NCBI RefSeq assembly: GCF_036373705.1
Contig: NW_027102719.1
Location: 86,207 to 150,206, forward strand
Reading direction: 5' to 3'
Origin: Amia ocellicauda
Taxonomy: Eukaryota > Chordata > Actinopteri > Amiiformes > Amiidae
Length of the DNA stretch: 64,000 nucleotides
The notes below the pieces were generated by a model. The model made no database searches. It was not told where the DNA came from and saw nothing but the letters and a program-made list of their open reading frames with translations. Made by a program: the position numbers and the translations under genes. This document shows, in pieces, positions 1 to 64,000 of the stretch. Positions within the stretch are counted from its first letter, which is position 1. Every line of letters starts with the position of its first letter.

Positions 1-1660
1 ATGTTTTATGATTAGGCTTAGGATGATACTGTGTTTGCAAAATAAAAAGGTAAGAAAAAATCAATTAAGAAATGTATAGACTTACATATATTGCATGTCA
101 TTACATATATATTTAAGCAAACACAGATAAACACACATACCTATATCTCTTTAGTTTATATTTATCAATAGACAATAGAGAACAACAGTGAAATGTATAG
201 AATTATATCTGTACATTTTGACCAGCACTGTACTTATTATATTTGTTACATTAGTGAATGCTCAAACATAGCCTTGACATGTATCATATTTAAGAATATA
301 CTGCATTTCATTCCAATACACACACACACACACACACACAAACATATATATATATCTTGTTAGGTTTTATTTATCAATAGACACTAAAGACATGCACACC
401 ACATTTCTTAGAGAGACACAGTGAAGCACTATTTGTGAATACTCATATGTAATAAATAATATATGTATATATGAATTGTTTGTGCTTAAATGTATAGAAT
501 TAATAAAATACACACACACACACACACAATGGTGACTTTTATTGTGACAAACAAGCATTTTACAACATGGAACATAGTCAGAAGTAGAAAAAGATACTCC
601 ATGAAATGTTTTATAGATACTTGTAATCATTAATTTCTTGTTCACAACACCAACATTGGACAGAAAGAAACTCTGACCTGTACAGAGTAATGTCATTTCC
701 AGCATATTCCATATATATTCTATTCAGTCTTTCACTCTTGGCTTCTTTTTCAAAGTTATACCAGGTTCTGGTGACAAAGTACATCAGGTATCTATTGTAA
801 ATAAAGTGAGAAACACTTAAGTTTCTATTCCTTTGGAAATACCTTATTTTTCAAACCTACAAATACATGGTGACAACTGCAAGCATGACACATATACAAA
901 ACACAGAAATAGGGACCACATTGCAAGGATATAATAAGCACAAATGGTATTTTACTGCAAATTTTAAGTTTTGTAAAATTATTTATATAACTTCTAGGAG
1001 TAATCTGCAAACTACATAGTGAAAATGCAATCAGTCTTCAGGAAACACACACAGCAGACTGAAATAAGCACAACGACATATTTATATGAACCAAAACTGC
1101 ATTCTACTAAACCCTGAAATTCTGAAAAATCACTACAAACTCTGTGTTTTGTAAAATGGCTTATTTCACAGACACAGAAACAAATAGGCTCACCCTCAAC
1201 ATATTCCAACACTTGTTATGATGTAAACTAAAAGGTTTACCAGTAGTACAGGGGTATTATTAATCTATTCATGCAACTTTTAGACACTTGTCTAATACAG
1301 AGCTAACAACTGCATTGATAGCGGGTAGCAGGGCTTTGACAATGCTGTGCGGTGGGGTTTAAAATGACTTTGTAGGCCAGGGCTTCAAAACCTTACCCCA
1401 TTTTAACATTTTCAAATTAGCCTCCAACCCCTAAAATACTAAGACATGTTTTTTTGTATCATATGTATCATGTTGTATTACTATGTACATTAATGTGGTT
1501 TATAATTTTGATTTAATTTGACATAATTTTATCATATTTTTAATTACAAATTCATATATTTAAATAACAAATACTATATAATAATAGTAATAATAATGCA
1601 AAAACATATTAAGCAATCATATTTTTACTTACAAAATAATATATATAAAATAACAATATC
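1..1660. repeat. Left palindrome arm, copy A (outer part off-window)
   Basis: The reverse complement of this stretch matches 5,579-7,238. Base 1 pairs with 7,238 and base 1,660 with about 5,579, with only small indels. The outer part of this arm lies before the window, but is visible in copy B at 36,661-37,853. The arm holds CA tracts near 320 and 510 and a candidate exon on the minus strand (678-791). The open frames seen antisense here are the same frames seen on the plus strand of the right arm. Confidence 0.9.
678..791 (-). other. Candidate 114-nt exon in palindrome arm (A-left)
   Basis: On the minus strand this stretch is open and is bounded by an acceptor-like TTTACAATAG and a donor-like CAG/GTCAGA. 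Its length is a multiple of three and both ends fall in phase 2, so it could be joined or skipped without shifting frame. The translation includes WYNFEKEAKSERLNRIYMEY. I recognise no family. Related copies are at 6,450-6,563, 38,559-38,672 and, broken, at 44,350-44,460. It may be an exon of a gene carried by the palindrome or chance. Confidence 0.3.
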
Positions 1661-1678
1661 GAGCGTGGTATTGACGGT

Positions 1679-2672
1679 ATGGAGAGACCCCGTTCCTCCT
1701 CCTCCCGTCCCCGCTGCTGTGCCACGTGTGGCCACCGCATGCTACCGGCTTGGAGTGGTGACGTGATCTGCCCCCTCTGTCAGGGACCGGACCCGCGGGG
1801 TCCTAGTCACGTCCTGAAAGACAGGGGGCGAGATGCTGCACCAAGATGGACCAGATCTGTGCCCTACTGGCTGCTCAAGGTTTATTTAGCCGCCCTCTCC
1901 TCATGTCATGTCAGGATTGATGGCGAGCCTCCGGGCCCTCATTTTTTAGCAGCGCAGTTTCTGAAAGGTGCACGTAGGCAGAGGCCTACCCACGCTCCTT
2001 CTTTGCCCGCATGGCGCCTTGATGTAGTGCTGGACGCGCTTTCTAAGGCCCCATTTGAGCCCTTGCAGTCATATGACTTAAGGTTTGCATCACTGAAGAC
2101 GGCGTTTTTGCTGGCAATCACGTCAGCGAGTTACATGCCCTGTCTGTTCACCCTGTGTGTGTCCGTTTTGCAGGAGATGGTTCCAGGGTTACACTTTGAC
2201 CTAATCCTGCATTCCTCCCGAAGGTGCTGTCTCCTTTCCATATCAACAGGCCTATTGAGTTGATGGCTTTCCATCCACCACCCTTCTCTTCGGAGGAGGA
2301 GAGTAGGCTACACCTGTTGACCTGCTGCGGGCTCTCAGGTGCTATTTGAAGCGCACCAAGGACATTCGAAGTTCGGACCAATTGTTTGTGGCCGGGCGCT
2401 TTCAAAGCAGCGCCTCTCGCACTGGATTGTGGACACCATTACCACGGCTTATGAGTCAACTGGAGCCCCAGTGCCTGAACACCTGGTGGCCTACTCGACT
2501 CAAGGTGTAGCCACGTCGTGGGCCCTTTTTCCAAGGCGCCCCACTGGCAGACATCTGTGTGGCTGCGAGTTGGGTCTTGCCGCACACCTTTGTTCGGTTC
2601 TACAGGCTGGACGTGACGGGCCCAGTTCCTTCTATTGAGAATCCGGTGTTGGCTTCAGCTGAGTCGCAGTAG
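1679..2672 (+). pseudogene. DIRS tyrosine recombinase pseudogene, copy A
   Basis: The first frame (1,679-2,263) opens with a Cys/His-rich stretch (C13, C14, C17, H19, C31, C34) and continues into DIRS recombinase sequence such as LKVYLAALSS and PFEPLQSYDLRFASLKTAFL. Near 2,125 the frame shifts to one reading SELHALSVHPVC and later PFHINRPIELMAF. A further shift leads to LSHWIVDTITTAYESTG and, in the last frame, HTFVRFYRLDV, which contains the expected nucleophilic tyrosine. The catalytic H-x-x-R box has become AYSTQG, so His and Arg are both lost. With three frames and a damaged active site this cannot be functional. Confidence 0.75.
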
Positions 2673-3694
2673 CCTGTTAGGCACTGGCTCCTGGCTTTTC
2701 TATCCCTGTCTGCCCCTGTTGAGCATGCTTGGGAAAAGCAATGCAGAACCGTTATCCCTTCCTACCGGACTGTGACTTGTATACAGTTCATTCTATAGGT
2801 GGGAGTGCATGTGTTTTTTACACGTGTACCCCGCCATTGTACATAGTTCCTTTGTCAGCAGGCCTTGGCCCCTCCCTAGCTATACTAGCTGTGCTGAGGG
2901 CCGCTGCTGCTGTATTCAGCAGTAGGCTTTGAGTTTGCTCTTGTGCCCCGCTGTGTATATAGTTCATTTATTGACATAAGTAGAGCATCTGTTGCCGCTA
3001 GCTTCCGCAGTGGGTATCCTGCTCCTGTGTCATGTGTGTGGTGCATGAACTGGCTCCTGCGCCCCGCAGTGTATATAGTTCTTTAGAATATACAGTTGAG
3101 CTTGTCCGCTCCTTATTAAGTTTAGCATGGACAACTGCTCCTGTTGTTAGCGAGGGCACTCGTGCTTCGCTATGTATATAGTTCCTTTGCCAGCAGTCTG
3201 TGGCCCCGCCCTAGCTATGCTAGGGCTGAGGCCACTGCTGCGGTGTCCAGCGGAAGGCACTTGAGTTGGTTCTTGTTGGTCCACTGTGTATATAGTTCCA
3301 TTATTCGTAATTGAACTATCCAGCAGTGGCTATCTAGTCTGGTTAGCCCGCTGTATGTTGAGCACGGGCTCAACGGACTGCGACCTGTGCTTATATGGTG
3401 TGGTCTGGGTATTGGCCCTGCTCCTAGCCCTGCTAGTAGAGCAGGAGACTGCTATTACTAGGCTTCATGGTAGGCACAAGGTCTTGTTGCCTGTGGATAC
3501 ACCATTGCTTATTTCTTCCCAGTTCAGCGTGACTGTGGTCTTCGCGTCTGAGCAGCCCAAATGTGGCCCAAGGGGCCCCTGTGGTTCTATCATAGAGTTG
3601 GTACGGCTCCTAGTAGGTTCGCCTCGGGGCAGGCTCTCTTACCAGCTCGCTGCCTCCTCCCTTGCGACGGTTTGGTTATACTGTAACACCTCCC

Positions 3695-4025
3695 CCTTGG
3701 GCAGTGCTTCTGACTCGAAAGATAACGATAGGTTGCGTATGAAACCCCGGTTATCTGAGAAAACAAGCACTGCCCAAGGGTTGCAAGCTCGCGCGGGAGT
3801 TCAAGCTCCCGGCAAAAAGAGGAAGTCCTTGTGCAGACGTCACCTTTTATACAAACAGGAAGTGGAAGGGTCCTGTTTGAGTGACGGGCACAAGGGCCAA
3901 TGGCAGCTTTGATAGACAAAAGTCTTCGATGCGTTCCAGCGATGCACGCTGAAAACCCCTCCCCCTTGGGCAGTCCTTCTTTTCTCAGATAACCGGGGTT
4001 GCATATGCAACCTATCGTTCTTTGT
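3695..4025. repeat. DIRS terminal inverted-repeat region, copy A
   Basis: The segment at about 3,716-3,780 is inverted at about 3,963-4,025: AACGATAGGTTGCGTATG on one side answers CATATGCAACCTATCGTT on the other. The first half is itself a hairpin, since CCCTTGGGCAGTGCTT near 3,696 pairs with AAGCACTGCCCAAGGG near 3,765. Complementary ends of this kind are typical of DIRS elements. The 208-codon frame across this region (3,286-3,912) has no protein-like features. Confidence 0.6.
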
Positions 4026-4900
4026 CTATGGTTAAATCCCTCTCACTTTGTAACTTTTACTAGTAAGTCAAATTGAGATTTTAAAAGTTGGTACATGTGA
4101 GACAGAGCCAAGAAGGTTGAATTCAGACTGTAGGTTGTTTATGTACATGGGTAAATTACTTTTGCTAGCCTAGTATAGTACTATATACCAATGCTTTATT
4201 GTCCTTCAGGCTAAATCATTTTGTATACCAAACAATGGTGAGTGACATATTCTGAGTAATGTACTTAAACTAGTGCTAATCATGCTCTGAAACCAACCCA
4301 TAGAGAACAAGGTGAAATCTGGATTAATGGCAAAGCACAGCCATAAACTGTCAACATAATCAAGCCCAGGTAGAAATATAGATGTCTAATTATTTTGAGC
4401 ACTAATCTTACATTTCATAAAGAAAAGCATTTAATTCTTAGCAATTGTTAGGTGTATGCTGTACGTATTCCAGTTAGTTCACTGTAATGACAGAAATGAG
4501 AAGTTCATTTCTTTAGCACACTCACGGAAAACCATTTATTTTTAAACAGTTACTAGATAGCCAGTTTAGGCCTTCATCTTAGTTATTTCTAATAGCAAGA
4601 GTGCTTAAAATTATTAATTGAATTATATATCTTTGTTCCCCCTTTTTCTTACTGCTCTCATAAAATAACATTTTATTCAAGCAATAACAGGGTAGCCTAA
4701 ATATACAACATATCTTAAAGTACAAGGCATCTGAAAGCTGTGTATGGTCTCAATGCATTTGATGCGGAGGATTAATTCAACTGAAAATGGTCAAAACTGT
4801 GGACTTTTATTGAATGTTAAATTTGACAGTGTTCTCTCTTAAGGACCTGTTGCCTGTGGGACGTTGCTGCTTTGGTTGTGTCCAGTGCCATTTCAGATAA
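4026..4900. other. No recognisable feature
   Basis: This AT-rich, unannotated sequence lies between the DIRS end and the candidate exons of the palindrome centre. It is kept almost unchanged in copy B (41,907-42,782). Confidence 0.6.
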
Positions 4901-5259
4901 GAGAGGCTCTGCAGGACAAGCAGGACAGAAACCCGTCTCACAGACACTCTGCCTGCTCTGCATCTCCATTTCCCCTCTCCACCGCACACAGCTGAACGTT
5001 ATTCTGAATCTTACACAGAGCGCTCAGCTTCTGACGCTGATGGCAACATGGGGCCTGGCTCCGAGCCTGAGGAAAACCATGAGGTAATTCAAACTTATTT
5101 AATTTCTATACTGTGAAATGTCAGATTGAAAGTGGTTTCTGTTCTTAATGTTTGTATTGTTTATGTATTTCATGTATTTTTGTACAGTTTTGTGTTGACG
5201 AGTCCTACATCAACATGAATGTGAATTTCAATGTGAAGAGCACGTGTCATGCTCTGTAA
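4901..5259 (+). other. Candidate two-exon coding segment in palindrome centre, copy A
   Basis: A frame is open from 4,901 to 5,083, where it ends in codons reading GSEPEENHE followed directly by a GTAATT donor. At 5,187 a TTTTTGTACAG acceptor precedes an exon reading FCVDESYINMNVNFNVKS and a stop at 5,257-5,259. The two pieces join in phase 0. No start codon or upstream exon was identified and I recognise no family. The arrangement is preserved in copy B with one residue change, which a recent duplication would give whether or not the exons are real. Confidence 0.25.
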
Positions 5260-5539
5260 TGCAAGGGAGCAATGAGGGGCTGTAGAGACACTCATAAGAG
5301 TAGCAGGAGCACTTTTTTATGAACTACTAATTTGTTATATTTTAATAGAATATGAAATGTAGTAGAAAGTTGTATCAGATCAGACCACTGGACAGAAACA
5401 CCCCACCAAGACTGAGTTTTCATGTTTCTGCACATGTCACCTACAAACTGTTGACAGAGTGGATGAGGGTCTACAGCAGAGGTTCCCCATCCTGAGGTTG
5501 TGACAAAGTCAGGGTGAGTTTTGTTTAATATGTTTTTAA

Positions 5540-5540
<1 letters not shown>

Positions 5541-5571
<31 letters not shown>
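5541..5571. repeat. (ATT)n microsatellite, copy A
   Basis: About ten ATT units lie just inside the right palindrome arm. The matching tract in copy B (43,422-43,470) is longer by about 18 bp. Confidence 0.9.
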
Positions 5572-6449
5572 ATTATTATATTGTTATTTTAAATATATTA
5601 TTCTGTAAGTAAAAATATGATTGCTTAATATGTTTTTGCATTATTATTACTATTATTATATAGTATTTGTTATTTATATATATGAATTTGTAATTAAAAA
5701 TATGATAAAATTATGTCAAATTAAATCAAAATTATAAACCACATTAATGTACATAGTATAACAACATGATACATATGATACAAAAACATGTCTTAGTATT
5801 TTAGGGGTTGGAGGCTAATTTGAAAATGTTAAAATGGGGTAAGGTTTTGAAGCCCTGGCCTACAAAGTCATTTTAAACCCCACCGCACAGCATTGTCAAA
5901 GCCCTGCTACCCGCTATCAATGCAGTTGTTAGCTCTGTATTAGACAAGTGTCTAAAAGTTGCATGAATAGATTAATAATACCCCTGTACTACTGGTAAAC
6001 CTTTAAGTTTACATCATAATTTTTGTAAGTGTTGGAATATGTTGAGGGTGAGCCTATTTGTTTCTGTGTCTGTGAAATAAGCCATTTTACAAAACATAGA
6101 GTTTGTAGTGATTTTTCAGAGTTTCAGGGTTTAGTAGAATGCAGTTTTGGTTCATATAAATATGACGTTGTGCTTATTTCAGTCTGCTGTGTGTGTTTCC
6201 TGAAGACTGACTGCATTTTCACTATGTAGTTTGCAGATTACTCCTAGAAGTTACATAAATAATTTTACAAAACTTAAAATTTGCAGTAAAATACCATTTG
6301 TGCTTATTATATCCTTGCAGTGTGGTCCCTATTTCTGTGTTTTGTATGTGTGTCATGCTTGCAGTTGTCACCATGTATTTGTAGGTTTGAAAAATAAGGT
6401 ATTTCCAAAGGAATAGAAACTTAAGTGTTTCTCACTTTATTTACAATAG

Positions 6450-6563
6450 ATACCTGATGTACTTTGTTGCCAGAACCTGGTATAACTTTGAAAAAGAAGC
6501 CAAGAGTGAAAGACTGAATAGAATATATATGGAATATGCTGGAAATGACATTACTCCGTACAG
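6450..6563 (+). other. Candidate 114-nt exon in palindrome arm (A-right)
   Basis: This open segment lies between a TTTACAATAG acceptor and a CAG/GTCAGT donor, phase 2 at both ends. It reads YLMYFVARTWYNFEKEAK and continues to TPYR. It is the right-arm partner of 678-791. The matching segment of copy B (44,350-44,460) has an in-frame stop. No homologous family is recognised. Confidence 0.3.
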
Positions 6564-7255
6564 GTCAGTGTTTCTTTCTGTCCAATGTTGGTGTTGTGAA
6601 CCAGAAATTAATGATTACAAGTATCTATACAACATTTCATGGAGTATCTTTTTCTACTTCTGACTATGTTCCATGTTGTAAAATGCTTGTTTGCCACAAT
6701 AAAAGTCACCATTGTGTGTGTGTGTGTGTGTGTGTGTATTTTATTAATTCTATACATTTGAGCACAAACAAATCATATATACATATATTATTTATTACAT
6801 ATGAGTATTCACAAATAGTGCTTCACTGTGTCTCTCTAAGAAAAGTGGTGTGCATGTCTTTAGTGTCTATTGATAAATAAAACCTAACAAGATATATATA
6901 TGTTTGTGTGTGTGTGTGTGTAATGGAATGAAATGCAGTATATTCTTAAATATGATACATGTTAAGGCTACGTTTGAGCATTCACTAATGTAACAAATAT
7001 AATAAGTACAGTGCTGGTCAAAATGAACAGATATAATTCTATATATTTCACTGTTGTTCTCTATTGTCTATTGATAAATATAAACTAAAGAGATATAGGT
7101 ATGTGTGTTTATCTGTGTTTGCTTAAATATATATGTAATGACATGCAATATATGTAAGTCTATACATTTCTTAATCGATTTTTTCTTACCTTTTTATTTT
7201 GCAAACACAGTATCATCCTAACCCTAATCATAAAACATATAAACTAAAAACACAT

Positions 7256-7272
7256 GTGGGTTCAAATCCCAC
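7256..7272 (+). other. tRNA T-arm-like motif in palindrome arm
   Basis: The 17 bases GTGGGTTCAAATCCCAC form a perfect 5-bp stem with a 7-base loop and match the T arm of the tRNA-Leu at 12,005-12,119. The rest of a tRNA is absent. Other copies are at 37,820-37,836 (inverted) and 46,367-46,383. It could be a remnant of a tRNA or of a tRNA-derived repeat. Confidence 0.5.
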
Positions 7273-7299
7273 TCTGGGTAAATATTAATTTTTCTTTTT

Positions 7300-7790
7300 A
7301 ATTTACTAAAACAGTATCATAAAACAGTGTAACCTTAAATATATATATATAAAACGTTTATTTTTCTTATTTTTTAATTTACTAAAACAGTATAATCAAA
7401 CATAATCTAAAATAAAATATATATGTGTATTTACAACTTTTATTTTTTTTAAATGTATACAATATAACCTTGTATATATATATATACAACTTTTATTTTT
7501 CTTATTTTTTAATTTCCTTTAACAAATCATAAAACATTATAACCTAAAATAAAATATAAAACTTTTCTTTTCTTATACTCTTTTTATTTACTAAAACAGT
7601 ATCATAAAACAATATAACCTATTGATTATATATATATCTGTATTTAAAACTTTTATTCTCTTTTTATTTACTAAAATAGTATCATAAAACAATATAACTT
7701 TAAATATATATATGTATTTAAAACTTTTCTTATTCTCTTTTTATTTACTTAAACAGTATCATAAAACAATATAACCTTAAAAACACAGTT
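7300..7790. repeat. AT-rich tandem repeats in right arm, copy A
   Basis: About six imperfect units of 75-120 bp each contain TTTACTAAAACAGTATCATA, then ATATAACCTTAAA, short AT runs and a TTTAAAACTTTTATT block. The same array is inverted at 36,990-37,800 and shortened in copy B right (46,400-46,765). Confidence 0.8.
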
Positions 7791-7960
7791 TATGCTATTA
7801 AACATTACACCTCCACACCAGCAGTGTGAGGTGCCCTTGGACATTCACCATGATGGATGTCACCCTAACAAAATGGCTACCATCTTACCAGATGACCTAT
7901 GACCTTACAAATGGCCGATATCAGTCAAAATGGCCGATATCATCCAAGATGGCTGACAAG

Positions 7961-8105
7961 GGAGGGTCAAATGGTAACCCAGGGGGGTGCTGGGAAGGAG
8001 AGAGGAGTTCCGGTTCAATGGTACATAAGGAGGGAGGGTCAAAGAGTAACCCAGGGGGGTGCTGGGAAGGAGAGAGGAGTTCCAGTTCAAAGGTACATAG
8101 GGAGG
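7961..8105. repeat. Two-unit tandem repeat of about 70 bp
   Basis: Two units beginning GGAGGGTCAAA (at 7,961 and 8,033) and containing a run of six G's and GGGAAGGAGAGAGGAGTTCC lie near the outer end of the right arm. The left arm of copy B has only one unit. The 89-114-codon frames across this region are by-products of the repeat. Confidence 0.8.
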
Positions 8106-8153
8106 GCGGGACTTCCGGCTGTCAAAATAAGTGATGCTGCCATCTATACTACT

Positions 8154-9673
8154 CACAGACACAGTTAGCCACAGCCACGGCTTCTTCCAATTCTCGTCAG
8201 TGTTCCAGATTCGATGTTTTTTTTCTTCAGTGACGTTATAAACACGCACGTGGGGAGCACATCAAAACCCAGTTTTGTGATTCAGTTACAGAAACAACTG
8301 ACACAGCGGAGCAGTAGGGGTTGTAACATTTTTTGGTCCAAGGTCTGGACCACAGCGACTGAGTGATCCGGACCTCGGCACTGTGGTCCACGGAGTGGTC
8401 CCAATCACGTAACGCAAATTGGGATGGGTTTTTGTTTAGTTTTTTTGGACACACCGTATAAAACCCATTTACTGTCAAATATATTATCGACATATCCAAA
8501 CTACAAACATAATGATCATAAATGTACAATATTAATAGTATAATTCTCATTTGTAACATAGCCGATAGCTGATTTCTTTTTTTAATCTTATCTATCAGAC
8601 AATTTGTAGGAAGCTGTGCTAACGTTACTCTGAAAAAGGCGCTTACATTGAGCAACTTTGTCATTCTGAATGAAATTATTCAAGTTATAAATTTTTCCTC
8701 ATCATGACTGAAGAGAAAAGATAGCTTATTTAGAATCTTATCTTTAATTTAATGTCAGCCTATTTACATGTCCTCTGTTTGCGCTCTGCCAAGAAATGTT
8801 TTATCAACTTTTTTGGTTAAACCATATCTTCCTTATTTTATCACTGTGAGATCTAGCAACATTAAAAACAAAAGCATAGGTTGTTTTGTTTATGTATGGT
8901 TAACATTGTAATAGTTGGTATTTTAAAGAGAGATTATAAGAGATGTATTAACGTATTGATCATCTGATGCCCTTTGTCTTTTCTTGAAGGATAATGTCAT
9001 TATGAAGAAGATAAAACTTTTTTTTTTTAAAACACCTCCCCCCAGCAGGATTTGGGTCGCCTCCGCACTGTTTCTGCTGAAACAAAAAAACAAGTGTCAA
9101 TCTCTGCAGGAATCTACTCCGGCTCCCCCTTCTGGTGATGAAGAGGAACCCGAGTCCAAGATGCTTCCAACCAGCCCTCAGGCGCTCCCTTCGGCTGTAG
9201 GTCACGCTCCAGGGGGCCGGGGGAGTTAAGAGGGTGTCACTGGACGGGGACGACAAACGCCTCCAGTGACAGACGGACGCACACAGAGAGAGAAAGAGAC
9301 AGAGAGAGAGAGTTGCACTTCCTCCTGCAATGCAATAAATATGCCCAAAATAAGGGACACATTCCTTAACAAAATAATGAATGCCACCCTACCTTTGACA
9401 AAACTGAGAAAAAATAAAAATGGTCAGTCCTCCTGGAGGAGGGACACACAGCCTCCCTGGCTGCCCAATATGTCACCGCCTGCCACAGCCTGAGGGGCAC
9501 AGTGACACATGAGCACCAGCTGTAAATAAAATGTAAATACTCATTTGTAATGCATGTCATTGTATTTCCAAAAAGGAATCTGTAAACACTAAACCTATTT
9601 TCTTTAGTTCTATGTATTAAAGATCATTTATAGTTTATTACATTTTGTTTTTCTGTACTTTTATACATCTTAT
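8154..9673. other. No recognisable gene; short stem-loop inside
   Basis: No protein domain or RNA gene is visible. TGGACCACAG at 8,346-8,355 pairs with CTGTGGTCCA at 8,381-8,390 around a 25-base loop. GATGAAGAGGAACCCGAGTC near 9,135 resembles GATGAAGAGAAACCCAGGTC of the dispersed repeat at 12,930-13,440. Copy B lacks about 112 bp equivalent to 9,160-9,270. Confidence 0.5.
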
Positions 9674-10047
9674 TGTGATTTTGGCAGGACGCTGTCTGTC
9701 ACTGCATGGCTGCTGCTGACGCACACTAATTAGGTGCTCATGTGTTGCAGCCGTGTTGTCCGCTGCATCGCAGACAGCTTGTGAGCTCACAGCTGCAGGC
9801 AATGATCACTGATGCGACTGTGACGTCATTGGCAGGTGTGCTTCATCTATTTAATCCCTCTCCTTCCCCGAGGGAGACTTTATTGTGACTGCCCGGAGCA
9901 CCCTGTTTGTGTGGATGTTTTGTGTGCTGGTTTTGCCTTGTTTTCCCCTTTTTGTGTTTTTTTCTGTTGGACTATTGTGAACCCCAATAAAGCTCGGACA
10001 CCGCCGGAACCCGAGACTCTCTCCATTTATTGTGTCCGGCATTTACA
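9674..10047 (+). repeat. 5' LTR of Gmr1-like element, copy A
   Basis: This 374-bp LTR starts TGTGATTTTGG and ends GGCATTTACA. It contains an AATAAA signal near 9,988. Its sequence parallels the solo LTR at 35,855-36,241, with shared blocks TATTTAATCCCTCTCC and GACTGCCCGGAGCACCCTG. The following TTTGGTGGCCAATGTGGGG sits where a primer-binding site belongs, though I cannot assign the tRNA. Confidence 0.8.
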
Positions 10048-10114
10048 TTTGGTGGCCAATGTGGGGAAGCTTTGTGACATACTTACCCTGAACTCTGTAC
10101 CTGGAAGGACAGCT

Positions 10115-10319
10115 ATGGAGGCGTCTCCAGTGGAACAGTTGTTGGCCCCAGTGGTGAAGCCGCAGGCTCAAAAACAACAAACTCTCGAGACGCTTGTCCA
10201 GCAACTTCAAGTACCAGCTCCTGCACCTAACCCTGCTGTGGCCGCAGCAAACCCGGCTTGGGCAGGTCTGCACATTCCAAAGATGGGACCGGAGGACGAC
10301 CCAGAGGCTCTGAATTTCT
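10115..10319 (+). pseudogene. gag N-terminus of Gmr1-like element, copy A
   Basis: The ATG at 10,115 lies 67 bases after the LTR and opens MEASPVEQLLAP, then a Pro/Ala-rich linker, then KMGPEDDPEAL. The last motif is the usual entry to the capsid-like domain of this gag family. The frame then runs into unrelated sequence at about 10,320, so the capsid part is missing here. The rest of gag reappears at 13,719, beyond the tRNA block. The start is chosen by its place after the LTR and by an identical frame in copy B. Confidence 0.6.
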
Positions 10320-10720
10320 GTCCAATATTAAAGATCCTAGGCTCACATTGTCTGATTTGGCTGGGGCACAATTGGGACATGTCTCTGGGGACCGATCACC
10401 ATTAGTGACTGCAGGTGATGAGAGGGGCAGGGACAGCCTACCCTCTGACTCCAGTCGTGTAGCAGCCAACAGTACCCTGTTGGACCCAGGGGAAGGAACG
10501 AGTTCTGGGACTCACCTCCTCTCTCCTTCTTCCAGTGGAAGGCCCGACACTGGATCCCGCCTTCAACCGGGTTTCCGATTTCACTATGGACCAGACACAG
10601 GATGATGCCCTGGGACATATATATGACCAGGTCAGAGTTGTTGATGGTTGCATAGTGAATACACAGAGGGCACTTTGTGTTTCTCTCCAAACCAGCAGCC
10701 AAACCGATCATGCTGGATGA
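10320..10720 (+). pseudogene. Retroelement linker before integrase, copy A
   Basis: A stretch reading SNIKDPRL then SDLAGAQ (about 10,320-10,375) closely resembles SNIKDHRL and SDLAGAG at 14,304-14,345 just before the integrase. A second part (10,535-10,720) reads DPAFNRVSDFTMDQTQDDAL and HIYDQVRVVDG, which resembles the segment that precedes the zinc-binding domain of Gmr1-type integrases. The reading frame is broken between the parts. Confidence 0.4.
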
Positions 10721-11804
10721 TGTTGCAGACAGAATAACGTTCACCACGGTGCCTCCAGACTCTTTCACGAATACCAATCGAGCTGCACGGTGCTGGGCTG
10801 TGAGCAAGGGTCCCACTAGAGGATGACGGGCCCTCGTGCCACCCTCATAGAGTCTGTTTCTGACAGTTTAGTCAGAAACATGCACACCAGTAGACCGCTG
10901 GAGGTCATTTTGGAGGGCTCAGGCAATGCTCCTCCTGTTCCTCCTCGCACAAAAAAGCAGATACTGGTCCTTCTGGTTCTTCTGATAGCACGGATGAATG
11001 TGACATCCTGAAGGAGCTGGACTACCTGTGCAACCTGAATGGGCTGCAGGGAGCGCCTCATAATTCCAGTAGTGACAAGGACACTAGCAAAAGGCAAAAC
11101 TAGAGAAGAATCAGTCAGGAAGGATAAGGAGAGAGCAATCGTCTGTGGCCACCACCTGCAAAACCATTCCCTTTTTGGGGTTGTCTTGCTGTTGCCTATC
11201 TCCGGTGCACCTGCTGTCACTTTCATTTGCACCAAAACAAGAGACAGTGATTCACAACCGCGTAGGCTTCCTAACTGTACAGATTAATATGCCTGAACTG
11301 TAACTGACTTGGTATTATGCTGTGATGATTACTTGTTCCCTTATTTTTTTGAGAGGTGTATTATAGAAGATAGCCTTGAGAAGGCGGCCACAGAATTGCG
11401 GGAATCCGTGACTTTCAACACTTATGCAACCGAGTCGAGGTGACCAACAGCTCAATGTCTGGTTGGCACCATGGCTTAGATGTGCCATTCATGAAACTTG
11501 CGTTGATTCTTGAAGCCACTGGCATTGCTTCCCTCTCCAAGTCTGTGTAATAAGGAATTGGCAGGAGCCCACGAGTTGAAACTATCAGAGGACAGAATGC
11601 AAATGAAGTGTTCTGAGAAAAGCAAAGCGGCGAAAGGACATTTTCCCGTGTGCATGTAGATGGCCGACTTTGACACGGCTTGATGAAGTCTTGTGGATCC
11701 TACCACTGCTTAAGTGCACTACTACGCTTGCCTTCAGGGAGTTTCATGTCAAACTTTCAAAAAACAGGACTCGTACTAGACGGATGAGCACCTACGATCG
11801 GTCT
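10721..11804. other. Unassigned block upstream of tRNA genes, copy A
   Basis: No known domain is visible. One frame at about 10,920-11,100 reads SSDSTDECDILKELDYLCNLNG. About 11,010-11,470 is repeated directly at 12,330-12,780. The block is also present in copy B at about 49,540-50,620. Confidence 0.4.
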
Positions 11805-11878
11805 TGGCCGATGTGGGGATCGAATCCAAGACCTTGGCGTTATTAGCACCACGCTCTAACCAACTGAGCTAGCCGGCC
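11805..11878 (-). tRNA. tRNA-Ile(AAT), degraded, copy A
   Basis: The minus strand folds as a 74-nt tRNA with anticodon loop CTAATAA (AAT). The D stem (GCTC/GAGC) and anticodon stem (TGGTG/CGCCA) are perfect. The acceptor stem pairs at six of seven positions. The T stem is poor (TTGGA against CCCAC, three of five pairs), and the B box has one change. It is probably a decaying gene; the copy B version differs in the T arm. Confidence 0.65.
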
Positions 11879-12004
11879 ATCAAAAGGAGTCTCTCTGCCA
11901 GGCATTTGCTCATGTTTATGTAATTTGGCTGCAAAATGCATTACACACAAGTGTGAAAAGAACACTTTTGCAATTCCTAGCATTGGTGATGATATAAATC
12001 AATC

Positions 12005-12119
12005 TGTCAGGAGTGGGATTTGAACCCACGCCTCCATCAGGAGACCAGAAAACCCTTCTACACTCTTCAAGGGAACAACACCTTAAGTCTGGCAAATTAG
12101 ACCACTCGGCCATTCTGAG
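12005..12119 (-). tRNA. Intron-containing tRNA-Leu, anticodon TAA, copy A
   Basis: The minus strand gives a leucine tRNA with long variable arm (CTCC/GGAG), a perfect T arm (GTGGG/CCCAC) and a perfect anticodon stem (CCAGA/TCTGG). An intron of about 31 nt lies after position 37. The body resembles the intron-bearing Leu(CAA) family, but the loop reads CTTAAG, giving TAA. Two acceptor pairs are lost and the D stem is weak, so function is doubtful. The intron is the breakpoint of the 2.9-kb deletion in copy B. Confidence 0.65.
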
Positions 12120-12319
12120 AGGATGTATACGTCCACCGGGAGATTATATACTGATCAAGAAAACTGCGGGAACACTTAAATCACACATCGGATCTCCGTG
12201 ATCGAAGTCTAGGAAACCTCAAGATCTTCACCGTACATTGCATAATTCGTAACTCTCCCACCTCCATGCTTTTGAGACTGTACTGGGAGACACAGCAAAC
12301 TTTCTTCAGATGGCACGTA

Positions 12320-12912
12320 TGGATGTGCCATACTGGAGGAGCTGGACTACCTGTGCAACCTGAATGGGCTGCAGGGAGCGCCTCATAATACCAGTAGTGA
12401 CAAGGACACTAGCAAAAGGCAAAACTAGAGAAGAATCTGTCAGGAAGGATAAGGAGAGAGCAATCGTCTGTGGCCACCACCTGCAAAACCATTCCCTTTT
12501 TGGGGTTGTCTTGCAGTTGCCTCTCTCCGGTGCACCTGCTGTCACTTTCATTTGCACCAAAAAAGGAGAGAGTGATTCACCACCGCTTAGGATTCTTAAC
12601 TGTACAGATTGATATGCCTGAAGTGTAATTGACTTGGTGTTATGCTGTGATGATTACGTGTTCCCTTATTTTTTTGAGAGGTGTATTATAGAAGATAGCC
12701 TTGAGAATGAGGCCACAGAATTGCGGGAATCCGTGACTTTCAACACTTATGCAACCGAGTCGAGGTGACCAACAGCTTAATGTCAGAAAATAAAAGAACA
12801 CTTTTGCAATTCCTAGCATTGGTTATGCTATAAATCAGTCTGTCAGAAGTGGGATTTGAACCCACGCCTCCATCAGGAGACCAGAAAACTCTTCTACACT
12901 CGAGGGAACAAC
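12320..12912. repeat. Second, shorter copy of the 11,010-12,070 block
   Basis: The order GGAGCTGGACTACCTGTGC, the region around 12,480, the sequence ending ACCAACAGCT, and a tRNA-Leu 3' half repeats that of 11,010-12,070, but the stretch equivalent to about 11,455-11,960, including the tRNA-Ile, is missing. It is a local direct duplication followed by deletion. Copy B lacks this second block. Confidence 0.8.
12841..12912 (-). pseudogene. Truncated tRNA-Leu 3' half
   Basis: The minus strand keeps the discriminator base, T arm, variable arm and start of the anticodon 3' stem of the tRNA-Leu at 12,005-12,119. It diverges within the intron after GAGGGAACAAC. The 5' half is absent. Confidence 0.8.
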
Positions 12913-12929
12913 TTCATTTCCGTCCTTGA

Positions 12930-13440
12930 ACTCTCTCATTAATCCAATCTTGCCCAGTCAGCGAGAGAAGCCATGTACATGCTTTGCCTTCCTCTCCCTC
13001 TCCCTTCACTGCCAGTTCAGCGAAGACATCTCAGAACTCTCTCACAGCTGACTTCTATGACATCACAGAGTGCATCAATTCCGTGGCTTCCCATCTGTCG
13101 CCACACTGTCAGGGTTGACTTTGTCACTCACTATGCCAAGCTTTCTCGGAAACACTGGAATACGTGGATGAGTTTGTACCACTTTTGGAGGTTTTGCCCA
13201 CCTGGGGCGAGGCTGTGATCCAGCTGAAAAGCAATTCGGGCATGTGGGCAGGGAAAGATGTATCTGTGATGAAGAGAAACCCAGGTCGATGATGTTTCCA
13301 ATCAGCCCCATCGGTCCAGCCACAGACACACACACAGACAGCCACAAGCACAGACTGCCACAGACACACAGACAGCCACAGATAGACAGACAAACACACA
13401 GACAGTGTGCCTGACAAAAACTTTCCCTCACAGTCAAGTC
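12930..13440. repeat. Dispersed repeat also at 36,260-36,660
   Basis: Blocks such as GGATGAGTTTGTACCA and GCTGTGATCCAGCTGAAAAG are shared with 36,260-36,660 at clearly lower identity than the segmental duplication. On the minus strand both read LLFSWITA and GTNSSTY. It ends in a CACAGACA-rich tract (13,320-13,410). The family is unknown. Confidence 0.65.
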
Positions 13441-13573
13441 AACATGAGTCGTATTATCTAAAAGAAGAACCCATCATTTCCTTTCGTCTCTATATCAGAG
13501 AGAGCGATTAAAAAAACACATCTGTAAATGCTACTTGTACAAGCACGCTGAGATGCCCCATCATCAGTAGGCA

Positions 13574-13665
13574 TGCTCTGTGGCGCAATGGATAGCGCGT
13601 TGGACTTTTAGTGAAAAGGGCAGAGGTCATTCAAAGGTTGTGGGATCGTGTACCACCGGAGTCAG
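13574..13665 (+). pseudogene. tRNA-Arg pseudogene with altered anticodon
   Basis: This resembles the tRNA-Arg(TCT) at 34,986-35,076, including the intron. The anticodon loop has changed from CTTCTAG to CTTTTAG, so TCT became TTT. The first base is T instead of G, and the B box GGTTCGAGTCC has become GGATCGTGTAC. It should be inactive. It is preceded by the same flank (13,441-13,573) that precedes the intact gene. Confidence 0.85.
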
Positions 13666-13718
13666 TGCTCACTTCATGACCCGGAGGCTTTTCTTACCAT
13701 CTTCAAGCGCACTGCCCG

Positions 13719-14030
13719 GTGTTGCGACTGGCCGGTACACCTGGCTCCCCTGCCACCCGAGTGCTTCGTCCCGAGGATGCCCTAGACTACAATAGACTGA
13801 GGGACAGTGTCCTGGACCGGGTCGGTCTGACGTCGGACGGCCAGCGCCGAAAGCTCAGAAGCCTCCGGTTCGAACCTGGCTCCCGGTGCCTGCCACCGCT
13901 GGCTCAAGTCACAGAAGTTGCCGACCTGGTGGCCTTGGAGCAGTTCATCTGCCATCTCCCACATCCAACCCGAAGGCTGGCACCAGGCTGGCAGAGAACC
14001 ATCATTGCCCGGGACGATGCCACCTTCTGA
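13719..14030 (+). pseudogene. SCAN-like gag fragment of Gmr1-like element
   Basis: A 103-codon frame reads ATRVLRPEDALDYNRLRDSV, LDRVGLTSDGQRRKLRSLRF and later EVADLVALEQFICHLP. The leucine-rich LDRVG, RxxxRxLRF and LEQFxxxLP pattern is that of SCAN domains and of the capsid-like gag from which they derive. The middle is shortened (RFEPGSRCLPPLAQVTEVAD lacks the usual intervening helix). Upstream it joins a tRNA-Arg pseudogene flank with no gag start, so it is detached from the gag N-terminus at 10,115. Confidence 0.65.
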
Positions 14031-14342
14031 TGCCCGACGGCGGGCACCCTCCCTTCCATTCCCAAGACCCCCTCTGACCCGACTGTCTTGGATACCAGCA
14101 TGTTGCCAAACACCACACCTAAACATGTTTCTCCCCGACCCACTTCCCCTTCTCGCCTTGCCTGTCCCAAAAACAAATCTGCCTCCTTATCTCCTTCTTT
14201 TTCTCTCTCCCCCGGCAGTGTGTGGTCCCCTGGAAAAACCACGGTGATGTTGCGGGCAGCCTGGACATCACCCGGCCGGGTGCTCGCTAGTGAAAACTAT
14301 CTATCTAATATTAAGGATCATAGGCTCTCATCTGATTTGGCT

Positions 14343-15309
14343 GGGGCAGGTCACCTGTGTCGTGACAAGACCTTAAGCCGGATAATGGACCGATTCTTCT
14401 GGCCAGGCATCAAAAAGGAGGTAGAAAGATGGTGTGCTGCCTGTCCGGAGTGCCAGAAGACCAATGCCAGTGCAGTACCGTGGGCTCCGCTGGTACCGCT
14501 GCCTCTCATGGAGATACCATTTGAGCGCATTGGGATGGATTTGATCGGTCCGTTGGAGAAAAGCTCCGCGGGGTATCAATTTGTGCTGGTCATAGTAGAC
14601 TATGCCACTCGGTACCTGGAGGCAATTCGTCTACGGACAATGTCAGCGACTAGGATCGCCGAGGAGCTGTTTAAGGTCTTCACTCGGGTGGGGATCCCAA
14701 AGGAAATCCTGACAGATCAGGGCTCTCCATTCATGTCACGCGTGATGCGAGACCTCTGTAGGCTGCTGGGGATAAAGTCCATCAGGACCTCAATCTATCA
14801 TCCCCAGACAGACGCCCTAGTGGAGCTCTTTAATAAAACCCTAAAGAACATGATCTGTAAGTTTGTGAGCACAGACGCTTGGGACTGGGACAAGTTATTG
14901 CCACCCCTGCTGTTCGCTGTACGCGAGGTGCCCCAGACGTCCACTGGCTTCTCTCCCTTCGAGCTGCTGTACGGGAGGCGGCTGAGGGGCATCCTCGACT
15001 TAATAAAGGAGGACTGGGAGGCGACCGCCCCCTCCCAGACCTCTATGGTACAGCACATCCTGGACCTGAGAGATCGGCTATCGGCACTGGGGAAACTTGC
15101 ACAGTTGCATCTCTTACAGGCCCAGGAGCGACAACAGCGCATGTACAACAGGAGAGCCCGGTTACGATCGTTCACCCAAGGACAAGGTACTGGTGTTATT
15201 CCCAAATTCAACATCTAAACTGCTGGCTAAGTGGCAGGGACCCTTTTTGGTCACACGCCGCTTAGGGGATGTTGATTATGAGGTGTGTCGCCCAGATCGT
15301 CGGAGGTAA
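14343..15309 (+). pseudogene. Ty3/Gypsy (Gmr1-like) integrase, copy A
   Basis: The frame opening at 14,088 (376 codons) carries the integrase from residue about 86. It has a partial zinc-binding region (GHL, then C-x2-C in WCAACPECQK) and the catalytic triad D151 (GMDLIG), D210 (LTDQGS) and E246 (VELFNK), with 35 residues between the second Asp and the Glu. A frameshift near 15,186 moves the GPY/F-like end (LAKWQGPFLV) to the next frame, which stops at 15,307-15,309. The first zinc ligand is missing because of the upstream junction. The catalytic core itself looks intact. Confidence 0.85.
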
Positions 15310-15330
15310 AAGCAGATCTATCATCTGAAC

Positions 15331-16300
15331 ATGCTGAAGAAGTGGCGAGAGCAGGAAGCATTGGGTGCTTTTAGTTCCCCCCACAATAAAGAGTCTGAAG
15401 CCGCTGTTTCTGAGGTTCGCACTGAACTCAATTTAACAAACGCCCATTTAACAAACGCCCAGAAACAGCAGGTTCGCTCTTTATTGTGCCGCTTCCAGCA
15501 TGTCTTTTCTCACCGACCCGTGCTCACACCTCTCATTGAACACCACATCCACACAGCACTGGACCACTGCGTGCGTGTCAAACCCTATCGCACCCCCTAT
15601 TACAAAAAGTAGGCTGTCAATGAAGAGGTGCAGAAGATGTTGGAGCTGGGAGTCATTGAAAAGTCACAATCGGAATGGTGTAGCCCTATAGTCTTGGTGC
15701 CAAAGCCTGACGGCAGCACTAGATTCTGCGTTGATTATAGGGAGCTCAATGCAGTGTCTAGGTTTGATGCCTATCCGATGCCCCGTGTGGATGAGTTGCT
15801 GGATCGGCTGGGCGCTGCTCACGGAAAACCCGGGCAAGTGAACAGTTGGGAGGAGGGAGACCAAGTATCTGGGGTACCTCTTAGGAGGGGGGCAGGTACG
15901 GCCAGTCGTTGACAAGGTGACCGCTATTGCCTCCTGTCCGCCTCCTATGTCCAAAAAGGAAGGTATTATCGCCAGTTTCTGCCGGACTTTGCCACCCTGG
16001 CTTACCCCCTGACCGAACTGACGCGAAAAGGTGCTCCAGATACGGTCCAGTGGACGGAGCAGTGCCAGATGGCTTTCCAGGCGATTAAGGACCGCCTCTG
16101 CCAACACCCTTTTTTTAAATGCCTTGACTTCTCTCTCCCTTTCATTCTACAGACCGACGCCTGAGAAGTTGGAGTGGGCACGGTCCTGTCCCAGAGTGTT
16201 GGGGGTCAGGAACACCCCGTCCTCTATCTAAGCAAACAATTATCGCCCAGGAGCGTAAATATAGCACCATTGAAAAGGAGTGTCTCGCTATAAAGTGGGC
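15331..16300 (+). pseudogene. RT and RNase H remnant of Gmr1-like element, copy A
   Basis: The RT linker reads QVRSLLCRFQHVFS and IEHHIHTALD, then an in-frame TAG at 15,610-15,612 precedes EEVQKMLELGVIE and SEWCSPIVLVPKPDGSTRFC. After DELLDRLGAAHG the sequence jumps to the end of RT (YYRQFLPDFATLAYPLTEL), so the YxDD catalytic core is deleted. A private 25-bp deletion near 15,963 removes the QFLGFSG region still present in copy B. RNase H begins with LQTDA and stops at once, and its remnant (HPVLYLSKQL) fuses to the 3' LTR near 16,303. The TAG is shared with copy B. Confidence 0.85.
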
Positions 16301-16302
16301 TG

Positions 16303-16552
16303 TGCCCTGTTTATTTAATCCCTCTCCCTCCCCGACGGAAGCAGCTAACCGACAAGAAGGTGGACTGAGTCTATTACCCCTGTCTGCCCGGAGCACCCCG
16401 ATTGTGGACACTTTTTGCTTTTGCTTTTGATTTTGTTTTTGTTTTGTATCTCCGCCCTTTTTTGACATACCTGAACAAAATAAAGCCCGGACACAACCGA
16501 AACCGGAGACTCTCCCTCTCTCTCTCCCCGTTATTTGTGTCCGGCTTTCACA
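16303..16552 (+). repeat. Truncated 3' LTR of Gmr1-like element, copy A
   Basis: It starts inside an LTR at TTTATTTAATCCC, has AATAAA near 16,489 and ends GTCCGGCTTTCACA. It diverges clearly from the 5' LTR (extra AAGCAGCTAACCGACAAGAA), so the two ends may derive from different subfamilies joined by recombination. Confidence 0.7.
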
Positions 16553-16912
16553 GTAGGCTATTCAAGAAGGGGGGCTCAAAGATGGCCAGATATAAATTTA
16601 TCTATTTTATTTTATTTTATTTATTGTGCTTTGTTGGCACAGTGTTTAATGTTCAGTCTTAAATACATATTTTTTAATTGTAGTTTTGTAATTGATTTTG
16701 TCTTTGAAAAGCAAGACAAAATAATAAAAAGCACATTTTAGACTATTTAATTTATGCAATGGTGAAAAAATTGTCAAAATAACTGAAATGTAAAAAACAA
16801 CAAACAAAAAAAAACTATCAAAACAATCTGATGCATTTATAAGAACAATAACGGTCAATGCATTTGACAAATAAAAAAAACATCAAAACATTCAAAAACA
16901 GTGAAACCAGTG

Positions 16913-17119
16913 CTATTTAGAAATAATTAATACAATAATTTCCATAATTTCTTTACGTACTGTTGGAAATATACCATCTGGCCCAGGTGATTTGTTTGTT
17001 TTTAATTCTGCTAGTCCCTTTACTACCTCCTCCTCATTTATCCTGATCTCTCTTAGGGTTTGACTGGACTGGTTGTTAACCTGTGGCATGTTATCTGTTT
17101 TTTCTTTAGTAAAAACCTC
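16913..17119 (-). pseudogene. LINE reverse transcriptase fragment, copy A
   Basis: The minus strand reads EEEVVKGLAELKTNKSPGPD, then GIFPTVRKEIMEII, with a stop at 16,913. KSPGPDG is the hallmark of the first RT block of CR1/L2-like non-LTR retrotransposons. Only about 65 residues remain, with no endonuclease or catalytic block. The flanks (16,553-16,912 and 17,120 on) show no LINE sequence that I can recognise. Confidence 0.75.
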
Positions 17120-18410
17120 AATATCGTCAGCTCAGCATACCTTAGTATAACTTAATATAAGCAACAGAGACGCTGCTGTGAAGGAGCGCAATAGTCTCTA
17201 TAGCCGCTCTGTCACAGCCACCTCAATAAATACATCAATTCATTAATCATTGTATTGACTTCAACCATTTAAACACATGTAATGTTTTGCTTTATGCTAG
17301 GGGTGGCTAAGCCTGGTCCTGGATTTGAGCCCCCACCTCCCCAGGGATCTGTATTGGCAAACTGCTGAGCTGATGATATTGACTGCAAAGGGGAATCTCT
17401 CTGGAATGGTCCATTATACAGGGGAGCTAAAGACCTCCAGGAAAGCACTAACCTGTGGCCCTGGGGCCCTGGGGTTTGTCTGCCTAACGCTCGTCCTCTG
17501 TTCTTTGGGTCTGCACTGGTTCTGGTCCTATCTGACCAACCTGTTCTGAATAGGGCAGTGGTTCTCGACCTGCGGCCCGTCACACATGGAAGTGCGGCCC
17601 ACGATATGACACCCACATTTAACACTACAAGCGCAGAGCCGGTCAATTTGACCGTTTTGGTTATTCAAATTTGAATTATACTGTGTTCCAAAATACACTG
17701 CGCATATACCCATTCGTGACTATTCCTAACTATATGTATTAAACATGCCTACAGCGTTTTACCTGCATAAACACGAAAATAAATAAGTTATAAACACATT
17801 TACCTAGAATAGCCAAAATCGGGTTATTTTGACTGGTCATTTAAATACATAATAACTCAAATATAACACATAATCCTGCCTTCCCTTTACAATAGAGTCT
17901 GTCTGGCACTCAAGTGGCGATCTCTACCTGTCTACAATCTTTCATGTGCTTGAAAAACACATGCATTTGTACAGCATTACAGGTGTTTTCTTACAACTGT
18001 AGTAAGATTGAGTGGATACAGTGATTACCCGCAAATCAACATGGATTTGAAACGGAGATTGAAGAGAGCTCGTTTTGGAAATTGGACAAGTAAAATCATG
18101 TTCTGTGAAATTGCAGTGTCTCACCACACAATGAGATGAGTTACAACAACCTCAACTTGAACAGAATTGTAAAACTTTAAATAACGTGCTCAGGTAACCA
18201 CAAAACATATGTTCTATGAACGTTTTGTGTAATGCGCATGTGCCAAAACCATCACGTCATGATGACATACTACTTTACCGGAGTTGAGACATTTTTTGTA
18301 TTAATTAGCATGGGATAAAGTTGCTGATCATGCAAGAAAAGATGAAGTAGCCCGCGTTTGAATGATTATAGATGGACTTTGTGGATTGCAAATAATGAAA
18401 TTAATAAGTA
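17120..18410. other. No recognisable gene
   Basis: Only repeat-like pieces are visible. GCAGTGGTTCTCGACCTGCG near 17,554 resembles the end of a hAT-type element, without a confident partner end. Frames of 60-125 codons show no domain. Confidence 0.5.
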
Positions 18411-18615
18411 CAGTGGGGGAAAAAAGTATTTGATCCCCTGCTGATTTTGTATGTTTGCCCACTGACAAATAAATGATCAGTCTATAGTTTTAATGGTAGG
18501 TGTATTTTAGCAGTGAGAGACAGAATAACAACAAAAAAATCCAGAAAAATGCATTTCAAAAGTTATAAATTGATTTGCATGTTAATGAGGGAAATAAGTA
18601 TTTGACCCCTTCGAC

Positions 18616-19624
18616 TTAGTACTTGGTGGCAAAACCCTTGTTGGCAATCACAGAGGTCAGACGTTTCTTGTAGTTGGCCACCAGGTTTGCACACATCTCA
18701 GGAGGGATTTTGTCCCACTCCTCTTTGCAGATCCTCTCCAAGTCATTAAGGTTTCGAGGCTGACGTTTGGCAACTCGAACCTTCAGCTCCCTCCACAGAT
18801 TTTCTATGGGATTAAGGTCTGGAGACCGGCTAGGCCACTCCTTGACCTTAATGTGCTTCTTTTTGAGCCACTCCTGTGTGTTTTGGGTCATTGTCATGCT
18901 GGAATACCCATCCACGACCCATTTTCAATGCCCTGGCTGAGGGAAGGAGTTTCTCACCCAAGATTTGACGGTACATGGCCCCGTTCATTATCCCTTTGAT
19001 GCGGTGCAGTTGTCCTGTCCCCTTAGCAGAAAAACACCCCCAAAGCATAATGTTTCCACCTCCATGTTTGATGGTGGGGATGGTGTTCTTGAGGTCATAG
19101 GCAGCATTCCTCCTCCTCCAAACACGGCGAGTTGAGTTGATGCCAAAGAGCTCGATTTTGGTCTCATCTGACCACAACACTTTCACCCAGTTCTCCTCTG
19201 AATCATTCAGATGTTCATTGGCAAACTTTAGACGGGCCTGTACATGTGCTTTCTTGAGAAGGGGGACCTTGCGGGCGCTGCAGGATTTCAGTCCTTCATG
19301 GCGTAGTGTGTTACCAATTGTTTTCTTGGTGACTATGGTCCCAGCTGCCTTGAGATCATTAACAAGATCCTCCCGTGTAGTTCTGGGCTGATTCCTCACC
19401 GTTCTCATGATCATTGAAACTCCACGAGGTGAGATCTTGCATGGAGCCCCAGACCGAGGAAGACTGACAGTTATTTTGTGTTTCTTCCATTTGCGAATAA
19501 TCGCACCAACTGTTGTCACCTTCTCACCAAGCTGCTTGGCGATGGTCTTGTAGCCCATTCCAGCCTTGTGTAGGTCTACAATCTTGTCCCTGACATCCTT
19601 GGACAGCTCTTTGGTCTTGGCCAT
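18616..19624 (-). pseudogene. Tc1 transposase pseudogene, copy A
   Basis: The gene starts at the ATG at 19,624 ([20 protein letters not shown]), with paired helix-turn-helix DNA-binding segments in the first 110 residues. The catalytic residues are D153 (LWSDETK) and D244 (QHDNDPKHT). Just after DPKHT, near 18,890, a small indel shifts the frame; the rest continues as [11 protein letters not shown] and [11 protein letters not shown], with the catalytic Glu, down to the stop at 18,616. The same frameshift is in copy B. The protein would lack its last catalytic residue. Confidence 0.95.
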
Positions 19625-19666
19625 GGTGGAGAGTTTGGAATCTGATTGATTGATTGCTTCTGTGGA

Positions 19667-19747
19667 CAGGTGTCTTTTATACAGGTAACGAGCTGAGATT
19701 TAGGAGCGCTCCTAATGTCAGCTCATTACTTGTATAAAAGACACCTG
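19667..19747. repeat. 81-bp near-perfect palindrome upstream of Tc1 transposase
   Basis: CAGGTGTCTTTTATACAGGT pairs with the inverted equivalent ending AAAAGACACCTG, centred on AGGAGCGCTCCT near 19,707. It lies between the transposase start and the right terminal repeat. Copy B holds it at 55,505-55,585 with one base closer to perfect symmetry. Confidence 0.85.
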
Positions 19748-19975
19748 GGAGCCAGAAATCTTGCTGATTGATAGGAGATCAAATACTTCTTTCCCTAATT
19801 AACATGCAAATCAATTTATAACTTTTTTGAAATGAGTTTTTCTGGATTTTTTTGTTGTTATTCTGTCTCTCACTGTTAAAATACACCTACCATTAAAATT
19901 ATAGACTGATCATTTCTTTGTCAGTGGGCAAACGTACAAAATCAGCAGGGGATCAAATACTTTTTTCCCTCACTG

Positions 19976-20841
19976 TAAGTAATGAAAGTTGAGGAAGAAT
20001 GACTATTTTGTCAATTAGACTTGGTTTATAGTTGTGAAAACTTGAAAAATTAAGTTCAATTAATATGTTTTTCAGTTGACTTAACTAAAAATTCTAAATG
20101 CTTATTAATTGATAGAGTACGTTGGCTCAATTTACTGCATGTTATTTCAACAGTGAGTGAACTTAACACTTCATGTTTGCTAAACTGAGTCAAAGCAACA
20201 AGATGACTTGACTAAGTCACGTTGCGTCAACAAATAATTTTTACAGTGTAGCGGTTACATTTATGATTTGAAGAAATGTGGCTTCATTTTTAGTAAGAGG
20301 CTCAACTGAGTGTAGGTCCTTGTTTTGTGAAAGTATGCCTCAAAGCTAACCATATTGTGACTGCAGTTCACCATTGGTCGTTTGAAAATATCAAATAGCA
20401 TGTGCTCTCTCTGGTTGGTTCCCTGACTATTTGAGGTAGAAAGCAGTCGTTTGCCCTCTAAAACATTTCTACTACTGCTTCTGTAGTCTCAACTGGGCTT
20501 TCCCAGTCAATGTTAGGAAATCTAAAACCCCATTATAACAGCCACTATAGCCCAATTCAGAAATCGTTTAAAGTGGTAATGTTATCTCTGAATAACTAGT
20601 TGTGTGCAAGTTTCTATCAGCTACTTTCAGAGAACAAAAGTAGTGAGGGAGTTCAAGGGTGACGATCTCAAGTCATTGTACATTTTCCCTGCATGCTTTG
20701 AAGACACGCGATACTTATAATACACAATACTTCAGGTCCAAGTTCAGAACCGGACAGCCGTCTTTAGACTCTTTAATAAAGGCAACCTAAATTAATCAGT
20801 GGGCCGTAAGTCTGGGTGTCAAATAAGCACCTGGGCCACAA
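19976..20841. other. No recognisable gene; short repeat-like tract
   Basis: About 20,030-20,250 has the look of a dispersed non-coding element (AACTTGAAAAATTAAGTTC near the start, TTTTTACAGTGTAG at the end). The rest shows nothing assignable. Confidence 0.4.
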
Positions 20842-21870
20842 CAGGAGCGTAGCCATGGGTGGGCCTGGGTGGGCCTGGTTGGGCCATGGCCCACCTACTT
20901 ACCTCTCAGGTCCACCCAATCAGAGAGTGTAAAATTTCTCCCGCGTGTTAAAAAAACATTATAAATACAAGATTCTGAAGCAATAACGTGTTTCGGAAAA
21001 TCACAGGCTTTATTCCAAAGCATGGGGGCTGGTTCTTTTCAAGTCTAATGGTTACATTTTGGCTAAGTTATGCACAAGCAGGTTATAACTGGCTGTGGTA
21101 AATGTTTTTTTACGTAGTGCATCACACCATGACAACTGAACAAATGTAGTTGTGAACGGAGTTCCTACAAATGGTGAAACAAAATTATTTGTTGAATTAT
21201 TTCAAAAGACGAGAAGAGAACTATCAGAACAGCACATTACACAACCTGATAAATCACCAACTGCATCGGAAGAAACCAATATAAGCACTGCTTTGCATCC
21301 ACAGGCCAGTGTTGAATTCGGTAAGGAAACATTTTACTGTCCCTCGGATTTATAAGGAATAGATGAGTCACCTACACGGCCAAAATTGCAGGCATTTGCT
21401 TTAATTTGTGTTAAATCCCAAAGTTTTTCATCACAGCGGTGGTATGAGAAGTATCGCTGGATGGAATACAGCATAGCCAGAAATGCAATTATCTGTAGAT
21501 ATGCAGGCATTTGTTCTGATTCCCACACCGAAGAAACGTTCACTAAAAATGGTTTTAAAGATTTTAAGCATTTGAATCAGAGCCGTTCAAAACATGAAGC
21601 AAGCAATTGGTACTGTCCATCCGAAGGTTACAGACAAAGCCACACAGAAACATTTTTAATCGGGTAAATCGGGATTCCAGGAAGGCTTATTTGAGAGGAA
21701 TTGTGATTAAAGCTGTGACTGACATTCTGATGTACTGCACAAAGCAGTGAATTCCAATCAGGGGTCTCAGAGAAGCTCTAAATAAAGGACATTTCTCTGA
21801 GCTATTTAAAGTAAACATGATAGTGAAATTCAAACCTGTGTTGAAGAACTCCGCAAAAATGCAACACTAT
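20842..21870 (+). pseudogene. hAT/ZMYM1-type transposase fragment, copy A
   Basis: The block starts CAGGAGCGTAGCCATGGG, like a hAT terminal repeat. A frame from about 21,150 has a stop at 21,352, then LQAFALICVKSQSFSSQRWY, EKYRWMEYSIARNAIICRYA and EETFTKNGFKDFKH. The order W-Y-W-Y followed by cysteines and the GFKDFKH block matches the TTF-type zinc finger of ZMYM1-like hAT proteins. Further on, broken frames read AVTDILMYCTKQ and REALNKGHFSELF, resembling the following DUF4371 region. No catalytic domain is left. Confidence 0.6.
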
Positions 21871-21949
21871 GAGCCCTGATACTCCAAAAGAGCTACTGCT
21901 TTACCATCACGCACACCTCATCACAGGGTACATTTCATGACCAGCATCA

Positions 21950-22025
21950 GTTCAGTATAGACCAGTGTCTCTATGGTTACCTTGTCCCAGTACAGACCAG
22001 TGTGTCTCTATGGCTATTATTATTA

Positions 22026-22057
<32 letters not shown>

Positions 22058-22566
22058 TCTTGGCAGATGCCCTTATCCAGTGCTATACAAATTGCAAGAA
22101 TACAGTTAAGCCATCAAATATTACAAATACAAATTTACATTGTACAAAGCAATTCAAAATATAATACATTTTACAACTTCCAATTTACACAGGTAAGTAC
22201 AGTAAGTGAGGTCATACATCCTAGAACGTAAAAGCTAAGTGCTGTCAAGATGTAAGGTCATAGTCAAGGGTTACGGGAAAGGGAGCAAGGGGGAAATCAA
22301 TCAATAATACAAGTATTAGTAACACAAGAAGCATGATCAAATGCTGTGAAGTGCTATCTTCCAGGGAATAAAAGGACTAATACGTAATATTACTAATGGT
22401 TACCTATGTAGAAGCCCCAGTATAGAACAGTGTCTCTATGGTTACCTATGTAGAAGCCCCAGTATAGAACAGTGTGTCTCTATGGTTACCTAATCCCAGT
22501 ATAGACCAGTGTGTCTCTATGGTTAGCTATATAGAAGCCCCAGTACAGAACAGTGCGTCTCTGTGT
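21950..22566. repeat. Minisatellite units and (TTA)n tract, copy A
   Basis: Units of the 44-bp family (TGGTTACCTATGTAGAAGCC, then CCAGTATAGA and CAGTGTGTCTCTA) occur at 21,955-22,010 and 22,398-22,566, separated by a TTA microsatellite (22,015-22,057) and about 340 bp starting TTCTTGGCAGATGCCCTTAT. In copy B the TTA tract is about 22 bp longer. Confidence 0.8.
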
Positions 22567-22569
22567 GTA

Positions 22570-22735
22570 GAGTCACAATCACACAGAGGGAATTCTAGAT
22601 GGGCAGGAACCAGAACCCTTGGATGATCTAGAGCTAGAGAGGGAGGATTCCCCTGTTGTGAGACGCTCCTAGAGACATAACAAGGGTACACTTCCAGTAA
22701 GCTTAATAGAAGGGTATTTACAAAAAATATGCAGT
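22570..22735 (+). pseudogene. C-terminal end of a second Ty3/Gypsy pol, copy A
   Basis: A frame reads ILDGQEPEPLDDLELEREDS, PVVRRS, a stop, and RHNKGTLPV. An acidic stretch followed by RRSxRxNKGxxP is the usual end of Ty3/Gypsy pol proteins. It precedes a polypurine tract and an LTR. Copy B keeps 23 more bases here (58,470-58,645). Confidence 0.5.
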
Positions 22736-22843
22736 GTATTGTCATTATAGATCACAGACCCCTTAAAAGGTATCCTGAAATTGCCTTGAATGTTTTGATA
22801 TATAACCTGTATTAATTCAGCAGGTTTTCAACAGGGGGGATAC

Positions 22844-23238
22844 TGTAAGGGATACTACTTTGTTCAGAATACGGTATTGTTACATTAAGAACACCAGAGA
22901 GGTCTAATGTAATGGATGGCTTCGCAAACCAACTGAATTACTGAATCGCCTAACCTGCTGTCCAATCGGAATGTAGCTTTCTCGAGAAAAAGGGTGGGCT
23001 GTAGTTCGGGAAGAGTAGTCGCCATGATTAGTTGAGTGTGCAAATTGGAGCTGTGTAGTGTGCAGAGGAAATAAACATGTTTTTTATATGAAAACAATGA
23101 ACTTTGTTTTTGAACACTGGCCTGGAATTGTGTATCTTTTCAAGTTTTTTTTTAGAAGAGACTGTTCTAGGTGCAAAGTGAACGGGACCCGTGTGACACG
23201 CAGTTAAGGAGAGCCCGCGTTGAACTAAGATGACTACA
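22844..23238 (+). repeat. Polypurine tract and LTR of second Ty3/Gypsy element, copy A
   Basis: The purine run ACAGGGGGGA at 22,831-22,840 precedes TGTAAGGGATACT, a plausible 3' LTR start. AATAAA occurs near 23,071. The end is set tentatively at ACTACA (23,238), giving 395 bp, the same as in copy B. There is no second LTR. Confidence 0.5.
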
Positions 23239-25120
23239 GTGAGATTTCCTGGACAAAGCTCGGGCAAAGGATAGCGCAGGGTGCACCTGCACCTGAGTTT
23301 TTGTCAAAAAGCATTGTGATCAGAGAAGGTAAAAAGGGAAAAACGCAAGTAAGCAGCAATAGCATTTTCTTTCTTTGAAGCATAGCATGACCATAGTTTT
23401 TCTATTGTATAAGTATCTTGGTGTAGGGGTGTCTCGCCTGTCCTGTAAGATTCGGGAGGGTAGGAATAGTTTAGTTATCCTCTCTGTTTACTTTTTGTGT
23501 GCCCCATTACTGTTAGTTCAGGTAGCCATTGTGAATTTAAATCTTGAACCCTACTTTGCCAAATTAGGTCACAGCTATACTTCGGTATGTAAAAAAAATA
23601 TATAACGCAGGATGGGCACATACCTCAAATTTGGGGGGTATAGGGACAAACTGTGTTGGGGGCGCGGACTTAGATCCTTTAGTTTCTCATCCATCCAAGA
23701 TATCTAGCTTAGAACCCCTACAACAGCAGGACATTTACTAACTCCTCGTTACATATGGTTACCTATGTAGAAGCCCCAGTATAGACCTGATGCTGATGAA
23801 GTGAGGTCCGGGGGAGCTGGGGGGCTGCGAAAGTGAGGTCCGGTGGGGTCCAGGTTTCCTTCTTTGTTACCATCACTTAAGTTTACAAAGTGATCAAACA
23901 CAAAGGCTTCTCTGACATTGTGAAAGTGTTTGTCCAAATCAGTAGGCAGTGGGTCCTCAGCCAGTCCAGGTTCAATCACAAAATTAGGGTTCTCAGTAAG
24001 AGTCCAAATCAAAAACGCAAGCAATCCTTAAAATATATATATATATTAACACAGTCAAAACCACCACAATCTTTCTACCCAACAAACAAGGAGAGCGAGG
24101 TAGGTCCTTATATAGTAAGTTTTAGAACAGTGGGTAATTTAAGATGGTTCTTGTGATATATCCTTCCCAACAAGAGCGCAGGACTAGGACACTGTCTTGT
24201 ATGAGTGTCTGTTAGGTGGATGAGGAACTCATTGGCTGAGATTCAGATAATTATTACAAAATACATTTTTCAGCACTTCCAAATCTCACAGCCACTGCAA
24301 ATCTCGCAGCTGCTGTTTTATTTTTTCAGCAGTTGCACTTCAGGGCCACCGTAAGAAAGAAACTAGGTGTAACTCAAGTAACAGAAAGGTTGAGTACTTG
24401 TATGGTTTAAACGGGTCCACTGTGCCATCCTTAATGGACAAGTTTTCGGTCCAGAAATGTACCAGCTGAATGTCTCCATCCTGCCATCAGCTCCAGTGCG
24501 TCTCTTCAGTTTTCTGTGTCATTGTGCCCGCACCGTGTGAGTTCACCCGTGCACATGTTGCAGCAAACTCTCCAGTGTAAATTCAATGTAAAGTGCTCCT
24601 TTACTTTCCACGGGTGAAGCTGTTGCCTCTCTCAAGGTTTTTTCTAGTAGCTGCGCCCCAGGTAGACCCAAGTAATCGACGATTAATTACATTTTAAGAT
24701 TTTATTCGATTTTAATCAACTTTATCGCTAAGTCGTTGGCAGCCCCGCTGTCGCTGAGTACTACTGTATCTGTAAGTGTGTTTTAATGACGAGGCGGCTA
24801 ACGCCAGATGGTAGGTGATTGGATGTCGTACCAAATGTACCGCTGCAGCACTGGGTCATGAACGTCATTCACGGTTCTTGTAGTTTTCATTGCCTTCTCG
24901 GTTAATTGCGACAATCCACAACCGAACTACATTTCCCACATTTTCTAACGTAATAATGATTAGTGTAAAATATAATTATTATCAAAATCCTGTCAATGTA
25001 GTATTTACTTATAGAGTTCAAATATTGTATATGCACTGTGCGCCCAAATTGTATTTCACACTCGCACAACATTATTTTCACTCACAAATTCGAGCATAAC
25101 GCTCACACTGTAGAGCCCTG
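23239..25120. other. Mostly unassigned; right part of a hAT-like element
   Basis: No protein domain is recognised. One minisatellite unit lies near 23,757-23,786. From about 24,264 to 25,120 the sequence equals the right two thirds of the element complete in copy B at 60,387-61,645; the left part is missing here. Confidence 0.5.
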
Positions 25121-25379
25121 GGTTACCTATGTAGTAGCCCCATATAGACCAGTGTGTCTCTATGGTTACCTATGTAGTGGCCCCAGTATAGACCAGTGTG
25201 TCTCCATGGTTACCTATGTAGTAGCCCCAGTATAGACTAGTGTGTCTCTATAGTTACCTATGTAGTAGCCCCAGTATAGACCACTGTGTCTCTATGTTTA
25301 CCTATGTAGTAGCCCCAGTATAGACCAGTGTGTCTCCATGGTTACCTATGTAGTAGACCCAGTATAGACCAGTGTGTCA
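25121..25379. repeat. 44-bp minisatellite array, six units, copy A
   Basis: Six units of 43-44 bp follow one another, each starting GGTTACCTATGTAGTAGCCC and ending CAGTGTGTCTCTAT, with few substitutions. Copy B has seven units. The units abut without spacers, so this is not a CRISPR-like array. Confidence 0.95.
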
Positions 25380-26514
25380 GGAAAAGAAAATTGTTGAAAA
25401 TATTGTCAATTTGTATTATTTAAAACTGTAACAAACTTTGTTATTTCTTATTTAATTTGCACTCACTGTCACTCAATGTTTTGTCAATTTGCTGCATCAT
25501 TCAGGCTTCTAAATGTGCTGTATTTGAACAATACCACTTAAAACACATGAAATACAGAGTATTCAAATTCCAGCTGCCATTTGGCCTGAACTGTAATACT
25601 CATTATTAAGAAGTCACACACATTGAGTGACATTGCCTTCAAGAATCAAAACATTTCATAAACATGGAACCATCGATCTTCATCGATTTTTACCAATCAT
25701 TGTTTCATTATCAATTCACATCTGATTCATATACTCCTGAGCATTCTGAGGCACAACGTGAAAAGTAAATTTTAAAATCAAAAGTCTGAGAGTAGAACAT
25801 CAACTGGACTAGAATCTGAGCCCTCATTAAAACAACAATCCATTCAACAATAGACTAGTCATAGGCAGGACCATACTGGACTAGACCCAAAGAGAAACAG
25901 TTCCCACTGACTAGTGACTGACTAATGCAAGCCAGCTTGACTACTGTATAATTAACAGACTTCTCACTACGTTTGACACAACATTTGGCACAATGTGACA
26001 ATTATAAGTCTAACTCTATAATACAGTCCATCTAATAGACCAGAGACACACTGGTCTATACTGGGGCTTCTACATAGGTAACCATAGAGACACACTGTTC
26101 TACTACAGGGGTCGATCTTAACGCGAGCCCGCTTGCCAATGGCTAGTGCAGCTCGCTGCGGACCAGTACAGATTCTCTAGAACTAGTCCGTGTGGCTAGT
26201 GCATATTATCTTACGTTTTACAGCTGTTACGATTTAAATCCTCAGATTTTTCCTCGGTGCGCTATTCGGTGCGCTAGTTTCACGAATGCGTGCAACTGAC
26301 AATGTGCCAGCGGTTGCGTTCGGTTTGTGTCCTCCAGCCTAACTCCGGTAGTATTTTATATAGAAATGTACTGGAAACGATCGCTACTAGCGCACGTCAA
26401 GATGTAATCGAATGTACCACTTGCAGCAGACAACAGAGGCAGTCTGTGGAGTGACCAGAGCATCATTAAACGTGAGTATAATCCTAAAACAAAGCCAAAA
26501 GACAAGAAAACGTG
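25380..26514. other. No recognisable gene; one inverted minisatellite unit
   Basis: An inverted unit of the minisatellite lies at about 26,037-26,105 (ACACACTGGTCTATACTGGG). The remainder has no assignable feature. Confidence 0.5.
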
Positions 26515-26790
26515 TGTATCAATCCTTAAATACAGTTGCATAGACCATAAATAAGCTACGTTAAAATACAAGTAAACGTATAGAGTGATATTGTGCAGTT
26601 AGGGATGGGCCATTTGGTATTGGGGGGGGGTACTGGATTAAACTGAAGAAACCTTGTACATAAATCCTTTAACACAGTTGCATACACCATAAATAAGCAA
26701 CACCATATTTAAGTCAATATATAAGCAAACATATATGATATAGATAGTGATATTATGGAGCTAGGGATGGGCCATTTGGTTTGTTGGGCG
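26515..26790. repeat. Two imperfect direct repeats of about 145 bp
   Basis: Both halves contain ACAGTTGCATA, CCATAAATAAGC and TAGGGATGGGCCATTTGGT (at about 26,601 and 26,763). They lie upstream of a CAGGTGAG donor-like site at 26,825. Confidence 0.6.
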
Positions 26791-26957
26791 CTCATTATGG
26801 GTCGACCCTGGAGAGCTGTGGTGCAGGTGAGCGTTTCTCTCTCCTTATTTCCCTTTCTTCCTTTTCACTCTCATCCTTTCTTGTGTTTGGTTTCAGCGCA
26901 GGGCACACACCCTGATTTCCAGTAACCATTCTGAACCGTTTTATTTTATTTCTCCAG

Positions 26958-27027
26958 GTATGGTGAGGACAATGACACTTTTAAAGTGGAGAGTTTCCCC
27001 AGCAGCGGCGATGATGACAATAACTAA
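26958..27027 (+). other. Candidate terminal exon, copy A
   Basis: After a polypyrimidine tract and acceptor TTTCTCCAG, one frame reads YGEDNDTFKVESFPSSGDDD, two Asn and a stop. The acidic, hydrophilic ending looks protein-like. An overlapping frame starting MVRTMTLLKW runs on; in copy B it ends SDYHSGSTSV because of 44 bp missing here. No family is recognised. Confidence 0.3.
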
Positions 27028-27088
27028 GGAAGTGACGAGTGCCACAGAGAAGGTGACGTCAGATGCCCAGCACGCCCCCCCCGCCACC

Positions 27089-27095
27089 CCACACA

Positions 27096-27131
<36 letters not shown>
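27089..27131. repeat. CA microsatellite, copy A
   Basis: This CA run of about 43 bp follows a C-rich stretch (CCCCCCCCGCCACCCC). The copy B tract at about 63,668-63,700 differs in length and has a CG interruption. Confidence 0.9.
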
Positions 27132-27133
<2 letters not shown>

Positions 27134-27859
27134 GTACCGGTACTGAGCCAGCACTGTCCCCAGTCCCCTGGATCCAGCGATAATATAGAGAGCACAGAAT
27201 TCAAGTGAGAAAAGTAAATTCGGATAATTGTGAAAGTCTACAGAAGCCCCCGCACTGCGACTGTCTGTTTACTCTGATGGTGCTCAATTCATGTTGCCGT
27301 TCTAGACAAGCGGCCTGTGTCATTAATGCTGGCTGAACACGGCTGATCGTGGCACAGAGCGCCAGCAATTGTGAAAAGGCACATTAAATGGTTATGGTTC
27401 CTTTCATCGCTTAGCTGGCTTGCCCTGTGTGATAAATGTCTGAGCTTTTATCGAGATCATGTATTCTACAATTTATGACAGTTGAGCAATAACATATAAA
27501 CTGTTTTGCAGGCGCCTGATTTTGTGTGCCAGCCTGTTCCAGCATGGCAGCAGCTACCCAGGAATAAGTGTGTTCTGTACATAGCGTAGTGCTTTGCCAA
27601 ACATAGTGCATTGTTTCTCTGACAGCAGATGGTGAAAGTTATCTAATATGTAAACATTGGTACAGGATTAAGTTAGTAACTCAAAGGTGTTGCCCTTTGG
27701 GTCAGATTGCAACACAAGTGCAGGATACGCACTAAATTGCAGCCTAGTATATAATTTCCTGGGGGATTGTACACACCTGGGGCTTATACCAATCAATTAG
27801 CAACAAACAAATGATCCGGAGGTCCGATATAGAGCAGAGGAACAGCTTTCCAAAGCCCA

Positions 27860-28180
27860 GTGGGTCATAGGGAACATGTTGCCTTTGTGATTGAAAGATG
27901 CTTCTTAAATAATGCTCAATTTGCTCTGCTTGTGCAACCAATGCATATATTGTTAGAAAGTGAAATTGATACGCGGGATACTCATTTTGCTGCCCTTATC
28001 CTTGTAGAATTTGTAATTCGTGTTCAGATCCTTTATGGAGAAAAAAATATGACATTCAATGTGCATCAATTTACTCCTCTGGCCTCAAATGTCAATAATT
28101 GGGGAGCCCTGTGAGCACATTCTGCTTCTTATTTTGAAAATGGAAATGGAAAGCTTGTTAAGCTGTTGAGGTGCACCACT
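27860..28180 (+). pseudogene. DUF4218-type transposase-gene remnant
   Basis: A frame reads LLNNAQFALLVQPMHILLES, then EFVIRVQILYGEKNMTFNVH and NNWGAL, where a stop at 28,112-28,114 interrupts it; AHSASYFENGNGKL follows in the same frame. The LYGExNMTFNVHQ and WAxSxFxFENxNG blocks are typical of the DUF4218 region found in CACTA/EnSpm-type (tnp2) transposase genes in animals. The tnp2 catalytic domain is not seen upstream. It lies in the single-copy spacer. Confidence 0.6.
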
Positions 28181-28578
28181 ACACAGTTAATATGTTTATG
28201 CTGTCAAAGACTCTCCATTTAGCAATCTACACAACATTACTGAGAGGGTATCGAATTTCTGTAGCAAATTAACTGAACCACCAGTTTTTTTTTAAAAAGG
28301 AAAATTAATAAAATCGTCTTGAATGGTTCAAAAACTGTACTCCTTGGTTTAAGTACATTTGAAGAAAGAAAAGAATGAAATTATTAGAAGGGAAACCACA
28401 AAACTTGAGACAGGGGTGACAGGTAGCGGTGATCTGGGGAATCCATGCAGCAGGTCCGACAACGAGACACTTGGCACCGGCAGCACATGCTTCAGTGCTC
28501 TGGGAGTGTTTACAGCCTGTGAGTTTAACACTTCATGACCGACAGCTGCCCTTCATGCCAACACAATACACATCAACA

Positions 28579-29035
28579 ATGACTTTCATCACCATGTTCA
28601 TCTGGACACTATGCACTCAGGGTGGGAATTATTTTGATTTTATTATTTCCATTTTGTATGTATTTCTTTGTAATATCTAAACAGGCACACATCAAACTCA
28701 CAGACCAAATCAGATTGTTTTCATGTATATTACATATATATGTAAGCATTATTTTTATTCTTCGTTTCCAGAATCCACCGGACAGTATACTGTGACTCAG
28801 ACTCCATCAGTGAAATCTGTTCAGCCAGGAGAGACACTCACTGTGACCTGTAAACCCAGCAGTGCAGTGTATATTAACAACATCCTACACTGAGACCAAC
28901 AGAAAACTGATTTATTTTGCCACTACCCGTCAGTCTGGGATCCCCATTATAGTGTTGGGCTGTGGTGAATGAGGGCCCAGAGTGTGAGCCATCTCTGAGT
29001 GACTGTGCTACACTGCTCCACAATATCACAATATG
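28579..29035 (+). pseudogene. Immunoglobulin light-chain V segment, kappa-type, pseudogene
   Basis: A leader exon (ATG at 28,579; MTFITMFIWTLCTQ) ends at a GTGGGA donor. After about 150 bp the acceptor at 28,770-28,771 opens ESTGQYTVTQTPSVKSVQPG, ETLTVTCKPSSAVYINN. The phase-1 junction in the leader, the first framework Cys and the SAVY motif are typical of fish kappa-type V genes. The conserved Trp after CDR1 has become TGA (28,891-28,893). Then the frame shifts and residues before LIYFATTRQSGIP are lost. The second Cys region is scrambled and no clear recombination signal is seen. It cannot encode a V domain. Confidence 0.85.
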
Positions 29036-30838
29036 TACTGCTGGTCATAGCAATACAACAATAACAATACCCTGCACACAACACATGCCCTTAATAAGCT
29101 CCTTCTCTGTCAGAGGGCAGCCTGAGACACGTCTTGGAATCCAGCATGACTTCACTATTGACAAATAGTACATAGATTAAAAAAAAAAAGTTTCTACCTA
29201 CTTTAGTCAGCTAATGTGTCACCTCACCCCTTTCTAGAAAATAAAATGATATTTGTTACATCAGTAATACTTGCATATCATATGAAAGAGGGAGACTGGG
29301 ACACAGATTAATCTGATTAGACATTAGTATTAAACTGGGATCTCTGACAGGGGTAAAAATAGAAGAAAACCAGGAAAGTGTCCCACCCCTATCAAGTCCC
29401 ACCTGTGTTCACAGCTCCCAACTCATCTAACTTTCTGTGACAGGATTTGGATGAAGGAAGCTGCTCTGCATACCTGTCCTCCCCGAGGTAACTGGATTTA
29501 AACTGCATTTTAGGTAACTTTTGTTTAATCATGCTGACAATGGATTTTATGTATTTTTTTCTTTGTTTTTATCCATCTTTAAACTATTGTTATATTATGA
29601 TTTGTAACGTACAATAGTTTTAAAAGTCATCTGTCTAATTGCCACTTGGTGAACGGGTAGTTGGGGTTTCTTATTTGAATGGTTTCTTTTTTGGAGTTGA
29701 GTTGTTACAATGATCACGATTTGTTTTCACATTTAGAGTTTGGTTTGTAGTGTGGTTTATTTGTTTATTTTACTTCACTAACCCCAGTTCGCCTGTGGCA
29801 TTTAAGATGAATAATTATTGAATCGTTTATTGCATATCCTGCTTTTATTCTTGGATTTTTGCTTGTAATAAACTGTTAAACATTTTGTACAATTTATTCC
29901 GGTCTCTGCTTACTTTTATTTGATTAAAAAGATCTTGTAGGGGGAAACCTGAGTTGTGCGCATTATATCTAAAACTATTTGGGCGAAACGAGTGGCATGG
30001 TCAGTAATTTAGCCAAGGGTAGAGTGTACACATCAGCCACCTGGTTACAATTATTATGATGCACAAGACAATATGAATTATTGTGAAAAAAAATATATAT
30101 AGAGAGAGTCTGCCCATGATGACATCTGTCTAGGTCACTCACAGCAATAATTGCCCTCATAGAAATCTTGCACAGCGTCAGGGGTGGCGGCGGGGTATGG
30201 CTTGGTTAGGCTACAGCCCCACTTTAGCACCACCATGGAACAACCAAGAATATCACCGAGCAGAATAAGTGCCAGCCAGTTCCATTTGTGTCACTGCGTC
30301 ATTGCTGCGTGAAACTGCGGGCGTTAGCATGCAGTGTAGTGATGCAGCGCATCACACATTACACTGATCTGAGTAAAATTAGTTAACGCTAGCTAGCTAT
30401 GTAAGTTGGTAAATTGGAACATTGTTAGCATTATTATGGATCGATCCAACCACGACAACCGGCAGATTGTGCTCCTTTGAAAACGTAAATGCCGAGTTTG
30501 AATATATTTTAAATAATAGGGTCGATTTGGAAACTGTGCTGACTTTGTCGTGTTTTGTGTGGCCTCGGCGGCCACCTCTTGTGCTCCGTTAATTACTGTA
30601 GCGCTCTCTCTCTCTATCTGTCTCTCTCTGTGTCTCTCTATATCTTTCTTTGTGTGCGTCTGTGTGAGGGGAGTGTGATGCGTGATGTACAATCCGCTGG
30701 GTTTGCCAGACAATGTGAACGACTTTAAATAGCATGCATAATAATTATTGCCTGAACTCAGTAGTAGTGACCGTCCATGTCTGTTGCTCTCGATGTAATT
30801 TTGCGTGTGAAAAAAGGAGTCAGTGCAATCGTCTAACC
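29036..30838. other. No recognisable gene
   Basis: This is AT-rich single-copy sequence. TCAGGGGTGGCGGCGGGG near 30,179 and GGCTACAGCCCCACTTTAGC look like the start of a hAT-type element without a definable other end. A CT-rich tract lies at 30,604-30,660. Confidence 0.5.
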
Positions 30839-31519
30839 CAGTGGTTTTCAAACCGGTCCTGGAGTACCCCCTGCCCTGCTGGTTTTTGTTCCAACTGCAG
30901 CGTACATTTTGTTGTCTCAAATTTGCATAGTAGTTATGCTAATCAAATATAATTTTGCTTAGCAACACGAGTTGCTTGATTAGCAACTTAAATTGGTCTA
31001 CCAATTATCAAAAGTGGTGATTATTTGTTCTCACACAAACCCGCAGCGCAGCCAAGTACTCGGATATGGGCGTGTCTGGTGTAATTGGAAAGCTACAGCC
31101 CTGCCCTGTATGAGTGACAGACCCGCTGGCCAATGAGGGACGGGATTCGGGTAACAGGGCACGGAGTGCGGGCCGCCTCTCGGGCGTCACAATAAAATAA
31201 AAAAAATACGCGTATCTTAAAGGGGAGGTACCTCAGCATTGCTTATACGCATGATTTGGGACGGAAAAACGTATTTTAATGCATCGCAGAATCAGCGAAT
31301 CGATGAAGAAAATACATCGCAAATGGAGGTGAATTTGTCTCACATTTTGCGATGTGAACCCTGACAAAATGTTCACTGCAACTGAGGTCTTAAATTGCTT
31401 AATTGAATCCTTAATTGACCTAACAAAGCAATATACCATTCAATTAAGTAATTAAAACCTAAATTGGAACAAAAACCAGCAGGGCAGGGGGTACTCCAGG
31501 ACCGGTTTGAAAACCCATG
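30839..31519. mobile_element. Non-autonomous hAT element (MITE), 681 bp
   Basis: The left end CAGTGGTTTTCAAACCGGTC is answered by the inverted right end GACCGGTTTGAAAACCCATG, with inverted repeats of about 55 bp. Flanks GTCTAACC (30,831-30,838) and ATCTAACC (31,520-31,527) match at seven of eight bases, fitting the 8-bp target duplication of hAT elements. No transposase is inside. Confidence 0.85.
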
Positions 31520-31638
31520 ATCTAACCCATAGCAGCCTAATGCGTGGTATTTCTAGCTACTGGGAAGGGTGCTATTTTATTGTGTATGTATTCACACTGA
31601 AATTCAGACGTTGCATTACGGGTTCGCCATCCCTGCCA

Positions 31639-31781
<143 letters not shown>

Positions 31782-32229
31782 CAGTCCGACAGAGCAGAGC
31801 AGCGGCTGCAGCTGCGTGATTTCCAATGACACCGACACGTTCAAAAGAACCGTAACGTCGGAGCTCATCAATACTACAGTCTTTAATCATTTAGCACCGG
31901 GGCCCGTTTAATACCGGGTTGGTACACAGCCCTTCTCATGGCCAGTGAAGCAGTGTTTTTTTTTCTTATCTAGTGAAGTGAATGTGCTAACGTTACTTAA
32001 AGGTTAAGCTTTCTAGCTGACGTTTTATTTGCGAGTCTACCAGCTCCTCACTTTTGCCATGTTCAGCTTCGCCTATCATACCTGGTGTTCATGCTTTGCA
32101 AGAAATGTGGCCATTGCCTCTCTGCTTCTTTCGATTCCTTTTCCTCTCTGTCCCCTGATTTTTGCCTTTGGTGAGGCATTTTGACTCGCTAGTCAGTTTC
32201 CGCTTTGCTGAGCTGCAAAATGCACATCA

Positions 32230-32560
32230 GTGTGTTCCGCACATCTGACTGGCCAAGTGTTTCGACCGCACCATTTTCACAATAACAGCGGGGGAGTGGG
32301 GTATCAGATGTCCCGCTGCGTGAGGCTTCCTCTAGTTCAACTGCGTGTTGAGCTTTCTTTTCATACTTTCCCTACCATGGAAGATACTCTCAAAAAGTGG
32401 ATACAAAATATTTGGTGTGAGCAGTTCAGCATAACCCCTCATACTATCGTCTGCAGTCGCCACTTTTAAGAGGAAGATATGAGTGAGCCTAAGCTCCAGG
32501 CTAAACGGTCCCGAATTAATAAATTGGACAGTTTACTGTACAACCATGATAATAAGAAAT
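32230..32560 (+). pseudogene. THAP-domain remnant
   Basis: The frame reads LSFHTFPTMEDTLKKWIQNI, then TIVCSRHF, a stop at 32,467-32,469, and EEDMSEP. FHxFP, KKWI and CSRHF in this order are the core of the THAP C2CH zinc finger. The N-terminal Cys pair is not clearly present. THAP domains occur in host regulators and in P-element-like transposases; which applies here is not decidable. Confidence 0.6.
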
Positions 32561-34985
32561 CAATTCTGTACAACATGAAAAACAGGACAAAAATCATTTC
32601 ACTGATTCTAGGATTTTGAAAATGGGGCGGGGGCCATAAGGAGGCCATGATTATTACAGAGAGGTCTGCTAGGGGGGTCTGGGGGCATGCTTTTAAAATT
32701 GGTTTTAAAAACTCAGTTTGTAAGTCAAGATTGAAGCAAATTACAAGGATAAGCTGGGCTATTCATAACAATCCAGCATTAATGTACCACCATATTTGCT
32801 ACCATTTGCTAGTGACAAATGTATTTTAAAATGAACACAATAGACAACGGTGATGCCTTCTTGCCATGAACACAAGACAATACAGACAACTTTTCCACCC
32901 GCCTCACCCCCAAAAGTGCTTCAATATGGACACATTCCTTGAGCATGTGTTCAGTGCAAGAGGGAATGGTATTAGTGAACAAAATAGGGTCCCCTTAATA
33001 TGCAAAAATAAAGAAAATGCCTGACTGGAGAGAATGGGTAAACAACTCCCCCCAACATCACTAGAATGCATCTTTAACACTGTATGTTAAGAAGTACCTT
33101 TTACAACAAAGTGTTATGACGTCAAACAAGTATTTACATGCAAAACAAAATCTATGTATTAATGTCTGAACAATAAGTTATGAGTGTAACATTCAATCCC
33201 TGGACCCTTATGTAACATTATATACTGTGCAAATATATACAAATAGGTCAAATAAAAAACAGCACTTATTTGTTCAATACATGGCAAAAAGGTGCTAAAA
33301 TGATTTACCAAGAAAAGAACACAAAAACTTGTGAGCTAAAACATATTTTTTTAACAATCAATAACAAACAATAAATAACATTAACGATTAGTATTATTTT
33401 TACTAAAAAGAAAATCATATTTGTTTTAGTTAATATGATTAATGTATATAAAAAGTATTTACTTTGAAAAACCACACTATTAAATGAAAATACATTTTAA
33501 CACTATAACAAGGTAATATAGTACAAATATAACTGAAGAAACAGTAACAGCTAAACACTCAAAGATAGAGGAGGAGCAACCTCCTCTGCCTCTGTGGACC
33601 AGCCTCCTCTGATGTATGGTAACCCTAAACTAGCTATCACCATTCATCAAATTGTCAGTGTCATAGCAGAAATAAAATCCAGCACAGCAAGAGTATTTCA
33701 ATGGTCAACTTACTGCGCACTGTCTGGTCCTGAGACTGACCTGCAGTGCGCATTGGAGAGCAGAGCGCAGCAGCAGGTGTGTTTGATCCAGAACTGCTCT
33801 CTCGCACCTCTATGCACCAGCCTCCTCTGGTATGTAGGTAGGTAGCAGTGGCCACACTGAACACAGGGCCCGATCTGTAATCAATGTATACCAGTGATGG
33901 CACCAGTGACTTTTCTAGTCTTAAACCCCCCCCACCAAGAATTGGGTCTGAGTTCATGGTCATTGTGCTTGTACATTAGTGTATGCGTACAGTTACAATT
34001 TACAGTATCCTTGTATGTGCTCGCTTTGCTTTGTGGAATGATGTTCGTTGCTTTATTGTTGTGTGTTTCAGATGATCATTTTATCATTTTCAGAGTTAAC
34101 ATAACTATAGATTCAGCAATAATTTGGTGTTCATATGTGTGTAGTGTTATCGCTATTCAATATAGTGTGCCCAGTGTGCATAATGAGAAACATGTTCAGC
34201 TCATCTGCTCTGATGTTATGGATATCAAAAATGTCAACCCTCCACAGACACACACACACAGAGACACAGACACAGACGCACTAATAGGGACAAATTTTAC
34301 TCCCTCAATAAACAGGCGGACAAGGAATAATCAGGACCTGATTTAACTGAAATAATACCAAAAAAGTTTATTGAGCTACAACGAAGCGCTCCGGAGATGG
34401 TCACTGGGCAAGACACATCTAAAGTTTTTTCTAAAGAACTTGCTATCATATACAAGAGGACTCCCTTTGGTTTCTGGGCAACTAGATGATGGTAATGAGG
34501 TACCTCAAACTTTAACACACACGTCTCCTGTGTCTTACATTATGTTCTTTCTATGTCCTTGGATGAAAATGTTTTCTAAAAATCACCTGCACAGAACTAC
34601 TGTACCTGTCCTCTCCGGAGCCATACACAAAGCTTAAATTCATATATGGGTTACACAATCTTGCTGCAACAATGGTGGGAATATAATATATTTGGCACTC
34701 AGACAGGGCACTGTCCCACATCACACACAGAGACACACACACACAAGCACAGACACACACAGACAGCCAGACAGACACAGACAGTGTGCTTGACAAATAC
34801 TTCCCCTCACAGTCAAGTCAACATGAGCCGCATTATCTAAAAGAAGAACCCATCATTTCCTTTTGTGTCAATATCAGCGAGACAGGGATTAAAAAACACA
34901 TCTGAAAATGCTACTTGTACAAGCACGCTGAGATGCCCCGTCATCAGTAGGCGTGCAGAACAGTATGGTGACAAATGTCTTGTGT
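32561..34985. other. No recognisable gene; tRNA-flank repeat at the end
   Basis: Most is AT-rich. ACCAGCCTCCTCTG occurs twice (33,598 and 33,820). CA-rich tracts lie at 34,245-34,280 and 34,720-34,790. About 34,780-34,985 is the same tRNA-Arg flank as 13,400-13,573 (AGAAGAACCCATCATTTCC and AATGCTACTTGTACAAGCAC). Confidence 0.5.
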
Positions 34986-35076
34986 GGCTCTGTGGCGCAA
35001 TGGATAGCGCGTTGGACTTCTAGTGAAAAGGGCAGTGGTCATTCAAAGGTTGTGGGTTCGAGTCCCACCAGAGTCA
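34986..35076 (+). tRNA. tRNA-Arg(TCT), intron-containing, intact
   Basis: GGCTCTG pairs with CAGAGTC (one G-T pair). D stem GCGC/GCGC, anticodon stem TTGGA/TTCAA and T stem GTGGG/CCCAC are all intact. The loop CTTCTA gives anticodon TCT and is followed by an intron of about 19 nt. Both internal promoter boxes are well formed (TGGCGCAATGG and GGTTCGAGTCC). No run of four T's lies within the next 30 bases, so termination is unclear. Confidence 0.9.
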
Positions 35077-35673
35077 GTGCTCACTTCATGAAACTTAGAG
35101 CTTGCTGGGCTTCCTTGTGACAGCCAGAGGTATCTTGCAGTCAAGTGCCTCGCTGATGCCTTCACTTCTTACTTTTCTGGAATGCCAACTTTGTCCCAAA
35201 TCCTTGCTTGACTATCAAGACCTCATACGCAGCTTCTTTTCCTAGCCACTGTCACTGTACCAGTCCCCCTCCGTGTCAGTTGCATCTCCGGGAATAGCTG
35301 GATCAGGTGGCCTTGTACTTAAGGCCATGGACTACTAAGCCGTTGTGTTTTGCACCCGTGGCTTTCTATCCCACCATCGTTGTGGGCATTCCTTGTTTGA
35401 CATTTCTTGACAACTGACGCCGTGTACGTTCAATGGACAGTTCCAAGATTCGCAAGACAGAGCTACTTGTGCATTATTGCCCGCTTAACCTGGCTGCCTC
35501 TCGAGTGAGCAAAGCCATTTTACCAAATAGAAGAACCCATCATTTCCATCCGTCTCAAAATCAGCGAGACAGGGATTTAAAAAACACAACTGTAAATGCT
35601 ACTTGTCAAATCACGCTGAGACGCCCGGTCATCTGCAGGCATGCAGAAGAGTATCTTCGTCGTACAGTTTTGT
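35077..35673. other. tRNA-associated flank, repeated
   Basis: No gene. From about 35,525 the tRNA-Arg flank (AGAAGAACCCATCATTTCC and AATGCTACTTGT) recurs, leading to the truncated copy at 35,674. Confidence 0.6.
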
Positions 35674-35714
35674 GGTTCTGTGCCACAATGGATAGTGTGC
35701 TGGACTTCTAGTGA
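35674..35714 (+). pseudogene. Truncated tRNA-Arg 5' half
   Basis: It starts GGTTCTGTGCCACAATGGAT and keeps CTTCTAGTGA, the anticodon and start of the intron. The sequence then breaks into a CA microsatellite (35,715-35,739). The D arm carries several changes. Confidence 0.85.
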
Positions 35715-35854
35715 CACACACACACACACACACACACAGACACTACAATTCAATATTCAATGTGCAAACAAGTTTAGCCAGAAGAAACAGAACTCTTTCA
35801 ATCAATAAATCATGAATATACATTACAAATCGATTCAGAATATGCATAATACAA

Positions 35855-36241
35855 TGTAAAAGCCAGACACAGGGATGGAGAGAATCTCTGGTTCCGTTGG
35901 TGTCCGGGCTTTATTGTGGTTCACAGGGTAAACGGGACAAAATACAAGGGGTAAAAACAACCAAAACGAAACATCCACACAAAACAGGGTGCTCCGGGCA
36001 GTCAGGGTTGGGAGTGTCAGTCCTCCTTCTCAGCGGGTTAGCTGCCTCCATCTGGGAAGGAGAGGGATTAAATAGAGAAGGCACAGCTGCCACTGACGTC
36101 ACAATCGCCTCGGTGCTCATTGCCCGCAACCGTGAGTCCACAGCCTGTTAGCGAGGGAGTGACAACACAGCTGTGGCACATGAGCACCTCATCAGCAGAC
36201 GTCAGCAGCAGCCGTGCCGTGACAGACAGCGGCCTGTCACA
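35855..36241 (-). mobile_element. Solo LTR of Gmr1-like family, 5-bp target duplication
   Basis: On the minus strand this 387-bp LTR starts TGTGACAGG and ends GGCTTTTACA, with AATAAA near its 3' end. It is related to the LTR at 9,674-10,047. TACAA flanks it on both sides (35,850-35,854 and 36,242-36,246). No internal sequence remains, which fits recombination between two LTRs. Confidence 0.92.
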
Positions 36242-36259
36242 TACAATTGTATATTTCCT

Positions 36260-36660
36260 GCGTTCCGTTCCTGCACTCTCTCATTCACCCATTCTAGCTG
36301 AGGCAGCCAGTGAGCCCACACACGTGCTATCCCTTCCTCTTCCTCTCACTTCACTGCTATATCAGCGATGACATCATAGAAATCTCACACCTGACAGCAA
36401 TGACATTACAGAGCACATACATTATGTCTCTCGCCACACTGTCAGTGTTGACTTTCTCGCTCAGTATGCCAGCTCTCCCGGAAACACTGCAATACGTGGA
36501 TGAGTTTGTACCATTTTTGGATGCTCTACCCTGCTGGGGCGGAGCTGTGATCCAGCTGAAAAGCAGGTCAGGCATGTGGGCACCTGGGCAGCGAAAGATG
36601 TATTCGTAATGAAGAGAAACCCAGGTCCAACCCTCCGGTCCAGCCACAGACAGCCACAGA
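36260..36660. repeat. Dispersed repeat related to 12,930-13,440
   Basis: It shares GTGGATGAGTTTGTACCA and CAGCTGAAAAGCA with 12,930-13,440 and ends in CCACAGACAGCCACAGA directly at the palindrome boundary. Confidence 0.7.
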
Positions 36661-37103
36661 AGTAGTATAGATGGCGGCATCACTTATTTTGACAGCTGGA
36701 AGTCCCGTGCTCCCTATGAACCTTTGAACGGGAACTCCTCTCTCCTTCCCAGCACCCCCCTTGGGTTACCATTTGACCCTCCCTTGTCAGCCATCTTGGA
36801 TGATATCGGCTATTTTGGATGTCAGCCATCTTGGCTGATATCGGCAATTTGTAAGGTCATAGGTCATCTGGTAAGATGGTAGCCATTTTGATAGGGTGAC
36901 ATCCATCATGGTGAGTGTCCAAGTGCACCTCACCCTGCTGGTGTGGAGATGTAACGTTTAATAGCGTAAACTGTGTTTTTAAGGTTATATTGTTTTCATG
37001 ATACTGTGTTGGAAAATTAAAAAATAAGAAAATAAAAGTTTTATATATTTTAGGTTATAATGTTTTATGATACTATTTAAGTAAATAAAAAGAATAAGAA
37101 AAG

Positions 37104-37108
<5 letters not shown>

Positions 37109-37170
<62 letters not shown>

Positions 37171-37221
37171 TTATATTGTTTTATGAAACTGTTTTGGTAA
37201 ATTAAAAAATAAGAAACATTT

Positions 37222-37279
<58 letters not shown>

Positions 37280-37313
37280 GGTTATATAGAGAATAAGAAA
37301 ATAGAGGTTTTAA

Positions 37314-37368
<55 letters not shown>

Positions 37369-37370
37369 AT
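37109..37370. repeat. Three long (AT)n tracts
   Basis: AT runs of about 50-60 bp lie at 37,109-37,168, 37,225-37,275 and 37,317-37,365 within the AT-rich array. The right arms have much shorter runs at the matching places. Confidence 0.95.
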
Positions 37371-38167
37371 TATATTGTCTTATGATACTGTTTTAGTAAA
37401 TAAAAAGAATAAGAAAAGTTATATATATATTAGGTTATATTGTTTTATGAAACTGTTTTAGTAAATTAAAAAATAAGAAAAGTTTTAAATATATATATAT
37501 ATATTTAAGGTTATATAGAGAATAAGATAATAAAAGTTTTATATTTTATTTTAGGTTAAAATGTTTTATGATTTGTTTTAGTAAATTAAAAAATAAGAAA
37601 AATAAAAGTTTTATATATATATACAAGATTATATTGTATACATTTAAGAAAAATAAAAGTTGTAAATACACATATATATTTTATTTTAGATTATGTTTGA
37701 TTATACTGTTTTAGTAAATTAAAAAATAAGAAAAATAAACGTTTTATATATATTTAAGGTTACAATGTTTTATGATACTGTTTTAGTAAATTAAAAAGAA
37801 ATATGAATATTTACTCAGAGTGGGATTTGAACCCACATGTGTTTTTAGTTTATATGTTTTATGATTAGGCTTAGGATGATACTGTGTTTGCAAAATAAAA
37901 AGGTAAGAAAAAATCGATTAAGAAATGTATAGACTTACATATATTGCATGTCATTACATATATATTTAAGCAAACACAGATAAACACACATACCTATATC
38001 TCTTTAGTTTATATTTATCAATAGACAATAGAGAACAACAGTGAAATGTATAGAATTATATCTGTACATTTTGACCAGCACTGTACTTATTATATTTGTT
38101 ACATTAGTGAATGCTCAAACGTAGCCTTAACATGTATCATATTTAAGAATATACTGCATTTCATTCC

Positions 38168-38209
<42 letters not shown>

Positions 38210-38378
38210 TATATATATATATATATCTTGTTAGGTTTTATTTATCAATAGACACTAAAGACATGCACACCACTTTTCTTAGAGAGACACAGTGAAGCAC
38301 TATTTGTGAATACTCATATGTAATAAATAATATATGTATATATGATTTGTTTGTGCTTTAATGTATAGAATTAATAAA

Positions 38379-38411
<33 letters not shown>

Positions 38412-38558
38412 GGTGACTTTTATTGTGACAAACAAGCATTTTACAACATGGAACATAGTCAGAAGTAGAAAAAGATACTCCATGAAATGTTTTATAGATA
38501 CTTGTAATCATTAATTTCTTGTTCACAACACCAACATTGGACAGAAAGAAACACTGAC

Positions 38559-38672
38559 CTGTACAGAGTAATGTCATTTCCAGCATATTCCATATATATT
38601 CTATTCAGTCTTTCACTCTTGGCTTCTTTTTCAAAGTTATACCAGGTTCTGGTGACAAAGTACATCAGGTAT
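38559..38672 (-). other. Candidate 114-nt exon in palindrome arm (B-left)
   Basis: The counterpart of 678-791: open, with the same acceptor and donor and phase 2 at both ends. Confidence 0.3.
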
Positions 38673-39540
38673 CTATTGTAAATAAAGTGAGAAACTCTTA
38701 AGTTTCTATTCCTTTGGAAATACCTTATTTTTCAAACCTACAAATACATGGTGACAACTGCAAGCATGACACACATACAAAACACAGAAATAGGGACCAC
38801 ATTGCAAGGATATAATAAGCACAAATAGTATTTTACTGCAAATTTTAAGTTTTGTAAAATTATTTATATAACTTCTAGGAGTAATCTGCAAACTACATAG
38901 TGAAAATGCAATCAGTCTTCAGGAAACACACACAGCAGACTGAAATAAGCACAACGTCATATTTATATGAACCAAAACTGCATTCTACTAAACCCTGAAA
39001 CTCTGAAAAATCACTACAAACTCTGTGTTTTGTAAAATGGCTTATTTCACAGACACAGAAACAAATAGGCTCACCCTCAACATATTCCAACACTTGTTAT
39101 GATGTAAACTTAAAGGTTTACCAGTAGTACAGGGGTATTATTAATCTATTCATGCAACTTTTAGACACTTGTCTAATACAGAGCTAACAACTGCATTGAT
39201 AGTGGGTAGCAGGGCTTTGACAATGCTGTGCGGTGGGGTTTAAAATGACTTTGTAGGCCAGGGCTTCAAAACCTTACCCCATTTTAACATTTTCAAATTA
39301 GCCTCCAACCCCTAAAATACTAAGACATGTTTTTTTGTATCATATGTATCATGTTGTATTACTATGTACATTAATGTGGTTTATAATTTTGATTTAATTT
39401 GACATAATTTTATCATATTTTTAATTACAAATTCATATATATAAATAACAAATACTATATAATAATAGTCATAATAATGCAAAAACATATTAAGCAATCA
39501 TATTTTTACTTACAAAATAATATATATAAAATAACAATAT

Positions 39541-41906
39541 CGAGCGTGGTATTGACGGTATGGAGAGACCCCGTTCCTCCTCCTCCCGTCCCCGCTGCTG
39601 TGCCACGTGTGGCCACCGCATGCTACCGGCTTGGAGTGGTGACGTGATCTGCCCCCTCTGTCAGGGACCGGACCCGCGGGGTCCTAGTCACGTCCTGAAA
39701 GACAGGGGGCGAGATGCTGCACCAAGATGGACCAGATCTGTGCCCTACTGGCTGCTCAAGGTTTATTTAGCCGCCCTCTCCTCATGTCATGTCAGGATTG
39801 ATGGCGAGCCTCCGGACCCTTATTTTTTAGCAGCGCAGTTTCTGAAAGGTGCACGTAGGCAGAGGCCTACCCACGCTCCTTCTTTGCCCGCATGGCGCCT
39901 TAATGTAGTGCTGGACACGCTTTCTAAGGCCCCATTTGAGCCCTTGCAGTCATATGACTTAAGGTTTGCGTCACTGAAGACGGCGTTTTTGCTGGCAATC
40001 ACGTCAGCGAGTCACATGCCCTGTCTGTTCACCCTGTGTGTGTCCGTTTTGCAGGAGATGGTTCCAGGGTTACACTTTGACCTAATCCTGCATTCCTCCC
40101 GAAGGTGCTGTCTCCTTTCCATATCAACAGGCCTATTGAGTTGATGGCTTTCCATCCTCCACCCTTCTCTTCGGAGGAGGAGAGTAGGCTACACCTGTTG
40201 ACCTGCTGCGGGCTCTCAGGTGCTATTTGAAGCGCACCAAGGACATTCGATGTTCGGACCAATTGTTTGTGGCCGGGCGCTTTCAAAGCAGCGCCTCTCG
40301 CACTGGATTGTGGACACCATTACCACGGCTTATGAGTCAACTGGAGCCCCAGTGCCTGAACACCTGGTGGCCTACTCGACTCAAGGTGTAGCCACGTCGT
40401 GGGCCCTTTTTCCAAGGCGCCCCACTGGCAGACATCTGTGCGGCTGCGAGTTGGGTCTCGCCGCACACCTTTGTTCGGTTGTACAGGCTGGACGTGACGG
40501 GCCCAGTTCCTTCTATTGGGAATCCGGTGTTGGCTTCAGCTGAGTCGCAGTAGCCTGTTAGGCACTGGCTCCTGGCTTTTCTATCCCTGTCTGCCCCTGT
40601 TGAGCATGCTTGGGAAAAGCAATGCAGAACCGTTATCCCTTCCTACCGGACTGTGACTTGTATACAGTTCATTCTATAGGTGGGAGTGCATGTGTTTTTT
40701 ACACGTGTACCCCGCCATTGTACATAGTTCCTTTGTCAGCAGGCCTTGGCCCCTCCCTAGCTATACTAGCTGTGCTGAGGGCCACTGCTGCTGTATTCAG
40801 CAGTAGGCTTTGAGTTTGCTCTTGTGCCCCGCTGTGTATATAGTTCATTTATTGACATCAGTAGAGCATCTGTTGCCGCTAGCTTCCGCAGTGGGTATCC
40901 TGCTCCTGTGTCATGTGTGTGGTGCATGAACTGGCTCCTGCGCCCCGCAGTGTATATAGTTCTTTAGAATATACAGTTGAGCTTGTCCGCTCCTTATTAA
41001 GTTTAGAATGGACAACTGCTCCTGTTGTTAGCGAGGGCACTCGTGCTTCGCTATGTATATAGTTCCTTTGCCAGCAGTCTGTGGCCCCGCCCTAGCTATG
41101 CTAGTGCTGAGGCCACTGCTGCGGTGTCCAGCGGAAGGCACTTGAGTTGGTTCTTGTTGGTCCACTGTGTATATAGTTCCATTATTCGTAATTGAACTAT
41201 CCAGCAGTGGCTATCTAGTCTGGGTAGCCCGCTGTATGTTGAGCACGGGCTCAACGGACTGCGACCTGTGCTTATATGGTGTGGTCTGGGTATTGGCCCT
41301 GCTCCTAGCCCTGCTAGTAGAGCAGGAGACTGCTATTACTAGGCTTCATGGTAGGCACAAGGTCTTGTTGCCTGTGGATACACCATTGCTTATTTCTTCC
41401 CAGTTCAGCGTGACTGTGGTCTTCGCGTCTGAGCAGCCCAGATGTGGCCCAAGGGGCCCCGGTGGTTCTATCATAGAGTTGGTACGGCTCCTAGTAGGTT
41501 CGCCTCGGGGCAGGCTCTCTTACCAGCTCGCTGCCTCCTCCCTTGCGACGGTTTGGTTATACTGTAACACCTCCCCCTTGGGCAGTGCTTCTGACTCGAA
41601 AGATAACGATAGGTTGCGTATGAAACCCCGGTTATCTGAGAAAACAAGCACTGCCCAAGGGTTGCAAGCTCGCGCGGGAGTTCAAGCTCTCGGCAAAAAG
41701 AGGAAGTCCTTGTGCAGACGTCACCTTTTGTACAAACAGGAAGTGGAAGGGTCCTGTTTGAGTGACGGGCACAAGGGCCAATGGCAGCTTTGATAGACAA
41801 AAGTCTTCGATGCGTTCCAGCGATGCACGCTGAAAACCCCTCCCCGTTGGGCAGTCCTTCTTTTCTCAGATAACCGGGGTTGCATATGCAACCTATCGTT
41901 CTTTGT
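39541..41906 (+). mobile_element. DIRS-type retroelement remnant, copy B
   Basis: The counterpart of 1,661-4,025, with the same truncation, tail motifs and terminal inverted-repeat region. Confidence 0.75.
39560..40553 (+). pseudogene. DIRS tyrosine recombinase pseudogene, copy B
   Basis: It has the same frameshifts and the same damaged AYSTQG box as copy A. Differences are few, for example PPDPYF for PPGPHF and VLDTLSK for VLDALSK. One stop of copy A (2,636-2,638) is a sense codon here. Confidence 0.75.
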
Positions 41907-42782
41907 CTATGGTTAATTCCCTCTCACTTTGTAACTTTTACTAGTAAGTCAAATTGAGATTTTAAAAGTTGGTACATGTGAGACAGAGCCAAGAAGGTTG
42001 AATTCGGACTGTAGGTTGCTTATGTACATGGGTAAATTACTTTTGCTAGCCTAGTATAGTACTATATACCAATGCTTTATTGTCCTTCAGGCTAAATCAT
42101 TTTGTATATCAAACAATGGTGAGTGACATATTCTGAGTAATGTACTTAAACTAGTGCTAATCATGCTCTGAAACCAACCCATAGAGAACAAGGTGAAAAC
42201 TGGAATTAATGGCAAAGCACAGCCATAAACAGTCAACATAATCAAGCCCAGTTAGAAATATAGATGTCTAATTATTTTGAGCACTAATCTTACATTTCAT
42301 AAAGAAAAGCATTTAATTCTTAGCAATTGTTAGGTGTATGCTGTACGTATTCCAGTTAGTTCACTGTAATGACAGAAATGAGAAGTTCATTTCTTTAGCA
42401 CACTCACGGAAAACCATTTATTTTTAAACAGTTACTAGATAGCCAGTTTAGGCCTTCATCTTAGTTATTTCTAATAGCAAGAGTGCTTAAAATTATTAAT
42501 TGAATTATATATCTTTGTTCCCCCTTTTTCTTACTGCTCTCATAAAATAACATTTTATTCAAGCAATAACAGGGTAGCCTAAATATACAACATATCTTAA
42601 AGTACAAGGCATCTGAAAGCTGTGTATGGTCTCAATGCATTTGATGCGGAGGATTAATTCAACTGAAAATGGTCAAAACTGTGGACTTTTATTGAATGTT
42701 AAATTTGACAGTGTTCTCTCTTAAGGACCTGTTGCCTGTGGGACGTTGCTGCTTTGGTTGTGTCCAGTGCCATTTCAGATAA

Positions 42783-43141
42783 GAGAGGCTCTGCAGGACA
42801 AGCAGGACAGAAACCCGTCTCACAGACACTCTGCCTGCTCTGCATCTCCATTTCCCCTCTCCACCGCACACAGCTGAACGTTATTCTGAATCTTACACAG
42901 AGCGCTCAGCTTCTGACACTGATGGCAACATGGGGCCTGGCTCCGAGCCTGAGGAAAACCATGAGGTAATTCAAACTTATTTAATTTCTATACTGTGAAA
43001 TGTCAGATTGAAAGTGGTTTCTGTTCTTAATGTTTGTATTGTTTATGTATTTCATGTATTTTTGTACAGTTTTGTGTTGACGAGTCCTACATCAACATGA
43101 ATGTGAATTTCAATGTGAAGAGCACGTGTCATGCTCTGTAA
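42783..43141 (+). other. Candidate two-exon coding segment, copy B
   Basis: The counterpart of 4,901-5,259. The donor at 42,966, acceptor before 43,070 and stop at 43,139-43,141 are kept, with SDTDGN in place of SDADGN. The sequence before it (41,907-42,782) has nothing recognisable. Confidence 0.25.
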
Positions 43142-43421
43142 TGCAAGGGAGCAATGAGGGGCTGTAGAGACACTCATAAGAGTAGCAGGAGCACTTTTTT
43201 ATGAACTACTAATTTGTTATATTTTAATAGAATATGAAATGTAGTAGAAAGTTGTATCAGATCAGACCACTGGACAGAAACACCCCACCAAGACTGAGTT
43301 TTCATGTTTCTGCACATGTCACCTACAAACTGTTGACAGAGTGGATGAGGGTCTACAGCAGAGGTTCCCCATCCTGAGGTTGTGACAAAGTCAGGGTGAG
43401 TTTTGTTTAATATGTTTTTAA

Positions 43422-43470
<49 letters not shown>
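43422..43470. repeat. (ATT)n microsatellite, copy B
   Basis: About sixteen units, against ten in copy A. Confidence 0.9.
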
Positions 43471-43471
<1 letters not shown>

Positions 43472-44349
43472 ATTATTATATTGTTATTTTAAATATATTA
43501 TTCTGTAAGTAAAAATATGATTGCTTAATATGTTTTTGCATTATTATTACTATTATTATATAGTATTTGTTATTTATATATATGAATTTGTAATTAAAAA
43601 TATGATAAAATTATGTCAAATTAAATCAAAATTATAAACCACATTAATGTACATAGTATAACAACATGATACATATGATACAAAAAAATGTCTTAGTATT
43701 TTAGGGGTTGGAGGCTAATTTGAAAATGTTACAATGGGGTAAGGTTTTAAAGCCCTGGCCTACAAAGTCATTTTAAACCAGACCGCACAGCATTGTCAAA
43801 GCCCTGCTACCCGCTATCAATGCAGTTGTTAGCTCTGTATTAGACAAGTGTCTAAAAGTTGCATGAATAGATTAATAATACCCCTGTACTACTGGTAAAC
43901 CTTTAAGTTTACATCATAATTTTTGTAAGTGTTGGAATATGTTGAGGGTGAGCCTATTTGTTTCTGTGTCTGTGAAATAAGCCATTTTACAAAACATAGA
44001 GTTTGTAGTGATTTTTCAGAGTTTCAGGGTTTAGTAGAATGCAGTTTTGGTTCATATAAATATGACGTTGTGCTTATTTCAGTCTGCTGTGTGTGTTTCC
44101 TGAAGACTGACTGCATTTTCACTATGTAGTTTGCAGATTACTCCTAGAAGTTACATAAATAATTTTACAAAACCTAAAATTTGCAGTAAAATACCATTTG
44201 TGCTTATTATATCCTTGCAGTGTGGTCCCTATTTCTGTGTTTTGTATGTGTGTCATGCTTGCAGTTGTCACCATGTATTTGTAGGTTTGAAAAATAAGGT
44301 ATTTCCAAAGGAATAGAAACTGAAGTGTTTCTCACTTTATTTACAATAG

Positions 44350-44460
44350 ATACTTGGTATAACTTGGTAGAACCTGGTATAACTTTGAAAAAGAAGCCAA
44401 GAGTGAAAGACTGAATAGAATATATATGGAATATGCTGGAAATGACATTACTCCGTACAG
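44350..44460 (+). pseudogene. Broken copy of the candidate arm exon (B-right)
   Basis: The start has changed to TACTTGGTATAACTTGG, which puts a TAA in the exon frame within the first codons. The rest and the donor site are preserved. Confidence 0.35.
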
Positions 44461-45040
44461 GTCAGGTTTCTTTCTGTCCAATGTTGGTGTTGTGAACCAG
44501 AAATTAATGATTACAAGTATCTATACAACATTTCATGGAGTATCTTTTTCTACTTCTGACTATGTTCCATGTTGTAAAATGCTTGTTTGTCACAATAAAA
44601 GTCACCATTGTGTGTGTGTGTGTGTGTATTTTATGAATTCTATACATTTGAGCACAAACAAATCATATATACATATATTATTTATTACATATGAGTATTC
44701 ACAAATAGTGCTTCACTGTGTCTCTCTAAGAAAAGTGGTGTGCATGTCTTTAGTGTCTATTGATAAATAAAACCTAACAAGATATATATATGTTTGTGTG
44801 TGTGTGTGTAATGGAATGAAATGCAGTATATTCTTAAATATGATACATGTTAAGGCTACGTTTGAGCATTCACTAATGTAACAAATATAATAAGTACAGT
44901 GCTGGTCAAAATGAACAGATATAATTCTATATATTTCACTGTTGTTCTCTATTGTCTATTGATAAATATAAACTAAAGAGATATAGGTATGTGTGTTTAT
45001 CTGTGTTTGCTTAAATATATATGTAATGACATGCAATATA

Positions 45041-46261
45041 CACTCACCTAAAGGATTATTAGGAACACCATACTAATACTGTGTTTGACCCCCTTTCGCC
45101 TTCAGAACTGCCTTAATTCTACGTGGCATTGATTCAACAAGATGCTGAAAGCATTCTTTAGAAATGTTGGCCCATATTGATAGGATAGCATCTTGCAGTT
45201 GATGGAGATTTGTGGGATGCACATCCAGGGCACGAAGCTCCCGTTCCACCACATCCCAAAGATGCTCTATTGGGTTGAGATCTGGTGACTGTGGGGGCCA
45301 GTTTAGTACAGTGAACTCATTGTCATGTTCAAGAAACCAATTGGAAATGATTCGACCTTTGTGACATGGTGCATTATCCTGCTGGAAGTAGCCATCAGAG
45401 GATGGGTACATGGTGGTCATAAAGGGATGGACATGGTCAGAAACAATGCTCAGGTAGGCCGTGGCATTTAAACGATGCCCAATTGGCACTAAGGGGCCTA
45501 AAGTGTGCCAAGAAAACATCCCCCACACCATTACACCACCACCAGCAGCCTGCACAGTGGTAACAAGGCATGATGGATCCATGTTCTCATTCTGTTTACG
45601 CCAAATTCTGACTCTACCATCTGAATGTCTCAACAGAAATCGAGACTCATCAGACCAGGCAACATTTTTCCAGTCTGCAACTGTCCAATTTTGGTGAGCT
45701 TGTGCAAATTGTAGCCTCTTTTTCCTATTTGTAGTGGAGATGAGTGGTACCCGGTGGGGTCTTCTGCTGTTGTAGCCCATCCGCCTCAAGGTTGTACGTG
45801 TTGTGGCTTCACAAATGCTTTGCTGCATACCTCGGTTGTAACGAGTGGTTATTTCAGTCAAAGTTGCTCTTCTATCAGCTTGAATCAGTCGGCCCATTCT
45901 CCTCTGACCTCTAGCATCAACAAGGCATTTTCGCCCACAGGACTGCCGCATACTGGATGTTTTTCCCTTTTCACACCATTCTTTGTAAACCCTAGAAATG
46001 GTTGTGCGTGAAAATCCCAGTAACTGAGCAGATTGTGAAATACTCAGACCGGCCTGTCTGGCACCAACAACCATGCCACGCTCAAAATTGCTTAAATCAC
46101 CTTTCTTTCCCATTCAGACATTCAGTTTGGAGTTCAGGAGATTGTCTGGACCAGGACCACACCCATAAATGCATTGAAGCAACTGCCATGTGATTGGTTG
46201 CTTAGATAATTGCATTAATGAGAAATTGAACAGGTGTTCCTAATAATCCTTTAGGTGAGTG
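45041..46261 (-). mobile_element. DD36E (Incomer-type) Tc1/mariner element, intact
   Basis: The 1,221-bp element has 29-bp perfect inverted ends starting CACTCACCTAAAGGATTATT and is flanked by TA at 45,039-45,040 and 46,262-46,263. It holds one uninterrupted transposase gene. Copy A has the uninterrupted site GCAATATATGTAAGTC near 7,147 with a single TA, so the insertion is younger than the segmental duplication. Confidence 0.95.
45073..46113 (-). CDS. Tc1/mariner transposase, DD36E type, full length
   Basis: A 346-residue protein from ATG at 46,113 to the stop at 45,073. It should bind the terminal repeats and cut and paste the element at TA sites in the nucleus. Residues about 10-50 (FERGMVVGARQAGLSISQSA) form the first helix-turn-helix and about 60-125 the second. 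The catalytic residues are D155 (AWSDESR), D246 (QQDNAPCH) and E283 (LNPIEHLW). I count 36 residues between D246 and E283, which places it in the DD36E/Incomer family, not classic DD34E Tc1. There are no stops or frameshifts and all three acidic residues are present, so it may be active. Confidence 0.93.
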   Translation of the reverse strand: MGKKGDLSNFERGMVVGARQAGLSISQSAQLLGFSRTTISRVYKEWCEKGKTSSMRQSCGRKCLVDARGQRRMGRLIQADRRATLTEITTRYNRGMQQSICEATTRTTLRRMGYNSRRPHRVPLISTTNRKKRLQFAQAHQNWTVADWKNVAWSDESRFLLRHSDGRVRIWRKQNENMDPSCLVTTVQAAGGGVMVWGMFSWHTLGPLVPIGHRLNATAYLSIVSDHVHPFMTTMYPSSDGYFQQDNAPCHKGRIISNWFLEHDNEFTVLNWPPQSPDLNPIEHLWDVVERELRALDVHPTNLHQLQDAILSIWANISKECFQHLVESMPRRIKAVLKAKGGQTQY

Positions 46262-47129
46262 TATGTAAGTCTATACATTTCTTAATCGATTTTTTCTTAC
46301 CTTTTTATTTTGCAAACACAGTATCATCCTAACCCTAATCATAAAACATATAAACTAAAAACACATGTGGGTTCAAATCCCACTCTGGGTAAATATTCAT
46401 TTTTCTTTTTAATTTACTAAACCAGTATCATAAAACAGTGTAACCTTAAATATATATAAAACGTTTATTTTTCTTATTTTTTAATTTACTAAAACGAATC
46501 ATTTAACATTATAACCTAAAAAAAAATATAAAACTTTTATTTTCTTATACTCTTTTTATTTACTAAAACAGTATCATAAAACAATATAACCTATTGATTA
46601 TATATATATATCTGTATTTAAAACTTTTATTCTCTTTTTATTTACTAAAATAGTATCATAAAACAATATAACTTTAAATATATATATATGTATTTAAAAC
46701 TTTTCTTATTCTCTTTTTATTTACTTAAACAGAATCATAAAACAATATAACCTTAAAAACACAGTTTATGCTATTAAACATTACACCTCCACACCAGCAG
46801 TGTGAGGTGCCCTTGGACATTCACCATGATGGATGTCACCCTAACAAAATGGCTACCATCTTACCAGATGACCTATGACCTTACAAATGGCCGATATCAG
46901 TCAAAATGGCCGATATCATCCAAGATGGCTGACAAGGGAGGGTCAAATGGTAACCCAGGGGGGTGCTGGGAAGGAGAGAGGAGTTCCGGTTCAATGGTAC
47001 ATAAGGAGGGAGGGTCAAAGAGTAACCCAGGGGGGTGCTGGGAAGGAGAGAGGAGTTCCAGTTCAAAGGTACATAGGGAGGGCGGGACTTCCGGCTGTCA
47101 AAATAAGTGATGCTGCCATCTATACTACT

Positions 47130-48535
47130 CACAGACACAGTTAGCCACAGCCACGGCTTCTTCCAATTCTCGTCAGTGTTCCAGATTCGATGTTTTTTTT
47201 CTTCAGTGACGTTGTAAACACGCACGTGGGGAGCACATCAAAACCCAGTTTTGTGATTCAGTTACAGAAACAACTGACACAGCGGAGCAGTAGGGGTTGT
47301 AACATTTTTTGGTCCAAGGTCTGGACCACAGCGACTGAGTGGTCCGGACCTCGGCACTGTGGTCCACGGAGTGGTCCCGATCACGTAACGCAAATTGGGA
47401 TGGGTTTTTGTTTAGTATTTTTGGACACACCGTATAAAACCCATTTACTGTCAAATATATTATCGACATATCCAAACTACAAACATAATGATCATAAATG
47501 TACAATATTAATAGTATAATTCTCATTTGTAACATAGCCGATAGCTGATTTCTTTTTTAATCTTATCTTTCAGACAATTTGTAGGAAGCTGTGCTAACGT
47601 TACTCTGAAAAATGCGCTTACATTGAGCAACTTTGTCATTCTGAATGAAATTATTCAAGTTATAATTTTTTCCTCATCATGACTGAAGAGAAAAGATAGC
47701 TTATTTAGAATCTTATCTTTAATTTAATGTCAGCCTATTTACATGTCCTCTGTTTGCGCTCTGCCAAGAAATGTTTTATCAACTTTTTTGGTTAAACCAT
47801 ATCTTCCTTATTTTATCACTGTGAGATCTAGCAACATTAAAAACAAAAGCATAGGTTGTTTTGTTTATGTATGGTTAACATTGTAATAGTTGGTATTTTA
47901 AAGAGAGATTATAAGAGATGTATTAACGTATTGATCATCTGATGCCCTTTGTCTTTTCTTGAAGGATAATGTCATTATGAAGAAGATAAAACTTTTTTTT
48001 TTTAAACACCTCCCCCCACCAGGATTTGGGTCGCCTCCGCACTGTTTCTGCTGAAACAAAAAAACAAGTGTCAATCTCTGCAGGAATCTACTCCGGCTCC
48101 CCCTTCTGGTGATGAAGAGGAACCCGAGTCCAAGATGGACGCACACAGAGAGAGAAAGAGACAGAGAGAGAGAGTTGCACTTCCTCCTGCAATGCAATAA
48201 ATATGCCCAAAATAAGGGACACATTCCTTAACAAAATAATGAATGCCACCCTACCTTTGACAAAACTGAGAAAAAATAAAAATGGTCAGTCCTCCTGGAG
48301 GAGGGACACACAGCCTCCCTGGCTGCCCAATATGTCACCGCCTCCCACAGCCTGAGGGGCACAGTGACACATGAGCACCAGCTGTAAATAAAATGTAAAT
48401 ACTCATTTGTAATGCATGTCATTGTATTTCCAAAAAGGAATCTGTAAACACTAAACCTATTTTCTTTAGTTCTATGTATTAAAGATTATTTCTAGTTTAT
48501 TACATTTTGTTTTTCTGTACTTTTATACATCTTAT
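47130..48535. other. No recognisable gene, copy B
   Basis: The counterpart of 8,154-9,673, about 112 bp shorter near 48,136. The stem-loop is at 47,322-47,366. Confidence 0.5.
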
Positions 48536-48909
48536 TGTGATTTTGGCAGGACGCTGTCTGTCACGGCATGGCTGCTGCTGACGCACACTAATTAGGTGCT
48601 CATGTGTTGCAGCCGTGTTGTCCGCTGCTTCGCAGACAGCTTGTGAGCTCACGGCTGCAGGCAATGATCACTGAGGCGACTGTGATGTCATTGGCAGGTG
48701 TGCTTCATCTATTTAATCCCTCTCCTTCCCCGAGGGAGACTTTATTGTGACTGCCCGGAGCACCCTGTTTGTGTGGCTGTTTTGTGTGCTGGTTTTGCCT
48801 TGTTTTCCCCTTTTTGTGTTTTTTTCTGTTGGACTATTGTGAACCCCAATAAAGCTCGGACACCGCCGGAACCCGAGACTCTCTCCGTTTATTGGTTCCG
48901 GCATTTACA
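48536..48909 (+). repeat. 5' LTR of Gmr1-like element, copy B
   Basis: 374 bp with the same ends as copy A; the flank CTTAT is shared. The U5 end reads TTGGTTCCGGCATTTACA. Confidence 0.8.
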
Positions 48910-48976
48910 TTTGGTGGCCAATGTGGGGAAGCTTTGTGACATACTTACCCTGAACTCTGTACCCGGAAGGACAGCT

Positions 48977-49130
48977 ATGGAGGCGTCTCCAGTGGAACAG
49001 TTGTTGGCCCCAGTGGTGAAGCTGCAGGCTCAAAAACAACAAACTCTCGAGACGCTGTGGCCGCAGCAAACCCGGCTTGGGCAGGTCTGCAGATTCCAAA
49101 GATGGGACCGGAGGACGACCCAGAGGCTCT
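48977..49130 (+). pseudogene. gag N-terminus of Gmr1-like element, copy B
   Basis: The same ATG and MEASPVEQLLAP start as copy A. A deletion of about 49 bp after LETL removes the Pro/Ala linker and shifts the frame before GPEDDPEAL. Confidence 0.55.
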
Positions 49131-50623
49131 GAATTTCTGTCCAATATTAAAGATCCTAGGCTCTCATTGTCTGATTTGGCTGGGGCACAATTGGGACATG
49201 TCTCTGGGGACCGATCACCATTAGTGACTGCAGGCGATGAGAGGGGCAGGGACAGCCTTCCCTCTGACTCCAGTCGTGTAGCAGCCAACAGTACCCTGTT
49301 GGACCCAGGGGAAGGAACGAGTTCTGGGACTCACCTCCTCTCTCCTTCTTCCAGTGGAAGGCCCGACACTGGATCCCGCCTTCAACCGGGTTTCCGATTT
49401 CGCTATGGACCAGACACAGGATGATGCCCTGGGACATATATATGACCAGGTCAGAGTTGTTGATGGTTGCATAGTGAATACACAGAGGGCACTTTGTGTT
49501 TCTCTCCAAACCAGCAGCCAAACCGATCATGCTGGATGATGTTGCAGACAGAATAACGTTCACCACGGTGCCTCCACACTCTTTCACGAATACCAATCGA
49601 GCTGCACGGTGCTGGGCTGTGAGCACAGGTCCCACTAGAGGATGACGGGCCCTCGTGCCACCCTCATAGAGTCTGTTTCTGACAGTTTAGTCAGAAACAT
49701 GCACACCAGTAGACCGCTGGAGGTCATTTTGGAGGGCTCAGGCAATGCTCCTCCTGTTCCTCCTCGCACAAAAAAGCAGATACTGGTCCTTCTGGTTCTT
49801 CTGATAGCACATATGAATGTGACATCCTGAAGGAGCTGGACTACCTGTGCAACCTGAATGGGCTGCAGGGAGCGCCTCATAATACCAGTAGTGACAAGGA
49901 CACTAGCAAAAGGCAAAACTAGAGAAGAATCAGTCAGGAAGGATAAGGAGAGAGCAATCGTCTGTGGCCACCACCTGCAAAACCATTCCCTTTTTGGGGT
50001 TGTCTTGCTGTTGCCTCTCTCCGGTGCACCTGCTGTCACTTTCATTTGCACCAAAACAAGAGACAGTGATTCACAACCGCTTAGGCTTCCTAACTGTACA
50101 GATTGATATGCCTGAAGTGTAACTGACTTGGTGTTATGCTGTGATGATTACGTGTTCCCTTATTTTTTTGAGAGTTGTATTATAGATGATACCATTGAGA
50201 ATGAGGCCACAGAATTGCGGGATTTCGTGACTTTCAACACTTATGCAACCGAGTCAAGGTGACAAACAGTTCAATGTCAGGTTGGCACCATGGCTTAGAT
50301 GTGCCATTCATGAAACTTTCGTTGATTCTTGAAGCCACTGGCTTTGCTTCCCTCTCCAAGTCTGTGTAATAAGGAATTGGCAGGAGCCCACGAGTTGAAA
50401 CAATCAGAGGACAGAATGCAAATGAAGTGTTCTGAGAAAAGCAAAGCAGAGAACGGACATTTTCCTGTGTGCATGTAGATGGCCGACTTTGACACAACTT
50501 GATGAAGTCTTGTAGATCCTACCACTGCTTAAGTGCACTACTACGCTTGCTTTCAGGGAGTTTCGTCTCAAACTTTCAAAGAACAGGTCTCGTACTAGAC
50601 GGACGAGCACCTTGGATTGGCCT
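49131..50623. other. Linker and unassigned block, copy B
   Basis: The counterpart of 10,320-11,804, with the DPAFNRVSDFAMDQ segment at about 49,370 and the ILKELDYLCNLNG segment near 49,825. No gene is recognised. Confidence 0.4.
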
Positions 50624-50697
50624 TGGCCGATGAGGGGATCAAACCCAAGACCTTGGCGTTATTAGCACCACGCTCTAACCAACTGAGCTAACCAGCC
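50624..50697 (-). tRNA. tRNA-Ile(AAT), copy B
   Basis: The 5' end GGCTGGT pairs with ATCGGCC apart from G-T wobbles. D and anticodon stems and the AAT loop are intact. The T arm (TTGGG/CCCTC) has three of five pairs, and the T loop has TTTGATC in place of TTCGATC. It is somewhat better preserved in the acceptor than copy A, but still degraded. Confidence 0.65.
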
Positions 50698-50821
50698 AGC
50701 AAAAGCAATCTCTCTGCCAGGCATTTGCTCATGTTTGTATAATATGGCTGGAAAATGCATTACACAAGTGTGAAAAGAACACTTTTGCAATTGCTAGCAC
50801 TGGTGATGCTATAAATCAATC

Positions 50822-50885
50822 TGTCAGAAGTGGGATTTGAACCCACGCCTCCATCTGGAGACCAGAAAACCCTTCTACACTCTTA
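50822..50885 (-). pseudogene. Truncated tRNA-Leu 3' half at deletion junction
   Basis: It keeps the T arm, variable arm and 3' half of the intron of the tRNA-Leu at 12,005-12,119 and stops at CACTC, where the sequence continues as TTAATAAAGGAGG of the integrase. Confidence 0.9.
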
Positions 50886-51480
50886 ATAAAGGAGGACTGG
50901 GAGGCGACCGCCCCCTCCCAGACCTCTGTGGTACAGCACATCCTGGACCTGAGAGATCGGCTATCGGCACTGGGGAAACTTGCACAGTCGCATCTCTTAC
51001 AGGCCCAGGAGCGACAACAGCGCATGTACAACAGGAGAGCCCGGTTACGATCATTCACCCAAGGACATGGTACTGGTGTTATTCCCAAATTCAACATCTA
51101 AACTGCTGGCTAAGTGGCAGGGACCCTTTGTGGTCACACGCCGCTTAGGGGATGTTGATTATGAGGTGTGTCGCCCGGATCGTCGGAGGGAAAAGCAGAT
51201 CTATCATCTGAACATGCTGAAGAAGTGGCGAGAGGAGGAAGCATTGGGTGCTTCTAGTTCCCCCCACAATAAAGAGTCTGAAGCCGCTGTTTCTGAGGTT
51301 CGCACTGAACTCAATTTAACAAACGCCCAGAAACAGCAGGTTCGCTCTTTATTGTGCCGCTTCCAGCATGTCTTTTCTCACCAACCCGGGCTCACACCTC
51401 TCATTGAACACCACATCCACACTGCACTGGACACCTGCGTGCGTGTCAAACCCTGTCGCACCCCCTATTACAAAAAGTAG
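50886..51480 (+). pseudogene. Integrase C-terminal part and RT start, copy B
   Basis: It begins at IKEDWEATAPSQTS of the integrase. The frame opening at 50,980 runs unbroken through LAKWQGPFVV, YHLNMLKKWRE and the RT linker QVRSLLCRFQHVFS to the shared TAG at 51,478-51,480. The stop of copy A at 15,307 is a Glu codon here. The catalytic integrase core is deleted. Confidence 0.85.
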
Positions 51481-52200
51481 GCTGTCAATGAAGAGGTGCA
51501 GAAGATGTTGGAGCTGGGAGTCATTGAAAAGTCACAATCGGAATGGTGTAGCCCTATAGTCTTGGTGCCAAAGCCTGACGGCAGCACTAGATTCTGCGTT
51601 GATTATAGGGAGCTCAATGCAGTGTCTAGGTTTGATGCCTATCCGATGCCCCGTGTGGATGAGTTGCTGGATCGGCTGGGCGCTGCTCACGGAAAACCCG
51701 GGCAAGTGAACAGTTGGGAGGAGGGAGACCAAGTATCTGGGGTACCTCTTAGGAGGGGGGCAGGTATGGCCAGTCGTTGACAAAGTGACCTCTATTGCCT
51801 CCTGTCCGCCTCCTAAGTCCAAAAAGGAAGTTCGGCAGTTTTTGGGGTTTTCCGGGTATTATCGCCAGTTTCTGCCGGACTTTGCCACCCTGGCTTACCC
51901 CCTGACCGAACTGACACGAAAAGGTGCTCCAGATACGTTCCAGTGGACGGAGCAGTGCCAGGTGGCTTTCCAGGCGATTAAGGACCGCCTCTGCCAACAC
52001 CCTTTTTTTAAATGCCTTGACTTCTCTCTCCCTTTCATTCTACAGACCGACGCCTGAGAAGTTGGAGTGGGCGCGGTCCTGTCCCAGAGTGTTGGGGGTC
52101 AGGAACACCCCGTCCTCTATCTAAGCAAACAATTATAGCCCAGGAGCGTAAATATAGCACCATTGAAAAGGAGTGTCTCGCTATAAAGTGGGCTGTGCCC
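51481..52200 (+). pseudogene. RT and RNase H remnant, copy B
   Basis: After the TAG the RT continues as in copy A, with the same loss of the YxDD core. The RT end is better kept (KKEVRQFLGFSGYYRQFLPD, FATLAYPLTEL) up to LQTDA and a stop at 52,055-52,057. The remnant fuses to the LTR at 52,201. Confidence 0.85.
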
Positions 52201-52390
52201 TGTTTATTTAATCCCTCTCCCTCCCCGACGGAAGCAGCTAACCGACAAGAAGGTGGACTGTATCTATTACCCCTGTCTGCCCGGAGCACCCCGATTGTGG
52301 ACACTTTTTGCTTTTGCTTTTGATTTTGTTTTTGTTTTGTATCTCCGCCCTTTCTTGACATACCTGAACTAAATAAAGCCGGCTTTCACA
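52201..52390 (+). repeat. Truncated 3' LTR, copy B
   Basis: As in copy A, but a deletion after AATAAAGCC joins directly to GGCTTTCACA. Confidence 0.7.
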
Positions 52391-52750
52391 GTAGGCTATT
52401 CAAGAAGGGGGGCTCAAAGATGGCCAGATATAAATTTATCTATTTGATTTTATTTTATTTATTGTGCTTTGTTGGCACAGTGTTTAATGTTCAGTCTTAA
52501 ATACATATTTTTTAATTGTAGTTTTGTAATTGATTTTGTCTTTGAAAAGCAAGACAAAATAATAAAAAGCACATTTTAGACTATTTAATTTATGCAATGG
52601 TGAAAAAATTGTCAAAATAACTGAAATGTAAAAAACAACAAACAAACAAAAACTATCAAAACAATCTGATGCATTTAAAAGAACAATAACGGTCAATGCA
52701 TTTGACAAATAAAAAAACCAGCAAAACATTCAAAAACAGTGAAACCAGTG

Positions 52751-52957
52751 CTATTTAGAAATAATTAATACAATCATTTCCATAATTTCTTTACGTACTG
52801 TTGGAAATATACCATCTGGCCCAGGTGATTTGTTTGTTTTTAATTCTGCTAGTCCCTTTACTACCTCCTCCTCATTTATCCTGATCTCTCTTAGGGTTTG
52901 ACTGGACTGGTTGTTAACCTGTGGCATGTTATCTGTTTTTTCTTTAGTAAAAACCTC
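52751..52957 (-). pseudogene. LINE reverse transcriptase fragment, copy B
   Basis: Same fragment and stop as at 16,913-17,119 (LKTNKSPGPDG). The following 1.3 kb has no recognisable gene. Confidence 0.75.
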
Positions 52958-54453
52958 AATATCGTCAGCTCAGCATACCTTAGTATAACTTAATATAAGC
53001 AACAGAGACGCTGCTGTGAAGGAGCGCAATAGTCTCTATAACCGCTCTGTCACAGCCACCTCAATAAATACATCAATTCATTAATCATTGTATTGACTTC
53101 AACCATTTAAACACATGTAATGTTTTGCTTTATGCTAGGGGTGGCTAACCCTGGTCCTGGATTTGAGCCCCCACCTCCCCAGGGATCTGTATTGGCAAAC
53201 TGCTGAGCTGATGATATTGACTGCAAAGGGGAATCTCTCTGGAATGGTCCATTATACAGGGGAGCTAAAGACCTCCAGGAAAGCACTAACCTGTGGCCCT
53301 GGGGCCCTGGGGTTTGTCTGCCTAACGCTCGTCCTCTGTTCTTTGGGTCTGCACTGGTTCTGGTCCTATCTGACCAACCTGTTCTGAATAGGGCAGTGGT
53401 TCTCGACCTGCGGCCCGTCACACATGGAAGTGCGGCCCACGATATGACACCCACATTTAACACTACAAGCGCAGAGCCGGTCAATTTGACCGTTTTGGTT
53501 ATTCAAATTTGAATTATACTATGTTCCAAAATACACTGCGTATATACCCATTCGTGACTATTCCTAACTATATGTATTAAACATGCCTACAGCGTTTTAG
53601 CTGCATAAACACGAAAATAAATAAGTTATAAACACATTTACCTAGAATAGCCAAAATCGGGTTATTTTGACTGGTCATTTAAATACATAATAAATCAAAT
53701 ATAACACATAATCCTGCCTTCCCTTTACAATAGAGTCAGTCTGGCACTCAAGTGGCGATCTCTACCTGTCTACAATCTTTCATGTGCTTGATAAACACAT
53801 GCATTGTACAGCATTACAGGTGTTTTCTTACAACTGTAGTAAGATTGAGTGGATACAGTGATTACCCGCAAATCAACATGGATTTGAAACGGAGATTGAA
53901 GAGAGCTCGTTTTGGAAATTGGACAAGTAAAATCATGTTCTGTGAAATTGCAGTCTCTCACCACACAATAAGATGAGTTACAACAACCTCAACTTGAACA
54001 GAATTGTAAAACTTTAAATAACGTGCTCAGGTAACCACAAAACATATGTTCTATGAACGTTTTGTGCAATGCGCATGTGCCAAAACCATCACGTCATGAT
54101 GACATACTACTTTACCGGAGTTGAGACATTTTTTGTATTAATTAGCATGGGATAAAGATGCTGATCATGCAAGAAAAGATGAAGTAGCCCGCGTTTGAAT
54201 GATTATAGATGGACTTTGTGGATTGCAAATAATGAAATTAATAAGTACAGTGGGGGAAAAAAGTATTTGATCCCCTGCTGATTTTGTACGTTTGCCCACT
54301 GACAAATAAATGATCAGTCTATAGTTTTAATGGTAGATGTATTTTAGCAGTGAGAGACAGAATAACAACAAAAAAATCCAAGAAAAATGCATTTCAAAAG
54401 TTATAAATTGATTTGCATGTTAATGAGGGAAATAAGTATTTGACCCCTTCGAC

Positions 54454-55462
54454 TCAGTACTTGGTGGCAAAACCCTTGTTGGCAATCACAGAGGTCAGAC
54501 GTTTCTTGTAGTTGGCCACCAGGTTTGCACACATCTCAGGAGGGATTTTGTCCCACTCCTCTTTGCAGATCCTCTCCAAGTCATTAAGGTTTCGAGGCTG
54601 ACGTTTGGCAACTCGAACCTTCAGCTCCCTCCACAGATTTTCTATGGGATTAAGGTCTGGAGACTGGCTAGGCCACTCCTGGACCTTAATGTGCTTCTTT
54701 TTGAGCCACTCCTGTGTGTTTTGGGTCATTGTCATGCTGGAATACCCATCCACGACCCATTTTCAATGCCCTGGCTGAGGGAAGGAGGTTCTCACCCAAG
54801 ATTTGACGGTACATGGCCCCGTCCATCATCCCTTTGATGCGGTGCAGTTGTCCTGTCCCCTTAGCAGAAAAACACCCCCAAAGCATAATGTTTCCACCTC
54901 CATGTTTGATGGTGGGGATGGTGTTCTTGGGGTCATAGGCAGCATTCCTCCTCCTCCAAACACGGCGAGTTGAGTTGATGCCAAAGAGCTCGATTTTGGT
55001 CTCATCTGACCACAACACTTTCACCCAGTTCTCCTCTGAATCATTCAGATGTTCATTGGCAAACTTTAGACGGGCCTGTACATGTGCTTTCTTGAGAAGG
55101 GGGACCTTGCGGGCGCTGCAGGATTTCAGTCCTTCATGGCGTAGTGTGTTACCAATTGTTTTCTTGGTGACTATGGTCCCAGCTGCCTTGAGATCATTAA
55201 CAAGATCCTCCCGTGTAGTTCTGGGCTGATTCCTCACCGTTCTCATGATCATTGAAACTCCACGAGGTGAGATCTTGCATGGAGCCCCAGACCGAGGAAG
55301 ACTGACAGTTATTTTGTGTTTCTTCCATTTGCGAATAATCGCACCAACTGTTGTCACCTTCTCACCAAGCTGCTTGGCGATGGTCTTGTAGCCCATTCCA
55401 GCCTTGTGTAGGTCTACAATCTTGTCCCTGACATCCTTGGACAGCTCTTTGGTCTTGGCCAT
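54454..55462 (-). pseudogene. Tc1 transposase pseudogene, copy B
   Basis: The same frameshift after DPKHT as in copy A. A few residues differ, such as KGMMDGA for KGIMNGA, YDPKN for YDLKN and QEWPSQS for KEWPSRS. Confidence 0.95.
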
Positions 55463-55504
55463 GGTGGAGAGTTTGGAATCTGATTGATTGATTGCTTCTG
55501 TGGA

Positions 55505-55585
55505 CAGGTGTCTTTTATACAGGTAACGAGCTGAGATTTAGGAGCGCTCCTAATGTCAGCTCATTACCTGTATAAAAGACACCTG
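55505..55585. repeat. 81-bp palindrome upstream of Tc1 transposase, copy B
   Basis: The counterpart of 19,667-19,747; ATTACCTGTATAAAAG here restores a pair that is lost in copy A. Confidence 0.85.
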
Positions 55586-56721
55586 GGAGCCAGAAATCTT
55601 GCTGATTGATAGGAGATCAAATACTTCTTTCCCTAATTAACATGCAAATCAATTTATAACTTTTTTGAAATGCGTTTTTCTGGATTTTTTTGTTGTTATT
55701 CTGTCTCTCACTGTTAAAATACACCTACCATTAAAATTATAGACTGATCATTTCTTTGTCAGTGGGCAAACGTACAAAATCAGCAGGGGATCAAATACTT
55801 TTTTCCCTCACTGTAAGTAATGAAAGTTGAGGAAGAATGACTATTTTGTCAATTAGACTTGGTTTATAGTTGTGAAAACTTGAAAAATTAAGTTCAATTA
55901 ATATGTTTTTCAGTTGACTTAACTAAAAATTCTAAATGCTTATTAATTGATAGAGTAGGTTGGCTCAATTTACTGCATGTTATTTCAACAGTGAGTGAAC
56001 TTAACACTTCATGTTTGCTAAACTGAGTCAAAGCAACAAGATGACTTGACTAAGTCACGTTGCGTCAACAAATAATTTTTACAGTGTAGCGGTTACATTT
56101 ATGATTTGAAGAAATGTGGCTTCATTTTTAGTAAGAGGCTCAACGGAGTGTAGGTCCTTGTTTTGTGAAAGTATGCCGCAAAGCTAACCATATTGTGACC
56201 GCAGTTCACCATTGGTCATTTGAAAATATCAAATAGAATGTGCTCTCTCTGGTTGGTTCCCTGACTAATTGAGGTAGAAAGCAGTCGTTTGCCCTCTAAA
56301 ACATTTCTACTTCTGCTTCTGTAGTCTCAACTGGGCTTTCCCAGTCAATGTTTAGGAAATCTAAAACCCCATTATAACAGCCACTGTAGCCCAATTCAGA
56401 AATCGTTTAAAGTGGTAATGTTATCTCTGAATAACTAGTTGTGTGCAAGTTTCTATCAGCTACTTTCAGAGAACAAAAGTAGTGAGGGAGTTCAAGGGTG
56501 ACGATCTCGAGTCATTGTACATTTTCCCTGCATGCTTTGAAGACACGCGATACTTAAAATACACAATACTTCAGGTCCAAGTTCAGAACCGGACAGCCGT
56601 CTTTAGACTCTTTAATAAAGGCAACAATTCCACTGTATCCCCAGATGGGGGAGCTACAACGCTAACCTAAATCAATCAGTGGGCCGTAAGTCTGGGTGTC
56701 AAATAAGCACCTGGGCCACAA

Positions 56722-57750
56722 CAGGAGCGTAGCCATGGGTGGGCCTGGGTGGGCCTGGGTGGGCCATGGCCCACCTACTTACCTCTCAGGTCCACCCAAT
56801 CAGAGAGTGTAAAATTTCTCCCGCGTGTTAAAAAAACATTATAAATATAAGATTCTGAAGCAATAACGTGTTTCGGCAAATCACAGGCTTTATTCCAAAG
56901 CATGGGGGCTGGTTCTTTTCAAACTAATGGTTACATTTTGGCTAAGTTATGCACAAGTAGGTTATAACTGGCTGTGGTAAATGTTTTTTACCTAGTGCAT
57001 CACACCATGACAACTGAACAAATGTAGTTGTGAACGGAGTTCCTACAAATGGTGAAACAAAATTATTTGTTGAATTATTTCAAAAGACGAGAAGAGAACT
57101 ATCAGAACAGCACATTACACAACCTGATAAATCACCAACTGCATCGGAAGAAACCAATATAAGCACTGCTTTGCATCCACAGGCCAGTGTTGAATTCGGT
57201 AAGGAAACATTTTACTGTCCCTCGGATTTATAAGGAATAGATGAGTTACCTACACGGCCCAAATTGCAGGCATTTGCTTTAATTTGTGTTAAATCCCAAA
57301 GTTTTTCATCACAGCGGTGGTATGAGAAGTATCGCTGGATGGAATACAGCATAGCCAGAAATGCAATTATCTGTAGATATGCAGGCATTTGTTCTGATTC
57401 CCACACCGAAGAAACATTCACTAAAAATGGTTTTAAAGATTTTAAGCATTTGAATCAGAGCCGTTCAAAACATGAAGCAAGCAATTGGTACTGTCCATCC
57501 GAAGGTTACAGACAAAGCCACACAGAAACATTTTTAATTGGTTAAATCGGGATTCCAGGAAGGCTTATTTGAGAGGAATTGTGATTAAAGCTGTGACTGA
57601 CATTCTGATGTACTGCACAAAGCAGTGAATTCCAATCAGGGGTCTCAGAGAAGCTCTAAATAAAGGACATTTCTCTGAGCTATTTAAAGTAAACATGATA
57701 GTGAAATACAAACCTGTGTTGAAGAACTCCGCAAAAATGCAACACTATGA
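56722..57750 (+). pseudogene. hAT/ZMYM1-type transposase fragment, copy B
   Basis: The counterpart of 20,842-21,870 with the same TTF-type zinc-finger sequence and stops. The sequence between the Tc1 element and this one (55,814-56,721) has no recognisable gene. Confidence 0.6.
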
Positions 57751-57892
57751 GCCCTGATACTCCAAAAGATCTACTGCTTTACCATCACGCACACCTCATC
57801 ACAGGGTACATTTCATGACCAGCATCAGTTCAGTATAGACCAGTGTCTCTATGGTTACCTTGTCCCAGTACAGACCAGTGTGTCTCTATGGC

Positions 57893-57956
<64 letters not shown>
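57893..57956. repeat. (TTA)n microsatellite, copy B
   Basis: A pure tract of about 64 bp; the copy A tract is about 43 bp with one interruption. Minisatellite units flank it at 57,835-57,885 and 58,297-58,462. Confidence 0.95.
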
Positions 57957-58469
57957 TCTTGGCAGATGCCCTTATCCAGTGCTATACAAATTGCAAGAAT
58001 ACAGTTAAGGCATCAAATATTACAAATACAAATTTACATTGTACAAAGCAATTCAAAATATAATACATTTTACAACTTCCAATTTACACAGGTAAGTACA
58101 GTAAGTGAGGTCATACATCCTGGAACGTAAAAGCTAAGTGGTGTCAAGATGTAAGGTCACAGTCAAGGGTTACGGGAAAGGGAGCAAGGGGGAAATCAAT
58201 CAATAATACAAGTATTAGTAACACAAGAAGCATGATCAAATGCTGTGAAGTGTTATCTTCCAGGGAATAAAAGGACTAATACGTAATATTACTAATGGTT
58301 ACCTATGTAGAAGCCCCAGTATAGAACAGTGTCTCTATGGTTACCTATGTAGAAGCCCCAGTATAGAACAGTGTGTCTCTATGGTTACCTAATCCCAGTA
58401 TAGACCAGTGTGTCTCTATGGTTAGCTATATAGAAGCCCCAGTACAGAACAGTGCGTCTCTGTGTGTAG

Positions 58470-58645
58470 AGTCACAAACACACAGATGGAAAATATTCTA
58501 GAACCAGAGGGAATTCTAGATGGGCAGGAACCAGAACCCTTGGATGATCTAGAGCTAGAGAGGGAGGATTCCCCTGTTGTGAGACGCTCCTAGAGACATA
58601 ACAAGGGTACACTTCCAGTAAGCTTAATAGAAGGGTATTTACAAA
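58470..58645 (+). pseudogene. C-terminal end of second Ty3/Gypsy pol, copy B
   Basis: Frame MENILEPEGILDGQEPEPLD, then EDSPVVRRS and a stop, slightly longer than in copy A. Confidence 0.5.
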
Positions 58646-58764
58646 AAATATGCAGTGTTTTGTCATTATAGATCACAGACCCCTTAAAAGGTATCCTGAA
58701 ATTGCCTGGAATGTTTTGATATATAACCTGTATTAATTCAGCAGGTTTTCAACAGGGGGGATAC

Positions 58765-59159
58765 TGTAAGGGATACTACTTTGTTCAGAATACGGTATTG
58801 TTACATTAAGATCACCAGAGAGGTCTAATGTAATGGATGGCTTCGCAAACCAACTGAATTACTGAATCGCCTAACCTGCTGTCCAATCGGAATGTAGCTT
58901 TCTCGAGAAAAAGGGTGGGCTGTAGTTCGGGAAGAGTAGTTGCCATGATTAGTTGAGTGTGCTAATTGGAGCTGTGTAGTGTGCAGAGGAAATAAACATG
59001 TTTTTTATATGAAAACAATGAACTTTGTTTTTGAACACTGGCCTGGAATTGTGTTTCTTTTCAAGTTTTTTTTTAGAAGAGACTGTTCTAGGTGCAAAGT
59101 GAACTGGACCCGTGTGACACGCAGTTAAGGAGAGCCCGTGTTGAACTAAGATGACTACA
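58765..59159 (+). repeat. LTR of second Ty3/Gypsy element, copy B
   Basis: Polypurine tract then TGTAAGGGATACT; tentative end ACTACA, 395 bp as in copy A. Confidence 0.5.
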
Positions 59160-60386
59160 GTGAGATTTCCTGGACAAAGATCGGGCAAAGGATAGCGCAG
59201 GGTGCACCTGCACCTGAGTTTTTGTCAAAAAGCATTGTGATCAGAGAAGGTAAAAAGGGAAAAACGCAAGTCAGCAGCAATAGCATTTTCTTTCTTTGAA
59301 GCATAGCATGACCATAGTTTTTCTATTGTATAAGTATCTTGGTGTAGGGGTGTCTCGCCTGTCCTGTAAGATTCGGGAGGGTAGGAATAGTTTAGTTATC
59401 CTCTCTGTTTACTTTTTGTGTGCCCCATTACTGTTAGTTCAGGTAGCCATTGTGAATTTAAATCTTGAACCCTACTTTGCCAAATTAGGTCACAGCTATA
59501 CTTCAGTATGTAAAAAAATATATAACGCAGGATGGGCACATACCTCAAATTTGGGGGGTATAGGGACGAACTGTGTTGGGGGCGCGGACTTAGATCCTTT
59601 AGTTTCTCATCCATCCAAGATATCTAGCTTAGAACCCCTACAACAGCAGGACATTTACAAACTCCTCGTTACATATGGTTACCTATGTAGAAGCCCCAGT
59701 ATAGACCTGATGCTGATGAAGTGAGGTCCGGGGGGGCTGGGGGGCTGGGGGGCTGCGAAAGTGAGGTCCGGTGGGGTCCAGGTTTCCTTCTTTGTTACCA
59801 TCACTTACAAAGTGATCAAACACAAAGGCTTCTCTGACATTGTGAAAGTGTTTGCCCAAATCAGTAGGCAGTGGGTCCTCAGCCAGTCCAGGTTCAATCA
59901 CAAAATTAGGGTTCTCAGTAACAGTCCAAATCAAAAACGCAAGCAATCCTTAAAATATATATATATTATCACAGTCAAAACCACCACAATCTTTCTACCC
60001 AACAAACAAGGAGAGCGAGGTAGGTCCTTATATAGTAAGTTTTAGAACAGTGGGCAATTTAAGATGGTTCTTGTGATATATCCTTCCCAACAAGAGCGCA
60101 GGACTAGGACACTGTCTTGTATGAGTGTCTGTTAGGTGGATGAGGAACTCATTGGCTGAGATTCAGATAATTATTACAAAATAAAATAGTAACCCCAGTA
60201 TAGGACAGTGTCTCTCTATGGCTACCTGGTCCCAGTATAGAACCGTGTGTCTCTATGGTTACCTCTTTCGTATGCCCAGTATAGACCAGTGTGTCTCTAT
60301 GGTTACCTATGTAGTAGGACCAGTATAGACCAGTGTGTTTCTATGGTTACCTAATCCCAGTTTAGAACCACGTGTCTCTATGGTTA
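59160..60386. other. Unassigned, with extra minisatellite units
   Basis: A 142-codon frame (59,296-59,724) has no recognised domain; in copy A it is shorter because of an extra A near 23,598. Five irregular minisatellite units lie at 60,187-60,386 and are absent from copy A. Confidence 0.5.
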
Positions 60387-61645
60387 CAGGGCTCTACGTT
60401 TACTTTTTTCCTCAGGAGCACTGTGACCCTAAATTGAAAACAATGTAGGGGCACAGTCCAAAATTTAGGGTCACAAACAATTAGTGGTACATCATCATAA
60501 ATGGTTCATATTTAATGCTAAAATGAAAAACAAATGTAACAATGTGCAAGACATTTAAATACAGTGCTGTACAGTGGAGCCTCGAGAGAGCAGAAGATCA
60601 CAACAATATTAATATGAATACTTCACGCACTGCGCAGTTGGCGCCCCTTCCTCAGATTCTGTTGACTCTTCTGGAGAAGCAGCTCGGCCGACGTGACTTG
60701 TTTGCTGTCCAATGGCATCAGTCAAATATATTTTAAAACACACCCTCCCTTTCCGTAATTGCTTCTGAAAATGCTGCAGCAGCGGCTCTATTTTTCAGCA
60801 CTTCCAAATCTCACAGCCACTGCAAATCTCGCAGCTGCTGTTTTATTTTATCAGCAGTTGCACTTCAGGGCCACCGTAAGAAACAAACTAGGTGTAGCTC
60901 AAGTAACAGAAAGGTTGAGTACTTGTATGGTTTAAACGGGTCCACTGTGCCATCCTTAATGGACAAGTTTTCGGTCCAGAAATGTACCAGCTGAATGTCT
61001 CCATCCTGCCATCGGCTCCAGTGCGTCTCTTCAGTTTTCTGTGTCATTGTGCCCGCACTGTGTGAGTTCACTCGTGCACATGTTGCAGCAAACTCTTCAG
61101 TGTAAATTCAATGTAAAGTGCTCCTTTACTTTCCACGGGTGTAGCTGTTGCCTCTCTCAAGGTTTTTTCTAGTAGCTGCGCCCCAGGTAGACCCAAGTAA
61201 TCGACGATTAATTACATTTTAAGATTTTATTCGATTTTAATCAACTTTATCGCTAAGTCGTTGGCAGCCCCGCTGTCGCTGAGTACTACTGTATCCGTAA
61301 GTGTGTTTTAATGATGAGGCGGCTAACGCCAGATGGTAGGTGATTGGATGTCGTACCAAATGTACCGCTGCAGCACTGGGTCATGAACGTCATTCACGGT
61401 TCTTGTAGTTTTCATTGCCTTCTCGGTTAATTGCGACAATCAACAACCGAACTACATTTCCCACATATTCTAACGTAATAATGATTAGTGTAAAATATAA
61501 TTATTATCAAAATCCTGTCAATGTAGTATTTACTTATAGAGTTCAAATATTGTATATGCACTGTGCGCCCAAATTGTATTTCACACTCGCACAACATTAT
61601 TTTCACTCACAAATTCGAGCATAACGCTCGCACTGTAGAGCCCTG
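60387..61645. mobile_element. hAT-like element inside the minisatellite, copy B
   Basis: It starts CAGGGCTCTAC and ends GTAGAGCCCTG (with CACT before), and both sides are minisatellite units (GGTTA on each side). No transposase is visible. Copy A keeps only the right two thirds (about 24,264-25,120). The match of ends beyond 11 bp is poor, so the call rests on the termini and the interrupted array. Confidence 0.5.
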
Positions 61646-61946
61646 GGTTACCTATGTAGTAGCCCCATATAGACCAGTGTGTCTCTATGGTTACCTATGT
61701 AGTAGCCCCATATAGACCAGTGTGTCTCTATGGTTACCTATGTAGTGGCCCCAGTATAGACCAGTGTGTCTCCATGGTTACCTATGTAGTAGCCCCAGTA
61801 TAGACTAGTGTGTCTCTATAGTTAACTATGTAGTAGCCCCAGTATAGACCAGTGTGTCTCTATGTTTACCTATGTAGTAGCCCCAGTATAGACCAGTGTG
61901 TCTCCATGGTTACCTATGTAGTAGACCCAGTATAGACCAGTGTGTC
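61646..61946. repeat. 44-bp minisatellite array, seven units, copy B
   Basis: Same units as copy A plus a duplicate of the first unit (CCCCATATAGACCAGTGTGT occurs twice). An inverted single unit follows at about 62,578-62,640. Confidence 0.95.
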
Positions 61947-63489
61947 AGGAAAAGAAAATTGTTGAAAATATTGTCAATTTGTATTATTTAAAACTGTAAC
62001 AAACTTTGTTATTTCTTATTTAATTTGCACTCACTGTCACTCAATGTTTTGTCAATTTGCTGCATCATTCAGGCTTCTAAATGTGCTGTATTTGAACAAT
62101 ACCACTTAAAACACATGAAATACAGAGTATTCAAATTCCAGCTGCCATTTGGCCTGAACTGTAATACTTATTATTAAGAAGTCACACACATTGAGTGACA
62201 TTGCCTTCAAGAATCAAAACATTTCATAAACATGGAACCATCGATCTTCATCGATTTTTACAAATCATTGTTTCATTATCAATTCACATCTGATTCATAT
62301 ACTCCTGAGCATTCTGAGGCACAACGTGAAAAGTAAATTTTAAAATCAAAAGTCTGAGAGCCCTCATTAAAACAACAATCCATTCAACAATAGACTAGTC
62401 ATAGGCAGGACCATACTGGACTAGACCCAAAGAGAAACAGTTCCCACTGACTAGTGACTGACTAATGCAAGCCAGCTTGACTACTGTATAATTAACAGAC
62501 TTCTCACTACGTTTGACACAACATTTGGCACAATGTGACAATTATAAGTCTAACTCTATAATACAGTCCATCTAATAGACCAGAGACACACTGGTCTATA
62601 CTGGGGCTTCTACATAGGTAACCATAGAGACACACTGTTCTACTACAGGGGTCGATCTTAACGCGAGCCCGCTTGCCAATGGCTAGTGCAGCTCGCTGCG
62701 GGCCAGTACAGATTCTCTAGAACTAGTCCGTGTGGCTAGTGCATATTATCTTACGTTTTACAGTTTAAATCTACAGATTTTTCCTCGGTGCGCTATTCGG
62801 TGCGCTAGTTTCACGAATGCGTGCAACTGACAATGTGCCAGCGGTTGCGTTCGGTTTGTGTCCTCCAGCCTAACTCCGGTAGTATTTTATATAGAAATGT
62901 ACTGGAAACGATCGCTACTAGCGCACGTCAAGATGTAATCGAATGTACCACTTGCAGCAGACAACAGAGGCAGTCTGTGGAGTGACCAGAGCATCATTAA
63001 ACGTGAGTATAATCCTAAAACAAAGCCAAAAGACAAGAAAACGTGTGTATCAATCCTTAAATACAGTTGCATAGACCATAAATAAGATACGTTAAAATAC
63101 AAGTAAACGTATAGAGTGATATTGTGCAGTTAGGGATGGGCCATTTGGTATTGGGGGGGGGGTACTGGATTAAACTGAAGAAACCTTGTACATAAATCCT
63201 TTAACACAGTTGCATACACCATAAATAAGCAACACCGTATTTAAGTCAATATATAAGCAAACATATATGATATAGATAGTGACATTATGGAGCTAGGGAT
63301 GGGCCATTTGGTTTGTTGGGCGCTCACTATGGGTCGACCCTGGAGAGCTGTGGTGCAGGTGAGCGTTTCTCTCTCCTTATTTCCCTTTCTTCCTTTTCAC
63401 TCTCGTCCTTTCTTGTGTTTGGTTTAAGCGCAGGGCACCCACCCTGATTTCCAGTAACCATTCTGAACCGTTTTATTTTATTTCTCCAG
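61947..63489. other. No recognisable gene, copy B
   Basis: The counterpart of 25,380-26,957. The 145-bp direct repeats are at about 63,046-63,330. Confidence 0.5.
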
Positions 63490-63559
63490 GTATGGTGAGG
63501 ACAATGACACTTTTAAAGTGGAGAGTTTCCCCAGCAGCGGCGATGATGACAATAACTAA
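63490..63559 (+). other. Candidate terminal exon, copy B
   Basis: The counterpart of 26,958-27,027 with the same acceptor and YGEDNDTFKVESFPSSG ending. The overlapping frame starting MVRTMTLLKW ends at SDYHSGSTSV with a stop near 63,621, inside 44 bp that copy A lacks. The rest to 64,000 is a CA tract and unassigned sequence. Confidence 0.3.
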
Positions 63560-63667
63560 GGAAGTGACGAGTGCCACAGAGAAGGTGACGTCAGACTACC
63601 ACTCGGGCTCCACCTCGGTCTAAGACAGCAGCACCTGGGATGCCCAGCACGCCCCCCCCGCCACCCA

Positions 63668-63700
<33 letters not shown>

Positions 63701-64000
63701 TTGTACCGGTACTGAGCCAGCACTGTCCCCAGTCCCCTGGATCCAGTGATAATATAGAGAGCACAGAATTCAAGTGAGAAAAGTAAATTCGGATAATTGT
63801 GAAAGTCTACAGAAGCCCCCGCACTGCGACTGTCTGTTTACTCTGATGGTGCTCAATTCATGTTGCCGTTCTAGACAAGCGGCCTGTGTCATTAATGCTG
63901 GCTGAACACGGCTGATCGTGGCACAGAGCGCCAGCAATTGTGAAAAGGCACATTAAATCGGTTATGGTTCCTTTCATCGCTTAGCTGGCTTGCCCTGTGT

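Follow-up and report, generated by a model that had tools for sequence, protein, structure and literature searches.

An intact Incomer (DD36E) transposon in one unit of a bowfin tandem array, part of a large and little-diverged burst

The stretch of bowfin (Amia ocellicauda) DNA considered here, referred to as the window, comprises 64,000 bases at the end of a 150,206-base contig (C84:86207-150206). It is very probable that an intact Incomer element inserted at a TA dinucleotide of one array unit once the right arm of that unit was about 1% diverged from the right arm of copy A but while its near-identical versions on C84 and C18 had yet to split, and that this insertion formed part of a genome-wide burst that was most likely founded by horizontal transfer. 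Observed directly are the anatomy of the element, the pair of empty and filled sites, the order of events in a tree of arms, the recurrence of an identical element in unrelated DNA, the count of element ends and the low divergence. The element itself is ordinary, and what is notable is the number and likeness of its relatives in bowfin.

The perfect 29-bp ends and the TA duplications that had been described in a sequence-only reading of the window were confirmed (Table 1): the two ends are complementary without mismatch over exactly 29 bp and divergent beyond, the length of 32 bp returned by inverted-repeat detection being made up of these 29 bp, the flanking TA and one base more. The window contains this 29-mer two times; over 100 shuffles the mean was 0.00. 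The transposase frame, described in the same reading as uninterrupted, is indeed open for 346 codons (46113-45073, minus strand), and its translation contains D155, D246 and E283, with 36 residues between the last two. A Pfam search of the protein returned HTH_23, HTH_Tnp_Tc3_2 and DDE_3, and between the first two of these domains stands GRKC, where the Incomer criterion is a GRPR-like motif. Comparison with other species had pointed to several private, perhaps damaging changes in the window protein, a reading that was set aside when most of them proved common to bowfin copies; relative to one such copy (L040) only two changes are left, R20Q and E146A, and E146A distinguishes the window protein even from its sibling copies on C18 and C7. 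The transposase is predicted to be functional, and the element may have been mobilised by the enzyme of another copy.

Table 1. Positions in the window of the element, its parts and the homologous arms and sites
Feature	Position	Strand	Basis
Incomer (DD36E) transposon, 1,221 bp	45041..46261	- (strand of transposase gene)	sequence
29-bp terminal inverted repeat, transposase gene 3' side	45041..45069	+	end comparison
29-bp terminal inverted repeat, transposase gene 5' side, perfect complement of the other end	46233..46261	-	
Left TA target duplication	45039..45040	.	
Right TA target duplication	46262..46263	.	
Transposase, 346 aa, D155 D246 E283; HTH_23, HTH_Tnp_Tc3_2, DDE_3 domains	45073..46113	-	
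Copy A homologous site without the element, identical to the joined flanks	7133..7172	+	
Copy A right arm with empty site; inverted counterpart 1-1659	5578..7238	.	self-comparison
Copy B left arm with further empty site	37432..39540	.	self-comparison
Copy B right arm, split by the element	43478..46753	.	self-comparison
Block almost identical to C18:38400477-38422xxx, same insertion inside	42500..64000	.	

Incomer is the DD36E family of Tc1/mariner elements (Sang et al. 2019, PMC6875036), for which the main text gives a transposase of 335-382 aa, an element of about 1.2 kb and inverted ends of 22-32 bp. Judged by its sequence, the window element is an intact, ordinary member of this already known family, because all of its anatomy falls within these published limits (PMC6875036): both have a length of about 1.2 kb, a 346-aa transposase, the DD36E signature and the TA duplication, and the type Incomer of Rhinella has ends that are likewise 29 bp long. 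The DD36E identity proposed earlier is therefore upheld by spacing, size, ends and target duplication. Its likeness to fish DD36E proteins comes from the hit list of a protein search: among 120 listed relatives the motif pattern was matched in 67, of which 61 are D-36-E, 4 have the second D changed with the same spacing and 2 have other spacing, and it was unmatched in 53, many of them short. Sleeping Beauty SB100X (PDB 5cr4), a DD34E/Tc1 transposase and the one solved structure found as a relative by sequence, belongs by sequence to the same catalytic fold family and aligns with the window protein from residue 119 onward only (E 1.2e-43) and its three acidic residues fall in register; however, it has the 34 residues between second D and E that define the DD34E/Tc1 spacing, as opposed to the 36 of the window protein. 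No relative and no exact end was found in viral_contigs or in genome_contigs, and the end sequence used as a text word in the papers searched gave no match. A term search of the main text of PMC6875036 revealed no mention of Amia or bowfin. One Incomer-like protein with 76% identity to the window protein is labelled Vibrio parahaemolyticus and comes from an 874-base contig (P0105); it is probably contamination, that is, fish DNA inside a bacterial record.

The window contains two copies of a larger sequence, A and B, which differ at 299 of 24,059 aligned bases (1.24%) and are offset by 37.85 kb at the left end. Each has two inverted arms (in copy A, 1-1659 against 7238-5578), both of them bearing the site, such that there are four homologous sites in the window; the element occupies one of them, and those at about 87, 7147 and 37941 are empty. 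Deletion of the element and one TA predicts a 40-mer that matches copy A exactly from position 7133, and no remnant of the element was seen at the copy A site (near 7,147), so the description of this site as uninterrupted stands. The same description had treated A and B as a before-and-after pair with the insertion in copy B. The contrast between empty and filled is real and the element is present in copy B, but A and B are two among many array units, and the insertion is not unique to copy B, since the same event is also found on C18.

Genome-wide counts refer to the bowfin assembly of 988 Mb in 385 contigs. Mitochondrial sequence agrees with a bowfin host: COX1 is on contig C308, and the adjacent ND2 has 98% identity to Amia calva, the next hit reaching 73%; three species of Amia are listed at NCBI. 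The window belongs to a megabase-scale tandem array on C18 (38.14-41.91 Mb), which lies near the end of that contig (42.25 Mb), takes the opposite orientation around 38.2-38.5 Mb and has units of roughly 38 kb whose spacing, as assembled, is variable. A 641-bp query spanning the copy A site gave 40 scored matches among 513 candidates, 39 on C18 (38.18-41.91 Mb) plus copy A itself, and each of the 40 (625-653 bp) spans the site without a break. An empty junction identical over 31 bases is present 241 times in the genome (control 0), with C1, C3, C6, C7, C9, C10 and C18 among the places listed, many of the listed junctions forming inverted pairs about 4.5-10 kb apart and one pair 16 kb apart. 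Because so many junctions occur in inverted pairs on several contigs, we infer that the arms may be the long inverted ends of a dispersed repeat that is also present in the array units. In the window itself (1-7238 and 37432-46753) inverted arms of about 1.6-2.1 kb stand around some 4 kb, and no Pfam domain was found in the six frames of positions 1-8102. Other Incomer copies reside in the array: one near the homologue of 7,486 is present in 13 of the 20 arm loci fetched, and in the 12 complete ones its frame stops after 76 or 78 residues; a further one, at the homologue of 4,184, has an open frame; and several copies in the array are broken.

The exact filled junction was found four times in the genome, at window copy B, C18:38,419,419, C18:40,399,056 and C7:46,996,428. 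The first two share their flanks, matching over 4,221 bp with 2 mismatches and 2 gap bases, and they lie within a block common to C84 and C18 that starts between 42.0 and 42.5 kb, extends to the window end and contains 6 mismatches in about 20.5 kb (0.03%). Left of this block, at 42000-42500, there is a sharp jump to about 1% divergence from C18:38.42 Mb, and this edge suggests that array units or haplotypes have recently exchanged sequence. Given the near-identical flanks, the insertion at C18:38.418 Mb was rejected as an independent sibling; it and the window insertion are one event, in two alleles or in two units with sequence exchange. A tree of 26 arms (L009 having been dropped as the same as the window's own arm) places the filled arms in three positions: the copy B right arm with that of C18:38.42 Mb (support 100), the filled arm of C18:40.40 Mb with the copy B left arm (support 92), and the filled arm of C7 as the most distant, with 3.9-4.8% divergence from those it was compared with. 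At C18:40.40 the element and its arm have opposite relative orientation to that seen in the window, and the C7:46,996,428 element differs from the window element at 17 bases (1.4%), the arms differing by 4.8%. From the three places in the tree, the inverted element and the divergence of the C7 element and arm, we conclude that one and the same arm TA was struck at least three times independently. A short pattern for the right junction had 13 matches, three of which are known sites; the other 10 were taken for chance, because the pattern includes only six flanking bases beyond the TA.

The filled copy B arm is nested among empty arms in this tree, and it differs from the copy A arm at 15 of 1,440 positions and from the C18 arm with the same insertion at 1 of 1,439. 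These differences bracket the event and support an insertion after the split from the copy A arm and before the split from the C18 arm; the activity after duplication that had been claimed thus holds, the insertion being younger than the divergence of A and B. Tc1/mariner transposases bind the ends of the element, excise it and join it to a TA, which is duplicated on repair. By such a cut-and-paste route, an Incomer would have been excised elsewhere and joined to the arm TA, whose duplication on repair would have given the TA on both sides; the recipient unit would by then have had a right arm about 1% diverged from its copy A counterpart, and once filled it would have split into the near-identical C84 and C18 versions.

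Insertion sites of the family show a sequence preference. TA flanks both sides of 39 of 42 other copies, with TG on one side in the remaining three, and when these three are dropped, 31 of the 39 sites have an ATAT core. In the window 581 of 4,539 TAs have such a core, so that the excess is 6-fold over a background consisting of this repeat-rich window only; for a narrower core class that includes the arm site, the excess is 11-fold.

Several other accounts of the filled and empty sites can be envisioned. The element may have been ancestral to both copies and then lost from copy A, through precise excision or through gene conversion with an empty unit as donor, and arrays do exchange sequence, as the nearly unchanged block around the insertion with its sharp edge attests. 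However, an ancestral element would need a loss at each of the 241 exact empty junctions and in all 40 scored arms, and the tree places the filled arm inside a group of empty ones. A footprint is the usual outcome of Tc1-type excision, and no remnant was seen at the copy A site. This account is extremely unlikely. Alternatively, A and B could be two haplotypes misjoined in one contig, in which case the pair would represent an allelic polymorphism. The contig is short and the window lies at its end, and the presence of the same insertion on C18 within the block of 0.03% divergence means that C84 and C18 may themselves be alleles. Nevertheless, the 1.24% that separates A from B is far above that figure, on C18 copy B extends farther than the window does, into sequence that resembles the spacer between A and B (L031), and many more units exist on C18; we regard a misjoin as very improbable. 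A different question is whether Incomer is guided specifically to the arm TA as a hotspot. In favour are at least three independent insertions in this TA, one of them inverted, where about 0.05-0.1 would be expected if all TAs were equal (14,000-28,000 insertions over 245 site copies), but a 6- to 11-fold preference, with its window-only background, lifts the expectation to about 0.3-1.1, and the arm site was picked once its insertions were known. The three insertions are thus nearly accounted for by copy number together with target preference and are suggestive at most; the view that they prove a hotspot was rejected, and a directed hotspot is unlikely. Insertion into one already diverged unit, followed by the C84/C18 split, thus remains the preferred account.

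The window element belongs to a burst of copies, large and little diverged, in a fish outside the teleosts. A 31-base sequence consisting of TA and the element end has 28,038 exact occurrences (14,081 and 13,957 on the two strands; control 0), and since no locus can have more than one exact end on each strand, the loci with such an end number at least 14,081, although some of these are due to array duplication or assembly duplicates rather than transposition. In a stretch of C1 with pairable ends (88 ends in 1.6 Mb) there are 32 two-ended copies and 24 single ends, which extrapolates, roughly, to about 10,200 two-ended copies and 17,800 loci. Divergence was sampled in the first 20 two-ended C1 copies, one end pair 1,809 bases apart being passed over; L030 was dropped from the divergence and frame analysis for an end that is not exact, and L035 and L002 (duplicates) and L025 (cut off) from a separate comparison of element copies. 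The counting and comparison of genomic copies that had been proposed speak against all copies being old and diverged: 19 of the 20 lie 0.25-1.30% from the column majority sequence, in a sample that is biased to young copies because exact ends were required. The twentieth (L060, C1:1524879-1525911) combines exact Incomer ends with 19.5% divergence inside and is possibly another element using the same ends. The 346-residue frame is kept in 6 of the 20 and a seventh has 347 residues, while it is kept in 15 of 16 copies picked for closeness to the window element. The elements at C18:38.42 and C7:22.39 Mb are identical over 1,221 bases within unrelated flanks, and the window copy is 1 base away from them.

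The highest Incomer number quoted in the main text of PMC6875036 is 5,418 copies, in Esox lucius, counted at over 90% identity and over 1 kb, criteria that differ from the exact ends behind the at least 14,081 bowfin loci. A single peak of transposable element activity at a Kimura distance of 4 has been described for the bowfin genome (PMC8423624), and the sampled Incomer copies are less diverged than this peak. The burst would appear to be recent in years; bowfins are slowly evolving (PMC11785729 and PMC8423624), so low divergence need not mean few years, and for the same reason no dates in years are given here.

The sequence-only reading had suspected horizontal transfer and proposed a search for near-identical transposases in other species. 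Such proteins exist: a carp protein (P0001; UniRef A0A8C1LXF1, Cyprinus carpio, a cluster of 155 sequences), 346 aa long like the bowfin transposase, matches the window protein at 98% identity over its whole length, and two proteins of Paramormyrops match it at 97% and 95%. Among the remaining listed hits, those with a coverage of at least 95% of the window protein are at 57-87% identity, and some shorter pieces, one from Esox lucius among them, reach 92-96%. Of 45 sequences compared, 28 are intact bowfin copies, which depart from the carp protein at 4-11 of the 346 residues, and for copy L040 the five differences are at positions 12, 138, 190, 253 and 271. The bowfin and carp lineages separated some 300 million years ago, and for that reason this likeness is hard to square with descent alone. 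The bowfin burst was probably acquired horizontally, to judge from these protein comparisons, and its beginning would then have been a transfer between lineages. Transfer of Incomer among vertebrates has already been argued (PMC6875036, main text).

The competing view is that Incomer has persisted in the bowfin lineage ever since it parted from the teleosts and that the likeness to carp reflects slow evolution. Bowfins and gars do evolve slowly (PMC11785729 and PMC8423624), and the teleost copies were compared as proteins only. Against this, the carp protein is only 4 of 346 residues away from the closest bowfin copies, whereas other hits covering at least 95% of the query, Paramormyrops (95-97%) apart, stand at 57-87%; moreover, 19 of the 20 sampled bowfin copies coalesce within about 1%. 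Carp is not known for slow evolution. We consider vertical descent very unlikely, with horizontal transfer as the preferred origin of the burst.

No published report of Incomer in bowfin was found in a literature search that included the main texts of PMC6875036, PMC8423624, PMC10320754 and PMC7599744, with supplements and most subscription papers outside its scope. We hold it to be evenly balanced whether a broader proposition is correct, namely that bowfin is undergoing, or has only just emerged from, an Incomer invasion among the largest known (at least 14,081 loci), that this invasion began by horizontal exchange with teleosts, and that transposition is ongoing, with the window insertion and many others existing as presence/absence polymorphisms among living bowfins. 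Near-identical copies, some with open frames, in a slow non-teleost fish would be suited to dating an invasion, and the bowfin Incomer set would be a good system in which to test for live transposition and to seek a donor or vector. In addition, a single site that is empty in 241 copies and filled in 4 constitutes a natural insertion record.

The window holds other sequences of note. A Tc1 fragment with a Sleeping Beauty-type HTH occupies matching places in copies A and B (open reading frames at 18,848-19,699 and 54,686-55,537) and ends at the same residue in both, and it looks older than the A/B duplication. A gypsy-like element of 2.9 kb that includes most of an integrase open reading frame (12065-14998) is in copy A and missing from copy B. 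Between the copies, at about 32353-32496, lies a fragment of a THAP domain (E 3.5e-07). A tRNA-Arg is predicted at 34985-35077, and a tRNA-Ile is predicted at matching places in copies A and B (11804-11879 and 50623-50698).
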